64,000 nucleotides of DNA. Source: Pseudovibrio sp. M1P-2-3. Lineage in GTDB: Bacteria; Pseudomonadota; Alphaproteobacteria; Rhizobiales; Stappiaceae. Position 1 is the stretch's first letter; the number at the start of each line of letters is the position of its first letter. The translations under genes were made by a program, and so were the position numbers. The DNA lies in NCBI RefSeq assembly GCF_031501865.1, contig NZ_JARRCW010000001.1, positions 124,001 through 188,000 of the forward strand, written 5' to 3'. The notes below the pieces were generated by a model that was not told where the DNA came from, searched no databases, and saw only the letters and a list, made by a program, of their open reading frames with translations. Of the stretch, positions 1 through 64,000 are shown in pieces.

Positions 1-2039
1 TGGCTCGTACTGTTTGGGGACGTTCATCTGGGGGTGGGGAGCCGCAGTATATCCGTGAGGCTGGACTGGACCCTCAAGACCCCGTTCTTGCTCAAGTATT
101 ACAGCTGTCAAAGACTTTAATTGGGTTTCCGCGCCACTTGTCTCAGCATGTAGGTGGATTTGTTATTGCCCGCGGACGGTTGGATGAGTTGGTTCCTATT
201 CAAAATGCGGCAATGCAGGACCGCACTGTTATTGAATGGGATAAGGATGATCTGGAAGCGCTTGGTATGCTCAAGATTGATGTCCTGGCACTTGGAATGC
301 TGTCAGCATTGCGTAAAGCTCTTGAAATGCTCACGTCCCATTATGGAAAAACCTATTCCCTTTCAGAAATCCCTGACGAGGAAAGCAAAGTATACGATAT
401 GATTGGGCGGGCAGACACAATTGGTGTTTTCCAGATTGAGAGCCGTGCACAAATGAGCATGCTGCCGCGCCTCAGGCCAAGAAATTTTTATGATTTGGTG
501 ATTGAGGTCGCCATAGTCCGTCCCGGACCGATTCAAGGTAATATGGTACATCCGTATCTTCGAAGACGCCAAAATCTGGAACCTGTCCATTACCCTAAAG
601 AAGAGTTGCGTGAAGTCCTAGGGAAAACACTGGGGATCCCTCTTTTTCAGGAACAGGCCATGAAAATTGCGATTGTTGCTGCTGGTTTTACACCGGCAGA
701 GGCGGATAAGCTTCGCCGTGCGATGGCAACGTTTCGGCGCGTGGGAACCATTGGTAGCTTCCAGCGCAAAATGGTAGAGGGAATGGTGGCGCGCGGGTAT
801 GACCAGTCTTTTGCAGAACGATGCTTCAAGCAAATCGAGGGGTTTGGAGAATATGGTTTTCCTGAAAGCCACGCTGCCAGTTTCGCACTCCTCGTTTATG
901 CCTCTTGCTGGATTAAGGCATACTACCCCGATGTGTTTTGTGCCGCTCTTTTAAACTCTCAGCCAATGGGGTTTTATGCCCCTGCCCAACTTGTAGGGGA
1001 TGCACGGGAACATGGTGTTGATGTGAGAGAGGTGGATATCAACCTGTCTGCTTGGGATGCTACTTTGGAGCCGGGAGGGGACGCTGCTGGTAAGGTGCAA
1101 GCTCGCTTTCATGAGATGAGAAATACGGTTCGCTCGCACCATGCAGTTCGCTTGGGTTTTCGCAGTGTTAAGGGACTTCGGAAAGGAGACATGGAGCAGC
1201 TGATCAACATGCGGGAGAGGGGATACGACTCCCTGCGTGATCTTTGGTTACGGACAGGCCTGCCAAGAGCAACAATCACCAGACTTGCTGAAGCAGATGC
1301 GTTTCGCTCAATTGGTCTGGACCGGCGAACTGCGCTTTGGGCTGCTCAGGGGCTGGATAAGGGTAGTAGTGCAGAGCGGTTACCGTTGTTTGATAGAGCA
1401 GGGGTTGGGGATTTTCACTCAGAACCTGATGCGAACCTCCCGCAAATGCTTCTTGGAGAACAAGTTATCTTAGATTATCAGTATCTCTCTCTCTCTTTGA
1501 AAGCACATCCAGTTTCTTTTATCCGCTACCAGCTCACAAGATCTGGAATTGTAACGTGCAGGGATCTGGCTGCACTGGTAAATGGAAGCAAAGTGGTTGT
1601 GGCAGGGTTGGTTTTGGTACGTCAGCGCCCAGGGTCGGCAAAAGGCGTTATTTTTATGACGCTTGAAGATGAAACGGCTCCGGCTAATATTATTGTTTGG
1701 CCAAAGTGTTTTGAAAAGTGCCGTGCTGTTGTGCTTGGTGCCCGCTTTGTAAAGGTGAGCGGCCTCCTGCAAAAGGCTGAGGGGGTCATTCATGTTGTGG
1801 CGAATGATATCAAAGATGTGTCGAATTTACTGACGCCTCATGCCGGTTCCTCGCTTGATAACGCCGCGCTTGCAAATGCGGATGAAGTACGTAGTCCTGT
1901 CATTGAGTTGACTGAGAAAATTCGCCCAGGGCGTGGGCTAACTGAGTTAGCTCATGAGGTTCCTGCTATTGCCAATGATTATGCTGCTCTTGCACAAAAG
2001 ACATACTCCGTACTGCCAAAGGGGCGTAATTTTCACTAG
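1..2039 (+). CDS. dnaE2: Error-prone DNA polymerase DnaE2 (ImuC), 3' part; 5' end outside window
   Basis: C-terminal ~678 codons of a DnaE2-type C-family polymerase; the frame is open to base 3, so the start lies upstream. The third catalytic aspartate of the palm is visible in M-L-K-I-D-V-L (near nt 279), preceded by the conserved S-Q-H-V-G-G block. The fingers and HhH region follow, then an OB-fold near the end (S-K-V-V-V-A-G-L-V onward). Full family members are about 1050-1100 aa, so roughly 400 residues (PHP domain and first catalytic aspartates) are missing from view. DnaE2 does mutagenic translesion synthesis with ImuA and ImuB during the SOS response; those genes would be expected just upstream. 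Distinction from the replicative DnaE1 rests on the short C-terminus and the mutasome-type sequence. The gene ends 12 bp before the convergent YchJ-like gene. Confidence 0.93.
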
Positions 2040-2051
2040 TTTCCTTCAGTC

Positions 2052-2435
2052 TTATTCTACTGGTTTTACATAGTACCAACGGCCGGCCTTCTTTTTGAAA
2101 AGGCTGTTTTCGTTCTGAGCCTCTAGAGAACCATTTAAGAGGTAGCGGGCCGTGAAATGTACTGTTCCTTTCAAGGCTTCCTCAGTAGTTTCATGTATTT
2201 GTAAGCCAACCCATGTCGTTTGTTCTACCCAGTTCGAAATCTCATTCATATCAAGCTTTTTTTGTCTGGCTGGCCACAGAGTCTTTTGTAAGTACTCCAC
2301 CTCGCCAATAGCGTAGGCAGTGTAACGCGAGCGCATGAGCTGTTCAGGGGTTTCAGGCAATCTGTTTCCATGAATAAACTGATTGCAGCAGTCTTCAAAA
2401 CGGGAACCTGAGCAGCAAGGACATTCTTTAGTCAT
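2052..2435 (-). CDS. YchJ-family protein with N-terminal SEC-C zinc motif
   Basis: 127-residue protein matching the UPF0225/YchJ family: an N-terminal C-P-C-C-S-G...C-C metal-binding motif (residues ~5-16, SEC-C type) followed by an NTF2-like body containing M-R-S-R-Y-T-A-Y-A, a hallmark of this family. The function is not established; the SEC-C cysteines are expected to bind zinc. It converges tail-to-tail with dnaE2 with almost no spacer. Length is normal for the family, and I see no sign of an operon partner downstream. Confidence 0.85.
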   Translation of the reverse strand: MTKECPCCSGSRFEDCCNQFIHGNRLPETPEQLMRSRYTAYAIGEVEYLQKTLWPARQKKLDMNEISNWVEQTTWVGLQIHETTEEALKGTVHFTARYLLNGSLEAQNENSLFKKKAGRWYYVKPVE

Positions 2436-2728
2436 GGCAATTTCTCACTGTGAGTATTTTGGCTATGACTTAACCTCAAAAGACACTTTTTTGAAGCCAC
2501 TTTAGAGCTGCGTGTCGATTTGATCTTTCAGCGTAAAAGCAAGTTAACCTTGCTGAAAAGGTTTAAGTGTTGCCGACTTTGGATCTAGTGCGAAACTTGG
2601 GACGCATTGAATGGGAGAGAGAATAAGAGAATGTCAGAAAAGTGAAGAGGTAAGTCCGAAGTGGTCAGGAATAGGCTTTACTCGCCCGAATGAATAAATA
2701 ATGCAAATTTAGTAGGAAATTTGTGTTT

Positions 2729-2803
2729 TGGAGCGGGCGATGAGATTCGAACTCACGACCCTAACCTTGGCAAGGTTATGCTCTACCCCTGAGCTACGCC
2801 CGC
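2729..2803 (-). tRNA. tRNA-Gly (anticodon GCC), copy 1
   Basis: On the minus strand the 7-bp acceptor stem GCGGGCG/CGCCCGC, D-arm, anticodon stem TAACC/GGTTA with loop T-T-G-C-C-A-A, and T-arm with GTTCGAATC are all present. The anticodon GCC lies at 2769-2771. U73 and a genomically encoded CCA end (2729-2731) are visible. The tRNA body appears identical to the second copy 57 bp away. Confidence 0.97.
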
Positions 2804-2859
2804 ATATTCCAAAACAATTCTATTCATCCTATTGGATGCCATTTTCTTTTAAGAGAAAA

Positions 2860-2934
2860 TGGAGCGGGCGATGAGATTCGAACTCACGACCCTAACCTTG
2901 GCAAGGTTATGCTCTACCCCTGAGCTACGCCCGC
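2860..2934 (-). tRNA. tRNA-Gly (anticodon GCC), copy 2
   Basis: Same cloverleaf as the neighbouring copy: acceptor stem GCGGGCG, anticodon GCC at 2900-2902, T-loop GTTCGAATC, encoded CCA at 2860-2862. This copy is transcribed first on the minus strand, and the two are probably processed from one transcript, since the 56-bp spacer holds no evident terminator with a T-run. Confidence 0.97.
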
Positions 2935-3200
2935 TTATTTCGAAGGGTCTCTGGTGAGGCCCGCCGGTGAGGTGGGCGTTATATGACAAAAGCTTCGCAG
3001 GATTGCAACAACGAATTTTGAAAGTTTCCTAACATTTTGTGGGTTATGTGGATTTTTCCCACAAAACTAAGGGTTTTTTCTGATTAGTTCAATTTTGAAC
3101 GGCCAGTTGAGAACCTTTAAATTTCAATATGCAGTTTTTGCGATAGATTTTTCTTTACCAAGATAGAGAAATGAATGACCTTCAAAAGGAGATCGTGCTT

Positions 3201-3749
3201 ATGGTCGCGACAAGAAGTGATCTTATGAACTTTTTTTCTCACGCGGACATTAGGGTCCAGACAGTGGATCACGAACCGGTATTTACCGTCGCTGAATCTG
3301 AAAAGTTACACCGTGATATTGCTGGGGCCCATACCAAAAATCTTTTCTTGAAAGATAAAAAAGGAAATCTGTTTCTTGTTGTCGCTCTGCATGATGCGAC
3401 AATAGATTTGAAAAGGATATCCGGTGTAATTGGTGCTTCTGGGAGGGTTTCGTTTGGGAAACCGGAGTTGTTGTGGAGTGTTTTAGGTGTGCAACCCGGT
3501 TCGGTTACACCATTTTCCCTGATTAACGACAGAGAGGAATGTATTGTTAAACCTATTTTTGATGCTCACATGATGAAAGAGCCGATTTTAAACTATCATC
3601 CATTGCTCAATAACGCTTCAACAGCAATCACAGCTTCAGACTTGCTGAAGTTTGCAAGGTTGTGTGGGCATGCCCCAGAGGTCCTAGCGGTTTCTGATGA
3701 GGCTCAAAGTTCAATGCAAGCACAAGAGATAATGCCAGATGGGATTTGA
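3201..3749 (+). CDS. Prolyl-tRNA editing protein (YbaK/ProX family)
   Basis: Trans-editing hydrolase that removes mischarged alanine or cysteine from tRNA-Pro. The family core is visible: H-E-P-V-F-T-V near the N-terminus, G-A-H-T-K-N-L-F-L-K-D-K-K-G, the L-V-V-A-L-H-D strand with D-L-K-R, and G-S-V-T-P-F-S-L-I-N-D in the C-terminal half, which is the YbaK/ProX fold at its usual length. I chose the ATG at 3201 because an AAAGGAG ribosome site lies nine bases upstream and homologues start M-x-A-T-R. An in-frame ATG at 3171 would add ten residues. It starts a run of same-strand housekeeping genes, but the spacing to ybbN (93 bp) leaves room for a separate promoter. Confidence 0.9.
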   Translation: MVATRSDLMNFFSHADIRVQTVDHEPVFTVAESEKLHRDIAGAHTKNLFLKDKKGNLFLVVALHDATIDLKRISGVIGASGRVSFGKPELLWSVLGVQPGSVTPFSLINDREECIVKPIFDAHMMKEPILNYHPLLNNASTAITASDLLKFARLCGHAPEVLAVSDEAQSSMQAQEIMPDGI

Positions 3750-3842
3750 AATTTACGGAAAAAAGAGCCATTTAAAGCTTTATTGACAAACGCGAATGAT
3801 GCATCCGTATGCGTCAAACACTAAATTAGGGACCTTTATACA

Positions 3843-4814
3843 ATGAGCGGATCCGGTTTTTCGGTTGGAGGAAGCCTCGGTGGAACTATGAGCGGGGGTT
3901 TTGGGGGCAGTTATCAAACAACAGTATCCGCCTCGGAGGGTAAAGGAGCCTTTATCAAGGAAACGTCAACTCAGTCTTTTATGAAAGACGTAATTGAGGC
4001 ATCCTCACAACAGCCTGTGCTCGTTGATTTTTGGGCACCTTGGTGCGAGCCATGCAAGCAATTAACCCCAATTATTGAAAAAGTTGTCACCGAAGCCAAT
4101 GGCGCGGTTACCCTCGTTAAAATGAATATTGAAGATCATCCTGAAGTTGCTGGCCAGATGGGCGTTCAGTCTATTCCGGCTGTTGTTGCTTTTGTGAATG
4201 GTCAGCCGGTAGATGGGTTTATGGGGGCGCAGCAAGAGGGACAAATCAAGAAGTTTATCGAAAAGCTTGGCGTACGAATTGGGCCAAGTGATGTTGATGT
4301 GCTGCTGGACAAAGCCAACGCTGCTCGTGAAGCTCAAGACTTTGCCGGTGCATCGCAGGCTTATGGTGCGGTACTTTCTCTTGAGGAACAAAATACGGCA
4401 GCGCTTTCAGGGCTTGTGCACTGCTGTGTGGCGGGAAATGATCTTGCGCAAGCCAAGCAGATTTTGGAAATGGTGCCTGAAAGCGGACAGTCTTCTCAAG
4501 ACTATATTGCTGCAAAAGCTGCTTTGGATTTAGCAGAACAGGCCGAAAACCTGGATGATTTGGCGGGACTTCGTTTACGTGTCGAGCAGTCAGAAAATGA
4601 TCTAGATGCTCGGTTTGAATATGCTGTTGCGCTTAATGCTAAGGCCTTGAAAACCGAAGCTGTAGATCAGCTAATTGAAATTATAAAGTCAGATAGAGAA
4701 TGGAACGAAGATAGTGCACGAAAGCAGCTTCTCCAGTTCTTTGAAGCTTGGGGATTTAAAGACCCGGCATCTGTTTACGGTCGACGTAAATTGTCTTCCG
4801 TCCTGTTTTCATAA
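3843..4814 (+). CDS. YbbN-like thioredoxin/TPR co-chaperone
   Basis: 323 residues: a glycine/serine-rich N-terminal tail (1-~30), a thioredoxin domain (~40-145) with active site W-A-P-W-C-E-P-C (Cys68, Cys71) and the cis-proline region V-Q-S-I-P-A-V-V-A-F, then a helical tetratricopeptide-like C-terminal half. This matches the YbbN/CnoX family, which in E. coli acts as a chlorine-activated chaperedoxin linked to GroEL. E. coli YbbN has SxxC, whereas here both cysteines are present, as in many alphaproteobacterial homologues, so redox activity is plausible. A tight group follows downstream (Lon-N-like and Trm112-like genes). Confidence 0.9.
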   Translation: MSGSGFSVGGSLGGTMSGGFGGSYQTTVSASEGKGAFIKETSTQSFMKDVIEASSQQPVLVDFWAPWCEPCKQLTPIIEKVVTEANGAVTLVKMNIEDHPEVAGQMGVQSIPAVVAFVNGQPVDGFMGAQQEGQIKKFIEKLGVRIGPSDVDVLLDKANAAREAQDFAGASQAYGAVLSLEEQNTAALSGLVHCCVAGNDLAQAKQILEMVPESGQSSQDYIAAKAALDLAEQAENLDDLAGLRLRVEQSENDLDARFEYAVALNAKALKTEAVDQLIEIIKSDREWNEDSARKQLLQFFEAWGFKDPASVYGRRKLSSVLFS

Positions 4815-4838
4815 AATACACAACAACAGAGAAGATTG

Positions 4839-5522
4839 ATGAAAGTTGGAAATGCAACCTATTCGGCTATAAATGACGTTCCTCGGGTCGTCCCGGTTTT
4901 TCCGCTGCCGGGTGGGTTGCTGTTGCCGCGCGCCCATTTGCCGTTAAATATATTTGAACCTCGATATATGGCTTTGGTCGACGCTGCCTTGAGAACTGAC
5001 CGGACTGTTGGGCTCGTGCAGCCTGCCCTCAATACGAAAGAGGATGAGCTTGAAGGACGTCCCAAACTATGTTCCGTGGGATGTGTCGGACGTATTACAG
5101 CCTTTCAAGAGACAGGGGACGGACGCTATCTGCTAACACTTTCTGGTATTTCTCGCTTTAATCTTGTTGGAGAGCTTGAAGAGCGTTCTCAGTTTCGCCG
5201 TGGGGCTATTGATCTGACCCAGTTCGCACAGGACTTTACTCCGGGTTTGGGAGAAGAAGACGTTGATCGGGACCTTCTACTGAAAACACTACGGGCCTAC
5301 CTTACATCGAACGATCTTGAGGCAGACTGGGATGGTATCAATGATGCCGATAATGAGGTTCTTGTGAACGCCCTGTCATTGATGAGCCCGTTTGGTGCCC
5401 GTGAGAAGCAGGCCCTATTAGAGGCGGAGAGCTTGAAAATGCGAGCAGAAACGCTGATTGCTTTGACTGAGGTGGAATTAGCCAAAAATGACAGCTCCAG
5501 TACAGGCAATATCCTGCAGTGA
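4839..5522 (+). CDS. Lon N-terminal (LAN/PUA-like) domain protein
   Basis: Stand-alone protein of the ATP-dependent protease Lon substrate-binding domain family (PF02190), with no ATPase or protease domain. Typical features are P-R-V-V-P-V-F-P-L-P-G-G-L-L-L-P, L-P-L-N-I-F-E-P-R-Y near residues 30-40, and C-V-G-R-I-T-A-F-Q-E-T-G-D-G-R-Y. The role of these small proteins is unknown; they are widespread in alphaproteobacteria and often sit by ybbN and trm112-like genes, exactly as here. ATG at 4839 is chosen over the TTG at 4836, with an AGAGAAG ribosome site upstream. It lies 24 bp behind ybbN and is probably co-transcribed. Confidence 0.88.
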   Translation: MKVGNATYSAINDVPRVVPVFPLPGGLLLPRAHLPLNIFEPRYMALVDAALRTDRTVGLVQPALNTKEDELEGRPKLCSVGCVGRITAFQETGDGRYLLTLSGISRFNLVGELEERSQFRRGAIDLTQFAQDFTPGLGEEDVDRDLLLKTLRAYLTSNDLEADWDGINDADNEVLVNALSLMSPFGAREKQALLEAESLKMRAETLIALTEVELAKNDSSSTGNILQ

Positions 5523-5571
5523 TGTGCGGTAATACTAGATGAGCAAGAAAACTTGAGGAGATAAGGGTTTG

Positions 5572-5763
5572 ATGGCGGATAATAAGGCCCCTGAAATAGA
5601 CAGGAAGCTGTTGGAGTTATTGGTATGCCCAGTTACCAAAACTACATTGGAGTATGATAGGGAAGCACAGGAGCTTATCTCACGTGCGGCTAAACTGGCT
5701 TACCCTATAAAAAACGGTATTCCGATTATGCTCGTGGATGAAGCAAGGAAGCTGGACGATTAG
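5572..5763 (+). CDS. Trm112-family small protein (UPF0434, YcaR-like)
   Basis: 63 residues of the Trm112-like family: [11 protein letters not shown] near the start and [11 protein letters not shown] near the end. Eukaryotic Trm112 activates methyltransferases; bacterial versions have no settled role. Only one of the two usual N-terminal zinc cysteines is present, as in other UPF0434 members. The ATG at 5572 is used with GAGGAG eleven bases upstream; a TTG at 5569 would also be in frame. Last gene of the ybbN group, followed by a strong hairpin. Confidence 0.87.
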
Positions 5764-5782
5764 CCCAATAGGCTTTTCCCAA

Positions 5783-5812
5783 TAGCTGATGATGTAAGGA
5801 CATCATCAGCTA
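5783..5812. terminator. Strong hairpin between convergent genes
   Basis: Perfect 13-bp inverted repeat (TAGCTGATGATGT / ACATCATCAGCTA) with loop AAGG, placed between the converging Trm112-like and YggT genes. It most likely terminates transcription from both sides, although the T-tract is short in each direction. Confidence 0.7.
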
Positions 5813-5840
5813 TGCTGTTTGAAAAGCGGCTCTTAAAGCC

Positions 5841-6131
5841 TTAAAAGACGTTTGGGTAGGCGTAGCGAACAATCAAGCTTTCTAAAAAGAAAATACCAAT
5901 CAAGAGGATGATTGGTGAAACGTCAATACCACCTAGATTAGGCATAAAGCGGCGTATTGGACGCAGCAGAGGCTCTGTTAGATTGTAAAGTGTCTGGCCA
6001 ATTACGGCAACAAACTGATTACTTGAATTGACAATATTGAAAGCATAAAGCCACGAAAAAATTGCGCTGCCGATAATCACCCACGTGTAAAGGCGAAGGA
6101 TCAACATAATAACATCAAGAAGTGCAGCCAT
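5841..6131 (-). CDS. YggT-family integral membrane protein
   Basis: 96 residues with two hydrophobic segments (about 2-25 and 67-90) and the YggT signature [16 protein letters not shown] between them, followed by D-V-S-P-I. The family is found in the inner membrane and has been linked to osmotic stress and to plastid/cyanobacterial Ycf19, but no biochemical role is set. ATG at 6131 (M-A-A-L-L-D-V-I) is chosen because family members begin just before the first helix; an ATG at 6149 would add six polar residues. Convergent with the Trm112-like gene. Confidence 0.88.
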
Positions 6132-6304
6132 GGGTCGGCATATCTCCAATCTCTATTTGCCCTATCAAGGCACCGCCGCAACCGCAATACAATTGCCGCT
6201 GGGTAGCTACTTAATTAATATGATGTAGCGGCGATGGTCGATCTCTTCAAGAGAAACCCGAGTCTGTCAGTCCGGCTTCATGTTATTTTCTGCAAGCAAA
6301 GCGG

Positions 6305-7432
6305 TCAATCTCGGGAAAAGTGGAAGTCTGTTTTGAAACTTGGCGGAATTTCAATATTCTGCCCGATTTCAGGATACATGGTCTGTAAAAGGGCTTTCGC
6401 AACGCGGTGGGCAATGCCATAGGAAATTTTGAAACCACCTGTAGCGACAAATGTTTTACTGAAATCTGGAATCAGTCCGATTAGCGGATCCCGTTTGAAA
6501 CATTTTGGGCGAGCCCCAGCCCATGAGCTCAAAATCGGGGCACCTTGCAGGCTGGGGCAAAGGGCGAGCGCCTTCCTGTGCATTTCCTGTACATCAGCGG
6601 ATATTGGATCCAGAGTTTCCCATTTATTTTCAGAGGTCGATCCAATGGCAACTGTTCCATTGGTATGCGGAACTATATAGATTCCATCATCATAAATTAC
6701 CGGTAGCTCTTCACTAAATGTTTTTTTCAATAGGAGCGATTGGCCTTTTACGCCTGTTCCGACCGATTGACCACTCAAACGCTCAATGATTTTATACCCT
6801 TCAAATCCTGCTGTAATTGCGACTTTGTCTGCGCGTATAGAAGTACCATCTTTTATTGAAACCTCCCCGGTCCCCTCGTCAAATTCTTGGAACTCAGAGT
6901 GCTCAAAGATATCCACGCGAGAGGTGATATACGCCCGTAAAGCCGCGCAAACTTGCCGTGGAATGGCTCGTGCCGCCAGTGTATCGTGGGAGTAGCCCAA
7001 TGGGGTAACACTGGGTGATAACCAGTGATCAAAAAGTGGAGCGGTCAACACCTTGAAGTCAAACCCGGTAGTGGAAGTCTTCCAACGAGTTTTTGCTTCT
7101 TGAGACCGTTCTAATGCATGATCTAGTTTCGCTTGCGTATATATTGGTATAATGCGCCCACAGCGGCTGTAACCTGTGCTCACACCTGTTGAGCTTTCCA
7201 GTTCCTCAATGCTCTCAGCAAGCTCTGAAAGGGCGTCAAACTGGAATTGCTTCTTGGTATTCCAGCGAGCTGGAATATGCGGCATTAAAACCCCAACGAG
7301 CCCATTACTAGCACCAGATGCCAGCTTGTTTTTATCTAGGATTGCAACACTCAAGCCTTGGTCAATAGCAGCTTTTGCAATGGATAAGCCAAAAATTCCA
7401 CCGCCAATAATTACCAGATCATATGCCTTCAT
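6305..7432 (-). CDS. FAD-dependent oxidoreductase, DAO family (probable MnmC oxidase half)
   Basis: 375 residues with an N-terminal FAD-binding Rossmann fold (I-I-G-G-G-I-F-G-L-S-I-A, residues ~8-19) and the D-amino-acid-oxidase fold throughout. The C-terminal part carries G-A-R-P-K-C-F-K-R-D-P-L-I-G and V-A-T-G-G-F-K-I-S-Y-G. Its divergent neighbour is the MnmD methyltransferase. In E. coli both activities are fused as MnmC: the oxidase removes the carboxymethyl group from cmnm5(s2)U34 of tRNA and the methyltransferase then makes mnm5(s2)U. I infer that this gene supplies the oxidase step as a separate polypeptide; the inference rests on neighbourhood and fold, since DAO proteins have many substrates. 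Confidence 0.75.
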   Translation of the reverse strand: MKAYDLVIIGGGIFGLSIAKAAIDQGLSVAILDKNKLASGASNGLVGVLMPHIPARWNTKKQFQFDALSELAESIEELESSTGVSTGYSRCGRIIPIYTQAKLDHALERSQEAKTRWKTSTTGFDFKVLTAPLFDHWLSPSVTPLGYSHDTLAARAIPRQVCAALRAYITSRVDIFEHSEFQEFDEGTGEVSIKDGTSIRADKVAITAGFEGYKIIERLSGQSVGTGVKGQSLLLKKTFSEELPVIYDDGIYIVPHTNGTVAIGSTSENKWETLDPISADVQEMHRKALALCPSLQGAPILSSWAGARPKCFKRDPLIGLIPDFSKTFVATGGFKISYGIAHRVAKALLQTMYPEIGQNIEIPPSFKTDFHFSRD

Positions 7433-7494
7433 TTTATTTGATCCCTGAAGTCGCTATAAGCGCCTGAACGTTAATTGGAGTTGAAGCAACACAT

Positions 7495-8184
7495 ATGTCA
7501 GACCACCCCGAATTGGAATGGCGCGAAGGGGATGTTCCGTTTTCGCCGCAGTTTAATGACACTTATTATTCCAAAAGTGGAGGGCGCGATGAAACCTCCT
7601 ATGTTTTTTTGAAGGGGAACGGCCTGCCGGAACGGGCTATTGACTGCGAACATTTCACAATAGGAGAGCTTGGGTTTGGCACTTCTCTCAATTTTCTTGA
7701 AACCCTCCGGCAGTTAAGGGCCGTTGAGCATTCCAGACGCCCCAAACTGACTTTCATTTCATTCGAGCTTTATCCAATGAATGCTGATCAAATGGAAAAG
7801 GCGCTTAGACAATGGCCGGAATTAAGCGCTCTTTGGAGAGAGCTAAAAAGTGTTTGGAGTCCGAAACAAGGGTGGAACACGTGGGAACTGGATGGGGCTA
7901 CCCTCCTCTTGGGGGTTGGAGATGCGAATGTACTTCTTCCCGAACTTCAAGGGAACGTGGATGCTTGGTATTTGGATGGTTTCAACCCCGCACTCAATAA
8001 AGCCTTGTGGGGGCAGGAGTTACTGAACAGTCTTTATTCAAAAACCAAGGAGGGTGGAAGCTTTGCGACATATACCGCCGCTGGTTGGGTCAGGAGAAAC
8101 TTAGAATCCGCGGGCTTTGACGTTGAGCGTATTAAGGGGTTTGGCCACAAACGGGAAATGATGCGCGGTACAAAAAAGCCCTAA
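7495..8184 (+). CDS. mnmD: tRNA (mnm5s2U34) methyltransferase MnmD, stand-alone
   Basis: 229 residues of the DUF752/MnmC methyltransferase family: F-S-P-Q-F-N-D-T-Y-Y-S near the N-terminus, SAM-binding I-G-E-L-G-F-G-T-S-L-N-F (~residues 58-69), W-Y-L-D-G-F-N-P-A (~160) and a final F-G-H-K-R-E-M-M-R-G. It methylates the wobble uridine of tRNAs for Lys, Glu, Gln and others in the last step of mnm5(s2)U synthesis. There is no fused FAD domain; the likely oxidase partner is encoded divergently 62 bp away. Start ATG 7495 gives a complete N-terminal motif. Confidence 0.92.
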   Translation: MSDHPELEWREGDVPFSPQFNDTYYSKSGGRDETSYVFLKGNGLPERAIDCEHFTIGELGFGTSLNFLETLRQLRAVEHSRRPKLTFISFELYPMNADQMEKALRQWPELSALWRELKSVWSPKQGWNTWELDGATLLLGVGDANVLLPELQGNVDAWYLDGFNPALNKALWGQELLNSLYSKTKEGGSFATYTAAGWVRRNLESAGFDVERIKGFGHKREMMRGTKKP

Positions 8185-8654
8185 GGTCGCTGAATCGTTA
8201 GCCTAGAGGTTCGTCAGTAAGGGTTTTGCAGTGAGAATTTCTCAAAAACAGGGAACATACTTTCTGCGCTTTTGAATAGAGTATCTAAGGCTCTCCCCAT
8301 TTGCTTCATTCATCATTATAAATTGCCTAATATTTCACCAATTTCTAGGTGTTCGAGTGAGGGCTTTCTTGAAAATGCATATCTTTCGGTCATGGTGGTA
8401 AAAAATCGCGAATAAGTGCAACTTATTGTGCAATTTCTGATCTCTTAGTCTTAGTTGCCCTTAACGTCCGTTGGGATCATACTTATCTGTGAAATGTGTT
8501 TTCTTGTTGGGAGGAAGGCACGCGAGGAGAAAGCCAGAGAGTAGCAAAAATAACAAGCATGGCTCTCGTTGCGATATTTCGTAGACTGGACTGATACTTG
8601 TGTGTTGCGCTTATGGCCTGTCTTGCTCCGAACATTCCTGCTTAGAGGATGAAA
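8185..8654. other. 470-bp gene-free stretch upstream of fadA
   Basis: I see no convincing gene on either strand. The stretch is AT-rich in its first half and holds one clear short palindrome (8411-8427, listed separately). It should carry the fadAB promoter. A minus-strand frame at 8451-8726 overlaps the fadA start and looks non-coding. Confidence 0.5.
8411..8427. promoter_or_regulatory. Palindrome AATAAGT-GCA-ACTTATT upstream of fadA
   Basis: A perfect 7-bp inverted repeat with a 3-nt centre, about 230 bp before the fadA start. Its shape fits a dimeric repressor site, possibly controlling fadAB, but I do not recognise the motif as that of a known regulator. Confidence 0.35.
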
Positions 8655-9866
8655 ATGACCGAAGCATATATTTATGACGCGATCCGCTCTCCGCGGGGCA
8701 AAGGCCGTAAAGACGGAAGCTTGCATGAGCTGACTTCCGTTCGGCTTTCTGCTGACGTTCTGAACGCTCTTAAAGAGCGTAACAACCTCACCACAAAAGA
8801 GATCGAGGATGTTATCTGGGGTAACGTGACCCAGGTTGGCGAGCAGGGCGCATGTCTAGCCCGTGCCTCCGTCCTCTATTCTGATTACGATGAACAGGTT
8901 CCAGGCCTGTCCATCAACCGGTTCTGTGCCTCTGGCATGGAAGCTACAAACCTAGGTGCAAACCAGGTTCGTGCCGGCGCAGGTGACGCGTATGTTACCG
9001 GCGGTGTGGAAATGATGGGCCGCGTTCCTATGGGATCAGACGGCGGCGCAATGGCAGTTGACCCATATCTGGTCATGAAGTCCTACTTCGTACCTCAGGG
9101 TGTTTCTGCTGATATCATTGCGACTGAATACGGTTTTTCTCGTGAAGATTGCGACCGTTACGCAGTTGAAAGTCAGCGCCGTGCAGCTGTTGCATGGGAA
9201 GAAAAGCGCTTTGCCAAATCCATTGTTCCGATCAAAGATCAGAACGGCCTGACTATTCTGGATCGTGACGAGTACATGCGTCCGGGCACAGACATGGCTG
9301 CAATGGAAAAGCTGAAGCCAGCTTTCCGCGAAATGGGTGAAACCATGCCGGGCTTCGATAACGTTGCTCTGCTGAAATACCCTCACCTTGAGAAGATCAA
9401 CCACGTACACCATGCTGGTAACTCTTCCGGTATCGTGGACGGTGCGGCTGCACTTCTGGTTGGTTCTAAAGAGTTTGGTGAAAAGCATGGCCTTACGGCT
9501 CGTGCCCGCATTCGCGCAACTGCGAAAATCGGCTCTGACCCATGCATGAACCTGACAGGTCCTGTGCCTGTAACCGAGAAAATCCTGCGCGAAGCCGGCA
9601 TGTCTATCAACGACATTGACCTGTTCGAAGTAAACGAAGCATTTGCAGCTGTTGTGCTGCGCTTCATGCAGGCGTTTGATGTGGACCATTCCAAGGTAAA
9701 CGTAAACGGCGGCGCGATTGCTCTTGGTCACCCACTGGGTGCAACTGGTGCAATGATCATCGGTACAGCTCTGGAAGAGCTGGAGCGCAGCGGTAAGAGT
9801 ACAGCTCTTGCTACATTGTGTGTGGCAGCTGGTATGGGCGCCGCTACAATCATCGAGCGCGTATAA
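8655..9866 (+). CDS. fadA: Acetyl-CoA C-acyltransferase (3-ketoacyl-CoA thiolase, FadA-like)
   Basis: 403-residue thiolase catalysing the last step of fatty-acid beta-oxidation. All catalytic elements are visible: nucleophile Cys in N-R-F-C-A-S-G-M-E (~residue 90), [15 protein letters not shown] with the active histidine, and the second cysteine in L-C-V-A-A-G-M-G. Length is normal for the family (~390-405). ATG 8655 is preferred over 8649 because AGAGG lies six bases before it. The gene is followed 15 bp later by fadB, so the two subunits of the trifunctional complex are encoded in the order A-B, the reverse of the E. coli fadBA order. Confidence 0.93.
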
Positions 9867-9881
9867 GGGGAGGCGAAGACA

Positions 9882-12086
9882 ATGGCTGATTTTCATTTTG
9901 ATCTTGACGCTGACGGCATCGCCACCATCTCGTGGGATGTAGAAGGTAAGTCCATGAATGTGGGCTCCGAGCAGGGCCTAGCCGAACTGGACACATTCAT
10001 TGACCGCGTCATCTCTGACGATGCGATCAAGGGTGCTGTCATCACTTCCGGCAAAAAAGACTTTGCTGCAGGTATGGACCTGAACGTCCTTTCTGGAATG
10101 GGCAAAAATGCGAGTGATAACCCTGCTGAGGGTGTTTACGAAGGCGTTATGCAATTCCACAAGCTATTCCGCAAAATCGAGCGGGCTGGCATGGATCCTA
10201 AGACCAATAAAGGCGGCAAGCCAATCGCTTGTGCAATGCCTGGTACTGGTCTTGGTCTTGGTCTCGAGCTTCCTTTGGCATGTCACCGCATTTTTGCTGC
10301 TGACAACGAAAAAGCTAAGATCGGTCTTCCTGAAATCCTCGTGGGTCTCTTCCCAGGCGGTGGCGGTACAGTTCGCCTTGGCCTGAAACTGGGCGCCATG
10401 GTTGCTTCCGGCCTCATCCTTGAAGGGAAAATGCTTTCCCCGAAAAAGGCGAAGGCTATGGGCGTGATCGACGAAGTTGTTCCGGCTGATGAGCTTCTGT
10501 CCGCTGCAAAAGAGTGGGTTAAGAACGCTACAGACAAAGACATCGTCAAGCCATGGGATGCCAAAGGCTTCAAGATTCCAGGCGGCGCACCGTACGTTCC
10601 ACAAGGTTACATGACCTATGTTGGAATGTCCGCGATGGTTCACAGCAAAACAGCTGGTGTTTACCCTGCTGCAAAAGCTGCGACTTCCGTTCTTTATGAA
10701 TCTGCTCAGGTGCCGATCGACGCTGGTCTTCGCATTGAAGCACGCTGGTTCACCAGTGTTCTGATGAACCCGTCTTCCTCTGCAATGATCAAGTCCTTGT
10801 ACTTGAACAAAGATGCACTGGAAAAAGGTGCTGTACGTCCAGCTGGTGTTCCTGACTTGTCCGTTAAGAAACTTGGTGTTCTTGGCGCTGGCATGATGGG
10901 TGCAGGCATTGCGTATGTTGCTGCGAACGCTGGTATTGATGTTGTTCTGATCGACAGCAAACAGGAAGCTGCTGACCGTGGTAAAGCCCACGCAGCTGGT
11001 ATTCTTGATGGCGGTATCAAGCGCAAGAAAGTTACAGAAGCGAAGAAAGAAGAAGTTCTGGGCCGTATCAACGCCACAACTTCTTATGACGCGCTGAAGG
11101 GCTGTGATCTGATTGTTGAAGCTGTGTTCGAAGACGTTGGCGTTAAAGCCGGTGTGACAGAACAGGCTGAAGCTCAAATTGGTGCGGATGCAATTTTTGC
11201 TACCAACACCTCAACTCTGCCAATCACTGAACTTGCGAAAGCAAGCCGCAATGATGAGCGCTTCATCGGTATTCACTTCTTCTCACCAGTTCATAAAATG
11301 AACCTTGTTGAAATCATCAAGGGCAAGAACTCAGGTGATGAAGCTGTTGCAAAAGCGATGGACTTTGTACGCCAAATCAAGAAGACACCGATCGTTGTTA
11401 ACGACGAGCGTTACTTCTATGCCAACCGTTGTATCATTCCTTACATCAACGAAGGCATCAACATGGTTGCAGAGGGTGTAAACCCTGCTCTCATCGAGAA
11501 CGCTGCAAAACAGCTGGGTATGCCACTTGGCCCGCTTCAGCTGGTTGATGAAACATCCATTGAACTGGGTGTTAAGATCATGAAGGCCACTCAGGCTGCT
11601 ATGGGCGATGCATACGTGCCAAGCCTTGCAGATGGTGTGAGCTTGAAGTTGTTTGATGAGGGCCGTCTTGGTCGTAAATCAAGCGCTGGCTTCTATGATT
11701 ACGATGAAAAAGGCAAACGTCAGGGTCTGTGGTCCGGTCTTTCCGAAAACTGGAAGCATGCTGACGAGCAACCTACTCTTGAGCGTGTTCAGAACCGTCT
11801 GATCATGGCACAGGTTCTGGAAGCTGTTCGTGCCCTTGAAGCTGGTGTTCTTATGGACATCCGTGAAGGTGACGTTGGTTCCATCCTTGGTTGGGGCTTC
11901 ATGCCTTGGTCCGGTGGTCCATTCAGCTGGCTTGATATCATCGGCGCCAAGAAAGCTGTTGCGATTTGTGACGAACTGTCCAAGGAAAACGGTGCACACT
12001 TTGAAGCACCTGCTCTCCTGCGCGATATGGCTGAAAAAGGCGAGAAATTCTACACTCGCTTTGCTGCTGACAAAAAAGCTGCTTAA
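9882..12086 (+). CDS. fadB: Beta-oxidation multifunctional protein FadB/FadJ (enoyl-CoA hydratase / 3-hydroxyacyl-CoA dehydrogenase)
   Basis: 734 residues. N-terminal crotonase domain (~1-190) with [11 protein letters not shown] and [11 protein letters not shown], plus the oxyanion/acid region [12 protein letters not shown]. The NAD-binding 3-hydroxyacyl-CoA dehydrogenase domain (~325 on) has [11 protein letters not shown] and the H-F-F-S-P-V catalytic histidine segment, and two C-terminal helical domains follow. It hydrates enoyl-CoA and oxidises the 3-hydroxyacyl-CoA, then passes product to FadA. GGGGAGG precedes the ATG by eight bases. A terminator closes the fadAB operon. Confidence 0.94.
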
Positions 12087-12110
12087 TCCGGCTTACTTTT
12101 AAAAATTATA

Positions 12111-12138
12111 AAGCCCCGCTTCTGGCGGGGCTTTTTTT
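12111..12138 (+). terminator. Rho-independent terminator of fadAB
   Basis: 9-bp GC-rich stem AAGCCCCGC / GCGGGGCTT with loop TTCTG, followed directly by a run of T residues, 25 bp after the fadB stop. Confidence 0.92.
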
Positions 12139-12165
12139 GTTTTAAGGTTGTAAAAGCTGTGCTTA

Positions 12166-12498
12166 TCAAGTGAGCCTTTTACTCAAAATAACTAGCTCAC
12201 GGTTTATTTCTGTCAGCTCTTGCTGGAGTGCTTCATAGTCTTGAGCAGTTGTGTCTGGTTGATCCGTAAAAAAGAACCGTTTGACCACTTCGGCAGTGAA
12301 CATTGCAAATAGGCCAACACCTGTAATCATGAGAAAAATGGAGATGAGGCGGTCAATCAGGCTAACAGGGTAAAAGTCACCATAGCCAACGGTCGTAACC
12401 ATTACAAAAGCCCACCACAAAGCATCCCCGATGTTGTGAATATTTGCCTCCTCTATCCCTTTTCCCGCCTGTAAGATCGCCAGTGCGCCAAACAGCAT
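12166..12498 (-). CDS. Two-TM potassium channel protein, N-terminally shortened (possible pseudogene)
   Basis: 110 residues with a clear K+ selectivity filter, M-V-T-T-V-G-Y-G-D-F-Y-P, a preceding pore helix (A-L-W-W-A-F), a following transmembrane helix (~55-80) and a short charged coiled-coil-like tail. The first transmembrane helix is cut: the natural hydrophobic segment would begin upstream of the ATG, but a TGA stop lies in frame eight codons before the TTG that precedes it. Beyond that stop the same frame continues with V-R-Q-R-F-V-V-S-T. A palindromic repeat sits about 60 bp further upstream. The gene has therefore either lost its 5' part or gained a nonsense codon; a reduced but functional channel cannot be excluded. 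It converges with fadAB. Confidence 0.6.
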   Translation of the reverse strand: MLFGALAILQAGKGIEEANIHNIGDALWWAFVMVTTVGYGDFYPVSLIDRLISIFLMITGVGLFAMFTAEVVKRFFFTDQPDTTAQDYEALQQELTEINRELVILSKRLT

Positions 12499-12561
12499 CA
12501 AAAGTCCCGCTGTCGCACTTCAAGTAGAAACTACAAACCTTTGCCTAACCGCATTGACCTT

Positions 12562-12660
12562 AGAGCGTATCGCCGAAAAGTGGATATTGGTTTTCGGGTA
12601 AAGATACGCGGTTAAACAATAGGTAAAAGCAAGTGAGATGTTTCAATAAAACGTCTCACT
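12562..12660 (+). repeat. Palindromic intergenic repeat, copy 1
   Basis: About 99 bp with nested inverted repeats: GCGTATC ... GATACGC outside and CCGAAAA ... TTTTCGG inside, then an AT-rich tail ending TTTCAATAAAACGTCTCACT. A second, diverged copy in opposite orientation lies at 25824-25919, and the last 21 bases are the same in both. Similar hairpin units with CCGAAAA...TTTTCGG are, from memory, common between genes in Hyphomicrobiales. Confidence 0.75.
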
Positions 12661-12751
12661 GCTTGAGTTGATAAGTTCGGGGCAACGGGTGTTTTGCAGT
12701 GCCCTTAATTAGATAGGGCTAAAATCAAAAATAAAAGCGAAACCATCGGAT

Positions 12752-12773
12752 CTTTGCGGGGTGCCCCGCAAAG
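12752..12773 (-). terminator. Probable terminator of znuA
   Basis: Perfect stem CTTTGCGGGG / CCCCGCAAAG with a two-base centre, 36 bp after the znuA stop on the minus strand. The sequence downstream of the stem in that direction is T-rich but without a clean T-run. Confidence 0.65.
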
Positions 12774-12808
12774 GTTTCCTTGTATGCTCGCAAAATGCTA
12801 TTTGATGC

Positions 12809-13762
12809 TCAAGCTTTTGGCTCTTCCAAACATTCGACCATTTCGCGGGCGATGTCCTGCATCATCTCCGGATAGAGGTTGGGACCGGGCTTGAGTTCAG
12901 AACCAAGTGGGTCAAGAACGGCAGTTTTGGCTTTTGTACCCTCAAGCAACAGTTTTACATAGTTGGATTTGAACTGGATCTCGGAAAAGAGACAGACGAC
13001 ACCGGCTTGATTAATTTTATCCTGAATTTCATCTAGGCGGCGGGCTCCGGGTTGGATTTCAGGGTTAAAAGTTAAAGATCCCAATGCAGGAACATGATAG
13101 CGGTCCTCGAAATATTCATAGGCATCATGAAAGACAAAATAGGGTTTTCCCTCCACTGGCTTCAACTCTTTTGCCAATGAGATATCCAGAGCATGTAACT
13201 GTTTGCGTAGCTTTTCACTGTTGTTTTTATAAAGGCCTGCGTTGTCCGGATCAGCTTTGGCAAGGCTTGTTTCGATTTGTGCCGTCATGGCAATTGCGTT
13301 GCGTGGGTCCAGCCATATGTGGGGGTTAATGTCATCGTGGTCATGACCGGCATGATCGTCCACTACGCTCAAGGCATCCTCAACCTCGCTATTTGCTTCG
13401 AAAAGCCCGCCATGTCTGAACTTGTGCTCGATAAGTCCGGGTGAGTTGATGAGTTCAACGGAGGTTGCGTGGGTTGCCAATACTGAAATCGGCTTTACTA
13501 AAGATGTTTCAAGGGTTGGACCAATCCAGAAGACCAGCTTTGCATTCTGGAGCTGAGACGCCTGAGAGGGTTTGAGGGCAAAGTCATGGGGGGAAGCCAA
13601 TCCGCTTATAAGAAGCTTTGGTGCGCCTGCCCCTTCCATCACTGCCGAAACGAGAGAGTGAACAGGCTTGATGGAGGCGACCACATCAACATCGGCACTG
13701 GCCGATGCTGTCATCAACAGGGCAGTGGCAAAACTTGCGAAACTGGTTTTCACAGTAGACAT
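12809..13762 (-). CDS. znuA: Zinc ABC transporter periplasmic binding protein ZnuA
   Basis: 317 residues: an N-terminal signal peptide (hydrophobic ~8-22, A-S-A-D cleavage area), the metal-binding-lipoprotein/ZnuA cluster fold with V-A-S-I-K-P-V-H-S-L-V, a histidine/aspartate-rich loop (D-D-H-A-G-H-D-H-D-D, ~135-145), D-P-R-N-A, F-H-D-A-Y-E-Y-F and the C-terminal D-P-L-G-S. The histidine loop and conserved histidines indicate Zn2+ capture in the periplasm for a ZnuBC permease. No znuB or znuC gene is seen next to it, which is unusual. A Zur-like palindrome lies just upstream of the start codon. Confidence 0.92.
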   Translation of the reverse strand: MSTVKTSFASFATALLMTASASADVDVVASIKPVHSLVSAVMEGAGAPKLLISGLASPHDFALKPSQASQLQNAKLVFWIGPTLETSLVKPISVLATHATSVELINSPGLIEHKFRHGGLFEANSEVEDALSVVDDHAGHDHDDINPHIWLDPRNAIAMTAQIETSLAKADPDNAGLYKNNSEKLRKQLHALDISLAKELKPVEGKPYFVFHDAYEYFEDRYHVPALGSLTFNPEIQPGARRLDEIQDKINQAGVVCLFSEIQFKSNYVKLLLEGTKAKTAVLDPLGSELKPGPNLYPEMMQDIAREMVECLEEPKA

Positions 13763-13778
13763 TCAGAGTATCCGGTTT

Positions 13779-13796
13779 GTAATGTTATATTATTAC
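13779..13796. promoter_or_regulatory. Candidate Zur operator upstream of znuA
   Basis: GTAATGTTATATTATTAC at 13779-13796, an AT-rich near-palindrome flanked by GTTT and ACTA, 17 bp before the znuA start codon. It resembles the TGTTATA-type Zur boxes of alphaproteobacteria. Zinc-dependent repression of znuA is inferred. Confidence 0.65.
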
Positions 13797-13842
13797 ACTA
13801 CAGCAAACCAGATGCACAGCTTCCTGTCAATCTATGAGCAAG

Positions 13843-13971
13843 CTACCTGATTACAAACTGGCACACGTAAAAGAGGAGGTAGAGTGTTCCAGCGAAACCA
13901 GTGGTAATTGCAAGTGTTTTCAAGAGATTATCAGCACCACGATAGAGCATATTTGTTCTTAGGGGTTTCAT
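13843..13971 (-). CDS. Candidate 42-residue single-pass membrane peptide
   Basis: Short gene on the minus strand starting at ATG 13971, with a strong AGGAGG ribosome site six bases upstream. The product has a basic N-terminus (M-K-P-L-R-T) and one hydrophobic stretch (about residues 19-40, containing F-A-G-T-L-Y-L-L-F-Y-V), ending in I-R. It lies between gadB and znuA in the same orientation, and its stop is 47 bp from the Zur-like site. I do not recognise a family. Support is the ribosome site, the clean membrane segment and the lack of any other gene here; no homologue evidence is available. Confidence 0.5.
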   Translation of the reverse strand: MKPLRTNMLYRGADNLLKTLAITTGFAGTLYLLFYVCQFVIR

Positions 13972-14098
13972 GCCATGCCTCCTGCCAAAAGATGACTGGT
14001 TTTACCTAGGGAGTATCACTGATTCAGCCGAAAGCACGCATCCGTTAATTTACGTAGTGCGACTTTCTGCCCATCATGATGGCACGAGTGTTTTTCCA

Positions 14099-15475
14099 CT
14101 ACCCATGGGAAAAACTAGGGCCTGCCTCCGAGTGTTTTACGGGGTGCCGTTCAAGGTACTCAAGTCCCTTTTCAATATCATCCATCAAGAGGTCTGCCAA
14201 GTCATGGCTCACTCCATGTCGGACCATGATTCTCTGAACTACCACATCCTCGGAGTTGGCGGGCAGGGGATAGGACGCGATCTGCCACCCGCGAATACGG
14301 ACACGCTCCGACAAATCGTAGAGCGTAAACTTCTTCTTATCCGGCTGTTTGAGTTTATAGCAAACGCACGGGAGCGCCCCGTTGCCATTATAGAGGATTT
14401 CCAGATCATCAAGCTGGGCCAGCCGGTCAGCAATATGCTGGGCTACTTCAGCGCATGCTTGTTGAACGTCTGTATATCCGCGAAGGCCAAGCCGAATGAA
14501 GTTGTAGTATTGCACGATCACTTCACCACCCGGACGGGAGAAGTTAAGTGCAAACGTGGGCATATTCCCGCCCAGATAATCCACATGGAAGATCAGGTCT
14601 TCGGGCAAGTCATCTTGAGTGCGCCAGATAATCCATCCAACACCAAGTGGAGCAAGGCCGAATTTGTGTCCGGAGGCGTTGATTGAACACACGCGAGCCA
14701 GCCGGAAGTCCCAGTTCACTTTCTGGTGTAGGAATGGCGCAATAAATCCACCGGATGCTGCATCCACATGAACAGGAATATCAAGGCCGGTGGTCTTATG
14801 TAAATGATCAAGCTCATGGCATATATCGGCGACCGGCTCATAAACGCCCGTATAGGTCACACCCAGGGTTGGCACAACGGCAATGGTGTTTTCATCTATG
14901 TAGTCTTTGAGCTGCTTGGGTTGCATGTGAAGGTAGCCATCTTCCAGTGGAACCTGCCTTAGCTCCACGTCGAAATAGCGGGCGAATTTGTGCCAGCATA
15001 CCTGAACAGGGCCACAAACAATATTTGGCTTGTCCGCAGGCTTTCCTTCTGCTTCACGTTTTGCGCGCCATTTCCATTTCAAGGCAAGCCCGCCCAGCAT
15101 GGCAGCTTCACTGGAGCCTGTTGTCGAACAGCCAACGGTGGTCTCTGCATCGGGCGAGTGCCAAAGATGTGCAATCATGTGGACGCAACGCGCTTCGATT
15201 TCCGCTGTTTGTGGATATTCGTCCTTGTCGATCATGTTCTTGTCGATGCTGTCCACCATGAGCTTTTCCACTTCAGGCTCCACCCATGTGGTGCAGAAGG
15301 TCGCCAAATTCTGCCGTGCGTTGCCATCAAGAAACAACTCGTCGCGCACATATTGGTAGGCTTGAGCTCCAGAGAGAGACCCTAAGGGAAGCTCTTTTTT
15401 GGAAAGGCCTTTGCGCGCCCTGAATGCGGAATAAATATCCCTGTTAATCAAAGGAGGAATCATATGAATTGGCAT
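14099..15475 (-). CDS. gadB: Glutamate decarboxylase
   Basis: PLP-dependent group II decarboxylase converting L-glutamate to GABA and CO2 with uptake of a proton. It closely follows E. coli GadA/B: L-D-G-N-A-R-Q-N-L-A-T-F, D-K-D-E-Y-P-Q-T, G-C-S-T-T-G-S-S-E-A, C-G-P-V-Q-V-C-W-H-K-F, H-V-D-A-A-S-G-G-F and the PLP lysine in S-G-H-K-F-G-L-A-P-L-G. The C-terminus keeps Y-L-E-R-H-P and the terminal H-G region that caps the site at neutral pH in E. coli. ATG 15475 gives 458 aa, close to the family norm of ~466; a TTG at 15553 would give 484. No GadC antiporter gene lies beside it, so a role in acid resistance is not certain. Confidence 0.93.
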   Translation of the reverse strand: MPIHMIPPLINRDIYSAFRARKGLSKKELPLGSLSGAQAYQYVRDELFLDGNARQNLATFCTTWVEPEVEKLMVDSIDKNMIDKDEYPQTAEIEARCVHMIAHLWHSPDAETTVGCSTTGSSEAAMLGGLALKWKWRAKREAEGKPADKPNIVCGPVQVCWHKFARYFDVELRQVPLEDGYLHMQPKQLKDYIDENTIAVVPTLGVTYTGVYEPVADICHELDHLHKTTGLDIPVHVDAASGGFIAPFLHQKVNWDFRLARVCSINASGHKFGLAPLGVGWIIWRTQDDLPEDLIFHVDYLGGNMPTFALNFSRPGGEVIVQYYNFIRLGLRGYTDVQQACAEVAQHIADRLAQLDDLEILYNGNGALPCVCYKLKQPDKKKFTLYDLSERVRIRGWQIASYPLPANSEDVVVQRIMVRHGVSHDLADLLMDDIEKGLEYLERHPVKHSEAGPSFSHG

Positions 15476-15657
15476 CGGTGCTCGCCCCGGACTAAGTGTC
15501 TTTGTGGGGCAGGCTAAAGGATGCGGCTGAAATTGACGTAACCTAAATGGCAAAAATGCTTCTTGCTTTGTGAACCTCTTTTAAAAATATTGGGACGGGG
15601 AAAGCTTCATGGGTTAAGAAGGTAGCCCGAGATTCCAAGAAGCCCAAGGATTGACGA

Positions 15658-16767
15658 ATGGATTGGTCGCCGCAACAGGATCAGGCCCTAACTGAGACAG
15701 CAGATTGGCTGCGCAAAAAAGGTGGCAAGCAGGTGTTTCGCCTGTTCGGCTTTGCCGGTACGGGCAAAACAACGCTGGCGCGACATCTTGCCGAGGGGAT
15801 TGACGGGGATGTGGCGTTCGGAGCGTTTACCGGCAAAGCTGCCCATGTCTTGCGCCAGAAGGGCTGCGCCGATGCTTCCACAATCCACTCTCTCATTTAC
15901 CGCCCTCGTGCCAACAAAAATGAAGAGGACGAGGAAGAGGCTGGCCCGCAGTTTGCAATTAACCGCGATAGTCCGGCTGCAAAGGTTGATCTGATCATCA
16001 TTGATGAATGTTCCATGGTGGATGAAGACCTTGGGCGCGACCTGCTTTCCTTTGGTAAAAAGGTGCTGGTGTTGGGTGATCCTGCCCAGTTGCCGCCGGT
16101 AAAGGGCGGCGGATTTTTTACAGAGGCAGAACCTGATGTAATGCTGACAGAAGTTCACCGTCAGGCACAAGATAACCCCATTGTACGCATGTCCATGACT
16201 ATTCGCGATGGCGGAGAGCTGGAACTGGGCGAGTATGGTGAGAGCAGGGTCATCAATAAACGCCAGATCGACAAGGAACAGATTCTGGCCTCCGATCAGG
16301 TGCTGGTTGGTACCAACAAGACCCGCCGCCAGTACAATGGCCGCATTCGGGAACTCATGGAGTTCACTACCCAAATGCCTGCGGTTGGGGATAAACTGGT
16401 TTGTCTGCGAAATGACAAAACCAAGGGGCTCTTGAATGGCGGTCTCTGGACCGTGAAACGTCTTCGCCCGCCTCGGGGCAACACAATCCGCTTTGATGTG
16501 GCCTCAGAAGACGACACTAAAACCAGCGTCGCAGTAAAAGTCCTGCCCGCCATGTTTGAAGATGGCGGTGACCAGCTCCCCTATGCCATCCGCCGACGTG
16601 CGGATGAGTTCGACTTTGGCTATGCACTCACCGTTCACAAATCACAGGGCTCCCAGTGGGATAATGTGGTTCTGTTTGATGAAAGCTGGGCTTTCCGCGA
16701 ACATAAACAACGCTGGCTCTATACCGCTGTAACTCGCGCAGCCGAGCAGATTACGGTGGTGCGGTAG
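15658..16767 (+). CDS. RecD/Dda-like superfamily 1 DNA helicase
   Basis: 369 residues of an SF1B helicase: Walker A G-F-A-G-T-G-K-T-T-L (~31-40), A-F-T-G-K-A-A motif Ia, Walker B I-I-I-D-E-C-S-M-V, motif III G-D-P-A-Q-L-P-P-V, arginine motif E-V-H-R-Q, and C-terminal UvrD_C_2 motif T-V-H-K-S-Q-G-S-Q-W. The size matches phage T4 Dda-type stand-alone helicases rather than RecD of RecBCD. It probably unwinds 5'-3' in repair or replication restart; the exact role is unknown. An AAGGA site precedes the ATG. The GNAT gene follows 23 bp later. Confidence 0.88.
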   Translation: MDWSPQQDQALTETADWLRKKGGKQVFRLFGFAGTGKTTLARHLAEGIDGDVAFGAFTGKAAHVLRQKGCADASTIHSLIYRPRANKNEEDEEEAGPQFAINRDSPAAKVDLIIIDECSMVDEDLGRDLLSFGKKVLVLGDPAQLPPVKGGGFFTEAEPDVMLTEVHRQAQDNPIVRMSMTIRDGGELELGEYGESRVINKRQIDKEQILASDQVLVGTNKTRRQYNGRIRELMEFTTQMPAVGDKLVCLRNDKTKGLLNGGLWTVKRLRPPRGNTIRFDVASEDDTKTSVAVKVLPAMFEDGGDQLPYAIRRRADEFDFGYALTVHKSQGSQWDNVVLFDESWAFREHKQRWLYTAVTRAAEQITVVR

Positions 16768-16790
16768 CCTTGCACTATTAAGGGAGAGAG

Positions 16791-17276
16791 ATGTCTATTC
16801 GGGTCTTTAACCTCTGTGAAAAGCCTGAACTGGTTCACGCCGTGGCACAGTGTGCGTGGAGTGAATGGGTGTCTCACTGGCAGGAATCCGGCAAAACCCA
16901 TGAGGCGCTGCTTGCAGACAAGAAAAGACATCTGGCACCTGACAGCCTACCCACCACATTCGTTGCATTGGAAGATGATCAGTTTATCGGGTTTGTGTCT
17001 TTAATTGAGGAAGATGTGAGCCGCTGCCCCGAACTGGTGCCGCAGGTCGCTTCTCTTGTAGTTGAGCCCCGGTTTCGAGGTCGCGGTTTTGCCAAACAGT
17101 TGCTGGAGGCGGTAGTTGACCATGGTCACGCTCGAGGCTTCAGCAGCATCTACCTTTGTGCAGCGCCAAGCCTCAGTGTTTTCTATAGGAACTATGGATG
17201 GCAGTTGATTGATGAGGATGCTGATGGGCTCTTTGTATTTAAAAGGGTGGCTTTTGAGAGTACAACTCTTGTGTGA
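16791..17276 (+). CDS. GNAT-family N-acetyltransferase
   Basis: 161 residues with the acetyl-CoA-binding core typical of GNATs: V-A-S-L-V-V-E-P-R-F-R-G-R-G-F-A-K-Q-L-L (~85-104), the motif that holds the pyrophosphate, followed by Y-L-C-A-A-P-S-L-S-V-F-Y-R-N-Y-G-W (~125-141). The substrate cannot be told from sequence. It lies close behind the helicase gene with its own GGAGAG ribosome site and is probably co-transcribed. Confidence 0.85.
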   Translation: MSIRVFNLCEKPELVHAVAQCAWSEWVSHWQESGKTHEALLADKKRHLAPDSLPTTFVALEDDQFIGFVSLIEEDVSRCPELVPQVASLVVEPRFRGRGFAKQLLEAVVDHGHARGFSSIYLCAAPSLSVFYRNYGWQLIDEDADGLFVFKRVAFESTTLV

Positions 17277-17388
17277 AGTTGTCTTTTGGTCCTTTTGCTG
17301 CCGCAATGGGCAGCGTAGTTTCAATCTGTCGGGTTAGGTGGTTTGTCCACCGCCGAATTTTATTTCAAGTGAACCCCTGCGAGTTTCC

Positions 17389-19803
17389 ATGACTGACGTT
17401 GCCAGCGCTTCCGCTAGTTCTTCCAAATCCTCCAAAGTATCTCCTGAGGTTGCCACGCGAATTTCCCGCGCTATTGCCGGAGAGATCGGGTGTAGGGCTG
17501 AGCAGGTGAGTGCTGCCGTTGGGCTGCTGGATGAAGGCTCCACCGTGCCGTTCATCGCCCGTTACCGCAAAGAGGTGACAGGGGGGCTGGATGATACCCA
17601 GCTGCGCACTTTGGAAGAACGGTTGATTTATCGCCGCGAGATGGAAGACCGGCGCACCGCCATCTCCAAGTCAATTGAAGAGCAGGGCAAGATGACGGCG
17701 GATCTTGCAAAACAGATATTTACTGCAGAAAGCAAGTCCACGCTGGAAGACCTGTACCTGCCATACCGCAAGAAACGCAGGACTAAAGCTCAGATAGCCC
17801 GTGAAGCAGGCTTGGAACCTCTTTCTGACCTGTTGCTGAGTGATCCGACAAGGAATCCGGAAAAGGAAGCGGCCAGTTTCATTGACGCAGAAAAGAAGTT
17901 TGCTGATGTGAAAGCTGTTCTGGACGGTGCCCGACAAATTCTTATGGAGCGTTTTTCTGAGGATGCCCAGCTGGTTGGTAAGCTGCGTAATTACCTTTCT
18001 CGCAACGGACAGGTGAAAGCCTCCGTTGTCAAAGGCAAGGAAGAGGAGGGGGCCAAGTTTTCCGATTATTTCGAGTTCGGAGAAAAGTGGCAGAAAATCC
18101 CGAGTCACCGCGCACTTGCGCTGCTGCGCGGACGTAATGAGGGGATTTTGTCCCTTGATCTTGTGGTGGATGAGGACGATCCCTCGCCAGTCAAACCCGT
18201 AGAGCAGATGATCGCCAATTCGGCGGGGATAGCAGACAGAGGCCGCCCCGCAGACAAATGGCTTGGCGAAGTTGTTCGTTTTGCATGGAAGGCAAAGATA
18301 GCGCTGCACTTGGAAGTGGACTTGATGGGGGACCTTCGGATGAAAGCCGAGGAAGAAGCCATCAATGTGTTTGCCCGCAATTTGAAGGACCTTCTGTTAG
18401 CCGCCCCAGCCGGTCCACGTGCTACGCTGGGCCTTGATCCGGGTATTCGCACCGGCGTTAAAGTTGCGGTGGTGGATGCCACAGGTAAGCTGGTGGACAC
18501 AGCAACCATCTATCCGTACCAGCCAAAAATGGATGTGGTCGGTTCCATGGCTACCATCAAGGCGCTGATCGCCAAGCACAATGTAAGCCTGATCGCCATT
18601 GGTAACGGCACAGCCAGCCGCGAGACAGACAAGCTTGCCGCCGACGTTCTTAAGGAAATTCCAGCGGACAAACGCCCCACTAAAGTGATGGTGAACGAGG
18701 CAGGCGCCTCTGTTTATTCCGCTTCGGCCCTTGCTGCCAAGGAAATGCCGGATGTGGATGTATCGCTGCGTGGAGCCGCCTCCATCGCCCGCCGCCTGCA
18801 AGACCCATTGGCGGAACTGGTGAAGATCGAACCCAAATCCATTGGGGTGGGGCAATATCAGCATGATGTGAACCAGACCAGGCTGGCCCGCTCGCTGGAG
18901 GGTGTGGTGGAAGATGCGGTGAATGCTGTTGGCGTGGACCTTAACACAGCATCCGCGCCGCTTCTGGCGCATATCTCCGGCCTGTCTCAAAGTTTGGCCA
19001 GCGCTATTGTGGAGCACCGCGACACTGCCGGGGCCTTCAAGAACCGCCGCGCCTTGCTCAAAGTGCCACGCCTTGGCCCTAAAGCGTTCGAACAATGCGC
19101 AGGTTTCTTGCGTATCAGCGATGGAGATAACCCGCTGGATTCGTCCTCCGTTCATCCGGAAGCCTATCCGCTTGCCAAGAAAATCATCAAGGCCTGTGGC
19201 CGTGATCTGCGTGAGATTATGGGCTCAAACGCACTGGGTACTTTGGACCCGAAAGAGTTTACCGATGAGCGTTTCGGACTTCCCACTGTAAAGGATATCT
19301 TCGCAGAACTGGAAAAACCGGGCCGCGATCCGCGTCCAGAATTCAAAACCGCCAGTTTCCAAGAGGGTGTTGAAAAAATCAGTGACCTGAAATCTGGAAT
19401 GTTGCTGGAAGGGACCGTTACAAACGTCACCAATTTTGGGGCCTTTGTAGATATTGGCGTCCATCAGGATGGCTTGGTGCATGTGTCCCAGCTGGCTGAC
19501 AGGTTTGTTGACGACCCGCACAAGATTGTGAAGGCAGGGGACATCGTCAAAGTGCGCGTTGTGGAAGTGGATGTATCCCGCAAGCGCATTGGCCTGACCA
19601 TGAAAAAGGACAGCGGCGAAGCGCGTGAGCAGGTGAGGGAACGCCAGTCTCAAAGCAACCAGCGCGGCGGGCGTGGTAATGGGCCTAAAGGGAGTGCACC
19701 AAAAGGAAAGGGCGGTAAACCAGCCCCTAAACAAGGCGGGACAGGAACCAACAATGCCATGGCTGCTGCTCTTGCAGCTGCGTTTAATAAACCGAAACGA
19801 TAA
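17389..19803 (+). CDS. tex: Tex-family RNA-binding transcriptional accessory protein
   Basis: 804 residues with the Tex domain order: N-terminal helical Tex domain ([17 protein letters not shown]), YqgF/RNase-H-like domain ([14 protein letters not shown], ~350-480), helix-hairpin-helix repeats (~500-590) and a C-terminal S1 domain ([18 protein letters not shown], ~665-735). The last ~75 residues are a Gly/Lys/Pro-rich low-complexity tail. Tex binds nucleic acid and is related to eukaryotic Spt6; loss affects toxin expression and stress tolerance in some bacteria. ATG 17389 is chosen; an in-frame GTG at 17338 would add 17 residues not typical of the family. The ribosome site is weak. Confidence 0.93.
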
Positions 19804-19812
19804 TATATGGAG

Positions 19813-19849
19813 AGGCGGGACCCAAAGTATGGGCTAACAGGTTCCGCCT
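19813..19849 (+). terminator. Hairpin after tex
   Basis: Stem AGGCGGGAC / GTTCCGCCT (one mismatch) ten bases after the tex stop, followed by TTTAG. A weak intrinsic terminator is likely. Confidence 0.5.
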
Positions 19850-19879
19850 TTAGTACCTGTCATTCGAACAGTTTTGGAC

Positions 19880-19909
19880 GTAAATCCGTTTAAGAGAAAC
19901 GGGATTTAC
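19880..19909. terminator. Hairpin between tex and ompW
   Basis: Near-perfect stem GTAAATCCGTTT / AAACGGGATTTAC (one bulged G) with loop AAGAG, ten bases beyond the stop of the convergent ompW-like gene. It probably serves ompW on the minus strand. Confidence 0.5.
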
Positions 19910-19918
19910 GAGGCGCCA

Positions 19919-20605
19919 TCAGAAGCGGTAGGTGATACCGGCACCAATCAGCCATGGATTGAGATCAGCCTCGCCTGTTAATGTGTCATTGCCAGCTTTT
20001 ACCTCAAAATCGGGTTCAAGGAAGATCTTCTTCACATCAAGGTTTATGCCCCAATGCTCATCAAACATGTAGTCGAAACCAGCTTGTAGAGCTAAGCCAA
20101 ATGTATCTTCAATATCAAGTTTATCTACATTCTCTCCATCTTGATTGTAGAAGATGGTGTAGTTTACGCCGGCACCGATGTACGGTTTGAAACTACCAAA
20201 GTTTGTGAAGTGGTATTGAAGGGTCAAAGTAGGAGGTAGAACCCAAGTATCGCCAACTTGCCCAACGTGTGACGCTTCACCTTTACCGTAAACTTTTGCT
20301 TTGGTTGTTCCCAAAATGAGTTCAGCAGCAATATTCTCATTAAAGAAGTAAGTGATATCCAGCTCAGGAATCACCGTATCTGAATAGGAAAGGTCTGAAC
20401 CGGGAATTGCGTCAATGGAGCCGTCATCTTCTGTAATCACACCCAGAGCGCGCACACGAATTTGCCAAGGGCTTGGTGCGGCAAAGGTCTCTGCGGCAGT
20501 CTTTTCCTTCGTGTCATATAAGTCTGCTGCACTTGCTTGAGCAATTGGTGCCATGAGTGCAGTTGCGGCCATCAGGCCCATCATCCATTTCACTTTAATC
20601 TCCAT
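19919..20605 (-). CDS. ompW: OmpW-family outer membrane protein
   Basis: 228 residues: signal peptide (M-M-G-L-M-A-A-T-A-L-M-A-P region with A-Q-A-S-A cleavage area), then an eight-stranded beta-barrel pattern of alternating aromatic and polar residues. Family motifs include W-Q-I-R-V-R-A-L-G-V-I, L-P-P-T-L-T-L-Q-Y-H-F, K-P-Y-I-G-A-G-V-N-Y-T-I-F-Y and a terminal N-P-W-L-I-G-A-G-I-T-Y-R-F, whose final phenylalanine is the usual outer-membrane sorting signal. OmpW proteins form narrow hydrophobic channels thought to pass small apolar molecules. ATG 20605 fits a signal peptide best; an upstream start at 20632 would add nine residues. Confidence 0.9.
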   Translation of the reverse strand: MEIKVKWMMGLMAATALMAPIAQASAADLYDTKEKTAAETFAAPSPWQIRVRALGVITEDDGSIDAIPGSDLSYSDTVIPELDITYFFNENIAAELILGTTKAKVYGKGEASHVGQVGDTWVLPPTLTLQYHFTNFGSFKPYIGAGVNYTIFYNQDGENVDKLDIEDTFGLALQAGFDYMFDEHWGINLDVKKIFLEPDFEVKAGNDTLTGEADLNPWLIGAGITYRF

Positions 20606-20785
20606 TAAAAGTAGTGAGTCGATATTGCACAACTATATCTGGAGTGTTCTAGTGATTAGTACGTGGTATTAGGTCGCAGTCTGGAGACTTTGACTAAAAT
20701 TTTATTAGGAGCGTCAGGCGGAACGCTTACGATCCCTCTGATAACTGATCGTATCCATGAGCAAATTGCAGACATAGGAATATAT

Positions 20786-21247
20786 ATGAGAGCTAGAAAA
20801 GCCGTTGAGGCAGATGCAGCAGAAATAAGTGTTTTCTTAGTTGAGCTTACTGCACTTGGAAAACGGAGGCTTCCAAGTGATGAAGAATATGTTCGCTCCC
20901 ATTATATTTTGCATACAGACAAAATTCAGTGCACGGTTGTTGAAGATATCGATGGTTCTCTTCTGGGGCTGCAAATTCTGAAAATGGCTAGTGAGAACAA
21001 CCCTTATGATGTCACGCCGGGCTGGGGGATGATTGGAACCCATGTAAACCCCAAGGCAGGGCGACAGGGTGTTGGAAAGCTATTGTTTTCGGCCACTATT
21101 GAAGCTGCAAGAAATGCAGGGCTACAGAAAATTGATGCCACAATAGGCGCCAGTAATCTGGAAGGGCTTGGCTATTATGAGGCCATGGGATTTCGGAGCT
21201 ATAAGACCTCAAAGGATGTTATCAGCAAATGCCTTGAGTTGAACTAA
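20786..21247 (+). CDS. GNAT-family N-acetyltransferase
   Basis: 153 residues beginning M-R-A-R-K-A-V-E-A-D-A-A-E-I, a standard GNAT start, with acetyl-CoA motif G-T-H-V-N-P-K-A-G-R-Q-G-V-G-K-L-L (~85-101) and N-L-E-G-L-G-Y-Y-E-A-M-G-F near the C-terminus. The sequence around G-L-Q-I-L suits the L-amino-acid (phosphinothricin acetyltransferase-like) branch, but the substrate is unknown. ATG 20786 has AGGA in range; the in-frame extension to 20663 encodes a different, unlikely N-terminus. It converges with the methyltransferase pair. Confidence 0.82.
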   Translation: MRARKAVEADAAEISVFLVELTALGKRRLPSDEEYVRSHYILHTDKIQCTVVEDIDGSLLGLQILKMASENNPYDVTPGWGMIGTHVNPKAGRQGVGKLLFSATIEAARNAGLQKIDATIGASNLEGLGYYEAMGFRSYKTSKDVISKCLELN

Positions 21248-21300
21248 GCGGCCCCTCGTTTTAATGGAAACACTTCACCGCTTTAACTCATTGCCTGCGC

Positions 21301-21321
21301 GTATCTCTATCAGGGAGATAC
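21301..21321. terminator. Short hairpin after the GNAT gene
   Basis: Stem GTATCTC / GAGATAC with a 7-nt loop, 53 bp after the GNAT stop, in the gap between convergent genes. A second inverted repeat (21366-21395) overlaps the stop of the methyltransferase gene. Neither has a good T-run. Confidence 0.35.
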
Positions 21322-21385
21322 ACTGTCATAACTACACCAGTTTACGAGTATTGACTCTTCAAGGGAGGAGTAGGCCGTGTATGGC

Positions 21386-22492
21386 TTACTCTCCTGTATA
21401 AGTCAGCAACATTGCGACGCTCACGTAATGGAACTGGTAGCGATCAGGGTACTGGACAATAAGTTCTTCCGATCGTTTAAACACGGCCTCAACAAGCTCT
21501 TCTGCCCTCCCGGTTTCTTCCAGTGCCTCTTTGAGAACGGCTTCCATGAACGCCCGGAAGAAGTTTGTCATTTGGTGGGCGTATTGCTCCACATTTCCAT
21601 CCTTCTTGAACTGCTCCACAAACGGGAGCTGCACCTCATAGGATTCCGTTCGTTCTATTTTAAAGGCTGAAGCGAACTTGCCGGTTCCAGCTGTAACAGG
21701 GGCCAGCAACTGATCCAGTGTTCTGAACGTCACTGGGTGGTAGTATCTCTCATAGATGTCCCGGGAGATCTCTCCTTTTTCCACCAGTTCTATCAGGGCG
21801 TCATTTGGGGCTTCGAATATTGTTAGCGCGTTCTTGATCCTATCGTCTTTCCCAAAGACCTGAACAAGAAGTTTGCCGCCACTCACCAGCTCATGCGCGC
21901 GTGCCTGAAGAAACAGCTCCAGATCATTGTGAGCGCACTGCAGAAATGTACCAAAATGCTCTTCATTCGCATTTTCTACATTCAAGGTGGGGCGTTTTTT
22001 CGCGCACACAATGTGGTTTTTAATTCGCTCAACAGGGCGATGAGAAAGAAAACCTATTGCATTAAAAGTTGTAATCAAGTGCGCGGAATGAGCTGGCAAG
22101 AGCTGGTCATACATGGAGCCGCTGACGATCCCGCCAAAAACTAAAGGGTCGGTAAATGGAGGTGTGGACCTATACCCCATAGCCTCTAAAATTTTGGAGT
22201 AATCGTTGCTTGGTAGGTCGCTTTCAACAATGGAAATGGGGCCGGAGTGGTTTTCGCGCAAAGCTTTGACAACATGATCCAGCATCCGCATGGAATTACC
22301 ACCCTCAGAGCAGCCAATGTCAACAAGGCGGAACTGTGTTTCCGAAGGCAGCTCTTTGACTGCCTCCCCTAACCATGGAAGAACGTGGGCAATTGTATTC
22401 CATTGTGGCGTGGAGTTTTTATCGTAGAATTGTTGACCAACCATTCCAGCTGTTGTTGCCTTAATGGGGGAATTAGCCGCTTCGTTGCTCAT
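21386..22492 (-). CDS. SABATH-type SAM-dependent carboxyl methyltransferase, paralogue A
   Basis: 368 residues resembling the plant SABATH family (salicylate, jasmonate, benzoate and indole-acetate carboxyl methyltransferases; Pfam Methyltransf_7). Visible family marks: F-Y-D-K-N-S-T-P-Q with the SAM/substrate Ser27 and Gln30; SAM motif L-V-D-I-G-C-S-E-G-G-N-S (Asp58); E-S-D-L-P-S-N-D-Y matching plant N-D-L-P-G-N-D-F (Asp92-Leu93); and G-S-M-Y-D-Q-L-L-P matching G-S-F-Y-x-R-L-F-P. The aromatic-clamp tryptophan of the plant S-L-H-W-L-S segment is replaced by Phe (A-I-G-F-L-S-H-R-P), so the substrate is open. The likely reaction is methyl-ester formation on a small carboxylic acid. The next gene upstream encodes a clear paralogue; the spacing is 121 bp. 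Confidence 0.8.
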   Translation of the reverse strand: MSNEAANSPIKATTAGMVGQQFYDKNSTPQWNTIAHVLPWLGEAVKELPSETQFRLVDIGCSEGGNSMRMLDHVVKALRENHSGPISIVESDLPSNDYSKILEAMGYRSTPPFTDPLVFGGIVSGSMYDQLLPAHSAHLITTFNAIGFLSHRPVERIKNHIVCAKKRPTLNVENANEEHFGTFLQCAHNDLELFLQARAHELVSGGKLLVQVFGKDDRIKNALTIFEAPNDALIELVEKGEISRDIYERYYHPVTFRTLDQLLAPVTAGTGKFASAFKIERTESYEVQLPFVEQFKKDGNVEQYAHQMTNFFRAFMEAVLKEALEETGRAEELVEAVFKRSEELIVQYPDRYQFHYVSVAMLLTYTGE

Positions 22493-22613
22493 CTTTGCTC
22501 TTCCCGATCGTGGGTTTCTCCAATGTTCAGTCTAAAAGTCTATGGTTCTCAAGTTAAAATATAATGGTAGATGAAGAGCCTTTATGGGTGTTTTCAGATC
22601 CTGTCGTTTTGGG

Positions 22614-23723
22614 CTATCTGCCTTGATCACCCAAGTATGTCAGAAGTATTGCGTGGCAGTGAAATTGGAATTCGTAGTGCTTTGGTGATTGGTAGATAAT
22701 CTCTTCAATTCGCATGTAGACGTCTTCCACAAGCTGAGTAGAATGATCCGTAGTTGCCAAGGCATCGTACAGGTCACTTTCCGTATAAGCTCGCACGAAA
22801 TTGGCCAGCTGGTGCGCATATTCAGATGTATTGTTATCCCTTTTAAACTGAACGACTGCTGGTACATCTACATTATATGTTTCAAAACGGTCCACATGAA
22901 ACAGATGTGAGAACTTCCCTCCCGTTGTAACTGGGGCCAAAAGTTCAGCCTGATCTCTAAGATAAGAGGCTCGATAGAACTTTTCATAGGTATCTCGCGG
23001 TATTTTCCCCGCTTCCACCAGTTCGATCAGTGCTTCGTTTAAAGTATTTGTCGGGGCAGGGTATTCTCCAAACTTGGTACTTCTTGCAAAGCACTGCACC
23101 AATAATTTGCCCCCTTTAACGAGCTCGAAGGCCCGGGCCTCAAAGAATTGTTCCAAATCCAAACGGGCCTGCTTGGCACAGATTTCGAACTCCTTGGCTG
23201 TAACCTTACCTTTTCCGGAAGGTGAGGGAATTCCGCCAGGGATTATGTGGTCCTTTATTCTCTCGGCTGGGCGGCGAGACATATAGGCAATTGCATTGAA
23301 GGACATGGCCAAATGAGTTGAAGCTGGCGGGAGCAGTTGGTCATACATCGAGCCGCTGACAACACCTCCAAATACATGGGGGTCTGTGAAGGGAGGGGCT
23401 GACCTATGCGCAATTGCATTCAAAATTGCCGTGTAGTCATTGCTTGGCACATCGCTTTCTACAATTGAAACGGGACCTGAATGCTTCCGGCGCAAATTAT
23501 CTACAATAAACCCCATAGCGCGCAAGGAGTTGCGCCCCTCAGCGCAACCGAAGTCAGCAACACGCACATGTTCGGCGTCTGGCAGGTCTGCAACCGCCTC
23601 TTCCAGCCAGGGGAGTATGTGGGAGATGCTGTTTGATTGTGGGCCAGAGTTCTTGTCGTAAAACCCGCCACCACGCATGCCACGGGTTGCCGACTTGATA
23701 GTCTGGGCAGAAGGGAGGCTCAT
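22614..23723 (-). CDS. SABATH-type SAM-dependent carboxyl methyltransferase, paralogue B
   Basis: 369 residues, co-linear with paralogue A: F-Y-D-K-N-S-G-P-Q, V-A-D-F-G-C-A-E-G-R-N-S, E-S-D-V-P-S-N-D-Y, G-S-M-Y-D-Q-L-L-P, then F-N-A-I-A-Y-M-S-R-R-P, where the plant clamp Trp is Tyr rather than Phe. It carries an extra proline/glycine-rich loop (G-G-I-P-S-P-S-G-K-G-K) in the substrate-cap region that differs from A, which suggests a different or wider substrate. ATG 23723 is chosen for its AAGGA site; an ATG-less extension to 23789 gives 22 atypical residues. First of the tandem pair on the minus strand, downstream of the NTF2-like gene. Confidence 0.8.
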   Translation of the reverse strand: MSLPSAQTIKSATRGMRGGGFYDKNSGPQSNSISHILPWLEEAVADLPDAEHVRVADFGCAEGRNSLRAMGFIVDNLRRKHSGPVSIVESDVPSNDYTAILNAIAHRSAPPFTDPHVFGGVVSGSMYDQLLPPASTHLAMSFNAIAYMSRRPAERIKDHIIPGGIPSPSGKGKVTAKEFEICAKQARLDLEQFFEARAFELVKGGKLLVQCFARSTKFGEYPAPTNTLNEALIELVEAGKIPRDTYEKFYRASYLRDQAELLAPVTTGGKFSHLFHVDRFETYNVDVPAVVQFKRDNNTSEYAHQLANFVRAYTESDLYDALATTDHSTQLVEDVYMRIEEIIYQSPKHYEFQFHCHAILLTYLGDQGR

Positions 23724-23834
23724 AGCACTTATCCTTTTTGAGGGAGCTTGAGTTTTCCTAAGACTAGTGTGGAAGGAGGGGGGGCTCAAATTAAGTTATA
23801 TAAATGTGAAATTATGAATAACAGCATGTGTCGT

Positions 23835-23880
23835 GAGGGGGCGGAAAGTCCGGATGGATGCGCCGGATTTTTGCCCCCTC
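23835..23880 (-). terminator. Long hairpin after the NTF2-like gene
   Basis: Outer stem GAGGGGGC / GCCCCCTC with an inner complementary stretch (TCCGG / CCGGA), 28 bp after the NTF2-like stop and about 110 bp before methyltransferase B. It may terminate or attenuate transcription between these genes. Confidence 0.5.
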
Positions 23881-23907
23881 ATTGGTGGAGAGATGGTTAA
23901 GGAGCAA

Positions 23908-24297
23908 TTAAGCGCTTCCAGCCTCTTCCCTAACGTTTTCAAGGTGCCAGATTTTTGAGACAATTTTCCACCCTTCTTCCCCCTTCACAAATCCAAGGTG
24001 GTCAACAAACACGTTTTGGTGAAACCGTAATCTGACCTTAACAGTGGCACTGATGGGGGAAAGCCAATCTATCAGAAGGACCTCATCCTCCCGTTCTTGC
24101 CCTTTGCTCGCGGGGGAAGTACGGGAGCCAACATCGCGGATATAGCTTTCAATGGGTTCAACGAACAGCCTCCCTTCATCAGCATCGAAAAGGCTGGAGG
24201 TTTTATGGAAAACTGCATCGAGCATCTTTGTGTCACAAAAGTAGAGCGCGTCGAAATATGTTCCTACAGATTTTAGCAGGTCGTGTTGTTTGTTCAT
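23908..24297 (-). CDS. NTF2-like / putative lumazine-binding fold protein
   Basis: 129 residues with the pattern of the putative lumazine-binding (SnoaL/NTF2-like) family: an N-terminal helical part Y-F-D-A-L-Y-F-C-D-T-K-M-L-D-A-V-F-H, then alternating strands ending F-V-K-G-E-E-G-W-K-I-V-S-K-I-W-H. Such proteins are small cone-shaped dimers acting as hydrolases, isomerases or binding proteins; no catalytic role can be read here. It lies divergent from the GlxA-type regulator (96 bp between starts) and upstream of the two methyltransferases in the same direction, so it may belong with them. ATG 24297 is chosen over GTG 24303. Confidence 0.75.
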   Translation of the reverse strand: MNKQHDLLKSVGTYFDALYFCDTKMLDAVFHKTSSLFDADEGRLFVEPIESYIRDVGSRTSPASKGQEREDEVLLIDWLSPISATVKVRLRFHQNVFVDHLGFVKGEEGWKIVSKIWHLENVREEAGSA

Positions 24298-24393
24298 TGT
24301 CACATCCGTTGTTGTCTTTCATGGATACTTGGCAAAAATTCCATGATAGGTGAGAATGCGCCACGCCGTGCTGCGCCAAATTTGAGGGAAAAA

Positions 24394-25398
24394 ATGCCAA
24401 AACGAGATGCGAGAGACTTTCGGAGCTCACCAGTTCGTGTTGCTGCTTTGGTCTATGACAACCTGTGTACTTTTGAATATGGCATAGTGTGCGAGGTATT
24501 TGGTTTGCCACGGCCGGAACTGGGCGGAGACCTCTATCACCTCTCCACCGTGGCAGTTGAAAGTGGCCCCATCCGCGTAGTTGGCGGTATACTGGTTGAA
24601 GCTTCGGGTACTCAAGAAGACTTGTTGAAGGCTGACTTGATTGTTGTTCCTGGATGGAAGGGGAAGGATGAACCCGTTCCGGAAGTACTTTGCCAGATAA
24701 TCAGCTCTGCCCATGCTCGCGGAGCAAGGTTACTCTCTATTTGTTCAGGGTCTTATGTTCTGGCAGCATCAGGGGTTCTGGATGGAAAGCGCGCCACAAC
24801 CCACTGGCAGTACGCGCAACATTTTAGTGAAAAGTTTCCTAAAGTGAGCGTTGAAACCAATGACCTTTATGTAGATGAGGGGAACATCATAACCTCTGCT
24901 GGAAGTTCAGCGGGAATTGATGCCTGCCTGCACGTTGTGAGGAAGGATTATGGTTCGAAAGTAGCCAATTCCGTAGCTCGCCGTCTTGTCATGCACGCAC
25001 ACCGGCAAGGTGGGCAGGCACAGTTTATCGAACAGCCCGTGCCAAAGGACACAAACAAACACAGCCTTTCAATGCTCATGGACCGTCTTCGTGAAAACTT
25101 GTCGGACCTTCACGATATTGAGACCATGGCTCGCGTTGCTCAAATGTCCTCAAGAACGTTTCAGAGGAAGTTTCTCGCACTCACTGGCACTCCTGCCAAA
25201 CAGTGGCTGATACAGGAGCGGGTGGCCAGATCCTGTAGTTTGTTGGAAACGACAAAATTGGCATTAGAAACGATCAGCTATGAAGTGGGGTTTCCAAATG
25301 CCGAGGCAATGCGTTACCACTTCAAACAGTCCCTTGGAGTAACGCCGAAAGAATACAGAAGAGTTTTTTCTGCAAAATATAATAATGTGTATGTGTAA
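24394..25398 (+). CDS. GlxA/FtrA-type AraC-family transcriptional regulator
   Basis: 334 residues in two parts: an N-terminal DJ-1/PfpI-like domain (~15-190), with S-I-C-S-G-S-Y-V-L-A-A-S-G-V-L-D-G containing the nucleophile-elbow cysteine and T-T-H-W following it, and a C-terminal AraC DNA-binding domain (~225-325) with two helix-turn-helix motifs (M-A-R-V-A-Q-M-S-S-R-T-F-Q-R-K-F and I-S-Y-E-V-G-F-P-N-A-E-A-M-R-Y-H-F) and the P-K-E-Y-R-R end. ATG 24394 has GAGGGA five bases upstream. Divergent from the NTF2-like gene, it is the obvious candidate controller of the methyltransferase locus; the ligand is unknown. Confidence 0.88.
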   Translation: MPKRDARDFRSSPVRVAALVYDNLCTFEYGIVCEVFGLPRPELGGDLYHLSTVAVESGPIRVVGGILVEASGTQEDLLKADLIVVPGWKGKDEPVPEVLCQIISSAHARGARLLSICSGSYVLAASGVLDGKRATTHWQYAQHFSEKFPKVSVETNDLYVDEGNIITSAGSSAGIDACLHVVRKDYGSKVANSVARRLVMHAHRQGGQAQFIEQPVPKDTNKHSLSMLMDRLRENLSDLHDIETMARVAQMSSRTFQRKFLALTGTPAKQWLIQERVARSCSLLETTKLALETISYEVGFPNAEAMRYHFKQSLGVTPKEYRRVFSAKYNNVYV

Positions 25399-25520
25399 TT
25401 CTTATATGAGAGGCTCGATGCCCTCATTTTCTTTAACATTAAAGTTATTGAAAGTTATTTTTATTTCGCTGTGGTTGTAGGCATTATCCTTTTCGGAATA
25501 CAGCGAGAAGGAATAGACTC

Positions 25521-25667
25521 ATGGAAAATAAGCAATTTCGCATGCAAGTTTCTTGCAATGTTCAAAGGAAACCTTCAGGTGTTGTCTCCAGTAAAACTCC
25601 ACCTGGTGAAGGTTCTGGCGGTGGTGGAAGTGGTGGCTGGGGCGGGGGCGGTGGCGGTGCTGGCTGA
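25521..25667 (+). CDS. Candidate 48-residue glycine-rich peptide
   Basis: Short gene with an AGAAGGA ribosome site before ATG 25521. The N-terminal half is leader-like and polar (M-E-N-K-Q-F-R-M-Q-V-S-C-N). The C-terminal ~20 residues are almost only Gly with Ser and one Trp (G-S-G-G-G-G-S-G-G-W-G-G-G), ending A-G. The layout recalls precursors of ribosomally made modified peptides such as microcin B17, but no modifying enzyme of a known class (YcaO, lanthipeptide, radical SAM) is seen nearby, and I do not recognise the peptide. A perfect hairpin follows 70 bp after the stop. It could also be a cell-surface or chance ORF. Confidence 0.45.
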   Translation: MENKQFRMQVSCNVQRKPSGVVSSKTPPGEGSGGGGSGGWGGGGGGAG

Positions 25668-25736
25668 ACTGGCAGTGATCCAGCATAAATACAAAAGGGT
25701 AACTCAGCCTAGTGATTAACAAACAGGGAAGACAGT

Positions 25737-25763
25737 TTTAATACCGTCTGGAGCGGTATTAAA
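25737..25763. terminator. Hairpin after the glycine-rich peptide gene
   Basis: Perfect 10-bp stem TTTAATACCG / CGGTATTAAA with loop TCTGGAG, preceded by AGTT and followed by GGTATG. It may act as a terminator in either direction, although a T-run is lacking. Confidence 0.45.
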
Positions 25764-25823
25764 GGTATGAAGCGTGAAGCATTTGTCGTTGCGCTACCGT
25801 AAAGCTGTCCTCCCGCCCAAAGT

Positions 25824-25919
25824 AGTGAGACGTTTTATTGAAACAGTTCAGTGCTTTAAGCTATTGTTTAGGCGCGTACCTTTAATTAGAAAACGGTATC
25901 CACTTTTTGGAGATACTCT
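25824..25919 (-). repeat. Palindromic intergenic repeat, copy 2 (inverted)
   Basis: Reverse-complement copy of the element at 12562-12660; by eye about three quarters of positions agree, with the terminal TTTCAATAAAACGTCTCACT identical. The inner CCGAAAA/TTTTCGG hairpin is decayed here, which marks it as an older copy. It fills the gap between the peptide gene region and the secreted-protein gene. Confidence 0.7.
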
Positions 25920-25932
25920 CGGTTCTCAGGTT

Positions 25933-26709
25933 CTACTCATCTCCATAAAAGGCATAGGCGCCTTGCATAATATAGGTTCCACAGGCAAAGCCAGCCACCA
26001 AGCCGCCACCTAAAACAAGAGCGCCTCTTTCATAGGTTACAAAGGTAAAGCTATTTTGAAGTTGCCCGGAAAGGCCATCCTCATAGGTATGGATAGGATC
26101 ATAACGAATGGGCCCGCGCTCCATAATTGCGTTTACCTCGCAGATTTTCCTAGAGTTGGAGCCATTAGTTGAAGCGAGAAATGTGACTTTATAGTTGTGC
26201 CCTTGCTTTGAAACTATGAGTTCGCATGAATCTTTAGGCTTCCCCGGTGGGGTTTGATATTTATGAACACAGCGGCTGCCCCAGTTGCCAATGAAAGGGT
26301 CCCCTTCTTCAAAGGTTTTAGGCCTTGCTGCAGAAGACGCTACATTTGAGGTCGTTTGAGTGTTTAGTTGATGCTGTACACCTTGATAGGGCGTGGGAAG
26401 TTTGGGCCGAGCCTGCGCTGCTTTTTGAGAAAGAACAGCGAACTGCTGTGCTGTTAAATAGCCCGTGGCCGGGAAGTGGTTATCCAGTTGGAAACGGGTG
26501 ATAGCCACTCGGGTGGCTGCTCCCATGCGCCCATCGCTTGCATCTTGAAAATAACCAAGAGTGTGTAACAGGTCTTGTGTATCAATGGTACGCCATTGGG
26601 TTGGTACGCCCGAGTTATTATAGATGCTTTGCGAATAAGCAGGGGAGAGCGGGAGGCTGAAAACCATCAGGGCAAGTGCCCAAGATAACTTTGAAGGCAA
26701 ACTTAACAT
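25933..26709 (-). CDS. Secreted protein with peptidoglycan-binding domain
   Basis: 258 residues. A signal peptide (L-S-W-A-L-A-L-M-V-F-S-L-P-L with A-Y-S-Q cleavage) is followed by a peptidoglycan-binding (PF01471-like) domain at ~40-95 (L-L-H-T-L-G-Y-F-Q-D-A-S-D-G-R-M-G then I-T-R-F-Q-L), a Pro/Thr/Ser-rich linker, and a C-terminal domain with G-N-W-G-S-R-C...C-E-L-I-V-S that I do not recognise and that has four cysteines likely paired in the periplasm. ATG 26709 places the signal peptide at the start; a start at 26769 adds 20 residues. No operon partner. Confidence 0.72.
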   Translation of the reverse strand: MLSLPSKLSWALALMVFSLPLSPAYSQSIYNNSGVPTQWRTIDTQDLLHTLGYFQDASDGRMGAATRVAITRFQLDNHFPATGYLTAQQFAVLSQKAAQARPKLPTPYQGVQHQLNTQTTSNVASSAARPKTFEEGDPFIGNWGSRCVHKYQTPPGKPKDSCELIVSKQGHNYKVTFLASTNGSNSRKICEVNAIMERGPIRYDPIHTYEDGLSGQLQNSFTFVTYERGALVLGGGLVAGFACGTYIMQGAYAFYGDE

Positions 26710-26975
26710 GCAACCTGTTCCAACCTCTATATCCTGACCAACGGCTCTGGAAACTCCGATGGACAACAATCTGGCGTTCCAAGCGGTACCTTTACGCCCT
26801 TTTGGGTGGAAGTTGAAGTATAAATTGCAATTTAAAGTTTAGGTAATTGTGCCTTGCTGCTTGCGGGTTTTCTAACGGGTGCCAGTAACGCTCGCCCTGA
26901 AGCATTTTTCCATTGCATTTTGGGAGCGTTCGCGGCATCAGTGAGCGCTTGTTGTAAGCTCCTGAGGAATTCATC

Positions 26976-28310
26976 ATGACCACTTCAAACCCTAACAAGC
27001 CCCAGCAAAGTCTTTTCTTTCGCGCAGAAGATGCTGCGCGGCGTGGCATTGACAGGGTTATGGACCTTGATGAAAAGGAAGCCTCCAAAATTTTCACCCG
27101 ATTTGATGCGCAGAAGATCATGGCTCAAGCGCGGGCCTTGGACAAGAGCGCTAGCCGTTTTGCCTCCCGCCCCGCTTTGCTTGGTAAAACAGTTTCCGTC
27201 AAAGACCTTTTTGAAGAAGAGGGCGAAGTGACAAGCGCGGGGTCTCCCTACTACCTCTCCCGCTATCCGGCGGGCAAGGATGCTCGCGTTATTGCGCGGG
27301 TGAAAGCCGCCGGCGCTTTGCCGTTTGGCCGCACATCCATGAGTGAATTGGCTTATTCTGGTCTGGGGCTTAACCCTTACTGGGGCCACCCTGCCAATGC
27401 CATTGATCCGAAACGGATTGCCGGTGGCTCGTCTTCCGGTGCTGCGTTGAGTGTCGCCTATGGCTTGTGTGATGGAGCACTGGGTACTGACACAGGTGGT
27501 TCCATTCGTGTTCCAGCAGCACTGAATGGAATTTTCGGCTTCAAACCTACACGCCAATCTGTTCCCATGGATGATGTTTTCCCTCTTGCCAGCTCGTTTG
27601 ATTGTGCTGGCCCTCTTGCCAGCAGTCTGGACCTGTGCGCAGAGCTGTATGGGGTCATCAGTGCGCAGCCGCGCCCTGCCGCTCAGTATGATCGTGTGGA
27701 AGGGCTTCGCATCGGCCTGCTTGAAACGGTGATGATGGAAGATCTCGATTGTAAGGTTGCCAGTGATTTTCACCGTTCAGTTGAGAAACTAAAAGCCGCT
27801 GGAGCCGAGATCACTTCAGTAGAAGCACCGATCCTCGTGGAAGCGCTTGAAGCCATGCGTATGTTGGTTGGAGCGGAAGCCTATGCTGTGCACCAAGCAC
27901 ATATAGAGGGGTTAAAGCAGCTGGGGGATGAGGATATCATGTCCCGCCTGCAACGGGGTGAAACTTTCAATGCCCAGCAGCTATCGCAGGCGCAAACACT
28001 GCGCCAGCAGGCTATTGAGGCCTATGAGACGCTGGCGGCTGACTATGATGTGTTGATCGCACCAACGGTTGCCGCCGCAGCGCCAACCATTGCAGAAGCT
28101 CTGGAGGATTTTGCAACACATAATCTGCGTATGCTGCGCAACTCCTCCATTATCAATCTGGTGGATGGCTGTGCTGCCACAGTCCCAATGCATGAGCAAG
28201 GTACACTTGGAACCGGATTTATGGTGATAGGAGCAGCACGCAGCGACTGGAAAGTTCTTGAGCTGGCGGCTTTGATTTCCGAAGAAGTGACTCCCGGCAG
28301 CGGCTGTTAA
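26976..28310 (+). CDS. Amidase (amidase-signature family)
   Basis: 444 residues of the GatA/AtzF-like amidase-signature fold. The Ser-cisSer-Lys triad is visible: lysine in K-T-V-S-V-K-D-L-F (~70), I-A-G-G-S-S-S-G-A-A with the bridging serine, and T-D-T-G-G-S-I-R-V-P-A-A with the nucleophilic serine. It hydrolyses an amide to acid and ammonia. No gatC or gatB neighbour is present, so this is not the tRNA amidotransferase subunit; the substrate is unknown. GAGGAA precedes the ATG by seven bases. Transcribed alone, convergent with the SDR gene. Confidence 0.88.
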   Translation: MTTSNPNKPQQSLFFRAEDAARRGIDRVMDLDEKEASKIFTRFDAQKIMAQARALDKSASRFASRPALLGKTVSVKDLFEEEGEVTSAGSPYYLSRYPAGKDARVIARVKAAGALPFGRTSMSELAYSGLGLNPYWGHPANAIDPKRIAGGSSSGAALSVAYGLCDGALGTDTGGSIRVPAALNGIFGFKPTRQSVPMDDVFPLASSFDCAGPLASSLDLCAELYGVISAQPRPAAQYDRVEGLRIGLLETVMMEDLDCKVASDFHRSVEKLKAAGAEITSVEAPILVEALEAMRMLVGAEAYAVHQAHIEGLKQLGDEDIMSRLQRGETFNAQQLSQAQTLRQQAIEAYETLAADYDVLIAPTVAAAAPTIAEALEDFATHNLRMLRNSSIINLVDGCAATVPMHEQGTLGTGFMVIGAARSDWKVLELAALISEEVTPGSGC

Positions 28311-28362
28311 TCAAACGACTGTCTTTTAGGGCAGCTGCATGCTTTCTATCGCAAGGTGAGGC

Positions 28363-29022
28363 TTACCACGGGAATGGCTTTCTATCACGAAAGAAGCCTC
28401 CCGTTGGCCCACCTTCGTGAAGGGTTGCCAACCAAAGCGCTGTGTCGGCCCCCTCTTCAGGGGTCCGTATGGCGCTTTCCCCTCCCATTTGGGTTCTGAC
28501 CCAACCGGGGCACATACTGTTGATTTTAACGGTATCAGGTAGTTCCCGGGATAAAGCCAGCGTCAGGGCGTTCAAAGATGCCTTGGCAATGCCATAGGCT
28601 CCCGGTCCTTCAAGATTGTGCGCAAATGATCCCCAGTCAGAAGATAGGTTCACAATGCGCCCGTATCCTTTTTGGATCATGGAAGGGGAGAGCAGGCCAA
28701 TAAGCTCAAAGGGGCCGTGCACCATAACAGCCATACACGCCTCGAAATCCTCCGGATGCGTGAGGCAGGGGCGGTTGAATAAAACCCCCGCATTGTTCAC
28801 AAGCACATCCACAGGAGCGATTTGGTCACCAATGGATTTGATGGATTCTTTATTGGAGACATCCAGCTCCACATAATCGCAGGGCAAAGCATTTGCTGCC
28901 TTTTGCGCCTCCTCAGGCTTGCGGCAGCCAATGGTCACGCTCAGCCCTTTTTCCAACAGGCCTTGCGCAATTGCGCGCCCAATACCACGATTTCCTCCAG
29001 TAACAAGAGCATGCTTGGTCAC
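28363..29022 (-). CDS. Short-chain dehydrogenase/reductase (SDR)
   Basis: 219 residues, classical SDR: cofactor motif T-G-G-N-R-G-I-G (~8-15), N-N-A-G (~77-80), catalytic Ser in N-L-S-S-D-W-G and Tyr-x3-Lys in Y-G-I-A-K. A Cys-Arg-Lys after beta-2 suggests preference for NADPH. The substrate cannot be inferred. The final F-F-R-D-R-K-P-F-P-W is typical of carbonyl-reductase-like SDRs. Confidence 0.88.
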   Translation of the reverse strand: MTKHALVTGGNRGIGRAIAQGLLEKGLSVTIGCRKPEEAQKAANALPCDYVELDVSNKESIKSIGDQIAPVDVLVNNAGVLFNRPCLTHPEDFEACMAVMVHGPFELIGLLSPSMIQKGYGRIVNLSSDWGSFAHNLEGPGAYGIAKASLNALTLALSRELPDTVKINSMCPGWVRTQMGGESAIRTPEEGADTALWLATLHEGGPTGGFFRDRKPFPW

Positions 29023-29083
29023 AGTTTCGGCCTCAAAGTTTCATGGAATACAGCTCTGGAACAGCGTATCACCAAACACTGGG

Positions 29084-29302
29084 TTACTTACCCGACAGAA
29101 CCATTTCCTTAATCTTGACTGCTTTTTCAAAGTGGTCAAGCTTATGGGTCATGATCCACCATTCTGCTGCTTCCATAAGACGGTCGGGATCATCGTTTTT
29201 ATTGGCAAAAAACGCATAGAAGGAAAGGCCCACCTTCTCCCCTTTTTGAGCAATCTTACTGTTGCAGACATTAACGATTTTCTCTCTGAGGCTGTCTCTC
29301 AT
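29084..29302 (-). CDS. Small conserved protein (DUF6500-like)
   Basis: 72 residues, soluble and charged, with the block G-L-S-F-Y-A-F-F-A-N-K-N-D-D-P and W-W-I-M-T-H-K-L-D-H-F-E-K-A. I associate this pattern with a small domain of unknown function found in proteobacteria (DUF6500, from memory). AAAGGGA lies five bases before the ATG. It sits 102 bp downstream of cynS, before the SDR gene, all on the minus strand, so it may share a transcript with the cyanase locus. Confidence 0.72.
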   Translation of the reverse strand: MRDSLREKIVNVCNSKIAQKGEKVGLSFYAFFANKNDDPDRLMEAAEWWIMTHKLDHFEKAVKIKEMVLSGK

Positions 29303-29404
29303 GTGGTTCCCTTTGGGTAGACTTCAGATGTTTTGTGGCGTGCATACATGATTCTGAACAAATGAGGAACATTTCTTTGTTGAATACTCTTTTGAATGGG
29401 ATGC

Positions 29405-29845
29405 CTACCACCGACTATAGGGGAGAAACTTGCCACTCATGACCACCTGAATTCTATCTCCCTTTTCATGGGGGATTTTTTCAACGGACATATCAAAATC
29501 AATTGCACTCATAATGCCGTCCCCGCCCTTCTCCTGAATAAGCTCCTTCAAAGTCTCTCCATAAACGCCAACAATCTCGTAGAAGCGGTAGATACAGGGA
29601 TCACTGGGTATTATTTGTGCAAAGGTTTTGGTCGGGTACTGGGTAAGAGCTGCCTCCGCCGCCTCTGGTAAATCCAAAAGCTGGGTTATCTTCTTCGCGT
29701 TCTCAAGTGGAAAGCTGTTCATCCCAAGACAGGCGGAAACGGTGAAAACTTCAGAAAGGCCTGCGACTTCGGCAATCTGAGACCAGCTCAAACCGGTTCT
29801 ACGCTTACGCTCAAAAATAAATTCGGTTACCTCAAGTTTATTCAT
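29405..29845 (-). CDS. cynS: Cyanate hydratase (cyanase)
   Basis: 146 residues, the normal size for CynS. N-terminal helix-turn-helix-like domain (L-S-W-S-Q-I-A-E-V-A-G-L-S) and C-terminal catalytic domain with Y-R-F-Y-E-I-V-G-V-Y-G (catalytic Arg and Glu) and M-S-A-I-D-F (catalytic Ser). It converts cyanate plus bicarbonate to ammonia and CO2 via carbamate, giving detoxification and nitrogen supply. ATG 29845 has AAGGA six bases upstream; the longer frame to 29902 adds 19 unlikely residues. It lies directly downstream of an FNT-family channel gene (72 bp). Confidence 0.95.
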   Translation of the reverse strand: MNKLEVTEFIFERKRRTGLSWSQIAEVAGLSEVFTVSACLGMNSFPLENAKKITQLLDLPEAAEAALTQYPTKTFAQIIPSDPCIYRFYEIVGVYGETLKELIQEKGGDGIMSAIDFDMSVEKIPHEKGDRIQVVMSGKFLPYSRW

Positions 29846-29917
29846 GTTTTTTCCTTGGGGAAGTGTCAAGGGTAGGGTGTTCCGGCTGAACAAACATGCC
29901 AACCGGAAAACAGAGGT

Positions 29918-30760
29918 TTATTCAGCAGGGGCAGCGTAGCCATCAGCAGCAGGTTCTGAGTGCTTAGCAGCGCGTGGAAGGTGTGTTGCGTATAAGGTTA
30001 AGCCAACAAAAGCCAAACCACCCACAAGGTTTCCGATGACCGTGGGAATCTCGTTCCAGAGCAGATAATCCATGACGGAGAAATCACCACCAAGCATCAG
30101 ACCGGATGGAAACAGGAACATGTTTACAATGGAATGCTCGAATCCCATATAGAAGAACAGCATAATGGGCATCCACATGGCGATGACTTTGCCTGAAACG
30201 GAGGTGGACATCATCGCCGCTACAACGCCTGTTGAGACCATCCAGTTACATAAAACCCCGCGGATAAACAAAGTCAGCATGCCAGCAGCGCCGTGGTTTG
30301 CATATCCTACTGTGCGTCCTTCACCAATGGTGCCGATTTTTTGCCCCACTGCGTTTGGAGCCTCGGAAAACCCGAAGGTAAAGATGATGGCCATCATCAC
30401 TGCCACGGTAAAGGCTCCGGCAAAGTTGCCGCAAAACACCAGTCCCCAGTTCCGCATAATCCCCTGCGGGGTCACGCCGGGGCGCTTGGCGATAAGGGCA
30501 AGGGGCGCAAGGGTGAATACCCCGGTGAGCAGGTCAAAGCCCAATAGGTAAAGAAGACAAAAGCCAACGGGAAACAGGATGGCACCAACCAATGGCTGGC
30601 CCGTTTGCACGGTAATGGTTACTGCGAAGGCCGCAGCTAGGGCTAGAATTGCACCAGCCATAAACGCGCGGATCAAGGTATCTCGTGTCGACATCAGGAC
30701 TTTTTGCTGTCCGGCATCAACCATTTTACCAACAAACTCGGGGGGAGGTAAGTAAGACAT
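29918..30760 (-). CDS. Formate/nitrite transporter (FNT) family channel
   Basis: 280 residues, six hydrophobic segments plus the FNT signatures: P-P-P-E-F at the N-terminus, G-V-L-C-N-W-M-V near TM4, and G-F-E-H-S-I-V-N-M with the central pore histidine. FNT proteins are pentameric channels for formate, nitrite or hydrosulfide. The gene is immediately upstream of cynS with the same orientation; I infer uptake of cyanate or export/import of a related small anion, since no CynX-type permease is present. ATG 30760 has AAAGGA seven bases before it; the upstream extension to 30847 is not family-like. The C-terminal tail is Ala/Pro-rich. Confidence 0.9.
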   Translation of the reverse strand: MSYLPPPEFVGKMVDAGQQKVLMSTRDTLIRAFMAGAILALAAAFAVTITVQTGQPLVGAILFPVGFCLLYLLGFDLLTGVFTLAPLALIAKRPGVTPQGIMRNWGLVFCGNFAGAFTVAVMMAIIFTFGFSEAPNAVGQKIGTIGEGRTVGYANHGAAGMLTLFIRGVLCNWMVSTGVVAAMMSTSVSGKVIAMWMPIMLFFYMGFEHSIVNMFLFPSGLMLGGDFSVMDYLLWNEIPTVIGNLVGGLAFVGLTLYATHLPRAAKHSEPAADGYAAPAE

Positions 30761-31288
30761 TGGAAATCCTTTGAGTTGAAGCAATGAAACTCTAAAAAGG
30801 TTCGTGGGCGACGCCCAGCGTTCTGTCACTTGAAACTGGGTGTGCAATGCGGCTCACGCACGGGCCTTCAGGTCGTGGGTTATGTCAGCTTTGGTGTTTG
30901 CAGCATTGCGGGTGATTGGCGCCTTTGCCGATCATGAAAATGGGTATCAAAACGAACCAAATGAAGTTGAGCAAAGACCATGCCAACGAGCATTTTTCTC
31001 GGTTGAAAACGGATAAGTTCTTAAGAAGAAAAGTGTTTTATGCCAGTGTATGAAAATGTGGCACCCATAGCTAAACCCGTGATTGCTTAAACATGCACCG
31101 ATTGTAACTGGCAGTGTCCATATTGTGAGCAAAGTCTGGAGCAGTTGGGAGCTGGCGTAGCTCACCGCCCTAAACTGAAGTCCATTAAATGCACATTATT
31201 TGTATAACTAATTGTATTACATAAATAATAGTTATTTTCACATGTCCTCTACCGGTCCGTCCTTTGGGCAGTCATGAGAGGAGAAAAT
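30761..31288. other. 528-bp gap holding divergent promoters
   Basis: Between the FNT-cynS operon and the divergent DUF1906 gene. I see no credible gene: minus-strand frames here have poor composition and no ribosome sites. The last 100 bp before the DUF1906 gene are strongly AT-rich (31180-31245), as expected of a promoter. No clear operator was found. Confidence 0.5.
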
Positions 31289-31933
31289 ATGTCAAATAAC
31301 TCAGAGTATGCCGTGGATACCGCAGGCAATGCTGTTCCCAGTATCAGTGCGCTCAAGCAGTACAATGTAGTCGCTGTCGGGCGATACCTCTCGCTTAGTG
31401 CATGGAAACGGCTTTCGGAGGGAGAGGCGCAACAACTTCTTGATGCCGGTCTGTCTTTGTTTACCGTTTATGAGGATGCAAATAATGCCGCTTCATGCTT
31501 CACTTCCGCGCTGGGCGAGAAAGATGCAAAAGTTGCTATAGACCAGGCGCAGAACATGATCGGCCAGCCTTATGGAAGCGGTATCTACTTTGCAGTTGAT
31601 TACGATGCCTCTCAAGAGGATTACGAGTCCCACATCAAACCGTATTTTGTAGCTGTAAATCAAGTGTTTCGCAGTCAGGGAAACCCGTTCATTGTGGGCG
31701 CTTATGGCAGCGGTCTCATCTGCTCCAACCTTCTTTCAGATAACTTGACCAAATACACTTGGCTCAGCATGTCTAAGGGGTTCAGCGGGTACAGCGAGTT
31801 TTTGGGCAGTGGACAGTGGAACCTCAGCCAGCAGTACTGTCAAGAATCTCAATCCTTCGATACAGACTTGATCAATCCGGAAAAGCCAAACTTCGGTGCC
31901 TTTGACCGAATTACCATGCCTGCTGCCCAGTGA
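31289..31933 (+). CDS. DUF1906 (glycoside-hydrolase-like TIM-barrel) protein
   Basis: 214 residues with the DUF1906/Rv2525c-like pattern: V-G-R-Y-L-S near the start, L-F-T-V-Y-E-D-A-N-N, G-Q-P-Y-G-S-G-I-Y-F-A-V-D-Y-D-A, I-V-G-A-Y-G-S-G and a closing W-N-L-S-Q-Q-Y strand. The fold is a glycosidase-like TIM barrel; the two acidic positions (Glu in Y-E-D, Asp in V-D-Y-D) sit where a GH25-like active site would be. No signal peptide is seen, so cytosolic retention or secretion by another route is open. ATG 31289 with GAGAGG upstream; 31274 is also in frame. Confidence 0.82.
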   Translation: MSNNSEYAVDTAGNAVPSISALKQYNVVAVGRYLSLSAWKRLSEGEAQQLLDAGLSLFTVYEDANNAASCFTSALGEKDAKVAIDQAQNMIGQPYGSGIYFAVDYDASQEDYESHIKPYFVAVNQVFRSQGNPFIVGAYGSGLICSNLLSDNLTKYTWLSMSKGFSGYSEFLGSGQWNLSQQYCQESQSFDTDLINPEKPNFGAFDRITMPAAQ

Positions 31934-31950
31934 AATTTTACGGCAACAAA

Positions 31951-31974
31951 AAAGGCGGGAGAGTTCCCGCCTTT
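31951..31974 (+). terminator. Terminator after the DUF1906 gene
   Basis: Perfect 10-bp stem AAAGGCGGGA / TCCCGCCTTT with loop GAGT, 17 bp after the stop. It can work in both directions; the minus-strand side reads into TTTTTTG. Confidence 0.75.
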
Positions 31975-32030
31975 AAAGAGTTTAGAGCACGTTGCATTCA
32001 CGCTGCGCACTCTAACTTTTATATTGTTAT

Positions 32031-32054
32031 CGTTTGATTGAATCCAATCAAACG
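32031..32054. repeat. Palindrome CGTTTGATTG / CAATCAAACG at convergent gene ends
   Basis: Perfect 10-bp arms with a 4-nt centre, embedded in a wider sequence ending GGAACACGCTTTA. From memory this is a recurrent intergenic palindrome in Hyphomicrobiales genomes. It lies ten bases beyond the stop of the DEAD-box helicase gene and may end its transcript. Confidence 0.6.
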
Positions 32055-32063
32055 GAACACGCT

Positions 32064-33857
32064 TTAGCTTTCAGGAGCAGCTGAGCGACGCTCACCACGT
32101 TCACCGCCGCCACGTTTTCCGCCTTCACGGCGATCACGGTTGCCATTGCCGCCTTTGCGGTGGCGATCACCACCACCACCACCTTTGCGGTTGAAGCCGC
32201 CACGTTCTCCGCCACCCTTGAAGTTCTTGCGAGGTGGCCGACGTCCGCTGCCACCACGGTCAGGATTACCTTCAATACGGGTAATGGTGATGTTTTTCTC
32301 ACCAGTGCCGTGGGTTTTGATCGCTTCAGCGAACTTGTCTGCCAGATTGCCTGGAAGTTCTACACGGCTATCAGCGTCAAAGATGCGGATAGAGCCGATA
32401 TCCTGTTTGGATACATGGCCGGCACGGCAGATCATTGGCAGCAACCAACGCGGGTCGGCATTGTGCTTGCGACCAACGTTCATGCGGAACCAGACGCCGT
32501 CTTCGAACTTATTGCGAGACTTGCGCTCTTCTGTAAAGTCGCCGCCGCCTGCCAGCAGCTCTTCAGGAGCTGGAAGGTCTTTTTGCAGCTGGCGCAAATA
32601 TGCCGCTGCAATGTTGTCAGCGCCGAACTTTTCAAGAAGTTCTTTTACTGCTGGTGCTTCGTCTTCATTCGGCGCTGTTGTCAGCACATCAGAAGCAAAG
32701 AGACGTTGACGGTCTTTGTCTACAATTTCGGTTGCAGTTGGAGCTGGAGCCCAATCCGCTTTCACCTTTGCAAAGCCCAGAAGGCGAACAGCTGAGCGGC
32801 GACGTGTGTGTGGTACGATGAGGGTACACACACCTTTACGGCCAGCACGGCCTGTACGGCCAGAACGGTGCAAGAAGGTGTCGGAGTTGGTTGGCAAGTC
32901 CGCGTGGATCACGAGATCAAGGTTCGGCAGATCAATACCGCGGGCAGCAACATCGGTTGCCACACAAACGCGGGCACGGCCACTGCGCATTGCTTGAAGT
33001 GCGTGGTTACGCTCGTTCTGGCTCAGTTCACCAGACAGTGCAACAACGGAGAAACCACGGTTGCCCAAACGGGAGGACAGGTGTTTCACCATCTCGCGAG
33101 TTCCGGCGAAAATGATCGTGTTCTGTGCTTCATAGTAGCGAAGAACGTTGATGATCGCATTTTCGCGGTCGTTCGGAGCAACCTGCAGGGCGCGGTATTC
33201 GATGTCCTGATGCTGCTCACGCTCGGAAACAGTGGAAATACGCAGGGCGTCTTTCTGGTACTGTTTGGCAAGGTTGGCAATCTGCTTTGGAACAGTTGCG
33301 GAGAACATCAATGTACGGCGAGATTCCGGCGCTGCACCAAGAATGAACTCCAGATCTTCGCGGAAGCCCATGTCCAACATTTCATCGGCTTCATCCAGAA
33401 CCACAGTGCGCAGGCTTTTGGTGGCAAAAGAACCGCGTTCGATGTGATCGCGCAGACGGCCAGGTGTGCCAACAACAATATGGATTCCGCCAGCAAGGTT
33501 GCGGCGTTCTTTGCGCATATCCATGCCGCCAACGCACGTTGCAATACGCGCTTTGGCTGGACGGTAAAGCCACTCAAGTTCTTTACTGACCTGAAGTGCC
33601 AATTCGCGGGTTGGTGCAACAACAAGAGCAAGTGGCTCTTTTGTAGACTGCAGCTCATTCTGGTCCGCAAGCAATTCTGGTGCGATCGCCAGACCGAATG
33701 CAACGGTTTTACCGGATCCGGTTTGAGCTGAAACTAGAAGATCTTTTCCATCCGCATCCGCTTCCAAAACAGAGGACTGGACGGGTGTCAAACTGGTGTA
33801 GCCGCGCTCTTCCAAGGCTGTGGCAAGCGCTGGGGCAACCCCTTCGTGAAGTGTCAT
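32064..33857 (-). CDS. DEAD-box RNA helicase with DbpA-type RNA-binding domain
   Basis: 597 residues: Q-motif (Y-T-S-L-T-P-V-Q), Walker A A-Q-T-G-S-G-K-T, P-T-R-E-L-A, T-P-G-R-L, D-E-A-D, S-A-T, then the second RecA domain with A-R-G-I-D and H-R-S-G-R-T-G-R-A-G (to ~345). A DbpA RNA-binding domain follows (~470-540: W-F-R-M-N-V-G-R and the later I-R-I-F-D), then a Gly/Arg/Lys-rich tail of ~55 residues. This is the DeaD/CsdA-DbpA type, which remodels rRNA or mRNA, often in the cold. The long 5' gap (314 bp) is compatible with a regulated leader. Confidence 0.92.
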   Translation of the reverse strand: MTLHEGVAPALATALEERGYTSLTPVQSSVLEADADGKDLLVSAQTGSGKTVAFGLAIAPELLADQNELQSTKEPLALVVAPTRELALQVSKELEWLYRPAKARIATCVGGMDMRKERRNLAGGIHIVVGTPGRLRDHIERGSFATKSLRTVVLDEADEMLDMGFREDLEFILGAAPESRRTLMFSATVPKQIANLAKQYQKDALRISTVSEREQHQDIEYRALQVAPNDRENAIINVLRYYEAQNTIIFAGTREMVKHLSSRLGNRGFSVVALSGELSQNERNHALQAMRSGRARVCVATDVAARGIDLPNLDLVIHADLPTNSDTFLHRSGRTGRAGRKGVCTLIVPHTRRRSAVRLLGFAKVKADWAPAPTATEIVDKDRQRLFASDVLTTAPNEDEAPAVKELLEKFGADNIAAAYLRQLQKDLPAPEELLAGGGDFTEERKSRNKFEDGVWFRMNVGRKHNADPRWLLPMICRAGHVSKQDIGSIRIFDADSRVELPGNLADKFAEAIKTHGTGEKNITITRIEGNPDRGGSGRRPPRKNFKGGGERGGFNRKGGGGGDRHRKGGNGNRDRREGGKRGGGERGERRSAAPES

Positions 33858-34171
33858 ATAGTTTTCTTTCGAGGAAAGTATGCATTCGACCCAATAAATG
33901 TGGGTGGAATGAGGAGCATTTCATTGCTGCCTTTGTTCTTCTCGAGTGCTTTTTAATGTGCAACTGGGTCTGCGTCAACTTTGCACGAACCATTGCAACC
34001 GCCTCTTTTCACGAAGCTGTCTGGTTACACCCGACTCTTTGACCTATACGCGCCTTCTACTCGCTTGTTCTCACTAAGTCCATACGTTTAATGAAAACTT
34101 TAGTGTCACCAACCTGAGTTTTATGCTTACCTATTGAAAGGTCGGGTTAATATGCTGGAGTTGGTGGAAAA
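33858..34171. other. 314-bp divergent promoter region with no gene seen
   Basis: Separates the DEAD-box helicase (minus) from a small membrane protein gene (plus). No convincing ORF or hairpin terminator is present. A cold-shock leader for the helicase is possible, but I cannot show one. Confidence 0.4.
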
Positions 34172-34615
34172 ATGTTTGCAAAACCCTCACTTTTCACTCG
34201 TATAGTTGTTGCCAAACTCATTGGGTTTGGTGTGGGTCTACTCGGCTTTTTTATTATTCCTTCTATTTGGCCAGAGGCTGATATGAAGTTTCGGCTGGCG
34301 ATCTTGTTCTGGTACACCTCTATTGGTGCTTTTATTGGGCTCTCGGGTGTCTTCACCTATAATCCGGTGATTAGAATGCCGATGCCATGGTGGTTTGTCG
34401 GTCCATGGATTGGTGGATGGATGAACTTTATCCTCGTTCTTTTCAATTATAATTTGTTTGCGCAATTCGGCGCCATGAGTTTGCAGGCCAGCGGCGTTGA
34501 GGCAGGTCCCCAATGGTTTGTTGTGGAAGGGGCTATTTTCGGCTTCCTATGTTCATTTGCAGCAACAGCTGCAGGCGGAGAAGGGAAAAAGACTGTGGAA
34601 GATCTTGAGCAATGA
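34172..34615 (+). CDS. Small integral membrane protein of unknown function
   Basis: 147 residues with about four hydrophobic segments (~9-30, 40-62, 75-96, 118-137). Notable are the tryptophan- and proline-rich loop M-P-W-W-F-V-G-P-W-I-G-G-W-M and a charged C-terminal tail (G-K-K-T-V-E-D-L-E-Q). I do not recognise the family. Start ATG 34172 follows GGTGG. A second small membrane protein gene follows 91 bp later on the same strand; the two may be expressed together. Confidence 0.7.
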   Translation: MFAKPSLFTRIVVAKLIGFGVGLLGFFIIPSIWPEADMKFRLAILFWYTSIGAFIGLSGVFTYNPVIRMPMPWWFVGPWIGGWMNFILVLFNYNLFAQFGAMSLQASGVEAGPQWFVVEGAIFGFLCSFAATAAGGEGKKTVEDLEQ

Positions 34616-34706
34616 ACAGAGCCGCCTTTTGATATGAGCCATTGCGACGCACAAAACATCCAGTTAAAGACCTGCCGCAACAATAAGAATAAGAGGACTT
34701 GCTGTA

Positions 34707-34913
34707 ATGGATGCGTTGCTTAACCTGTTTCACGAAATGCCGCGCTGGTGGGGAGTGGTTTTTCTGGTGGTGTTTGCTTTTTCCGGTAGGGGCTTTCGTG
34801 AAAACTGGAAACACCAGAACCAGGGTTGGAAGGGGCGCTGCTGGCTCTATGGTGTCTTATCTACTCTAAGCTTCTGTCTCTTGGTTTTTGGAAGTTTCAG
34901 CTGGACCCAATAG
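34707..34913 (+). CDS. Small membrane protein, 68 residues
   Basis: Two hydrophobic segments (about 15-27 and 45-64) flanking a basic, tryptophan-rich loop (F-R-E-N-W-K-H-Q-N-Q-G-W-K-G-R-C-W). AGAGGA lies ten bases before the ATG. The charged loop between two helices is reminiscent of hairpin membrane peptides, but I know no matching family. It lies between another small membrane protein gene and an SDR gene. Confidence 0.6.
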   Translation: MDALLNLFHEMPRWWGVVFLVVFAFSGRGFRENWKHQNQGWKGRCWLYGVLSTLSFCLLVFGSFSWTQ

Positions 34914-35018
34914 AGAGGAGCCCCTGCCTTTCCCTCCACCAAGATTGATAGAGCCCCAAAACTTGCTCATACTGTAAGCCGCAGAATACGATTCTTGGGT
35001 GGGGGTAGGAGATCTTCA

Positions 35019-35825
35019 ATGTATGAGCAGTTTAGAAAAAAATATGGGGAATGGGCGCTTGTGACCGGCGCTACGTCTGGCATCGGGGCGGAACTTGCTC
35101 ACCAGCTGGCACAGCGGGGCCTTAACCTTGTCTTGGTTGCCCGACGCGAAGATGTTTTGAAAGAAAACGCCGAGAAGCTTGCTCATAAATATGGGGTGAA
35201 AGCCGAGTATATCGCAGCCGATCTGGCCAGCGCGCAAGGGATAGAGGCTGTCACCGCAACAGACAAGGATATCGGTCTTCTTGTTCATGCTGCCGGCATT
35301 GAAACCAATGGTGCGTTCGGGAAAATAGATCTTGAGGTGCAAGAACGTATGATCCGGCTCAACGTTCTTTCTACAATGCAGCTTGCCCATCATTTTGCAA
35401 GGCCAATGATCTCGCGCGGGCGAGGGGGAATTTTGCTTCTGGCAAGCATTGTGGCGCATATGCCAAGCCCTTATTTCAGCAACTATGCTGGCACCAAGTC
35501 TTATGTGCTCAATTTCGGCGCGTCTCTTTATGGAGAGCTGAAACCCAAAGGCGTTGATGTGTGCATATTGTCTCCGGGGATGACAGAGACAGCCATGACG
35601 GAAGACAATGGCGTAGATTGGGATAAGCTTCCTGTCTCTTCCATGAAGCCGGATGTTGTTGCGAAAGCGGGATTGGATAGCCTTGGCAAAAAACTGTCTG
35701 TTGTCGCGGGCTTTAGAAACCAGATGACGGTTGGCTCAGCAAAATTTAGCCCCCTTAGCGTAGCTGCCTGTTTGGGCGGGGCAGTTATGAAGCGGGCAAT
35801 CCGGAAAGATAAACTCTGGGAATAG
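35019..35825 (+). CDS. Short-chain dehydrogenase/reductase (SDR)
   Basis: 268 residues: T-G-A-T-S-G-I-G (~17-24), A-R-R-E after beta-2 (NADPH preference), H-A-A-G-I-E in place of NNAG, L-L-L-A-S-I-V-A with the catalytic Ser, and Y-A-G-T-K. The segment S-P-G-M-T-E-T and an alpha-helical C-terminus near V-M-K-R-A-I resemble the DltE/ketoreductase-like SDRs acting on lipophilic substrates. ATG 35019 has AGGAG seven bases upstream; an in-frame upstream start at 34995 adds eight residues. Confidence 0.86.
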   Translation: MYEQFRKKYGEWALVTGATSGIGAELAHQLAQRGLNLVLVARREDVLKENAEKLAHKYGVKAEYIAADLASAQGIEAVTATDKDIGLLVHAAGIETNGAFGKIDLEVQERMIRLNVLSTMQLAHHFARPMISRGRGGILLLASIVAHMPSPYFSNYAGTKSYVLNFGASLYGELKPKGVDVCILSPGMTETAMTEDNGVDWDKLPVSSMKPDVVAKAGLDSLGKKLSVVAGFRNQMTVGSAKFSPLSVAACLGGAVMKRAIRKDKLWE

Positions 35826-35849
35826 CGTATTGGAATAAAACAGGTTCCC

Positions 35850-35881
35850 TCCTCAAACCCTCAGCCAAGAGAGTTTGAGGA
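35850..35881. terminator. Hairpin between convergent SDR and AHSA1 genes
   Basis: Stem TCCTCAAAC / GTTTGAGGA (9 bp, perfect) with a 14-nt loop, midway between the two stop codons. A bidirectional terminator is likely, though there is no long T-run. Confidence 0.55.
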
Positions 35882-35892
35882 GACCGAAAGGC

Positions 35893-36399
35893 TTAGGCCT
35901 CAACTTTGTTTTGTAGCTCAAGCAGCAGTTTTTCCAGCAGATCCATGCCAGATTTCCAGCCCTTGTCGGCACCGCCAACGGCAGCGGCAAAGTACTTGAT
36001 CTCTGCTTCCGACGCTTCGTGGGGCACCCAGGTCAGGCGCATCTTTGTGCTCTCGCCCTCCTGCTCGAATGTGACGGTGGTCAAAAGAATACGCGGCCAG
36101 TCAGGCATCATTGGATTTGCCGAGATGTCCCAGTTTTCATCGGCATTGGCGTGAAGCCAGACCAGCTTCTCATTGGGAACAACTTCCGTGTACTCAATCC
36201 GCTGGTAATTCGACTTATCACCCCATTTCATTTCATGGAGCCACAAACCGCCTTTTTGCACATCCAGTTTATGGATAACGCTTTCCACATTTGGCCCATA
36301 CCAGCGAGCAATAAGATCTGGCTCTGTCCATGTCCGCCACACCAGTTCCACGGGGGCATTAAATGTTCGTTCCAGCACATAGGTGGGTATGTCACTCAT
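35893..36399 (-). CDS. SRPBCC/AHSA1-family protein
   Basis: 168 residues of the activator-of-Hsp90-ATPase-1-like START fold: L-E-R-T-F-N-A-P-V-E-L-V-W-R-T-W-T-E-P-D (~8-27), R-W-Y-G-P, G-G-L-W-L-H-E-M, then T-K-M-R-L-T-W-V-P and a C-terminal helix with G-W-K-S-G-M-D-L-L-E-K-L. These bind small hydrophobic ligands; the ligand is unknown. It is directly downstream of an ArsR-type repressor gene (6-bp gap), a very common pairing in which the repressor controls both. AAGGAA precedes ATG 36399. Confidence 0.87.
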   Translation of the reverse strand: MSDIPTYVLERTFNAPVELVWRTWTEPDLIARWYGPNVESVIHKLDVQKGGLWLHEMKWGDKSNYQRIEYTEVVPNEKLVWLHANADENWDISANPMMPDWPRILLTTVTFEQEGESTKMRLTWVPHEASEAEIKYFAAAVGGADKGWKSGMDLLEKLLLELQNKVEA

Positions 36400-36404
36400 T
36401 TCCT

Positions 36405-36764
36405 TCACTCCTTGCTCTCTGAATTTTTGAGTTCTTCCAGAAGAACATCCAGTTGATCGAAATTGGATGTCCAAAACTTGCTAAATTCCTCCAGCCATTG
36501 AATGGCAGCCTTCATGGGTTCGGCCTTAATTCGGGCTGGACGGCGTTGTTTGTCTACGGCTCTTTCCACCAGATCAGCCCGCTCAAGCACCTTCAGGTGC
36601 TTGGAGATAGCTGGTTGAGAGATGTCAAATTGCTTTACGAGGTCGTTTACCGAAGTTTCACCCTGCGCCAGCTTTGTAAGAATTGCGCGGCGGGTTGGAT
36701 CAGCCAAAGCTGAAAACACAGCATCAAGGTTTTGTGGCGGGGTCGAGTAATTAAGCTGATTCAT
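36405..36764 (-). CDS. ArsR/SmtB-family repressor
   Basis: 119 residues with a winged helix-turn-helix: V-F-S-A-L-A-D-P-T-R-R-A-I-L (~15-28), V-N-D-L-V-K-Q-F, D-I-S-Q-P-A-I-S-K-H-L-K-V-L (recognition helix). There are no metal-binding cysteines in the ArsR positions, so the effector is not a heavy metal sensed by the classic Cys motif; the AHSA1-linked subgroup fits. ATG 36764 or 36770 overlaps a perfect palindrome that should be its own operator. Confidence 0.88.
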   Translation of the reverse strand: MNQLNYSTPPQNLDAVFSALADPTRRAILTKLAQGETSVNDLVKQFDISQPAISKHLKVLERADLVERAVDKQRRPARIKAEPMKAAIQWLEEFSKFWTSNFDQLDVLLEELKNSESKE

Positions 36765-36778
36765 AACCATATGGTTAT
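36763..36778. promoter_or_regulatory. Perfect 16-bp palindrome over the ArsR start codon
   Basis: ATAACCATATGGTTAT spans the start codon of the ArsR-type gene. Position and symmetry suggest autorepression by the encoded dimer. Confidence 0.6.
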
Positions 36779-36861
36779 ATAAGTTCAGCTGCGTGTCAAC
36801 TCAGTGGTAAATGGGGGAGGGGAGCTTATATCTTTTTGCTCTGTAGTCGGGGGTGTTAAAC

Positions 36862-36887
36862 ACAAAAAAACGGGCCATGGGCCCGTT
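36862..36887 (-). terminator. Terminator of the apbE-nqrM operon
   Basis: Stem AACGGGCC / GGCCCGTT (8 bp) with a 3-nt loop. Read on the minus strand it is followed by seven T residues, about 28 bp after the nqrM stop. Confidence 0.85.
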
Positions 36888-36914
36888 CACAGTCAGAAGT
36901 TCATTTGTGCCAGC

Positions 36915-37151
36915 TTAACCAGCAGCTTCACTTGCCAGATCTTTTTGAGCACGCTTGCAAGGTGAAAGCTGCTCTTTTAGGGGGCTGTTGGGGTCAATCT
37001 CCCGCTGGCACACAACACATTTGTCCGCGCCGGAGATAGCGTTCAAACCGCCGCAACTGCCGGTAATGGGCTTGTTTCTGAAAACAGCACCGATGGACAT
37101 TCCCGCAATGATCAGGGCAAGCAGAACAAAAGCGATTAAAAACGTGATCAT
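36915..37151 (-). CDS. nqrM: Na+-NQR maturation protein NqrM
   Basis: 78 residues (family ~75): one N-terminal transmembrane helix (I-A-F-V-L-L-A-L-I-I-A-G-M-S-I-G-A-V) followed by the NqrM cysteine set: G-S-C-G-G-L, C-V-V-C and a final C-K-R. NqrM is needed to build the Fe/FeS centre held between NqrD and NqrE. It overlaps apbE by four bases (ATGA), so translation is coupled. The pair is transcribed away from nqrA, whereas in many gammaproteobacteria it lies downstream of nqrF. Confidence 0.88.
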   Translation of the reverse strand: MITFLIAFVLLALIIAGMSIGAVFRNKPITGSCGGLNAISGADKCVVCQREIDPNSPLKEQLSPCKRAQKDLASEAAG

Positions 37152-38191
37152 GAGGTACCCTCATCCGTGGAGTGTTGATTTTGCAGCGCTTTGAAGGCTG
37201 GTGAAGCTTTTTCTACGAAGGAATCCCCTTCGCGAATGATCATGAAGATAGGGAGATCTTTTATTAAGGCAAGATGCATGCCTCGTGCATCACCCAAAGC
37301 GTAAATGGCTGTCGCCAGCCCATCGGCCCGTGTGGCACTCTCTGCAATCACAGTGACAGAAGCCAGTTTGTGCTCGATTGGTAAACCGGTAACTGGGTCC
37401 AGAATATGGGAAAGACGCCTACCGTCCACTTCCTTGTAATTCCGGTAATCCCCTGATGTTGCGAGGGCCTTGTCTTTCAGCTGGATGACTTCCTGCACCG
37501 TTTGGCGGGCAGTATCGGGCTTTTCAATACCCACGACCCAAGGAACATTGCTTGCATTATTGCCTTTGGTGATCAAATCGCCACCAATTTCTACCAGATA
37601 TTCCTGAATACCGTTGAACTCCAGCGTCGCGGCCACTTTGTCTACGCCATATCCTTTGGCGATGGCGGACAGGTTCACAGTAGTCTCCGGGTTCACTTTA
37701 CGTAGAGCCGGGGGGGAGTTTCTGTATTCCAGCTTGGTTTGCATGCCAACGGACTCCAGCGCCTGTGCAATCTTCTCATCAGAAGGGCGTGATGGCTGGT
37801 CTTCACTTGGGCCAAATCCCCAAAGGTCAATCAGCGGAGCCAGTGTCACGTCGAAACGGCCTGTACTTTCCTCGTGAATAGTAAAGGCTTCACCTAAAAC
37901 CGCACTGAAATCTGCGGAAATGGGTGTCCACTCTGTGCTTTGTGAGCGGTTGAAGCGCTCCACTTCAGAGGTTTTCACCCAGTTGGACATTTTATCGTTC
38001 ACGTCCTTCAAGGCTTCCTGCACCTCAAATTGCAGCTCGTCAGCGGTAATAGGTGCATCCCCTTTAATGGCTTTCACCGTGTAGGTGGTGCCCATGGTGG
38101 ACCCTGTTAAGCTGATCGTTTCCCGGCTGGGATCTTCCTGTACGCAGGCAGAAACCAGTAAGAGAGTGGCAACAACTGGAAGAATTCGCAT
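37148..38191 (-). CDS. apbE: FAD:protein FMN transferase ApbE
   Basis: 347 residues. A lipoprotein signal sequence with lipobox L-V-S-A-C (Cys ~16) directs it to the periplasmic face. The ApbE fold shows G-S-T-M-G-T-T-Y-T-V, T-V-N-L-S-A-I-A-K-G-Y-G-V-D, G-G-D-L and S-H-I-L-D-P-V-T-G. It transfers FMN from FAD to a threonine hydroxyl of NqrB and NqrC, whose acceptor motifs are both present in this window. Partner gene nqrM follows with a 4-base overlap. Confidence 0.93.
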   Translation of the reverse strand: MRILPVVATLLLVSACVQEDPSRETISLTGSTMGTTYTVKAIKGDAPITADELQFEVQEALKDVNDKMSNWVKTSEVERFNRSQSTEWTPISADFSAVLGEAFTIHEESTGRFDVTLAPLIDLWGFGPSEDQPSRPSDEKIAQALESVGMQTKLEYRNSPPALRKVNPETTVNLSAIAKGYGVDKVAATLEFNGIQEYLVEIGGDLITKGNNASNVPWVVGIEKPDTARQTVQEVIQLKDKALATSGDYRNYKEVDGRRLSHILDPVTGLPIEHKLASVTVIAESATRADGLATAIYALGDARGMHLALIKDLPIFMIIREGDSFVEKASPAFKALQNQHSTDEGTS

Positions 38192-38716
38192 AAAAGCCCT
38201 TTAAACACTGTCAGTTTGCTTGGGCTATCTAATTAGTTTTCACTTGAAGTCAAGAAAATAGCGGTTGCTGCACTTGTGAAAACGATCTTCGATTGCAGTG
38301 AAACGTAGAGAGACTGCGAGATCACGTTGAATCCTAACAACAAATACTGATCATTTGCTGCCGAAGCGAATATTTTTGAGCTTTCCGTAACGTCACCTGT
38401 GGCGAAATCTATTGAAACAAGACGGCGTTCAGGGTACTAGCCCTGCTAACTTTATTAGTCGATCTGTACTGCATACATTTGTGTATGCTCTAGAGACAGG
38501 TCGGGCCTTAGGTGCGGGATCACAAATTTCCAGCGGTGAACGGGTTGGTTGCTGGAAAAGTTCTCGAAGTAGGAAATCGTTGTTTTTTGGTTGGAAGTCA
38601 ACACTCCAGCGCTGTGACATCTTGGCCTTTTCGCCGGATATTTACAGTTGCCAACACCGTATTCTTACTGTTCCACCTTCTCGTTTTAGACCTGTCGGAG
38701 CCGAATAGGTTACGGA
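38192..38716. other. 525-bp divergent region between apbE and nqrA
   Basis: No credible gene seen. It must carry the promoters of both the nqrA-F operon and apbE-nqrM. A plus-strand frame (38412-38708) lacks a ribosome site and family features. I found no clear operator. Confidence 0.5.
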
Positions 38717-40066
38717 ATGAAGATAACTAAAGGAATGGACTTGCCTGTTACAGGCGCGCCTTTGCAAGAGATATCTAAAGGTGCTGTTGTCCGTCGGGTT
38801 GCTGTGAATGGCAGTAACTTCGTTGGCCTTAAGCCAAAAATGCTTGTTGCAGAAGGGGACAAAGTGGCCAAGGGCCAGCCTCTTTTCATTGATAAGCAAT
38901 CTCCAGAAATCAATTATGTGGCACCGGGCGGCGGTGTTGTTGAAGCCATCAACCGCGGCGCACGCCGTGTGCTTGAGAGTGTTGTTATCCGTTTGGATGA
39001 TGCGGAAGAGGAAACTTCCTTCAACGCCTACTCTGCCGATAAACTGAAAAAGATCAGTGCTGAAGATGTTGGTGAGCAGCTGGCGAAGTCCGGCCTGTGG
39101 ACCTCCTTCCGCACGCGGCCTTATTCCAAGGTTCCGCTGTTTGGCACCAAGCCACGCTCCATTTTTGTCACCGCAATGGACACAAATCCACTGGCGGCAG
39201 ATGCGGGAACAATCATCAAGGCGGATGAGGCTGCGTTTACAAGTGGCCTTCAGGTCATTGCCAAGCTGAGCGAAGGCAAAACCTTTGTTTGCCACAATCC
39301 AAAAGACTCCATCCCCGGCGCGAACATTGACGGCGTGCAGATGGAAACTTTTGAGGGTGTGCATCCGGCAGGCCTTGCGGGCACGCATATCCATTTCCTT
39401 GATCCGGTTAATGAAAATAAAACCGTCTGGACTATCGGTTATCAGGACGTTCAGGCCATTGGCCGTCTGTTCCTGACCGGCAAGCTGGATACCTCCCGTG
39501 TGGTGGCAATCTGTGGTCCCAAGGCGATCAAGGCACGTTTGGTCAAAACCCGTGAAGGCGCAGATCTTGACGATCTCTTGAACGGTGAAGAGGATATTTC
39601 TTCTGAGACCCGCCGCATCTCCGGCTCCATCCTTTCCGGCTTTCATGCCGCTGGAAGCTTCAACTTCCTTGGCCGTTACCACACACAGGTAACGCTAATG
39701 GAAGAAGATCGCAGCCAAGAAGTTATGGGCTGGGTTCGCCCTTCCATGAGGAAATGGTCAAACCTCAATGTGCATCCTTCCAGTCTGTTCCGCAAAGCCC
39801 TGAAGTTCCCATTCAGCACCAGCCTGCACGGTTCGGTGCGCGCCATTGTTCCTGTCGGGTCTTATGAGCGCGTTGTGCCTATGGATGTGCTGCCGACTCA
39901 GCTGCTTCGCGCTTTGGTGACACGTGATACGGATCTTGCCCAAAAGCTTGGCGCTTTGGAGCTGGACGAGGAAGATTTGGCGCTTTGCACCTTCATTTGC
40001 CATAGCAAAAACGAGTACGGGGCAGCGCTGCGGGCCAGCCTTGAACAAATCGAGAAAGAGGGTTGA
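38717..40066 (+). CDS. nqrA: Na+-translocating NADH:quinone reductase subunit A
   Basis: 449 residues, usual length for NqrA. It starts M-K-I-T-K-G-M-D-L-P-V-T-G-A-P and contains the hammerhead/biotinyl-like N-terminal part (L-F-I-D-K-Q-S-P-E-I) and the family-specific R-T-R-P-Y-S-K-V-P. NqrA is the cytoplasmic subunit of the sodium pump and has been linked to ubiquinone binding. First gene of a compact nqrA-F operon; only three bases lie between it and nqrB. Confidence 0.95.
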   Translation: MKITKGMDLPVTGAPLQEISKGAVVRRVAVNGSNFVGLKPKMLVAEGDKVAKGQPLFIDKQSPEINYVAPGGGVVEAINRGARRVLESVVIRLDDAEEETSFNAYSADKLKKISAEDVGEQLAKSGLWTSFRTRPYSKVPLFGTKPRSIFVTAMDTNPLAADAGTIIKADEAAFTSGLQVIAKLSEGKTFVCHNPKDSIPGANIDGVQMETFEGVHPAGLAGTHIHFLDPVNENKTVWTIGYQDVQAIGRLFLTGKLDTSRVVAICGPKAIKARLVKTREGADLDDLLNGEEDISSETRRISGSILSGFHAAGSFNFLGRYHTQVTLMEEDRSQEVMGWVRPSMRKWSNLNVHPSSLFRKALKFPFSTSLHGSVRAIVPVGSYERVVPMDVLPTQLLRALVTRDTDLAQKLGALELDEEDLALCTFICHSKNEYGAALRASLEQIEKEG

Positions 40067-40069
40067 TCC

Positions 40070-41278
40070 TTGGGTTTGCGCAGTAAACTGGATTCCATAG
40101 CGCCGCACTTTGAAAAGGGCGGCAAATATGAGAAGTTCTACGCTGTCTACGAACTCGTAGACACGTTCTTGTACACTCCGAAAACAGTCACACGGGCCGC
40201 GCCTCATGCGCGTGACAATGCTGACTTGAAACGGGTGATGACTTATGTGGTGCTGGCCACCATTCCGGCCATTTTGTTCGGCATGTACAACACCGGCTAT
40301 CAGGCCAACTCTGCCCTTGCCAACATGGGCATTGCGGATGTACCGGGCTGGCGGGCGTTTATTCTCAGCTCGCTTGGCATCGGCTTCAACCCTGCCAACG
40401 TGTTTGCCAATGTGCTGCATGGGGCGCTCTACTTCCTGCCGATCTACGTGGTCACACTGGCAGTCGGCGGTATTTTCGAGGTGATTTTTGCCGCTGTGCG
40501 CGGGCATGATGTGAACGAAGGTTTCTTCGTGACTTCCATGCTCTACACGCTCATTCTTCCTGCTTCCACACCGTTGTGGCAAGTGGCCCTTGGCATCGCC
40601 TTTGGTGTTGTCATCGGTAAGGAAGTGTTTGGCGGCACTGGTAAAAACTTCCTGAATCCGGCGCTTGTTGGCCGTGCGTTCCTGTACTTTGCCTATCCTG
40701 CCGCCATGTCCGGCGACAGTATCTGGACACCGGTAGACGGCTTTTCCGGCGCAACTGCGCTGGGTGTAGCAGCTAGCAGCGGTGTTGAAGGTCTGGCAGC
40801 GCAAGGCATCACCTGGACAAGCTCTTTCCTTGGCACAATTCAGGGCTCTTTCGGCGAAACTTCCGTTGTGGCTATCGCTCTGGGTGGCTTGTTCTTGATG
40901 GTGGCACGCATAGCCAACTACCGTCTGGTTCTGGGCTGTCTCATTGGCATGATCGGGCTTTCCAGCCTCTTCAACTTCATCGGCTCCGACACCAACCCAA
41001 TGTTTGCTCTGCCTTGGTACTGGCACTTGGTTACTGGCGGCTTCATGTTCGGTCTCATGTTCATGGTGACTGAACCGGTGACTGCGGCAATGACCAACAA
41101 AGGCCGCTGGGTCTACGGTGCCTTGATCGGTGTCATGTGTGTTCTCATCCGCGTTGTGAACCCTGCGTTCCCTGAAGGCATGATGCTGGCGATCCTGTTT
41201 GCAAACATCTTCGCACCTCTCATCGATTACTACGTGGTGAAAGCCAATATTACCCGCAGGGAGAAGCGTCATGCCTGA
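40070..41278 (+). CDS. nqrB: Na+-translocating NADH:quinone reductase subunit B
   Basis: 402 residues, about ten transmembrane helices. The FMN-accepting threonine is in G-F-S-G-A-T-A-L (~225), the NqrB S-G-A-T motif modified by ApbE. The start is a TTG at 40070, supported because the family begins M-G-L-R-S and the next residues A-P-H-F-E-K-G-G-K-Y match; there is no in-frame ATG close by. NqrB also holds riboflavin and part of the Na+ path. It overlaps nqrC by eight bases. Confidence 0.94.
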   Translation: MGLRSKLDSIAPHFEKGGKYEKFYAVYELVDTFLYTPKTVTRAAPHARDNADLKRVMTYVVLATIPAILFGMYNTGYQANSALANMGIADVPGWRAFILSSLGIGFNPANVFANVLHGALYFLPIYVVTLAVGGIFEVIFAAVRGHDVNEGFFVTSMLYTLILPASTPLWQVALGIAFGVVIGKEVFGGTGKNFLNPALVGRAFLYFAYPAAMSGDSIWTPVDGFSGATALGVAASSGVEGLAAQGITWTSSFLGTIQGSFGETSVVAIALGGLFLMVARIANYRLVLGCLIGMIGLSSLFNFIGSDTNPMFALPWYWHLVTGGFMFGLMFMVTEPVTAAMTNKGRWVYGALIGVMCVLIRVVNPAFPEGMMLAILFANIFAPLIDYYVVKANITRREKRHA

Positions 41279-42095
41279 TACGACAAGTCAAACGGCAGCG
41301 CCTAAGGGTTTTTGGGCACGCTTTAAAGCCATGCCGCTGGATTCTGCTCCGCGCACGCTCACAGTGGCGATTGTGCTTTGCCTATTCTGCTCCATGATTG
41401 TTTCCGGCGCTGCGGTGATGTTGAAGCCGCAGCAGGAAATCAACAAGCTGCTGGATAAAAAGGTAAACATCCTCAAAGTCGCGGGCCTTTATGAAGCTGG
41501 CCAAGACGTTGAGAAAGCCTTCTCCGCATTTGAAGTGCGCTTGGTTGATCTGCAAACCGGTAAGTTCACCGATGCAGCTGATCCAGCAACTTACGACCAG
41601 CGTAAGGCGTCCAAAGATCCGGCTCTCAGCCGTGATCTGGAAAACGATCCAGCGTCTATCAACCGTCAGGCCAACATTGCCGCCATCTACCTGCTTCGTG
41701 ATGAGGCTGGAGAGATCAAGCGCATAGTTTTGCCAATTCACGGCTACGGTCTTTGGTCCACCCTTTACGGCTTCATTGCGCTGAATTCAGACGGCAACGA
41801 TGTCTATGGTCTGCGCTTTTATGAGCATGCAGAAACTCCGGGCCTTGGCGCGGAAGTGGACAATCCGAAGTGGCAAGCCATGTGGCCGGGCAAGAAGGTT
41901 TATGACGGGGAAGGTGATGTGCGCATCAACGTTTCCAAGAAAGTCAGTTCCAATCCTGATGACGCCCAGTATCACATTGACGCGCTGGCCGGTGCAACGC
42001 TCACCTCGCGCGGTGTGAACAACCTCGTTCAGTTCTGGATGGGTGAGCAGGGCTTTAAATCATTCCTTGAAAACCTGAAGAAGGGAGAGGCCTGA
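41271..42095 (+). CDS. nqrC: Na+-translocating NADH:quinone reductase subunit C
   Basis: 274 residues: one N-terminal transmembrane helix (~25-48) and a large periplasmic domain with [18 protein letters not shown] and the FMN-binding [13 protein letters not shown], whose threonine carries FMN attached by ApbE. Electrons pass from the NqrF 2Fe-2S via the NqrD/E centre to this FMN. It overlaps nqrD by one base (TGATG junction). Confidence 0.95.
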
Positions 42096-42751
42096 TGGCT
42101 GAGAGCAAAAAGGAAATGTTGCTCGACCCGCTTGTCGACAACAACCCGATCACCCTTCAGGTTTTGGGCATCTGTTCCGCATTGGCGGTTACAAGCTCGC
42201 TGAAAGTGGCGCTGGTTATGGCAATTGCGGTGACAGCTGTGACTGCATTGTCCAACTTCTTCATTTCGTGCCTGCGTAACCAGATTCCGTCTTCCATCCG
42301 CATTATCGTGCAGATGGTGATCATTGCGTCCCTTGTTATTCTCGTGGACCAGATCCTGAAGGCGTATCTCTACGATATCTCCAAGACACTCTCCGTGTTT
42401 GTGGGCCTTATCATCACCAACTGTATTGTGATGGGCCGCGCAGAAGCTTACGCCATGAAGAACCCGCCAATCCCGTCTTTCATTGATGGTATCGGCAACG
42501 GCCTTGGTTATGGCCTGATCCTGATGATCGTTGGCGTGATCCGTGAGTTGTTCGGCTCAGGGTCCCTGTTCGGCGTCCAGATTCTGGAAACAGTCAACAA
42601 CGGTGGCTGGTACGTGCCAAACGGCCTGCTGCTCATGCCGCCATCCGCGTTCTTTGCCATCGGCCTTCTCATCTGGGCATTCCGCACTTGGAAGCCGGCA
42701 CAGGTTGAAGAAGCCGACTATAAAATTATTGAATCCGAGGGAGCTCACTGA
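42095..42751 (+). CDS. nqrD: Na+-translocating NADH:quinone reductase subunit D
   Basis: 218 residues, six hydrophobic helices of the NqrDE/RnfAE fold. [16 protein letters not shown] and I-V-M-G-R-A-E are family marks; the cysteine in G-I-C and a second in T-N-C-I-V are ligands of the intramembrane Fe/FeS centre shared with NqrE. Its start overlaps the nqrC stop by one base, and nqrE follows within two bases. Confidence 0.95.
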
Positions 42752-42753
42752 TT

Positions 42754-43362
42754 ATGGAAGGTCTTGTTTCCCTCTTTGTCAAAGCGGTCTTTATTGAAAA
42801 CATCGCTCTGTCCTTCTTCCTTGGCATGTGTACGTTCCTTGCTGTTTCCAAAAAGGTGGAAACGGCTGTGGGGCTGGGCATCTCCGTTGTTGTGGTTCAG
42901 GCAATCACTGTTCCCGTTAACAACCTGATCTACACCTACCTGCTCAACGATGGCGCTCTGGCATGGGCTGGTCTTGAAGGCGTTGACCTTCGTTTCCTCG
43001 GCCTCATTTCCTACATCGGCGTGATCGCGGCGATTGTGCAGATCTTGGAAATGGTGCTCGATAAGTACTTCCCGGCGCTCTACAACGCTCTTGGTATCTT
43101 CCTGCCACTCATCACCGTGAACTGCGCTATCCTCGGCGGCTCCCTGTTCATGGTGGAGCGTGACTACAACTTCGCTGAATCCTCCGTATATGGCGTTGCT
43201 TCCGGTCTTGGCTGGGCACTGGCGATCACTGCAATGGCGGGTATCCGTGAAAAGCTCAAATACTCCGACGTGCCAGCAGGCTTGCAAGGTCTGGGCATCA
43301 CCTTCATCACCGCAGGTTTGATGGCTATGGGTTTCATGGCTTTCTCCGGCGTAAAACTGTAA
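42754..43362 (+). CDS. nqrE: Na+-translocating NADH:quinone reductase subunit E
   Basis: 202 residues, six helices in inverted topology relative to Nqr[11 protein letters not shown] and T-V-N-C-A-I-L-G-G hold the two metal-ligand cysteines that pair with those of NqrD. E-R-D-Y-N-F and G-I-R-E-K are further family motifs. Closely linked to nqrF (14-bp gap). Confidence 0.95.
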
Positions 43363-43376
43363 GGGGTAACTGGTAA

Positions 43377-44597
43377 ATGGCTGATTTTGCTTCGGGTATT
43401 ACACTCTTTACACTCATCGTTCTGTCCCTCGTTCTCATCATTCTGGCGGCGCGCAGCAAGCTGGTGTCTTCCGGTAATGTGAACATCGAGATCAACGGTG
43501 AGAAAACCATTTCGGTGCCAGCGGGCGGCAAACTTCTTTCAGTGCTTTCTGACGAGAAGATCTTCGTGCCTTCCGCATGTGGTGGCGGTGGCACCTGCGC
43601 CCAGTGCCGGGTGAAGGTACATGAAGGCGGCGGCTCCATTCTGGCAACAGAAGAAAGCCATATCAACAAGCGCGAAGCGCGCTGTGGTGACCGCCTGTCT
43701 TGTCAGGTTGCTGTCAAACAGGACATGAAAATCGAAGTGCCTGAAGAAGTGTTCGGCGTTAAAAAGTGGGAGTGTACTGTCCGCTCCAACGACAACGTTG
43801 CAACCTTCATCAAGGAACTTGTTCTGGAGCTGCCAACTGGTGAGAACGTAGACTTCCGCGCTGGTGGCTACATCCAGATTGAATGTCCTCCCTACCAGAA
43901 CTCCTACAAGGAATTCGACATCGCCGAGGAATATCGCGGTGATTGGGACAAGTTCAAGCTCTGGGATAATGTGGCCCGCTCTGATGTGCCGGTCACCCGT
44001 GCGTACTCCATGGCGAACTACCCTGAAGAAAAGGGTATCATCATGCTGAACGTGCGTATCGCCAGCCCGCCTCCAGGGTCCACCGATATTCCAGCAGGTC
44101 TGATGTCCTCCTACATCTTCAACCTGAAGCCGGGTGACAAGGTGACCATCTCCGGTCCGTTCGGTGAATTCTTTGCTCGTGATACGGACAAGGAAATGGT
44201 GTTTGTTGGTGGGGGTGCCGGTATGGCGCCAATGCGCTCGCACATCTTCGACCAGCTTCGCCGTCTGTCTACAGACCGCAAAGTCACCTTCTGGTACGGG
44301 GCCCGCTCCAAGCGTGAAATGTTCTACGTGGAAGATTTCAACAAACTGGCGGAAGAAAACCCCAACTTCACATGGCACGTGGCTCTTTCCGATCCGCTGC
44401 CAGAAGATGACTGGAACGGCTACACCGGCTTTATCCATAATGTGCTCTACAACGAGTACCTGAAGGATCACACCGCGCCGGAAGACTGCGAATACTACAT
44501 GTGCGGTCCCCCGATCATGAACACCTCCGTCATCAACATGCTGATTGATATGGGTGTTGAACGCGAAGACATCATGCTGGATGACTTCGGCGGATAA
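43377..44597 (+). CDS. nqrF: Na+-translocating NADH:quinone reductase subunit F
   Basis: 406 residues: an N-terminal membrane helix (~7-26), a ferredoxin domain with [10 protein letters not shown] and a fourth cysteine at ~111 (2Fe-2S), then an FNR-like reductase with FAD motif R-A-Y-S-M-A-N-Y-P and NADH motif [12 protein letters not shown]. This is the NADH entry point of the pump. The C-terminal [10 protein letters not shown] and L-D-D-F-G-G are intact. A terminator follows. Confidence 0.96.
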
Positions 44598-44626
44598 GCT
44601 GCTAAAGAAGTTAGTGAAATGAAAAG

Positions 44627-44654
44627 AAGCCGGTTCTGAACGGGACCGGCTTTT
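44627..44654 (+). terminator. Terminator of the nqr operon
   Basis: Stem AAGCCGGT / ACCGGCTT with a 10-nt loop (partly paired), followed by TTTT, 29 bp after the nqrF stop. Confidence 0.8.
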
Positions 44655-44716
44655 GCGCTTTATGGTCAGATAGTCTAGAGAAACTGAAATTCATTTTTTA
44701 AAAATCCGGTGATTCC

Positions 44717-45190
44717 ATGAGTGATAAAGAACTCAACTATTTCAGGCTGACCCTACGCTTTGTCATGGTCATCCTTCTCGTAAACATTGCCATGTTTGCG
44801 ACTGAATTTGTAACCGTTCATTTCTTCCAGACTTCCTTGCCTCTAGAGCACGTGGGAAGGGTGATTGCCATACTGGCCGGAATGTTGGTGGGACAGAAAG
44901 TTTATGAGAGGCATCAAATACGCCTTAAAGGCAAACCCCTTCATAAGCTGACAGCACTGTGTTTTGCCTCGCTGATGCTTATCTCTGCTGGTTTGATTGC
45001 TATAACCATAGCCGACCTCATAAAAGAAGAGTCTGCGCTGGTGCTGCTCATTAAAGAGAACGCAACCCTTTTTGCCTCTTTGTTGATTGGTGTTGCTGCA
45101 CTTACTTATTTCATGATCTTGTGGGGCATAAAGCTTGGCGGCTGGACAGCGTATAAGCATGAGCAGAGACGGTTGAAGAAAGTGGGTTAG
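44717..45190 (+). CDS. Four-helix membrane protein of unknown function
   Basis: 157 residues with hydrophobic segments at about 13-35, 45-60, 76-98 and 110-137 and a basic C-terminus (Y-K-H-E-Q-R-R-L-K-K). It loosely resembles the ABZJ_00895-type small membrane proteins (from memory, unverified). The 3' end overlaps by four bases with the end of the disrupted GST gene on the other strand. No operon link to nqr, because a terminator separates them. Confidence 0.68.
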   Translation: MSDKELNYFRLTLRFVMVILLVNIAMFATEFVTVHFFQTSLPLEHVGRVIAILAGMLVGQKVYERHQIRLKGKPLHKLTALCFASLMLISAGLIAITIADLIKEESALVLLIKENATLFASLLIGVAALTYFMILWGIKLGGWTAYKHEQRRLKKVG

Positions 45191-45438
45191 TTTGCTTTTG
45201 ATAGCTCTGGAGGTGAATATTTGCAGAGTTTGAGAAAATCGCAGTGCTCCTCAAACTCGCGATCCACCGGCATTCCGTGGCTTCGCGCCTTCCTATAGAT
45301 CACTGCCACGAAGATATCGGCAAGGGTGAACGCATGCCCAACGGCAAATTTACTCTCTTTCCACAAAAGGCTCTTCAGTTTGGGCAATGTTTGGGAGCAC
45401 CATCTGGCACGCAGGTCTTTCTTTTGAGCGGCCTGTAA

Positions 45439-46598
45439 TACCAACGGCACTTATAATTGACCTGTATGCGCCCAATTTCGTCTACCGATTGATGTGATTG
45501 TGTGGGGTTGTTGAATAAGCTTATTCCAAGCGGAACAGGCGGCATCGACAATTTCCTGGTAGTCTTGAAAGGTTCGGTTAGAGAGCCAGTTTTGCCGTAA
45601 GTACTGCCAAACATTTTCAACCGGGTTGAACTCCGGAGAACGGGGTGGGAGCAGCAAGATGGTTATATTATCAGGCAACTTCAGTTTTGCTGTTGTATGC
45701 CAACCCGCTTGATCCATCAGGACCACTGCGTGCGCCCCTTTGGTAATGTTTCGGCTGATCTCTGCCAGATGTAACTGTATGACATTTGTATTGGCTTTGA
45801 GCAAAACAAGAGCAACCCCTTTGCCGAGGGCGGGGCAGATGGCACCGAATACATAGGTTGATTGATAGCGCCCGTCGCTGGGAGCCCGTGGTCTCGTTCC
45901 TTTTTTTGCCCACCTTCTGGTGAGCCCATTTTTTTGACCAATGCGGGCTTCGTCCTGCCACCAGATTTCCATGGATGTTTGTGAGGGCAAGCGCGCTTTT
46001 ATTTCTTTAAGCCGGGCATGGAAGTCTTTTTATATGTCTCCATAACTTGCTCGTCCTGTGCCGGGTGCTGTGGCCGAACGCTGACCCGAGAAAACCCCAG
46101 AACTCTGAGGAGGCTTGAAATAGCCCTTTCGCTATAACTGGCCCCAAACTTCTGCTCGATCACAACTTGCAGATCTCGCCGCCGCCAGCGAATTACGCCG
46201 TGCTGTTGTAAATCAGGTCCAGCCTCAACCAGATCTGCAAATTCAGCCATTTGCTCTTTATTTAACCACCGGGCACGGCCTGGGATCTTACGATTGTACA
46301 GGCCCTGCGGCCCTTCTGCGTTAAACCGATGCACCCAGTCTCGCAGTGTTTGGCGGTCCATGCCGCCCATGCGTGCCGCCTCCAAGCGCGACAACCCATC
46401 ATAAACAGCAGCAAGAGCAAGAAGGCGGCGGCTCTGCCTGACATCCTTACTTTGACAAGCAAGAGTTCGTAACGAAGAAGCATCATAGTCTCGGCGCAAT
46501 GGGATCGCTGACATTGGGAATCTCCTTTCCCAATGTTGAATCACAATTCAAGTGATTTGGGAATCCTCATCCCGAGTCAAAAACAGGTGCCGTTGGTA
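45439..46598. mobile_element. IS630-family insertion sequence
   Basis: About 1.16 kb, bounded by inverted repeats TACCAACGGCAC / GTGCCGTTGGTA, which extend imperfectly to ~26 bp. TAA is repeated outside both ends (45436-45438 and 46599-46601). IS630 elements insert at TA, so either TA is duplicated within that triplet or the duplication is three bases. The element carries one transposase in two frames on the minus strand and sits inside a GST gene. The intact ends and clean target repeat point to recent insertion. Confidence 0.9.
45451..46514 (-). CDS. IS630-family transposase, two frames joined by -1 frameshift
   Basis: The upstream frame (46514 to 45999) has paired helix-turn-helix regions (A-A-R-M-G-G-M-D-R-Q-T-L-R-D-W; winged-helix W-R-R-R-D-L-Q). 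The downstream frame (45990 to 45451) holds the DDE catalytic domain: first Asp in W-W-Q-D-E-A-R-I-G, second in V-L-M-D-Q-A-G-W-H, Glu in P-P-R-S-P-E-F-N-P-V-E-N. Slipping -1 on TAAAAAG (46032-46026 on the minus strand) joins E-T-Y-K to K-D-F-H-A-R-L-K, restoring the sequence expected of a single ~350-residue protein. This matches the frameshifted expression known in some IS630 members. Start ATG 46514 (M-S-A-I-P-L). Confidence 0.87.
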
Positions 46599-46959
46599 TA
46601 ACTCAGGCCGCAAAAAGGAAAGGACGCTCCTGTTCTGGGCAGGGTGTATGGTGCTGTTCACATACTCGCAGACTTGGCGTACCTTTGCCCGTTTAATGGG
46701 ATCATATGGCAGCAGAGGCCGTTTAGGGAACAGCTCCTCCAGACACTCGATGATGGCAAGAGATTCGCAGATGATTTCTCCATCCAGCGAGATAGCGGGC
46801 ACGTATCCAAAAGGGTTGATTGTCAGGTAGCTAGTCTTTAGTTCCTCCGGAGCGACCTCAACCCGCTCATAAGCGATTGCCTTATGGCAAAGAGCCCATT
46901 CAACCCTTTCAGAGCTGTTGGAGCCCTCTGCAGCATAAAGAATGATTTTCATAGGTCAG

Positions 46960-47451
46960 TTAGTCCGGCTGTGCAGCACATTCTAGTAATATACTACTTT
47001 CCATACGGTCTTTAGGGTTGTGTTTGACTTCAAATGCAATATCAAGTGCAAAGCACTTCAATTTTGGATAACCTACATCAGACATTGAGTAGAAGATGAA
47101 TTGGATTTCCCGCCCGCTTTTAGCCGCACCCCACAAGACTAAACTGGCAGCTGGTTTTTCTAGGGCATAGATATGTTCAAAGACCTGAGGTAGATCTTTT
47201 GCTCCTGGAACACTTGATGCCTCGCTCCACCTATCTAGGAAATAGATAACTACATCTGTCTCATCAATATTTTGGGGTCTAAAAGATCCATCAATTTCTG
47301 GGTTTGTTCGTTCAAGAAGTTGATAAAAGGCGTCACTTTGGGTCTTGCTTAGATTTGCCATTAAAAGAACCCGCTTTCTATGAGCTTCCTCTGCCATGGG
47401 CATTGCGCTCATTGAAAGGAAAGCTAGCAGGAAAAGACATATTTTACGCAT
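46960..47451 (-). CDS. Putative secreted protein of unknown function
   Basis: 163 residues with a signal peptide (M-R-K-I-C-L-F-L-L-A-F-L-S-M, cleavage near M-A-E-E). The mature part has K-R-V-L-L-M-A-N-L-S-K at the start and later I-Y-F-L-D-R-W and A-S-L-V-L-W-G-A, with two cysteines near the C-terminus. I do not recognise a family. It lies seven bases upstream of the disrupted GST gene on the same strand, so it may have shared a transcript with it. AT-richer than most neighbours. Confidence 0.6.
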   Translation of the reverse strand: MRKICLFLLAFLSMSAMPMAEEAHRKRVLLMANLSKTQSDAFYQLLERTNPEIDGSFRPQNIDETDVVIYFLDRWSEASSVPGAKDLPQVFEHIYALEKPAASLVLWGAAKSGREIQFIFYSMSDVGYPKLKCFALDIAFEVKHNPKDRMESSILLECAAQPD

Positions 47452-47508
47452 AGAGCACCCCGTTATCTAACAGGGCGCTTCCTATCAGTATTTGGTGCGG
47501 AAGAACAG

Positions 47509-48900
47509 CTACCCGGCCAGCCCCAGTTTCTCGCGATTATAAAAGCGCAGGGAGAAGAGGGTTGCGGTGACGAACAGGCCAGTTGATAGGCCTATCCAGA
47601 TGCCCATGGCGCCAAGTTCCACCCAAAATCCAAGAGCATATGCAAGCGTTGCGCTTATTCCCCAATAGCAGAATAGGCCAATATACATGGGAACCTTGGT
47701 GTCGGACAGGCCCCGTAGAGCCGCCGAGGCGGCAACTTGTACACCATCTGCCATAAGAAAGGCGGTTCCGATGAGAAGAAGTGTTGTTGCAGTGGCGCTC
47801 AGCTCCACAATGTCCGGATTGCTCTCCTCGATATAAAGGGCAAGCACCTGATCGGAAAATAGCCAGAGTAGCAGGGTACCCGTGAGGGTTATAACCATGG
47901 CCATTAAGATGATGGACCAGCCGGACAGGGTGATGCCTTGCTTGTCTTTTCGGCCCAGCGCCTGCCCCACGCGCACGGTTCCTGCATTGGAAATGCCCAT
48001 TGGTATCATGTAGATAATGGAGACAACCTGAAGGGCGATGCCATGGGCGGCAACTTCCACCGCGCCGATCCACCCCATAAAGAAGGCGGCGACAATGAAC
48101 ACGCCCACATCACTTAGGAACATGAGAGCGATTGGGTACCCCAGTTTGAAAATCTCCACCATTTTAGGAAAGTCGGCTTTCCAGAAGCGGGTGAGCAGAT
48201 CATAGCTGCGGGCTTTGGGCTCCCAGTAAACATAGGCAAGAAGAAACGAGAGCATGCCCGCATAGGTGACAAGAGACGCGGCTGCAGCCCCGTGAATGCC
48301 ATAGGCGGGAATGCCAAGAGCTCCGAAAATTAGAATATAATTGAACAGGATGTTCAAGAGTACGCCGACAATGTTGGCCCATAGAAGAACGGTGGTTTTC
48401 CCGATGGAAGAGAAAAACCCTCTGAATGCGATAACTGCCATACTGAAATAATAGGACCACAGGAATATACGCAGATATTCGCTCGCAAGTCGGGAGACCT
48501 CCGGTTCTTGCCCAAAAGCCAGAAAGATAGGTTCTGTGAACCAAAGGACAGGGGTGGCGATGAGTGCAAGCAAAAGGGCCCACCATAAACCCATGCGGGT
48601 TACCCGCCGCACTTCAGCTTTATCACCTTTACCTTCAGCCGTTGAGGCCAAAGGAAGAACAGCCCCTAAAATACCATAGCCAGTGAGGTGGATTACAAGC
48701 CCCAGCTGAGTTGCCAGCACAAGCGCAGCAAGTTGCTCTGTTCCCAGCCAGCCCACCATAACTGTATCTGAAATGCTAATTCCCATTTGAGCGAGCTGAG
48801 CTCCAACCAGTGGCAGCCCAAGTGTCAGAATGGAACGGCATTCTTGCGTCCATAGGTTGTAGTTACTGGTGCGCTTAACAGCCTGACTGGTTGAACTCAT
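47509..48900 (-). CDS. MATE-family multidrug efflux transporter (NorM-like)
   Basis: 463 residues with 12 hydrophobic segments in two six-helix halves. Family marks: L-G-L-P-L-V-G-A-Q-L-A-Q-M near the start, D-T-V-M-V-G-W-L-G (TM1-TM2), the second-half counterpart around A-A-F-F-M-G-W-I-G, and G-I-S-N-A-G-T-V-R-V-G. These export cationic drugs or metabolites using Na+ or H+; the conserved acidic residue in D-T-V-M-V is present. The substrate is unknown. No adjacent regulator gene. Confidence 0.92.
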   Translation of the reverse strand: MSSTSQAVKRTSNYNLWTQECRSILTLGLPLVGAQLAQMGISISDTVMVGWLGTEQLAALVLATQLGLVIHLTGYGILGAVLPLASTAEGKGDKAEVRRVTRMGLWWALLLALIATPVLWFTEPIFLAFGQEPEVSRLASEYLRIFLWSYYFSMAVIAFRGFFSSIGKTTVLLWANIVGVLLNILFNYILIFGALGIPAYGIHGAAAASLVTYAGMLSFLLAYVYWEPKARSYDLLTRFWKADFPKMVEIFKLGYPIALMFLSDVGVFIVAAFFMGWIGAVEVAAHGIALQVVSIIYMIPMGISNAGTVRVGQALGRKDKQGITLSGWSIILMAMVITLTGTLLLWLFSDQVLALYIEESNPDIVELSATATTLLLIGTAFLMADGVQVAASAALRGLSDTKVPMYIGLFCYWGISATLAYALGFWVELGAMGIWIGLSTGLFVTATLFSLRFYNREKLGLAG

Positions 48901-49110
48901 GGGAACTCACAGGGAAAAAACTAGTGAAACACAATAGAAATAACGAAAACTGTGAAGGAAGTTCACAGAGGTTTAGGGAAGGGACACTATCAACCAAATG
49001 CCGACTTGGAAAGTGGCATTTGGAGAAGAATATTTGTTTTCTTGACGTTGGTGACTGATCTGCACCTATGAATGAGTGCAGGTTAAATCCGTCTATTTTG
49101 GAGGGCAGGC

Positions 49111-49974
49111 CTATCTTTCCTCTTTAAAGCGAATAAGCCCTTCTTGAGCAACAGATGCAACCAACGCTCCTTCACGTGTGAAGAACTTGCCGCGCGAAAA
49201 ACCCCGTCCGGCTGCCTTACTTGGAGTATCTTGCGAAAAGAGAAGCCACTCATCGGCTTTAAATGGCCTATGGAACCAGATGGCGTGATCCAGACTGAAA
49301 ATCATGATATCTGTGTTGTAGCATTGGCGCCCATAGGGGAATAACGCTGTATCAAGTACTGAATGATCCGAGGCGTAAGCTAACCAGCATTGGTGCACAA
49401 TGACATCATCAGGCAAAGCAGAAGAAGCCTTGATCCAAGTGTTTTGATAGGGTGGTAGAATGTCATTTGTGAGATAATGCTCTGGTTGCACTGGACGAAT
49501 TTCCAATGGGCGCTCCACTGACCAGAACCGCGCCAGCCCTTCTGTTTTATCTCCGTATTTTTCGAGAAGCTGTTCAGTGTTTGCTAACTCTTCAGGTTGG
49601 GGAACGGACGGCATCTCGTCTTGGTGACCTGAACCTTCCTCATGGACATGAAAAGAGGCGGACATGGAGAAAATTGGTGTTTCGCCCTGAGACATCAGCA
49701 GGTGGCGCGTATCGAAGCTTCTGCCATCCCTTGTCCGGTCAACATGAATATCGATAGGCGTCACTGGATCTCCCGCTCGCATGAAATAGCCGTGTATGGA
49801 GTGAAGCTCTTTGCTGGGCTCAACTGTTTGGCGGGCTCCCATGGTAGCCAGTGAGAGAATAGGGGAGCCAAACAGGCGCGAGCGCGGAGGTTTTGGGGGT
49901 AATCCGCGGAAATGATTGTCCCCTATCTTCTCCAGCTCAAGGAGTTTCAAAAAGTTCTCGGTTGCTAGCGTCAT
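49111..49974 (-). CDS. tesB: Acyl-CoA thioesterase II (TesB), paralogue 1
   Basis: 287 residues, double hot-dog fold: L-A-T-M-G-A-R-Q-T-V (family substrate-gate region), H-S-I-H-G-Y-F-M-R-A-G-D, D-G-R-S-F-D-T-R-H in the first half; A-Y-A-S-D-H-S-V-L-D-T-A-L with the catalytic Asp, and S-L-D-H-A-I-W-F-H-R-P in the second half. It hydrolyses medium/long acyl-CoAs to free acids. GGGAGG precedes ATG 49974. A clear paralogue is encoded about 190 bp upstream in the same direction, so the pair reflects tandem duplication. Confidence 0.92.
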   Translation of the reverse strand: MTLATENFLKLLELEKIGDNHFRGLPPKPPRSRLFGSPILSLATMGARQTVEPSKELHSIHGYFMRAGDPVTPIDIHVDRTRDGRSFDTRHLLMSQGETPIFSMSASFHVHEEGSGHQDEMPSVPQPEELANTEQLLEKYGDKTEGLARFWSVERPLEIRPVQPEHYLTNDILPPYQNTWIKASSALPDDVIVHQCWLAYASDHSVLDTALFPYGRQCYNTDIMIFSLDHAIWFHRPFKADEWLLFSQDTPSKAAGRGFSRGKFFTREGALVASVAQEGLIRFKEER

Positions 49975-50050
49975 ATGCACCTCCCTGCTGTCGTGTCCTG
50001 CCAATTGGTTCTTAATTTGTATTTATTGCCCAAACGATAAATCAGCACGC

Positions 50051-50073
50051 AGTATACTCGGGGAGGGTATACC
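50051..50073. promoter_or_regulatory. Paired GTATAC palindromes between the tesB genes
   Basis: AGTATACT (50051-50058) and GGTATACC (50066-50073) lie seven bases apart, roughly 80 bp upstream of tesB paralogue 1. Two self-complementary octamers in tandem could be a regulator site; no known motif is recognised. Confidence 0.3.
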
Positions 50074-50162
50074 AGCGTCCAGTTGGACATATGAACTAAT
50101 ATGCAGTATTTAATTCCAATATATAGAATTTAAGTGGGCGCTGTAAATAGGCTTTCGAAGGG

Positions 50163-51038
50163 TTATATTTTATTCTTGTCCACTTGACGGATAAGCCCTT
50201 CTTGACAGGTGGACGCGATCAAGGTGCCATCACGGCTATAAAACTTGCCTCTACAAAATCCTCGCCCATTCGAGGCGTTGGGGCTGTCTTGCGAATAGAG
50301 TATCCACTCGTCCGCCTTTACCGGATGGTGAAACCACATTGCATGATCAATGCTCATGGCGTGCATACTGGGCATATCATAGGCATGGAGACCATGGGGA
50401 TACAAAGCCGTATCCAGTAAAGTTGAGTCGGAGGCCAAAGCGAGCAGGCAGTTATGCAGGTGGGGGCCTTCCGGCAAACTCTCACGGCACTTCAGCCAGA
50501 TGTTTTGAAAGGAGGGAAGCTCATGGCTCGTCAGGTAATGTTCCAGATCGACCGGCTTCATGTCTATGGGGCGCCCCGGTGACCAGAATAATTTGAGAAA
50601 CATCGGAATTTCTTTTCCGAACTGCTGAACAATTTCCTCTGTTGTTTTCAGCTCTTCCGGCATGGGCACATCAGGCATAGGGTCGTGATGTTCCAGCCCC
50701 TCTTCCAAAACCTGAAAGGAGCCGGTCCAAGTAAAAAGGATAGTGTCATCTTGATAGGCGCTCAACCGCCTCTTGCTGAAACTCTTGCCATCTCGAACTC
50801 TCTCCACATGGTAGTCGATTGGAGGGCCCAGTTTTCCCGCCTTGACGAAGTAACTATGGAGAGAGTGTATCTTCCTGTCTTCAGGCACAGTTAAAGAGGC
50901 GGCCATAAGCCCTTGGGCAATGATTGGGCCACCCATCAACCGCAGTCTGTTTTTCTTTTGGGGCGGAGCGCGGAAAACATTCTCTTCCAGCTGCTCCAGT
51001 TTCATAAGTTCCAGAAAGTCTTCTAGAGCCGTTGTCAT
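50163..51038 (-). CDS. tesB: Acyl-CoA thioesterase II (TesB), paralogue 2
   Basis: 291 residues matching paralogue 1 throughout: I-I-A-Q-G-L-M-A-A, H-S-L-H-S-Y-F-V-K-A-G, D-G-K-S-F-S-K-R-R, A-L-A-S-D-S-T-L-L-D-T-A-L, and S-I-D-H-A-M-W-F-H-H-P. It has the Q-G conserved gate (A-Q-G) that paralogue 1 changes to M-G-A, so substrate range may differ. Paralogue 1 has weaker agreement with the consensus and may be the diverged copy. ATG 51038 (M-T-T-A-L-E-D-F) is chosen; the frame runs to 51116 upstream. Confidence 0.91.
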   Translation of the reverse strand: MTTALEDFLELMKLEQLEENVFRAPPQKKNRLRLMGGPIIAQGLMAASLTVPEDRKIHSLHSYFVKAGKLGPPIDYHVERVRDGKSFSKRRLSAYQDDTILFTWTGSFQVLEEGLEHHDPMPDVPMPEELKTTEEIVQQFGKEIPMFLKLFWSPGRPIDMKPVDLEHYLTSHELPSFQNIWLKCRESLPEGPHLHNCLLALASDSTLLDTALYPHGLHAYDMPSMHAMSIDHAMWFHHPVKADEWILYSQDSPNASNGRGFCRGKFYSRDGTLIASTCQEGLIRQVDKNKI

Positions 51039-51226
51039 GTGAGTATCTTCTTTGTTGGTTGTGTTATCAAGAAGAGCGATGCAAATCGGAGGCAGTTTAG
51101 GAGGTAATTCTTGCAATATTAGGGACTACAGCATGCAATTGCCCAAATTAGCGACCTCTTTGTATTTAAAGGTTAATTTCTGAAGGTCTCACTGAATTGG
51201 CATGTATGCCGAGTTCTCATAGAAAA

Positions 51227-51243
51227 GGGCGCTGAATGCGCCC
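51227..51243 (-). terminator. Terminator of the DUF411-like gene
   Basis: Stem GGGCGC / GCGCCC with 5-nt loop; on the minus strand it is followed by TTTT. Located 25 bp after the stop of the DUF411-like gene. Confidence 0.75.
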
Positions 51244-51267
51244 CGTCCAAGCAGTTTTCTTAGAAAG

Positions 51268-51729
51268 TCACAGCCGCATAAAGACTTCGGGGAATTTTAG
51301 GTGTCCACCGAAGGCAATAATTGTTTTTGCATCCGATGTGTCAGGACGGGGGTGTTCACTTTTCTTTGCATCGCCCCCGTAGAAAATACCCTTAATTCTC
51401 GGATTCCATTCCCCCAGCTTTTTTATTGCCTCAACAGGAACAGGACCTTCAAGAATGTAGTTTCCATAAAACGCTGCATGCGTTTTGCCATGTTTTTCGG
51501 GCAGGCCCACAACATTGCAGGTTTGAGGAAGTTCATCCACTTCGTGAACATTGACCTGAAACCCTGCTTGGTGCAGTTGGAATGCCCATTGATTCCAGCT
51601 ATCGCAATTGGTTGATTTGTAGATGGAGATTGTCTCATTCAGTGACTCTTGCGGCTTGACTTCAGCTCCCGAAGGTTGGGCCGCGGATGCAGTGATTTGG
51701 CTAGAATTAACCATGCCGGCAAAATCCAT
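51268..51729 (-). CDS. DUF411-like protein lacking the metal-site cysteines
   Basis: 153 residues. The central part follows the DUF411 family: I-S-I-Y-K-S-T-N-C, then W-A-F-Q-L-H-Q-A-G-F-Q-V-N-V-H-E-V-D-E-L, H-A-A-F-Y-G-N-Y-I-L-E-G-P-V-P and a terminal F-G-G-H-L-K-F-P-E. Standard members have C-G-C-C after Y-K-S-P-T and a signal peptide; here the segment is C-D-S-W and no hydrophobic signal is seen before a polar N-terminal stretch. DUF411 proteins are linked to copper and metal handling, so this copy probably no longer binds metal by that motif. It may be a repurposed or decaying paralogue. Confidence 0.65.
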   Translation of the reverse strand: MDFAGMVNSSQITASAAQPSGAEVKPQESLNETISIYKSTNCDSWNQWAFQLHQAGFQVNVHEVDELPQTCNVVGLPEKHGKTHAAFYGNYILEGPVPVEAIKKLGEWNPRIKGIFYGGDAKKSEHPRPDTSDAKTIIAFGGHLKFPEVFMRL

Positions 51730-51746
51730 TTCTTGTTGTGTTTTAA

Positions 51747-51764
51747 GGTGAGGTCGGCCTCACC
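51747..51764 (-). terminator. Hairpin between the MFS and DUF411-like genes
   Basis: Stem GGTGAGG / CCTCACC with loop TCGG, about 100 bp after the MFS stop and just before the DUF411-like start. On the minus strand it is followed by TTAAAA; a weak terminator. Confidence 0.4.
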
Positions 51765-51867
51765 CCTTCGGCAGCGGCAACCTATGCATTACGTAAGGTA
51801 ATGTAAATGCCAAAAGGGTAACAAAACCGTGATCCCCATGACATTTAAAGGAGCCAACCCCTAGATT

Positions 51868-53109
51868 TTACAGGGCATACTCGGATTTTTTTATGGCAAC
51901 TTTGAAGGGAATTATGGCAATAAACATAAGAATTGCAGCAAGAAGGAACGGGGCCCCCGGATAATAAGGGGCTGTGCTGTCTGATGTGAAAAATGTGAAG
52001 AGCCGCGTCATTATGAGCGTCGAAAGGACAAGCGTAAGGCCGATAATTGACGTCAACGCGCCCTGTATTGCCCCTTGCTGGTCATCGCTGACTGTGTTGC
52101 ACATAAGTGCGGTAAGGGCCGGTGGAAGCATGGCTCCAAGCGCAGAAAGTGGCAACAAAGCGACAACAGTCCATGTGTTGGGGGCAAAAGCAAAGCCAAT
52201 TAATGCCGCAATTGAAAAGCCAAACCCATAAAGAGCCGTGTTTGTTTCCCCGTGGCGAGGAATGGCCCAGCGGATCAAACCGCCCTTGACGCCTGAAAAC
52301 CCCAATCCAACCACTGCAAGGGAAAGCCCGACTTGGGCCGTTGTCCATTTGAACCCCTCAATCGTGTAATAGGGCCATACTGCCGCATAAACGAAGTTGG
52401 CAAACTGGAACAAGAACATGGCCGCAAAAAACCACACAAGAACCGGATGGCTTGCAGCTTGGAGAAGGGCACCAACAGGGTTCGCCTTGCGCCACACTAC
52501 GGTGCGCCGTTTGCCTCGTGGCAAAGTTTCAGGCAGATAGAAAAGACCATAGGTCAGCGTGAGCGCTGTTAAAGCTGCCGCGCTATAAAAGGGCACCCGT
52601 AAGCCCATGGACCCTAATATGCCCCCGATGACCGGTCCGATAACATAACCAAATCCGATGAAGGCCCCCACTAATCCGAAGCGGGTTGCCCGTTTTGTAC
52701 AAGGGGATATATCAGAGGTCGCGGCATAGGCTGTTGCGTACGTTGCGCTGGCAATTCCAGCAAGAAGCCTTCCGCTAAAGAGCACCCAAAGGTTACTGGT
52801 CAGGGTCATGACCATATAATCTGCTGCCAGCACCGCGAGGGACAGGAGGAGTATGGGGCGACGTCCGAACCTGTCAGACAGCGCGCCCAGCGTGGGCCCG
52901 CACAAGAACTGCATTACTGCATATATCGCGGCAATATAGCCCCCCCAGATGGCGGCCTCTGCAATGGAGTAGCTTCCAAGGCTGGAAACCAGTGTGGGTG
53001 TAACAGGAATTATCAGCCCTGCACCAATGGCGTTCAAAAGCACCGTGCCGCATATGAATGCGAGCGTATGAGAACTGTCGGTGTGGGCAGCCACGAAGTA
53101 TCCACGCAA
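51868..53109 (-). CDS. MFS drug exporter (TetA-like, DHA1 type)
   Basis: 413 residues with 12 transmembrane segments. The DHA1 motif A appears as G-A-L-S-D-R-F-G-R-R-P (~76-86), motif C as G-P-V-I-G-G-I-L-G (~157-165), plus A-T-Y-A-T-A-Y-A and R-L-L-A-G, which place it near tetracycline-type TetA/TCR pumps. Export of a drug or metabolite by H+ antiport is expected; real tetracycline resistance cannot be read from sequence. The start is uncertain: TTG 53109 or GTG 53094. No adjacent TetR-type repressor gene. Confidence 0.86.
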   Translation of the reverse strand: MRGYFVAAHTDSSHTLAFICGTVLLNAIGAGLIIPVTPTLVSSLGSYSIAEAAIWGGYIAAIYAVMQFLCGPTLGALSDRFGRRPILLLSLAVLAADYMVMTLTSNLWVLFSGRLLAGIASATYATAYAATSDISPCTKRATRFGLVGAFIGFGYVIGPVIGGILGSMGLRVPFYSAAALTALTLTYGLFYLPETLPRGKRRTVVWRKANPVGALLQAASHPVLVWFFAAMFLFQFANFVYAAVWPYYTIEGFKWTTAQVGLSLAVVGLGFSGVKGGLIRWAIPRHGETNTALYGFGFSIAALIGFAFAPNTWTVVALLPLSALGAMLPPALTALMCNTVSDDQQGAIQGALTSIIGLTLVLSTLIMTRLFTFFTSDSTAPYYPGAPFLLAAILMFIAIIPFKVAIKKSEYAL

Positions 53110-53163
53110 TAATATTGGTAAAGATTGCGGGGTTCCTAACAGAGATATGTGGCGAGGAAAAGG

Positions 53164-53197
53164 AAAAGTTGGTACGCTATTTTGCCCGCCAACTTTT
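53164..53197 (-). terminator. Terminator at the end of the liu operon
   Basis: Perfect 9-bp stem AAAAGTTGG / CCAACTTTT with a 16-nt loop, 13 bp after the liuC stop; on the minus strand it is followed by CCTTTTCC. The long loop lowers certainty. Confidence 0.6.
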
Positions 53198-53210
53198 CAT
53201 AGGTCTGTCT

Positions 53211-53996
53211 CTATGATTGCCACCGGGGCTTTTCTTTTGCAAAGAAAGCATCAATACCGTGGGAGCCCTCGTCACTCTCCCAGCAATCCGCCAGCTCTTC
53301 CACGCTATAATTCAAGGGGTTCTCGTGCGAGGTGCGGGCAAGGTGTTTGCAAAGATCCTTGGCACGCTTTACGGCTCCGGGCGCACAGTTGAGGAAGGCA
53401 CGGGCCTCCTCATAGGCAGCTTCCTCCAGCTTGTCCTCGGCAACAATTTCAGAAACAAAGCCCAGTTTATAGGCTCTTTCAGTGCCAAATGGCTTGGAGT
53501 TCATAAATATCTGCCGCGCCGCTCCCTCGCCGATTTTGCGGACAACAAAGAGACCAATTGTCGCGGGAATAAGACCGAGCCGCGTTTCAGTGAGGGCAAA
53601 GCGCAGGTTTGGCGTGGCCACAACAATATCGCAGATGCTCACCAGACCCAGACCGCCGCCAAAAGCATTCCCGCCCACTTGGCCAATCACAGGCTTCTTG
53701 AGATCATCCAACCGTTTGAGCATATCGGCAAGGCGTGATGCCTCTTTGATTTTGCCATCCCGGTTCGTACTCACCTGCGCCTTCATCCAGTTGAGATCAC
53801 CGCCTGCGCAGAATGTTTTACCGCTCCCCTTGATCACCACAACACGGGTTTGCTCATCATCATCCAGAAAATCCGCCGCCGCACACAGTTCATCCATCAT
53901 AAGTGCATTCATGGCATTGTGCTTGTTGGGCCTGTTTAACTGCAATGTAGCGATGCCACTCTCGTCTCTGGAGAGTTCGAGGGTTTCAAAATTCAT
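53211..53996 (-). CDS. liuC: 3-methylglutaconyl-CoA hydratase (LiuC)
   Basis: 261 residues, crotonase fold: N-R-P-N-K-H-N-A-M-N-A (~18-28), oxyanion A-G-G-D-L-N-W-M-K (~66-74), catalytic region G-N-A-F-G-G-G-L-G-L (~107-116) and E-T-R-L-G-L-I-P-A-T-I. In this operon it should hydrate 3-methylglutaconyl-CoA to HMG-CoA, the step between the biotin carboxylase and HMG-CoA lyase. The assignment relies on operon context because crotonases are promiscuous. It overlaps liuE by four bases. Last gene of the operon. Confidence 0.88.
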   Translation of the reverse strand: MNFETLELSRDESGIATLQLNRPNKHNAMNALMMDELCAAADFLDDDEQTRVVVIKGSGKTFCAGGDLNWMKAQVSTNRDGKIKEASRLADMLKRLDDLKKPVIGQVGGNAFGGGLGLVSICDIVVATPNLRFALTETRLGLIPATIGLFVVRKIGEGAARQIFMNSKPFGTERAYKLGFVSEIVAEDKLEEAAYEEARAFLNCAPGAVKRAKDLCKHLARTSHENPLNYSVEELADCWESDEGSHGIDAFFAKEKPRWQS

Positions 53997-54853
53997 TGGA
54001 ATGCCTTTTTCAATTCTAGGATAAAGTGTTGAGCTGTCTCAAGCTGTGCGCGGTCTATTCCTGTTTCAAATCCAAGGCGTGCCGCAAGGTCCACCACCTC
54101 AAGTGTGTTCACATTGCCTTTGGCTCCGGGTGCATACGGGCAGCCCCCGAGGCCGCCCACCGCAGCATCAAAAACACGCAGGCCGAAGGAGAGGGCGGTT
54201 TCTATGTTGGCGAGCGCCATATTGTTGGTGTCGTGAAAGTGCCCTGCAAGGTGAGTGGCTGGAACTTCCTGCAAAACTGCTTCCAGCATGTGCGTTGTAG
54301 TTTCTGGCGTTCCCACACCGATGGTATCGCCAAGAGAAATCTCATAGCATCCCATATCCAGAAGGGAGCGGCTTACCTTTGCCACTTGAGCGGGGGCGAT
54401 TTCCCCGTCATAGGGGCAGGCAATCACGCAGGAAACATAGCCACGTACCGGAATGCCATCGGCCTTTGCCGCCTCCACAAGTGGTTTGAAGCGCTCCAGA
54501 CTTTCCTCAATGGTGCAATTGATGTTGGCTTTCGAAAATCCCTCGGATGCAGAACCGAAGATAGCCACCTCATCTGCCTTTGCCTGTCTGGCGCGCTCAT
54601 AGCCTTTCATATTGGGTGTGAGCGCGCTGTAAATGACATCAGATTGACGGGTGATGCCTGCCAGTACCTCAGCCCCGTCTGCCATTTGCGGTACCCATTT
54701 GGGCGAGACAAAGCTGGCGCTCTCGATCTTCTTCAACCCGCTTTTGGAAAGTAGGTTGATCAGGGTGATTTTCTCTTCGGTCGGAATGAGAACTTTCTCG
54801 TTCTGCAGCCCGTCACGGGGCCCCATTTCGAATATGTGCAGGGTATTTGTCAC
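53993..54853 (-). CDS. liuE: Hydroxymethylglutaryl-CoA lyase (LiuE)
   Basis: 286 residues, HMGL-like TIM barrel: E-M-G-P-R-D-G-L-Q-N-E-K (~9-20), signature A-A-V-G-G-L-G-G-C-P-Y-A-P-G-A (~235-249) with the catalytic cysteine, and H-F-H-D-T-N-N-M-A (~206-214) with metal-binding histidines. It cleaves HMG-CoA into acetyl-CoA and acetoacetate, the end of leucine breakdown. It overlaps both neighbours by four bases (acs-like upstream, liuC downstream). Confidence 0.93.
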   Translation of the reverse strand: MTNTLHIFEMGPRDGLQNEKVLIPTEEKITLINLLSKSGLKKIESASFVSPKWVPQMADGAEVLAGITRQSDVIYSALTPNMKGYERARQAKADEVAIFGSASEGFSKANINCTIEESLERFKPLVEAAKADGIPVRGYVSCVIACPYDGEIAPAQVAKVSRSLLDMGCYEISLGDTIGVGTPETTTHMLEAVLQEVPATHLAGHFHDTNNMALANIETALSFGLRVFDAAVGGLGGCPYAPGAKGNVNTLEVVDLAARLGFETGIDRAQLETAQHFILELKKAFQ

Positions 54854-56487
54854 TTGTTCTCCAGCTCTGCTTTCGCCCTTGCCCTCAGTTGGCTTCGAAT
54901 AATTTTTCCGGTGGTGGTCAAGGGAAGGTCTTCAACAAATTCGATTTCCCTTGGGTACTCATAGGCAGCCAGCCCGTGCTTGACGAAATTTTGCAGTTCA
55001 TCATGAAGCTGCTGTGTTCCTGAGTGCCCTTTTTTCAAAACCACATAGGCTTTGACAATCTCGGTGCGCTCTTTGTTCGGTTTGCCAATCACGCCAGCAA
55101 TGGCGACCGCCGGGTGCTTGAGCAGGTAATCTTCAATTTCACCGGGCCCGATGCGGTATCCCGCTGAGGTGATCACATCATCATCGCGGCCCACAAACCG
55201 GAACCATCCATCCGCATCTTTAGTGCCTTCATCTCCTGTCAGAAGATAGCCGTTCTTGAACTTGTTCTTTGTCGCCTCGGGGTTTTGCCAGTATTGCGTC
55301 ATCATAATGGGTACAGGCGTTTTGACCGCGATTGCTCCAAGAGTATCCGGCGGCAAAGGGTGGCCATTCCCGTCTACGATCTCCACCTGAAACCCTGGAA
55401 CCTCTTTCCCAATTAAACCCGGGCGGGCCTCCATAAGCTGCGTACAGGTTCCGATACACAGGTTGCACTCGGTTTGTCCGTAGCATTCGCTAATGGTGAT
55501 ACCGAAAATCTGTCTGCCCCATTCGATAATCTCAGCGCCCACTGTTTCACCGCCACAAGTGATACTGCGTATTTTGCAGTTCCAGCGCTTTTCGGGTTTT
55601 TCCACCAGTCGCATCATTTTCAAGGCAGTGGGTGGCAGGAAGGCGTTGGTGATGTTCTGATCATGGAGAAGCTGGAAAGCTGCCTCTCCCGAGAACTTTT
55701 TAAACCGGTGCGCCACAACAGGGATGCCGTAGTAAAGAGAAGGCATCAAAATGTTTAATAGCCCTGCAATCCATGCCCAGTCGGAAGGGGTCCATGCCCT
55801 GTCTCCCTCGCGGGGCAGGCCGTTATAAAGGTAATCCGTCGACCAAAGATGGCCAATAAATGTGCGGTGCGCATGAAGCGCGCCTTTGGGTTGGCCCGTT
55901 GTTCCAGAGGTATAAATGATAAGGGCCGGATCCTCTGCCTTGGTGGGAACGGGTGTGAACTCACTGGAGTATTTTTCTAAACCTTCATAGAGATACGTGG
56001 AGTTCTGGGTAGCTTCCTCAATGTTCAAAATGAGTTGCAGATTTGGCAACCTGCTTTGAATACTTGAGAGTTTTTGTGCGCCCTCGCTGTTGGTTATAAG
56101 AATCTTGGCTCCCGAATTTTCCAGTCGGAAGGCCAAGGCTTCCTCCCCGAACAGAGTAAATAGGGGGAGGGCAATTGCGCCCATTTTATAGGTGGCGATA
56201 TGGCTGCAGGCCGTTTCGACGGTTTGGGGCAGCAAAATGGCGACCCTGTCTCCGCGTTCCACCCCTTTTGAAATCAAGAGATTGCACAGTCTGGACGAAA
56301 GTTCTTTTAGATGGCTATAGGTGTATGATTTTGCAGTTCCCGCTTCGCCAACAACGGTTATTGCCTCTCGGTCCGGCTCCCGCTCGGCCCAGCGGTCGCA
56401 GACCATCACCCCGATATTATAAAATTCGGGAACATTCCAACTGAAATTCTTATAAAGTTCTTCGTAGGTTGTTCCCTTGGGTAACAT
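54850..56487 (-). CDS. AMP-forming acyl-CoA synthetase in liu operon
   Basis: 545 residues, ANL superfamily: P-loop Y-T-S-G-T-T-G-Q-P-K-G (~196-206), Y-G-Q-T-E (~345), D-G-W-F-R-F-V-G-R-D-D-D (~430-441) and C-terminal P-L-T-T-T-G-K-I-I-R with the catalytic lysine. Closest in style to acetyl/medium-chain acyl-CoA synthetases. In liu operons such an enzyme is thought to reactivate acetoacetate or activate a branched acid such as isovalerate; the substrate is unproven here. Three bases separate it from liuD. Confidence 0.86.
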   Translation of the reverse strand: MLPKGTTYEELYKNFSWNVPEFYNIGVMVCDRWAEREPDREAITVVGEAGTAKSYTYSHLKELSSRLCNLLISKGVERGDRVAILLPQTVETACSHIATYKMGAIALPLFTLFGEEALAFRLENSGAKILITNSEGAQKLSSIQSRLPNLQLILNIEEATQNSTYLYEGLEKYSSEFTPVPTKAEDPALIIYTSGTTGQPKGALHAHRTFIGHLWSTDYLYNGLPREGDRAWTPSDWAWIAGLLNILMPSLYYGIPVVAHRFKKFSGEAAFQLLHDQNITNAFLPPTALKMMRLVEKPEKRWNCKIRSITCGGETVGAEIIEWGRQIFGITISECYGQTECNLCIGTCTQLMEARPGLIGKEVPGFQVEIVDGNGHPLPPDTLGAIAVKTPVPIMMTQYWQNPEATKNKFKNGYLLTGDEGTKDADGWFRFVGRDDDVITSAGYRIGPGEIEDYLLKHPAVAIAGVIGKPNKERTEIVKAYVVLKKGHSGTQQLHDELQNFVKHGLAAYEYPREIEFVEDLPLTTTGKIIRSQLRARAKAELENK

Positions 56488-56490
56488 GCC

Positions 56491-58476
56491 TCAAGTCTCC
56501 TCGGCTAACTCGATCAGTATCGTGCCTTCTTCCACCTGATCACCTGCTGCAATCATAACATTGGCGATTCTTCCATCTCGTGGTGATTTGAGACTGTGCT
56601 CCATTTTCATGGCTTCTGTCACTACAAGAGTGTCGCCTTCCTTAACCTGCTCCCCCTTGGCAAAGTTGATGAGTTTCACCTGACCGGGCATTGGGGCAAG
56701 CACGGCGTTGCCTGCATCTTCTGCACTGGCGTCCTCCTGCAAGTGGTTGGTACGGATGAACTGCCAGCTGTTGCCCCCTGCAAAAACGGTGATCTCCTGT
56801 GGGTCCGTAAAGAAATGCCACTCACTCACCGCCCCATCACTTTCAACACGAAGGTGCTGGCTTCTGCTGGAAAGAAGGCGAAGGTTTATCTCCTGCCCCT
56901 CAACTTTCAGTGTTTTGCTGTGATCACGGTTGGAAGTGAGGGAGATTTCACGATCCGTTCCCTTAAAGTTCAAGTGAGAGAACTGACGGGCAGAGTTCCA
57001 GTGCCTCCATCCGGTCAGGCTGGACCACGGATCTTCCCCGCGTACCTGTTCGCGTGCATGGCCAAGATCAATGAGGGCAGCAACGGCACACACCATAAGG
57101 GAGGGGGCTTGCTCTTCCACCAAAACATCCAGCTCCCTGTCGATCAACAGAGTGTCCACGTCCCCTTTTGCAAAGCCTTTGTGGTTGGCAAGAGTATGGA
57201 GAAACTGGGTGTTGGTTATGGTGCCAGCGGTTCGTGTTTCTTCCAGAGCGCTGGAGAGTTTGGCAAGGGCTGTTTGCCGGTCCTTCCCGTGCACAATCAC
57301 CTTGGCGATCATGGGGTCGTAATAGGGGGTAATCGTATCCCCTTTTCGCACACCACTATCAATGCGCGCGTGATCCTCCGGAAATTCCAGCTCCTTCAAG
57401 GTTCCTGTGGCGGGCAGAAAACCGGCAGGTGCATCCTCGGCGTAAATGCGGGCTTCAAAGGCGTGACCATTGATGACCAGCTCATCTTGTGTCTTGGGCA
57501 AAGGGTTGCCCGCGGCCACATGGAGCTGCCACGTCACCAGATCCTCTCCTGTTATAGCTTCGGTGACAGGGTGCTCCACTTGAAGCCGCGTGTTCATCTC
57601 CATGAACCAGAAGCGATCCGCCTTTAATCCCTCTGAGGCATCAACGATGAACTCAACGGTTCCGGCCCCTTCATACCCGACAGAAAGAGCCGCCTTTACC
57701 GCCGCGTCTCCCATAATTGCCCGCATCTCCCCGCTCATATGCGGGGCAGGGGCTTCCTCGATCACTTTTTGATGGCGGCGCTGCAACGAGCAATCGCGTT
57801 CAAACAGGTGCACGGCGTTGCCATGGCTATCGGCAAACACCTGCACTTCAATATGGCGCGGGCTGCTGACATACTTTTCAATGAGAACAGCCCCATCCCC
57901 AAAGCTGGACTGCCCTTCGCGCTGGGCACCTTCCAAAGCTGTCAGGAAATCTTCAGCCTTGTCCACTCGGCGCATGCCTTTGCCGCCGCCCCCTGCTCGG
58001 GCTTTAATCAGGACCGGATAGCCAATGGAGCTGGCTTGGTCCTTTAAAAATGCAGGGTTTTGGGTGTCTCCGTGATATCCGGGCACAACGGGAACGCCGG
58101 ATTGCTCCATCAGCTTCTTGGCGGCGTCTTTCAGGCCCATCGCGCGGATCGCACTTGCGGGCGGGCCGATGAACACTAAGCCCGCAGCTTCCACGGCTTC
58201 CACAAACTCTGGGTTTTCAGAGAGAAACCCATAACCGGGGTGGATCGCCTCAGCCCCGCTTTTCTTTGCCGCCTCAATGATGTGCTCAATCTTCAAATAG
58301 CTTTCAGAAACAGGCGCTGGGCCGATGTGGTAGGCCTCATCGGCCACTTCCACATGCAACGCATCACGATCCGCGTCCGAGAAAACGGCAACCACTTTGA
58401 TACCAAGCGCTTTGGCCGTACGAGCAATGCGAACAGCAATCTCCCCGCGATTGGCAATGAGAATTTTTTTAAACAT
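56491..58476 (-). CDS. liuD: Methylcrotonoyl-CoA carboxylase, biotin-carrying alpha subunit (LiuD)
   Basis: 661 residues: biotin carboxylase N-domain (M-F-K-K-I-L-I-A-N-R-G-E-I-A-V-R), ATP-grasp with glycine-rich K-A-R-A-G-G-G-G-K-G-M-R, F-M-E-M-N-T-R-L-Q-V-E-H, BT domain, and a C-terminal biotinyl domain (V-T-E-A-M-K-M-E-H, ~625) carrying the biotinylated lysine. It charges biotin with CO2 and works with LiuB to carboxylate 3-methylcrotonyl-CoA. In this genome liuD is separated from liuB by an unrelated 1.4-kb gene, whose stop lies three bases before the liuD ATG. Confidence 0.94.
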   Translation of the reverse strand: MFKKILIANRGEIAVRIARTAKALGIKVVAVFSDADRDALHVEVADEAYHIGPAPVSESYLKIEHIIEAAKKSGAEAIHPGYGFLSENPEFVEAVEAAGLVFIGPPASAIRAMGLKDAAKKLMEQSGVPVVPGYHGDTQNPAFLKDQASSIGYPVLIKARAGGGGKGMRRVDKAEDFLTALEGAQREGQSSFGDGAVLIEKYVSSPRHIEVQVFADSHGNAVHLFERDCSLQRRHQKVIEEAPAPHMSGEMRAIMGDAAVKAALSVGYEGAGTVEFIVDASEGLKADRFWFMEMNTRLQVEHPVTEAITGEDLVTWQLHVAAGNPLPKTQDELVINGHAFEARIYAEDAPAGFLPATGTLKELEFPEDHARIDSGVRKGDTITPYYDPMIAKVIVHGKDRQTALAKLSSALEETRTAGTITNTQFLHTLANHKGFAKGDVDTLLIDRELDVLVEEQAPSLMVCAVAALIDLGHAREQVRGEDPWSSLTGWRHWNSARQFSHLNFKGTDREISLTSNRDHSKTLKVEGQEINLRLLSSRSQHLRVESDGAVSEWHFFTDPQEITVFAGGNSWQFIRTNHLQEDASAEDAGNAVLAPMPGQVKLINFAKGEQVKEGDTLVVTEAMKMEHSLKSPRDGRIANVMIAAGDQVEEGTILIELAEET

Positions 58477-58479
58477 GGC

Positions 58480-59874
58480 TTACGTCGCAGGCCTTCCGTA
58501 GTCGTTTGATTTTTTCCGCATAAAAGTTGGTGTCGTATTTACGGAGGCATACGTTGCGTCTTTGTGTCTACTTATTAGTTGTGTTGCCCTGTCGTGTAGC
58601 TCCCCCATCCGCTCTACGGCTATAAGATCAGAAACCAGAGGTCTAAAGATACGAACCATTGGGTGGCTTCTGTTGTACAGTTCGGATATCCAGCCTCCTA
58701 CTTTGCCGTTATCTGTGAGGCCTAGCGGAGCCGCCGAAATACTTAAGGTAACAGCCCAAGAGGGGCCATTAGAGGTTTCTACGCAGTATTTTCGAAGTAT
58801 TTTGCTATTGCTTTGAGAAATTTTTTTCAAGCAACTATTTACTTCTGCCTTTTTGCCCTCGACGCTGTATTCTTGCAATTCGTTCAGGTAGGCTCTTGCA
58901 TCTTTGAAATCACTTTGAAGCTTTAGTTCTAAAGCTTTTTCGAGAACCTCTGCGACATTATTGGTTTTGGATAGGAGCCAACTACTGAAAAACGGAATCT
59001 TATTTTTGAGCACCGTCGTATCCCAAACTGCGGATGCTTTGCGATATGTTTCAGAACTGTTTTCTGACGCAGTACTGAGTAAGCGATCCTGACCAGAAAC
59101 AGGTGGTAATAGAAGATTGGCCATACAATAGGCGTCTCTTAATGGGGAAAGGCACGGGATTAAGCCTGTTTGTTGAGATAAACTCTCGTAGAATTTGCTG
59201 CGCTCAGCTGCCCAGCCGAAGCCAAATATTAATTTATTTATGGAGTTACGATGAGTGATTCCACTGTTTTGTGGGTTTTTTGATGCTATTCGGTTAAATA
59301 GTTGGTCTATTGTTTCTGGTGAGTACTCTTGTTCAACTCTCGCGGCTGTATGGTCATACACAAATCCTTCAAAGCCAGAGTTGTTGCGGGTTGTTTTACC
59401 CTCATCAGATACCTCGTTAGAAAAGGCAGCTAGTGTAGTTGCTACTCTATGTTTTTGTCCTTCTTCAATGAGATAGGTGATCCCTAAGTATTCACTACTA
59501 GAGAATACATTCCATCGCATTTGTGGCTTTAGTGATAGCTGCTCGAAGAAACTAACTATTTGCCCAATTGGCTCAGCATCGTTTAGTTCAATTATTTGTT
59601 TTTTTGCAAAGTCTGCAGCGGCTGTGGCAATAGAGTTATAATGAGGCTCCGTTAACTTTATTGGAGAAATATAGTGAAAATACTTTTTTCTTCGATCCGC
59701 ATAGTAACTCTTGTAGTCATCGACCATGGAAATTTCATCGGAAAACAAAATGGCAGTTACCAGCTTTTCTAGGCAAACAATGTCATGGTCTATATTGTGC
59801 AGGTTTGCAGTTTGTGCGATGCCAAGAAGCCTTTCAACGCCGCTAAGTGTAGAGTTATCAATTAAGTAATTCAT
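58480..59874 (-). CDS. Unrecognised 464-residue protein between liuB and liuD
   Basis: No family recognised. The protein starts M-N-Y-L-I-D-N-S-T-L-S-G-V-E-R, is soluble (no signal peptide or convincing membrane helix), and ends K-S-N-D-Y-G-R-P-A-T. It is rich in Ser, Asn and Lys and is encoded by visibly AT-richer DNA than the liu genes on both sides, a sign of later arrival. It sits in the same direction as the operon, 39 bp after liuB and 3 bp before liuD, so it must be co-transcribed and may be translationally coupled. Unlike the flanking genes it has no link to leucine degradation. No transposase or repeat marks its edges. Could be a defence, toxin-like or phage-derived cargo gene; nothing in the sequence decides this. 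Confidence 0.78.
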   Translation of the reverse strand: MNYLIDNSTLSGVERLLGIAQTANLHNIDHDIVCLEKLVTAILFSDEISMVDDYKSYYADRRKKYFHYISPIKLTEPHYNSIATAAADFAKKQIIELNDAEPIGQIVSFFEQLSLKPQMRWNVFSSSEYLGITYLIEEGQKHRVATTLAAFSNEVSDEGKTTRNNSGFEGFVYDHTAARVEQEYSPETIDQLFNRIASKNPQNSGITHRNSINKLIFGFGWAAERSKFYESLSQQTGLIPCLSPLRDAYCMANLLLPPVSGQDRLLSTASENSSETYRKASAVWDTTVLKNKIPFFSSWLLSKTNNVAEVLEKALELKLQSDFKDARAYLNELQEYSVEGKKAEVNSCLKKISQSNSKILRKYCVETSNGPSWAVTLSISAAPLGLTDNGKVGGWISELYNRSHPMVRIFRPLVSDLIAVERMGELHDRATQLISRHKDATYASVNTTPTFMRKKSNDYGRPAT

Positions 59875-59913
59875 AGTATTACTACCACTTTCTACAAAAT
59901 TTAAGGTCTATAC

Positions 59914-61521
59914 TTACATCCGGAAAATGCCGAATGGTGTGTTCTCGATTGGTGCGTTGAGGCTTGCGCTTAAAGAAAGGGCCAGCACCTCGCGGGTTTT
60001 GCGCGGGTCGATGATGCCATCGTCCCAAAGGCGGGCAGAGGCATAGAGCGGGTGGCCCTGTTCCTCGAACTGGTCAATGATCGGCTGCTTGAAGGTGTTT
60101 TCTTCTTCCACTGACCATTGTCCGCCCTTGCGCTCGATCCCATCGCGGCGCACGGTTGCCAGAACACCAGCCGCTTGCGGCCCGCCCATCACCGAAATGC
60201 GGGAATTGGGCCATGACCATAAGAAGCGGGGAGAATAGGCGCGCCCGCACATGCCGTAGTTTCCTGCGCCGAATGAGCCGCCAATGATAACCGTGTGTTT
60301 GGGAACCTTGGCACAGGCAACCGCAGTCACCAGCTTGGCCCCATCCTTGGCAATGCCGCCTGCCTCGTATTTCTGCCCCACCATGAAACCGGTGATGTTT
60401 TGCAAGAAGACCAGCGGGATTTTGCGCTGACAGCATAGCTCCACAAAATGCGCGCCCTTCACAGCACTTTCAGAAAACAAGATGCCGTTATTTGCGATGA
60501 TCCCCACGGGCATGCCGTAGATATGAGCAAAGCCGGTGACCAGCGTGGTGCCATAACGGGCTTTGAACTCGTCAAAGCGGGAGCCATCCACAATGCGGGC
60601 AATCACCTCGCGCACATCATAGGGGGTTTTCAGGTCCGCAGGCACAAGGCCCAAGATCTCGTCGGGGTCATAAAGCGGGTCTTCAACCGGTTGCAATGCC
60701 AGTTGTTCGGGTTTGCGGCGGTTGATGTTGGCAATGGCACGGCGCACAAGAGCCAGCGCATGGGCATCGTCCCGCGCCAGATGGTCGGCAACGCCGGAAA
60801 GGCGCGTGTGCACATCTCCGCCGCCCAAGTCCTCAGCGGAAACGACTTCACCAGTCGCCGCCTTCACCAAAGGGGGGCCGGCCAGAAAGATGGTGCCTTG
60901 CTCGTTCACAATGATGGATTCATCACACATGGCAGGCACATATGCCCCGCCAGCCGTACACGACCCCATAACAGCAGCAATCTGCGGAATGCCCTTGGCC
61001 GACATATTGGCCTGATTATAAAAGATGCGCCCAAAATGATCCCGATCAGGGAACACTTCATCCTGCTGGGGCAGGTTTGCCCCGCCAGAGTCGACAAGAT
61101 AAACGCAAGGGAGATTGTTTTCCTCGGCAATCTCTTGGGCCCGCAAATGCTTTTTCACGGATAAAGGGAAGTAAGTTCCCCCCTTCACAGTGGCATCATT
61201 GGCAACCACCAAGCATTCGCGCCCATGAATGCGGCCCACTCCTGCAATGACGCCAGCAGAAGGGCAAGCCCCCCCATACATCTCATGGGCGGCAAACTGG
61301 GCGACTTCCAAAAAGGGTGACCCGTGATCCAAAAGCCGCGCCACCCGTTCACGGGGCAGAATTTTGCCGCGCTTCACATGGCGCTCTTTTGCCTGCTCGC
61401 CGCCGCCCGCAAGGGCTGCTTGGCTGGCAGCACGCACCTGCTCAATGCTTTTCAGGTGCGCGTCACGGTTGGCGGTAAATTCTGCGGATCGCGTGGAAAC
61501 TTTAGAATTCAAAACCGTCAT
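59914..61521 (-). CDS. liuB: Methylcrotonoyl-CoA carboxylase, carboxyltransferase beta subunit (LiuB)
   Basis: 535 residues, acyl-CoA carboxyltransferase fold: [16 protein letters not shown] (~52-67), [25 protein letters not shown] and, in the second half, [11 protein letters not shown] and [11 protein letters not shown]. It transfers CO2 from LiuD biotin to 3-methylcrotonyl-CoA. The TAATG junction overlaps the liuA stop by one base, with an AAGGA site inside liuA. Confidence 0.95.
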
Positions 61522-62684
61522 TATGCGGTTTCCTTGAAGAGTTCACGGCCAATGAGCATGCGGCGAATTTCAGAGGTGCCCGCACCGATTTCATAAAGCT
61601 TGGCATCACGCAACAAGCGGCCCGTGCCATACTCATTAATATAGCCATTGCCGCCAAGCGCCTGAATGGCTTCCAATGCCAGCTGTGTTGCTTTTTCGGC
61701 GGAATATAAAATACAGCCAGCGGAATCCTTGCGGCTGGTTTCGCCGCGGTCACACGCCCCTGCAACTGCATACACATAGGAACGGCAGGCGTTCATGGTG
61801 GAATACATATCCGCCAGCTTGCCCTGCATCAGCTGAAACTCACCAATGGCTTGGCCGAACTGCTTTCGCTCATGCACATAGGGCACCACGATATCCATGG
61901 CGGCTGCCATAATGCCAAGCGGCCCGCCGGAAAGCACCACGCGCTCATAATCAAGGCCGGACATGAGCACGTTTACCCCGCCGCCTTCTTCTCCCAAAAT
62001 ATTGTCATAGGGCACTTCGCAATCTTCAAACACCAGCTCACAGGTGTTGGAGCCGCGCATGCCCAGCTTGTCCAGCTTTTGCGCCGTAGAAAACCCGCTC
62101 ATGCCTTTTTCAATAATGAAGGCTGTAATGCCGCGCGGACCCGCCTCAGGGTTGGTCTTGGCATAAACCACCAGCGTGTTTGCATCGGGGCCGTTGGTGA
62201 TCCACATTTTGTTGCCATTGAGTACAAAGCGGTCATTGCGCTTTTCGGCCCGCAGCTTCATGGAGACCACATCAGACCCGGCCCCTGGCTCGGACATGGC
62301 CAGAGCGCCAATATGTTCGCCAGAGCAGAGCTTGGGCAGATATTTGGCTTTTTGCTCATTGGTGCCGTGACGGTTGATCTGGTTCACACACAGGTTGGAG
62401 TGCGCTCCATAAGAAAGGCCAATAGAGGCAGAGGCGCGGGAAATTTCTTCAATGGCGATCACATGCGCCAAGTATCCAAGGCCGCTGCCCCCAAATTCGG
62501 GGCTGGCGGTGATGCCAAGCAAGCCCATCTGGCCAAGCTGGGGCCACAGATCCGGTGTGAAAGTGTTGGTGGCGTCGATTTCTGCAGCCCTTGGGGCCAA
62601 TACTTCCTGCGACCATTTGGAAACGGTTTCGCGAATGGCGTCGATTTCCTCGCCATGACCAAAGTTCATAGTGCTTAAAAACAT
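61521..62684 (-). CDS. liuA: Isovaleryl-CoA dehydrogenase (LiuA)
   Basis: 387 residues, acyl-CoA dehydrogenase: [25 protein letters not shown] (FAD-binding signature), catalytic Glu in S-G-L-D-Y-E-R-V (~245, the IVD position rather than the MCAD one), and [16 protein letters not shown]. It oxidises isovaleryl-CoA to 3-methylcrotonyl-CoA. First gene of the operon; GGGGAGGA precedes the ATG by six bases. A divergent TetR-family gene with a palindrome between them suggests local control. Confidence 0.95.
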
Positions 62685-62749
62685 CGCTTGTCCTCCCCGT
62701 GGCGCGAACCTGTTCCCCGCAGGTATCGACCCAGTATCATTATAAAACG

Positions 62750-62759
62750 AACGTACGTT
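62750..62759. promoter_or_regulatory. Candidate TetR operator between liuA and the TetR gene
   Basis: Perfect 10-bp palindrome AACGTACGTT, extended imperfectly as AAACGAACGTACGTTTGATT, in the 162-bp gap between divergent starts. ACGTACGT cores are common in TetR-family sites. It lies 66 bp from the liuA start and 88 bp from the regulator start. Confidence 0.6.
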
Positions 62760-62846
62760 TGATTAATAGCATCGTTCTTGCTAGCCTGTAAACACCGTTG
62801 CTGCTAAACACGCGCCGCAACAATACGTGAAGAAGAAGGACACACA

Positions 62847-63440
62847 GTGGCCCGCACCAAAGGCTCCGTGGGAGCTGATACGCAACTGGCTCTTATAAAT
62901 GCAGCAAAGCGGCTTATCGTTCGATATGGTTTCGAGGCTATGACCCTGCGCCAACTTGCCGGAGAAGTGGGCCTGCAGGTGGGGTCCATCTATAGGTATA
63001 TGGAAAGCAAAGAAGCGTTGCTGGCCGAATTGATGAACACCCACATGGACCAGCTGATCACGGCTTGGCAGGCGCTGCCAGAAAAAGGCGAGGGGCCGGA
63101 AGAGCAACTGAAAGCCTTTGTTGCCTTCCATATTGCCTATCATGTGGAGCGGCGCGAAGATGTTCTCATCGCCAACATGGAGCTGCGCGCTTTAAGCGAG
63201 GACATGCGCGAACAGGTCGTGCGCAAACGGCGGGCCTATGAGCGCAATCTGGAAGAGATTTTATCGGCAGGCATGCGCTCGGGCACATTTTCAAAAGCCG
63301 ATGTAGAAGTCTCCACCTTCGCCATCCTCGCCATGCTCACCGGCGTATGCATCTGGTACCAAGAAGGCGGCCGCCTCTCCGTCGATGAAATCATCAAAGT
63401 GCACACGGGGCTGGTGCTGAACGGGGCGAGGGGGAGGTAA
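62847..63440 (+). CDS. TetR/AcrR-family regulator, probably of the liu operon
   Basis: 197 residues: N-terminal helix-turn-helix M-T-L-R-Q-L-A-G-E-V-G-L-Q-V-G-S-I-Y-R-Y-M (~32-52), C-terminal all-helical ligand domain. GTG start at 62847 with GAAGAAGGA six bases before. Divergent from liuA, so it most likely represses the operon in response to an acyl-CoA or acid intermediate, as described for TetR-type LiuQ in other proteobacteria. The family name LiuQ is not assigned here without alignment. Confidence 0.85.
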   Translation: MARTKGSVGADTQLALINAAKRLIVRYGFEAMTLRQLAGEVGLQVGSIYRYMESKEALLAELMNTHMDQLITAWQALPEKGEGPEEQLKAFVAFHIAYHVERREDVLIANMELRALSEDMREQVVRKRRAYERNLEEILSAGMRSGTFSKADVEVSTFAILAMLTGVCIWYQEGGRLSVDEIIKVHTGLVLNGARGR

Positions 63441-63458
63441 TACAGGAGCAATGCAGCT

Positions 63459-63551
63459 TGGATCCCTGATCAAGTCAGGGATGACGTCTGCGGTTTTGGC
63501 AAAGCCTACCCTTACACTCCGCCGTCATCCCGGCCCCCGAGCCGGGATCTA
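63459..63551. repeat. REP-like pair of palindromic units
   Basis: Two hairpin units in opposite orientation: TGGATCCCTGATCAAGTC... (63459-63486, stem CCCTGA/TCAGGG) and GTCATCCCGGCCCCCGAG... (63523-63551, stem CCCGGC/GCCGGG), both bearing GTCATCCC/GGGATGAC. This arrangement is frequent between genes in alphaproteobacteria. Confidence 0.8.
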
Positions 63552-63644
63552 CACCTTAGATACTAGCGTAAAGTAGACTGTTTTTCCGGGAATTTGCTGG
63601 TATCAATTGCTGCTGATACTGCAAATTGCGGAGAGGAAGAAAAC

Positions 63645-64000
63645 GTGACGCCGTCAGATTTTATCAAGCAATATGAAACTGCATTGGGTACTCAAAAGTG
63701 GGATGTTGTGAGTCCTTTGATTAGTGATGGCGCCAGCGTGACCTTTTCCGATGGATCAGTTCACAAAGGCAAAGGCGCAGTTCGCGCAGCGTTTGAACAA
63801 AACTTTGAAGTGGTCAAGGACGAAGACTACAAAATTGCCAATGTGCATTGGCTTTCTAAAACATCTGAAAGTGCAGTATATATGTTCGACTTTTTCTGGA
63901 ATGGCCTCATTGAGGGACGCAAAGCGTCGGGTTCAGGAAGGGGAACGGCAGTCTTGATTTCTAAAAATGACAAGTGGCAACTGCTAGCAGAGCATTTGGG
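63645..64000 (+). CDS. NTF2/SnoaL-like protein, cut by window end
   Basis: GTG start at 63645 with GAGAGGAAG seven bases upstream; 118 codons seen and the frame remains open. The sequence (M-T-P-S-D-F-I-K-Q-Y-E-T-A-L at the start, G-A-S-V-T-F-S-D-G-S-V-H-K-G-K-G-A-V in the middle, F-D-F-F-W-N-G near residue 88, W-Q-L-L-A-E-H at the edge) matches the DUF4440/SnoaL-type NTF2 fold. These are small cone-fold proteins, often ketosteroid-isomerase-like. The true 3' end is outside the window. Confidence 0.75.
   Translation, partial: MTPSDFIKQYETALGTQKWDVVSPLISDGASVTFSDGSVHKGKGAVRAAFEQNFEVVKDEDYKIANVHWLSKTSESAVYMFDFFWNGLIEGRKASGSGRGTAVLISKNDKWQLLAEHL

What the first reader, a model, noticed from the sequence alone, without database searches (positions are those of the whole stretch)
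21386..25398. Tandem SABATH-type carboxyl methyltransferases with NTF2 protein and own AraC/GlxA regulator
Seen: two tandem genes for ~369-residue proteins that carry the plant SABATH marks (N-S-x2-Q, E-S-D-[LV]-P-S-N-D-Y, G-S-M-Y-D-Q-L-L-P), an NTF2-fold gene in the same direction, and a divergent GlxA-type regulator. Known: SABATH enzymes make methyl esters of hormones and scents in plants (salicylate, jasmonate, IAA) and are uncommon in bacteria. Inference: the locus makes a methyl ester signal or volatile, or inactivates a carboxylic-acid signal, in response to a ligand sensed by the regulator. The clamp Trp is replaced by Phe in one copy and Tyr in the other, and the cap loops differ, so two substrates are likely. 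This is my best candidate for an undescribed system.
Basis: partly seen in the sequence, partly recalled or inferred. Interest (0 to 1): 0.75.

Follow-up and report, generated by a model that had tools for sequence, protein, structure and literature searches.

The report
Strain-specific pair of carboxyl-methylating enzymes
A bacterium carries two side-by-side genes for enzymes that probably cap small organic acids as methyl esters, a bacterial branch of a family best known from plant scents; the pair is real, but the regulator gene next to it seems to belong to a different gene pair.

Summary
In detail: MT1 (21386-22492) and MT2 (22614-23720) match Pfam Methyltransf_7 (SABATH) far above cut-off (E 4.6e-38, 7.4e-33) and keep the SAM-site residues and carboxylate Gln. 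The block is absent from this site in 15 of 15 genus relatives. The Phe/Tyr clamp marks the whole 34-row clade, so it does not separate two substrates. MT1, MT2 and a third gene 61 kb away form one lineage (bootstrap 98-99). A clue from outside the window: a branch of the clade ends an operon with an aryl-CoA ligase/diazotase-like fusion and a formate/nitrite-family channel. Most likely two diverged carboxyl O-methyltransferases for small, perhaps aromatic, acids: new members of a known family.

The parts
21386..22492 (-). MT1, Methyltransf_7/SABATH-type carboxyl methyltransferase, 368 aa
   Evidence: PF03492 E 4.6e-38, 131.7 bits, cut-off 29.8; best PDB chain by sequence 1m6e SAMT E 1.3e-17; Foldseek ranks 1-24 all chains of this enzyme fold, on a low-confidence model
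22614..23720 (-). MT2, diverged paralogue of MT1 (50-51% identity), 368 aa
   Evidence: PF03492 E 7.4e-33; best PDB chain 5f2o, mycobacterial fatty acid O-methyltransferase, E 7.3e-23; sister to MT1, bootstrap 98, SH-aLRT 81
23834..23881 (-). strong hairpin between NTF2 and MT2, possible transcription boundary, no U-run
   Evidence: MFE -26.4 kcal/mol for the 108-nt stretch, z -3.3, 1 of 200 shuffles folds as well; not listed as terminator-like; no Rfam match up to E 1
23908..24303 (-). NTF2-fold protein (Lumazine_bd_2); partner of the regulator rather than of the methyltransferases
   Evidence: PF12893 E 2.7e-25; close orthologues 61-70% in G049, G097, G092, each beside a divergent regulator orthologue without a methyltransferase
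24343..25398 (+). GlxA/FtrA-type AraC regulator (DJ-1/PfpI + HTH_18); start 24343 or 24394
   Evidence: PF01965, PF12833; NCBIfam FtrA 453.3 bits, cut-off 425; orthologues 47-50% beside NTF2 in 3 genomes
19804..26975 (.). 7.2 kb between tex and the amidase that is absent from this site in relatives (ompW, GNAT, MT1, MT2, NTF2, regulator, PG-binding protein)
   Evidence: 10 of 15 genus relatives show tex and an amidase relative (44-58%) near each other, 6 of them within 400 bp; 0 of 15 have MT1, MT2 or NTF2 there; 4 of the 15 stretches were shortened by contig ends, two badly (4.2 and 8.0 kb)

Best explanation
MT1 and MT2 are two diverged paralogous class I SAM-dependent carboxyl O-methyltransferases of the Methyltransf_7 (SABATH) family. 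Each binds SAM through the conserved Asp and Ser positions, holds the acceptor carboxylate with the conserved N-terminal Gln in a pocket whose clamp Trp is Phe or Tyr, and releases a neutral methyl ester that can cross membranes or evaporate. The acceptor is most likely a small, perhaps aromatic acid; this last step is inference from a related branch's operon. The genes are a strain-specific accessory insertion together with unrelated neighbours. The NTF2-GlxA pair beside them is an independent regulator/target module that need not control them. Shown: family, residues, paralogy, absence of the block in relatives, separateness of the NTF2-GlxA pair in the three genomes that have it. Inferred: methyl-ester chemistry, substrate class, biological role.
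For: Pfam calls far above cut-off; PDB sequence matches all to enzymes of this family; Foldseek ranks 1-24 all of this fold; Gln at the SAMT Gln25 position in 33 of 33 clade rows with data, Asp98 and Ser129 positions in 33 of 33, Asp57 position in 32 of 33; MT1+MT2 98/81 and MT1+MT2+third gene 99/97 support; absence of the block at the same site in 15 of 15 relatives; NTF2-GlxA pair without methyltransferase in 3 of 3; a branch of the clade in an operon with a benzoate-CoA-ligase-like/diazotase-like fusion, thioesterase, EamA transporter and formate/nitrite-family channel in 4 genomes.
Against: No activity data. Some SABATH enzymes methylate nitrogen instead of carboxyl (xanthine enzymes; PMC9822479, passages). 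MT2's best solved relative by sequence is a fatty acid enzyme, which speaks for alkyl acids. In the careful tree the diazotase-operon branch groups with the Roseibium genes, not with MT1/MT2, so its substrate need not be theirs. The predicted model is poor (mean pLDDT 56.2). Gene order and a single direction do not exclude read-through from NTF2 into MT2 and MT1.
Confidence: 0.7

Rival explanations
1. One reading: the four genes are one ligand-responsive unit. The GlxA regulator senses a small acid and switches on NTF2, MT2 and MT1, which detoxify the acid or turn it into a signal as a methyl ester.
For: Adjacency and single direction of NTF2, MT2 and MT1, divergent regulator. A new regulon can form in one strain; this was not excluded.
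Against: Not seen in any relative examined; hairpin between NTF2 and MT2; gaps of 187 nt (NTF2-MT2) and 121 nt (MT2-MT1); the third paralogue of the strain has no such neighbour (L069).
Confidence: 0.15
2. MT1 and MT2 are fatty acid O-methyltransferases (FAMT-like) that make volatile medium-chain fatty acid methyl esters.
For: MT2's best solved relative is mycobacterial FAMT (E 7.3e-23); FAMT is also Foldseek rank 1 for MT1.
Against: FAMT groups with L124-L127 of the order, apart from the MT1/MT2 clade (SH-aLRT 100 for each); the FAMT Gln-Trp at the 150-151 positions is Gly-Phe and Ala-Tyr here; identity of the model match is 19-20%.
Confidence: 0.25
3. One or both copies are decaying or catalytically altered duplicates without a methyl-transfer role.
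For: MT2 has a long branch (0.78) and differs from MT1 at ten of the listed pocket columns (150, 151, 225, 226, 255, 256, 308, 311, 312, 347).
Against: Both frames are intact with the SAM-site and Gln residues kept; both are 368 aa, like the relatives.
Confidence: 0.07

Closest known systems
Plant SABATH carboxyl methyltransferases (Clarkia SAMT, PDB 1m6e; LAMT 6c8r; IAMT 3b5i)
   Same: Same Pfam family, length, SAM-site residues and carboxylate Gln; fold match on a weak model
   Different: Clamp Trp is Phe/Tyr in the whole clade, Tyr147 is Asn, position 150 is Gly/Ala/Val rather than Met/His; separate branch
Mycobacterial fatty acid O-methyltransferase FAMT (PDB 5f2k, 5f2n, 5f2o)
   Same: Bacterial enzyme of this fold with solved structure; best hit of MT2 and best fold of MT1
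   Different: About 20% identity, other branch of the tree, Gln-Trp pair replaced
Uncharacterised Roseibium-group and same-genus homologues at the VWA/Usp and rlmN sites
   Same: 39-48% identity to MT1, same pocket signature with Asn147 and Phe151
   Different: Single genes at conserved chromosomal sites, no tandem, no NTF2 or GlxA orthologue
Methyltransferase of the ligase/diazotase-like operon (L082, L076, L079, L145)
   Same: Same 34-row clade, 41-43% identity to MT1, Tyr at the clamp as in MT2
   Different: Sits last in a five-gene operon with divergent SDR, GST and PNPOx-like genes; the window strain has no such diazotase-like protein at E 1e-30

Membership tests
Methyltransf_7 / SABATH family | PF03492 score above the curated cut-off | tested here: met
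   131.7 and 114.5 bits, cut-off 29.8
Methyltransf_7 / SABATH family | SABATH fold (Rossmann core plus helical cap) | tested here: inconclusive
   Foldseek ranks 1-24 are all chains of this fold, best E 7e-13, but the MT1 model has mean pLDDT 56.2 and TM-scores of 0.52-0.64; MT2 was not modelled
Methyltransf_7 / SABATH family | SAM-site Asp57, Asp98, Ser129 and carboxylate Gln25 (SAMT numbering; roles recalled) | tested here: met
   all four present in MT1 and MT2
Methyltransf_7 / SABATH family | methyl transfer from SAM to a carboxyl (or nitrogen) of a small molecule | not testable with these tools
   needs an enzyme assay
plant SAMT-type enzymes | Gln25-Trp151 carboxylate clamp (recalled) | tested here: not met
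   Trp151 position is Phe (MT1) and Tyr (MT2); 0 of 34 clade rows have Trp
bacterial FAMT | clusters with FAMT and keeps the Gln-Trp at 150-151 | tested here: not met
   separate branch; Gly-Phe and Ala-Tyr instead
conserved four-gene MT-MT-NTF2-GlxA system | genes kept together in relatives | tested here: not met
   0 of 15 genus relatives at the same site; NTF2-GlxA without methyltransferase in 3 of 3; 0 of 54 other Methyltransf_7 loci with NTF2
FtrA-type regulator (NCBIfam NF006902) | score above the equivalog cut-off | tested here: met
   453.3 bits, cut-off 425
AvaA6 diazotase equivalog (for the relatives' operon, not the window) | score above the equivalog cut-off | tested here: not met
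   319.7 bits, cut-off 975; best family for that domain by far (next 137.6). The model also rings below cut-off in 12 of 14 control genomes and, at best E 8e-17, in the window's genome, as expected of an AMP-ligase relative: a works-like lead only

The most novel reading that the evidence does not exclude
The 34-row clade (Asn at the SAMT Tyr147 position in 34 of 34, Phe/Tyr at Trp151 in 34 of 34, Asn at Ala230 in 33 of 34) is a bacterial carboxyl methyltransferase subfamily devoted to aromatic amine or diazo acids. In three same-genus species and one genome of another order it finishes a mobile pathway in which a fused aryl-CoA ligase/diazotase uses nitrite, perhaps taken up by the operon's own formate/nitrite-family channel, to diazotise an aminobenzoate-like acid that leaves the cell as a methyl ester. 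MT1 and MT2 would then be strain-specific offshoots acting on related aryl acids.
Probability: 0.22. Interest if true: 0.7.

Novelty: new member of a known kind. Interest (0 to 1): 0.38.

Why it matters
Bacterial SABATH relatives seem little studied; among the 11 solved-structure sequences matched in each the only bacterial enzyme is FAMT. The genome here has five Methyltransf_7 genes, the most among 87 genomes of its family. If the clade methylates aromatic acids, it would link scent-type chemistry to these alphaproteobacteria. The related operon with a diazotase-like fusion and a formate/nitrite-family channel would point to an unexplored diazo or methyl-ester natural product that can be tested directly.

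Tried and rejected
Rejected: the four-gene system. Rejected: a shared promoter copied with the duplication; the local alignment of the two 120-nt upstream regions scores 29 and 118 of 2000 shuffles reach that, so no case. No Rfam family lies in 19500-27000 up to E 1. The promoter/terminator scan is at or below chance level (5 promoter-like found, mean 4.8 in shuffles; 1 terminator-like found, mean 5.1). The MT1 structure model was too poor for pocket modelling, so pocket statements rest on the sequence alignment. The family is Stappiaceae if G067 is the record of L006, which is titled Roseibium and whose contig has the length of G067:C1. In the plasmid collection MT1 has 3 relatives, at 23-25%. 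The NTF2 search of 385 class genomes at E 1e-25 found only the own genome, so the pair's conservation rests on three genomes. The NTF2 protein has no PDB match up to E 0.01. Literature: eight searches, each showing at most 20 titles; none of the titles or abstract starts shown describes a SABATH-type enzyme of Pseudovibrio, Labrenzia or Roseobacter; subscription papers and bioRxiv are not held. Passages of six papers were seen; searches gave nothing on bacterial SABATH function beyond a figure legend that names Mycobacterium marinum FAMT (PMC5873383). Rows dropped: L094:10274-10669 (a 131-aa fragment) was in the 77-row tree but left out of the residue counts and the 38-row tree; L115 (truncated) was left out of the 38-row tree; L142 (partial) was left out; L084, L085 and L120 gave no usable methyltransferase ORF with my ORF caller and are not in the trees. 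Not every Methyltransf_7 locus was fetched with wide flanks; loci of the MT1/MT2 clade outside the own genome were, one of them (L076) only 0.5 kb from the end of its contig.
Full report
Observation. The window holds four open frames at the stated place. MT1 (21386-22492, -) and MT2 (22614-23720, -) match Pfam Methyltransf_7 with E 4.6e-38 and 7.4e-33, 131.7 and 114.5 bits against a cut-off of 29.8; NCBIfam has no model that names them. The NTF2-fold gene (23908-24303, -) is Lumazine_bd_2, E 2.7e-25, and the regulator (to 25398, +) is DJ-1/PfpI plus HTH_18, above cut-off for FtrA. By sequence, 11 distinct PDB sequences match each enzyme at E 0.01 or better, all plant enzymes of this family (label recalled) or FAMT. 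The best is SAMT 1m6e for MT1 (1.3e-17) and mycobacterial FAMT 5f2o for MT2 (7.3e-23). A three-sequence AlphaFold model of MT1 is weak (mean pLDDT 56.2, pTM 0.59), but its Foldseek ranks 1 to 24 are all chains of this enzyme fold, best FAMT, E 7e-13.

How rare. The window's genome has five Methyltransf_7 genes. In the family, 38 of 87 genomes have at least one and no other has more than three. In the genus, counting the own genome, 11 of 16 have one. In the order, 39 of 397. With the MT1 protein as query, 13 of 385 genomes of the class, the own one included. Two complete genes in tandem occur only in the window's genome among the matches listed; G048 shows two pieces that look like one broken gene, and G035 shows a 131-aa fragment beside its gene.

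Relationships. A tree of 77 rows, then a careful tree of 38 rows, put MT1 with MT2 (98 bootstrap/81 SH-aLRT), both with a third gene of the same genome at G000:C1:209185-210264, 61 kb from MT2 (99/97), and these three beside the single gene that eight other genus members keep next to rlmN (98/96; context). Identity of MT1 and MT2 is 50-51%, so the duplication is not recent. The branch with the diazotase-like operon described below falls with the Roseibium-group genes, with weak support (83/77 for that larger group). The two remaining genes of the genome (L070, L071) lie on a far branch and have Asn for Asp57 and Ala for Gln25.

Residues. On the alignment to SAMT, the clade of 34 rows has Gln at position 25 in 33 of 33 rows with data, Asp98 and Ser129 in 33 of 33, Asp57 in 32 of 33, Asn at 147 in 34 of 34, Gly/Val/Ala at 150 (25/5/4), and Phe 28 and Tyr 6 at 151. 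The other 42 rows have Trp 30 and Tyr 12 at 151. Other pocket columns do differ between the two (150, 225, 226, 255, 256, 308, 311, 312, 347). The roles of the SAMT residues are recalled; [quoted passage not shown]

The four genes are not a unit. Close NTF2 orthologues (61-70%) were found in 3 of the 60 other genomes searched (G049, G097, G092). In all three a regulator orthologue (47-50%) lies beside it, divergently, and no methyltransferase lies in the 11.9-18.0 kb read (my ORF caller dropped the NTF2 frame of G049, tblastn shows it). G049 has no Methyltransf_7 match, and G097 and G092 have no MT2 match. Of the 54 loci fetched around Methyltransf_7 genes outside the own genome (L006, L072-L123, L145), 0 have an NTF2 match at E 1e-5, and regulator matches are weak: two short 26% ones by tblastn (L077, L096) and three of 28-30% by blastp in a separate cupin-type AraC cluster (L006, L091, L095). 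Thirty-one of the 54 belong to the MT1/MT2 clade. A search of 385 class genomes found no further close NTF2. At the same chromosomal site, 15 of 15 genus relatives have tex. Ten of these 15 also show an amidase relative near by (44-58%), six within 400 bp and four at 1.7-2.2 kb; none of the 15 has MT1, MT2 or NTF2. One has a 33% regulator hit about 12 kb from tex. Four stretches were shortened by contig ends, two of them badly. The window has 7.2 kb between tex and the amidase. A strong hairpin lies between NTF2 and MT2 (z -3.3); it has no U-run, and the simple terminator scan does not list it.

A functional clue from outside. In G021, G022 and G024 of the genus, and in G761 of another order of the class, a member of the MT1/MT2 clade (41-43% to MT1) ends an operon: a 1066-1074 aa protein, a 4HBT thioesterase, an EamA transporter, a formate/nitrite-family channel, then the methyltransferase. 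Divergent SDR, GST and PNPOx-like genes follow on the other side (domains were read on L082, and for the channel also on the window's relative; the others by identity). The genus and G761 versions are 60-88% identical in these genes, which speaks for transfer of the whole cassette. The front half of the large protein is nearest to benzoate-CoA ligases (299.8 bits, cut-off 375.25); the rear half is nearest to the AvaA6 diazotase model (319.7 bits, cut-off 975, next family 137.6). AvaA6/CmaA6 enzymes diazotise aromatic amines with ATP and nitrite (PMC10777205, abstract and passages). Against this reading: neither half reaches its cut-off; the AvaA6 model rings, below cut-off, in 12 of 14 control genomes; and the channel's NCBIfam scores, all below cut-off, favour the formate channel FocA (106.7 bits) over the nitrite channel NirC (49.6 bits), so nitrite uptake is only a guess. 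The rear domain occurs at E 1e-60 or better in 4 of 87 family genomes, three of them with this operon; the fourth (G014) is a 34% relative in a shorter frame; the window's genome has none. This is the only context I read in which the clade's neighbours speak about substrate. It suggests aromatic acids but does not prove it, least of all for MT1 and MT2.

Mechanism. Most likely each enzyme binds SAM, holds a small acid by the Gln and an altered aromatic clamp, and makes a methyl ester by proximity and desolvation, as is described for SABATH enzymes in general (PMC9822479, passages). What the esters do, whether volatile signal, export form or detoxification, is open. The NTF2-GlxA pair is best read as a separate regulator/target unit.

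Novelty. The family is known, in bacteria too (FAMT). The clade with the Asn/Phe-Tyr pocket has no characterised member in the listings. New member of a known kind, with a sharper lead in the diazotase-like related operon.

Noticed in passing
L082:436-10474, L076:515-9817, L079:9043-18499, L145:8998-18843: Apparently mobile cassette: aryl-CoA ligase/AvaA6-like fusion, 4HBT thioesterase, EamA transporter, formate/nitrite-family channel and a SABATH-type methyltransferase, with divergent SDR, GST and PNPOx-like genes; shared by three same-genus genomes and one genome of another order.
   Followed up: partly
window 29405-30847: Cyanate lyase beside a formate/nitrite-family channel (63-64% identical to the channel of the cassette above), about 6 kb from MT1/MT2; perhaps a cyanate uptake and hydrolysis pair.
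   Followed up: partly
L070:8783-9871 and L071:9439-10461 (own genome): Two more Methyltransf_7 genes with Asn for Asp57 and Ala for Gln25, one beside MoeA/MobA-like genes, the other in line with an ELFV-type dehydrogenase and a DAO-type oxidase.
   Followed up: partly
window 45433-46601 and L069:5810-6978: 96.7% identical 1.17 kb copy holding two short frames that look like a split IS630-type transposase (name recalled); the second copy lies 1.7 kb from the third methyltransferase gene.
   Followed up: partly
window 12614-12667, 25819-25869, 31994-32054; L069:6990-7132: Short dispersed repeat matches, 79-87% identical.
   Followed up: no
window 23834-23881: GC-rich hairpin between NTF2 and MT2; the 186-base stretch that holds it is single copy in the genome.
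   Followed up: partly
G000:C1 about 2.12-2.20 Mb: Open frames of 11849 and 9903 aa with repeated hits of an AMP-ligase-type model, probably very large NRPS genes.
   Followed up: no
L104, L108, L112, L114, L118, L121, L122: A second Roseibium-group Methyltransf_7 clade (23-26% to MT2, His-Trp at the 150-151 positions) at what looks like one conserved site beside an ABC exporter and an HTH gene.
   Followed up: no
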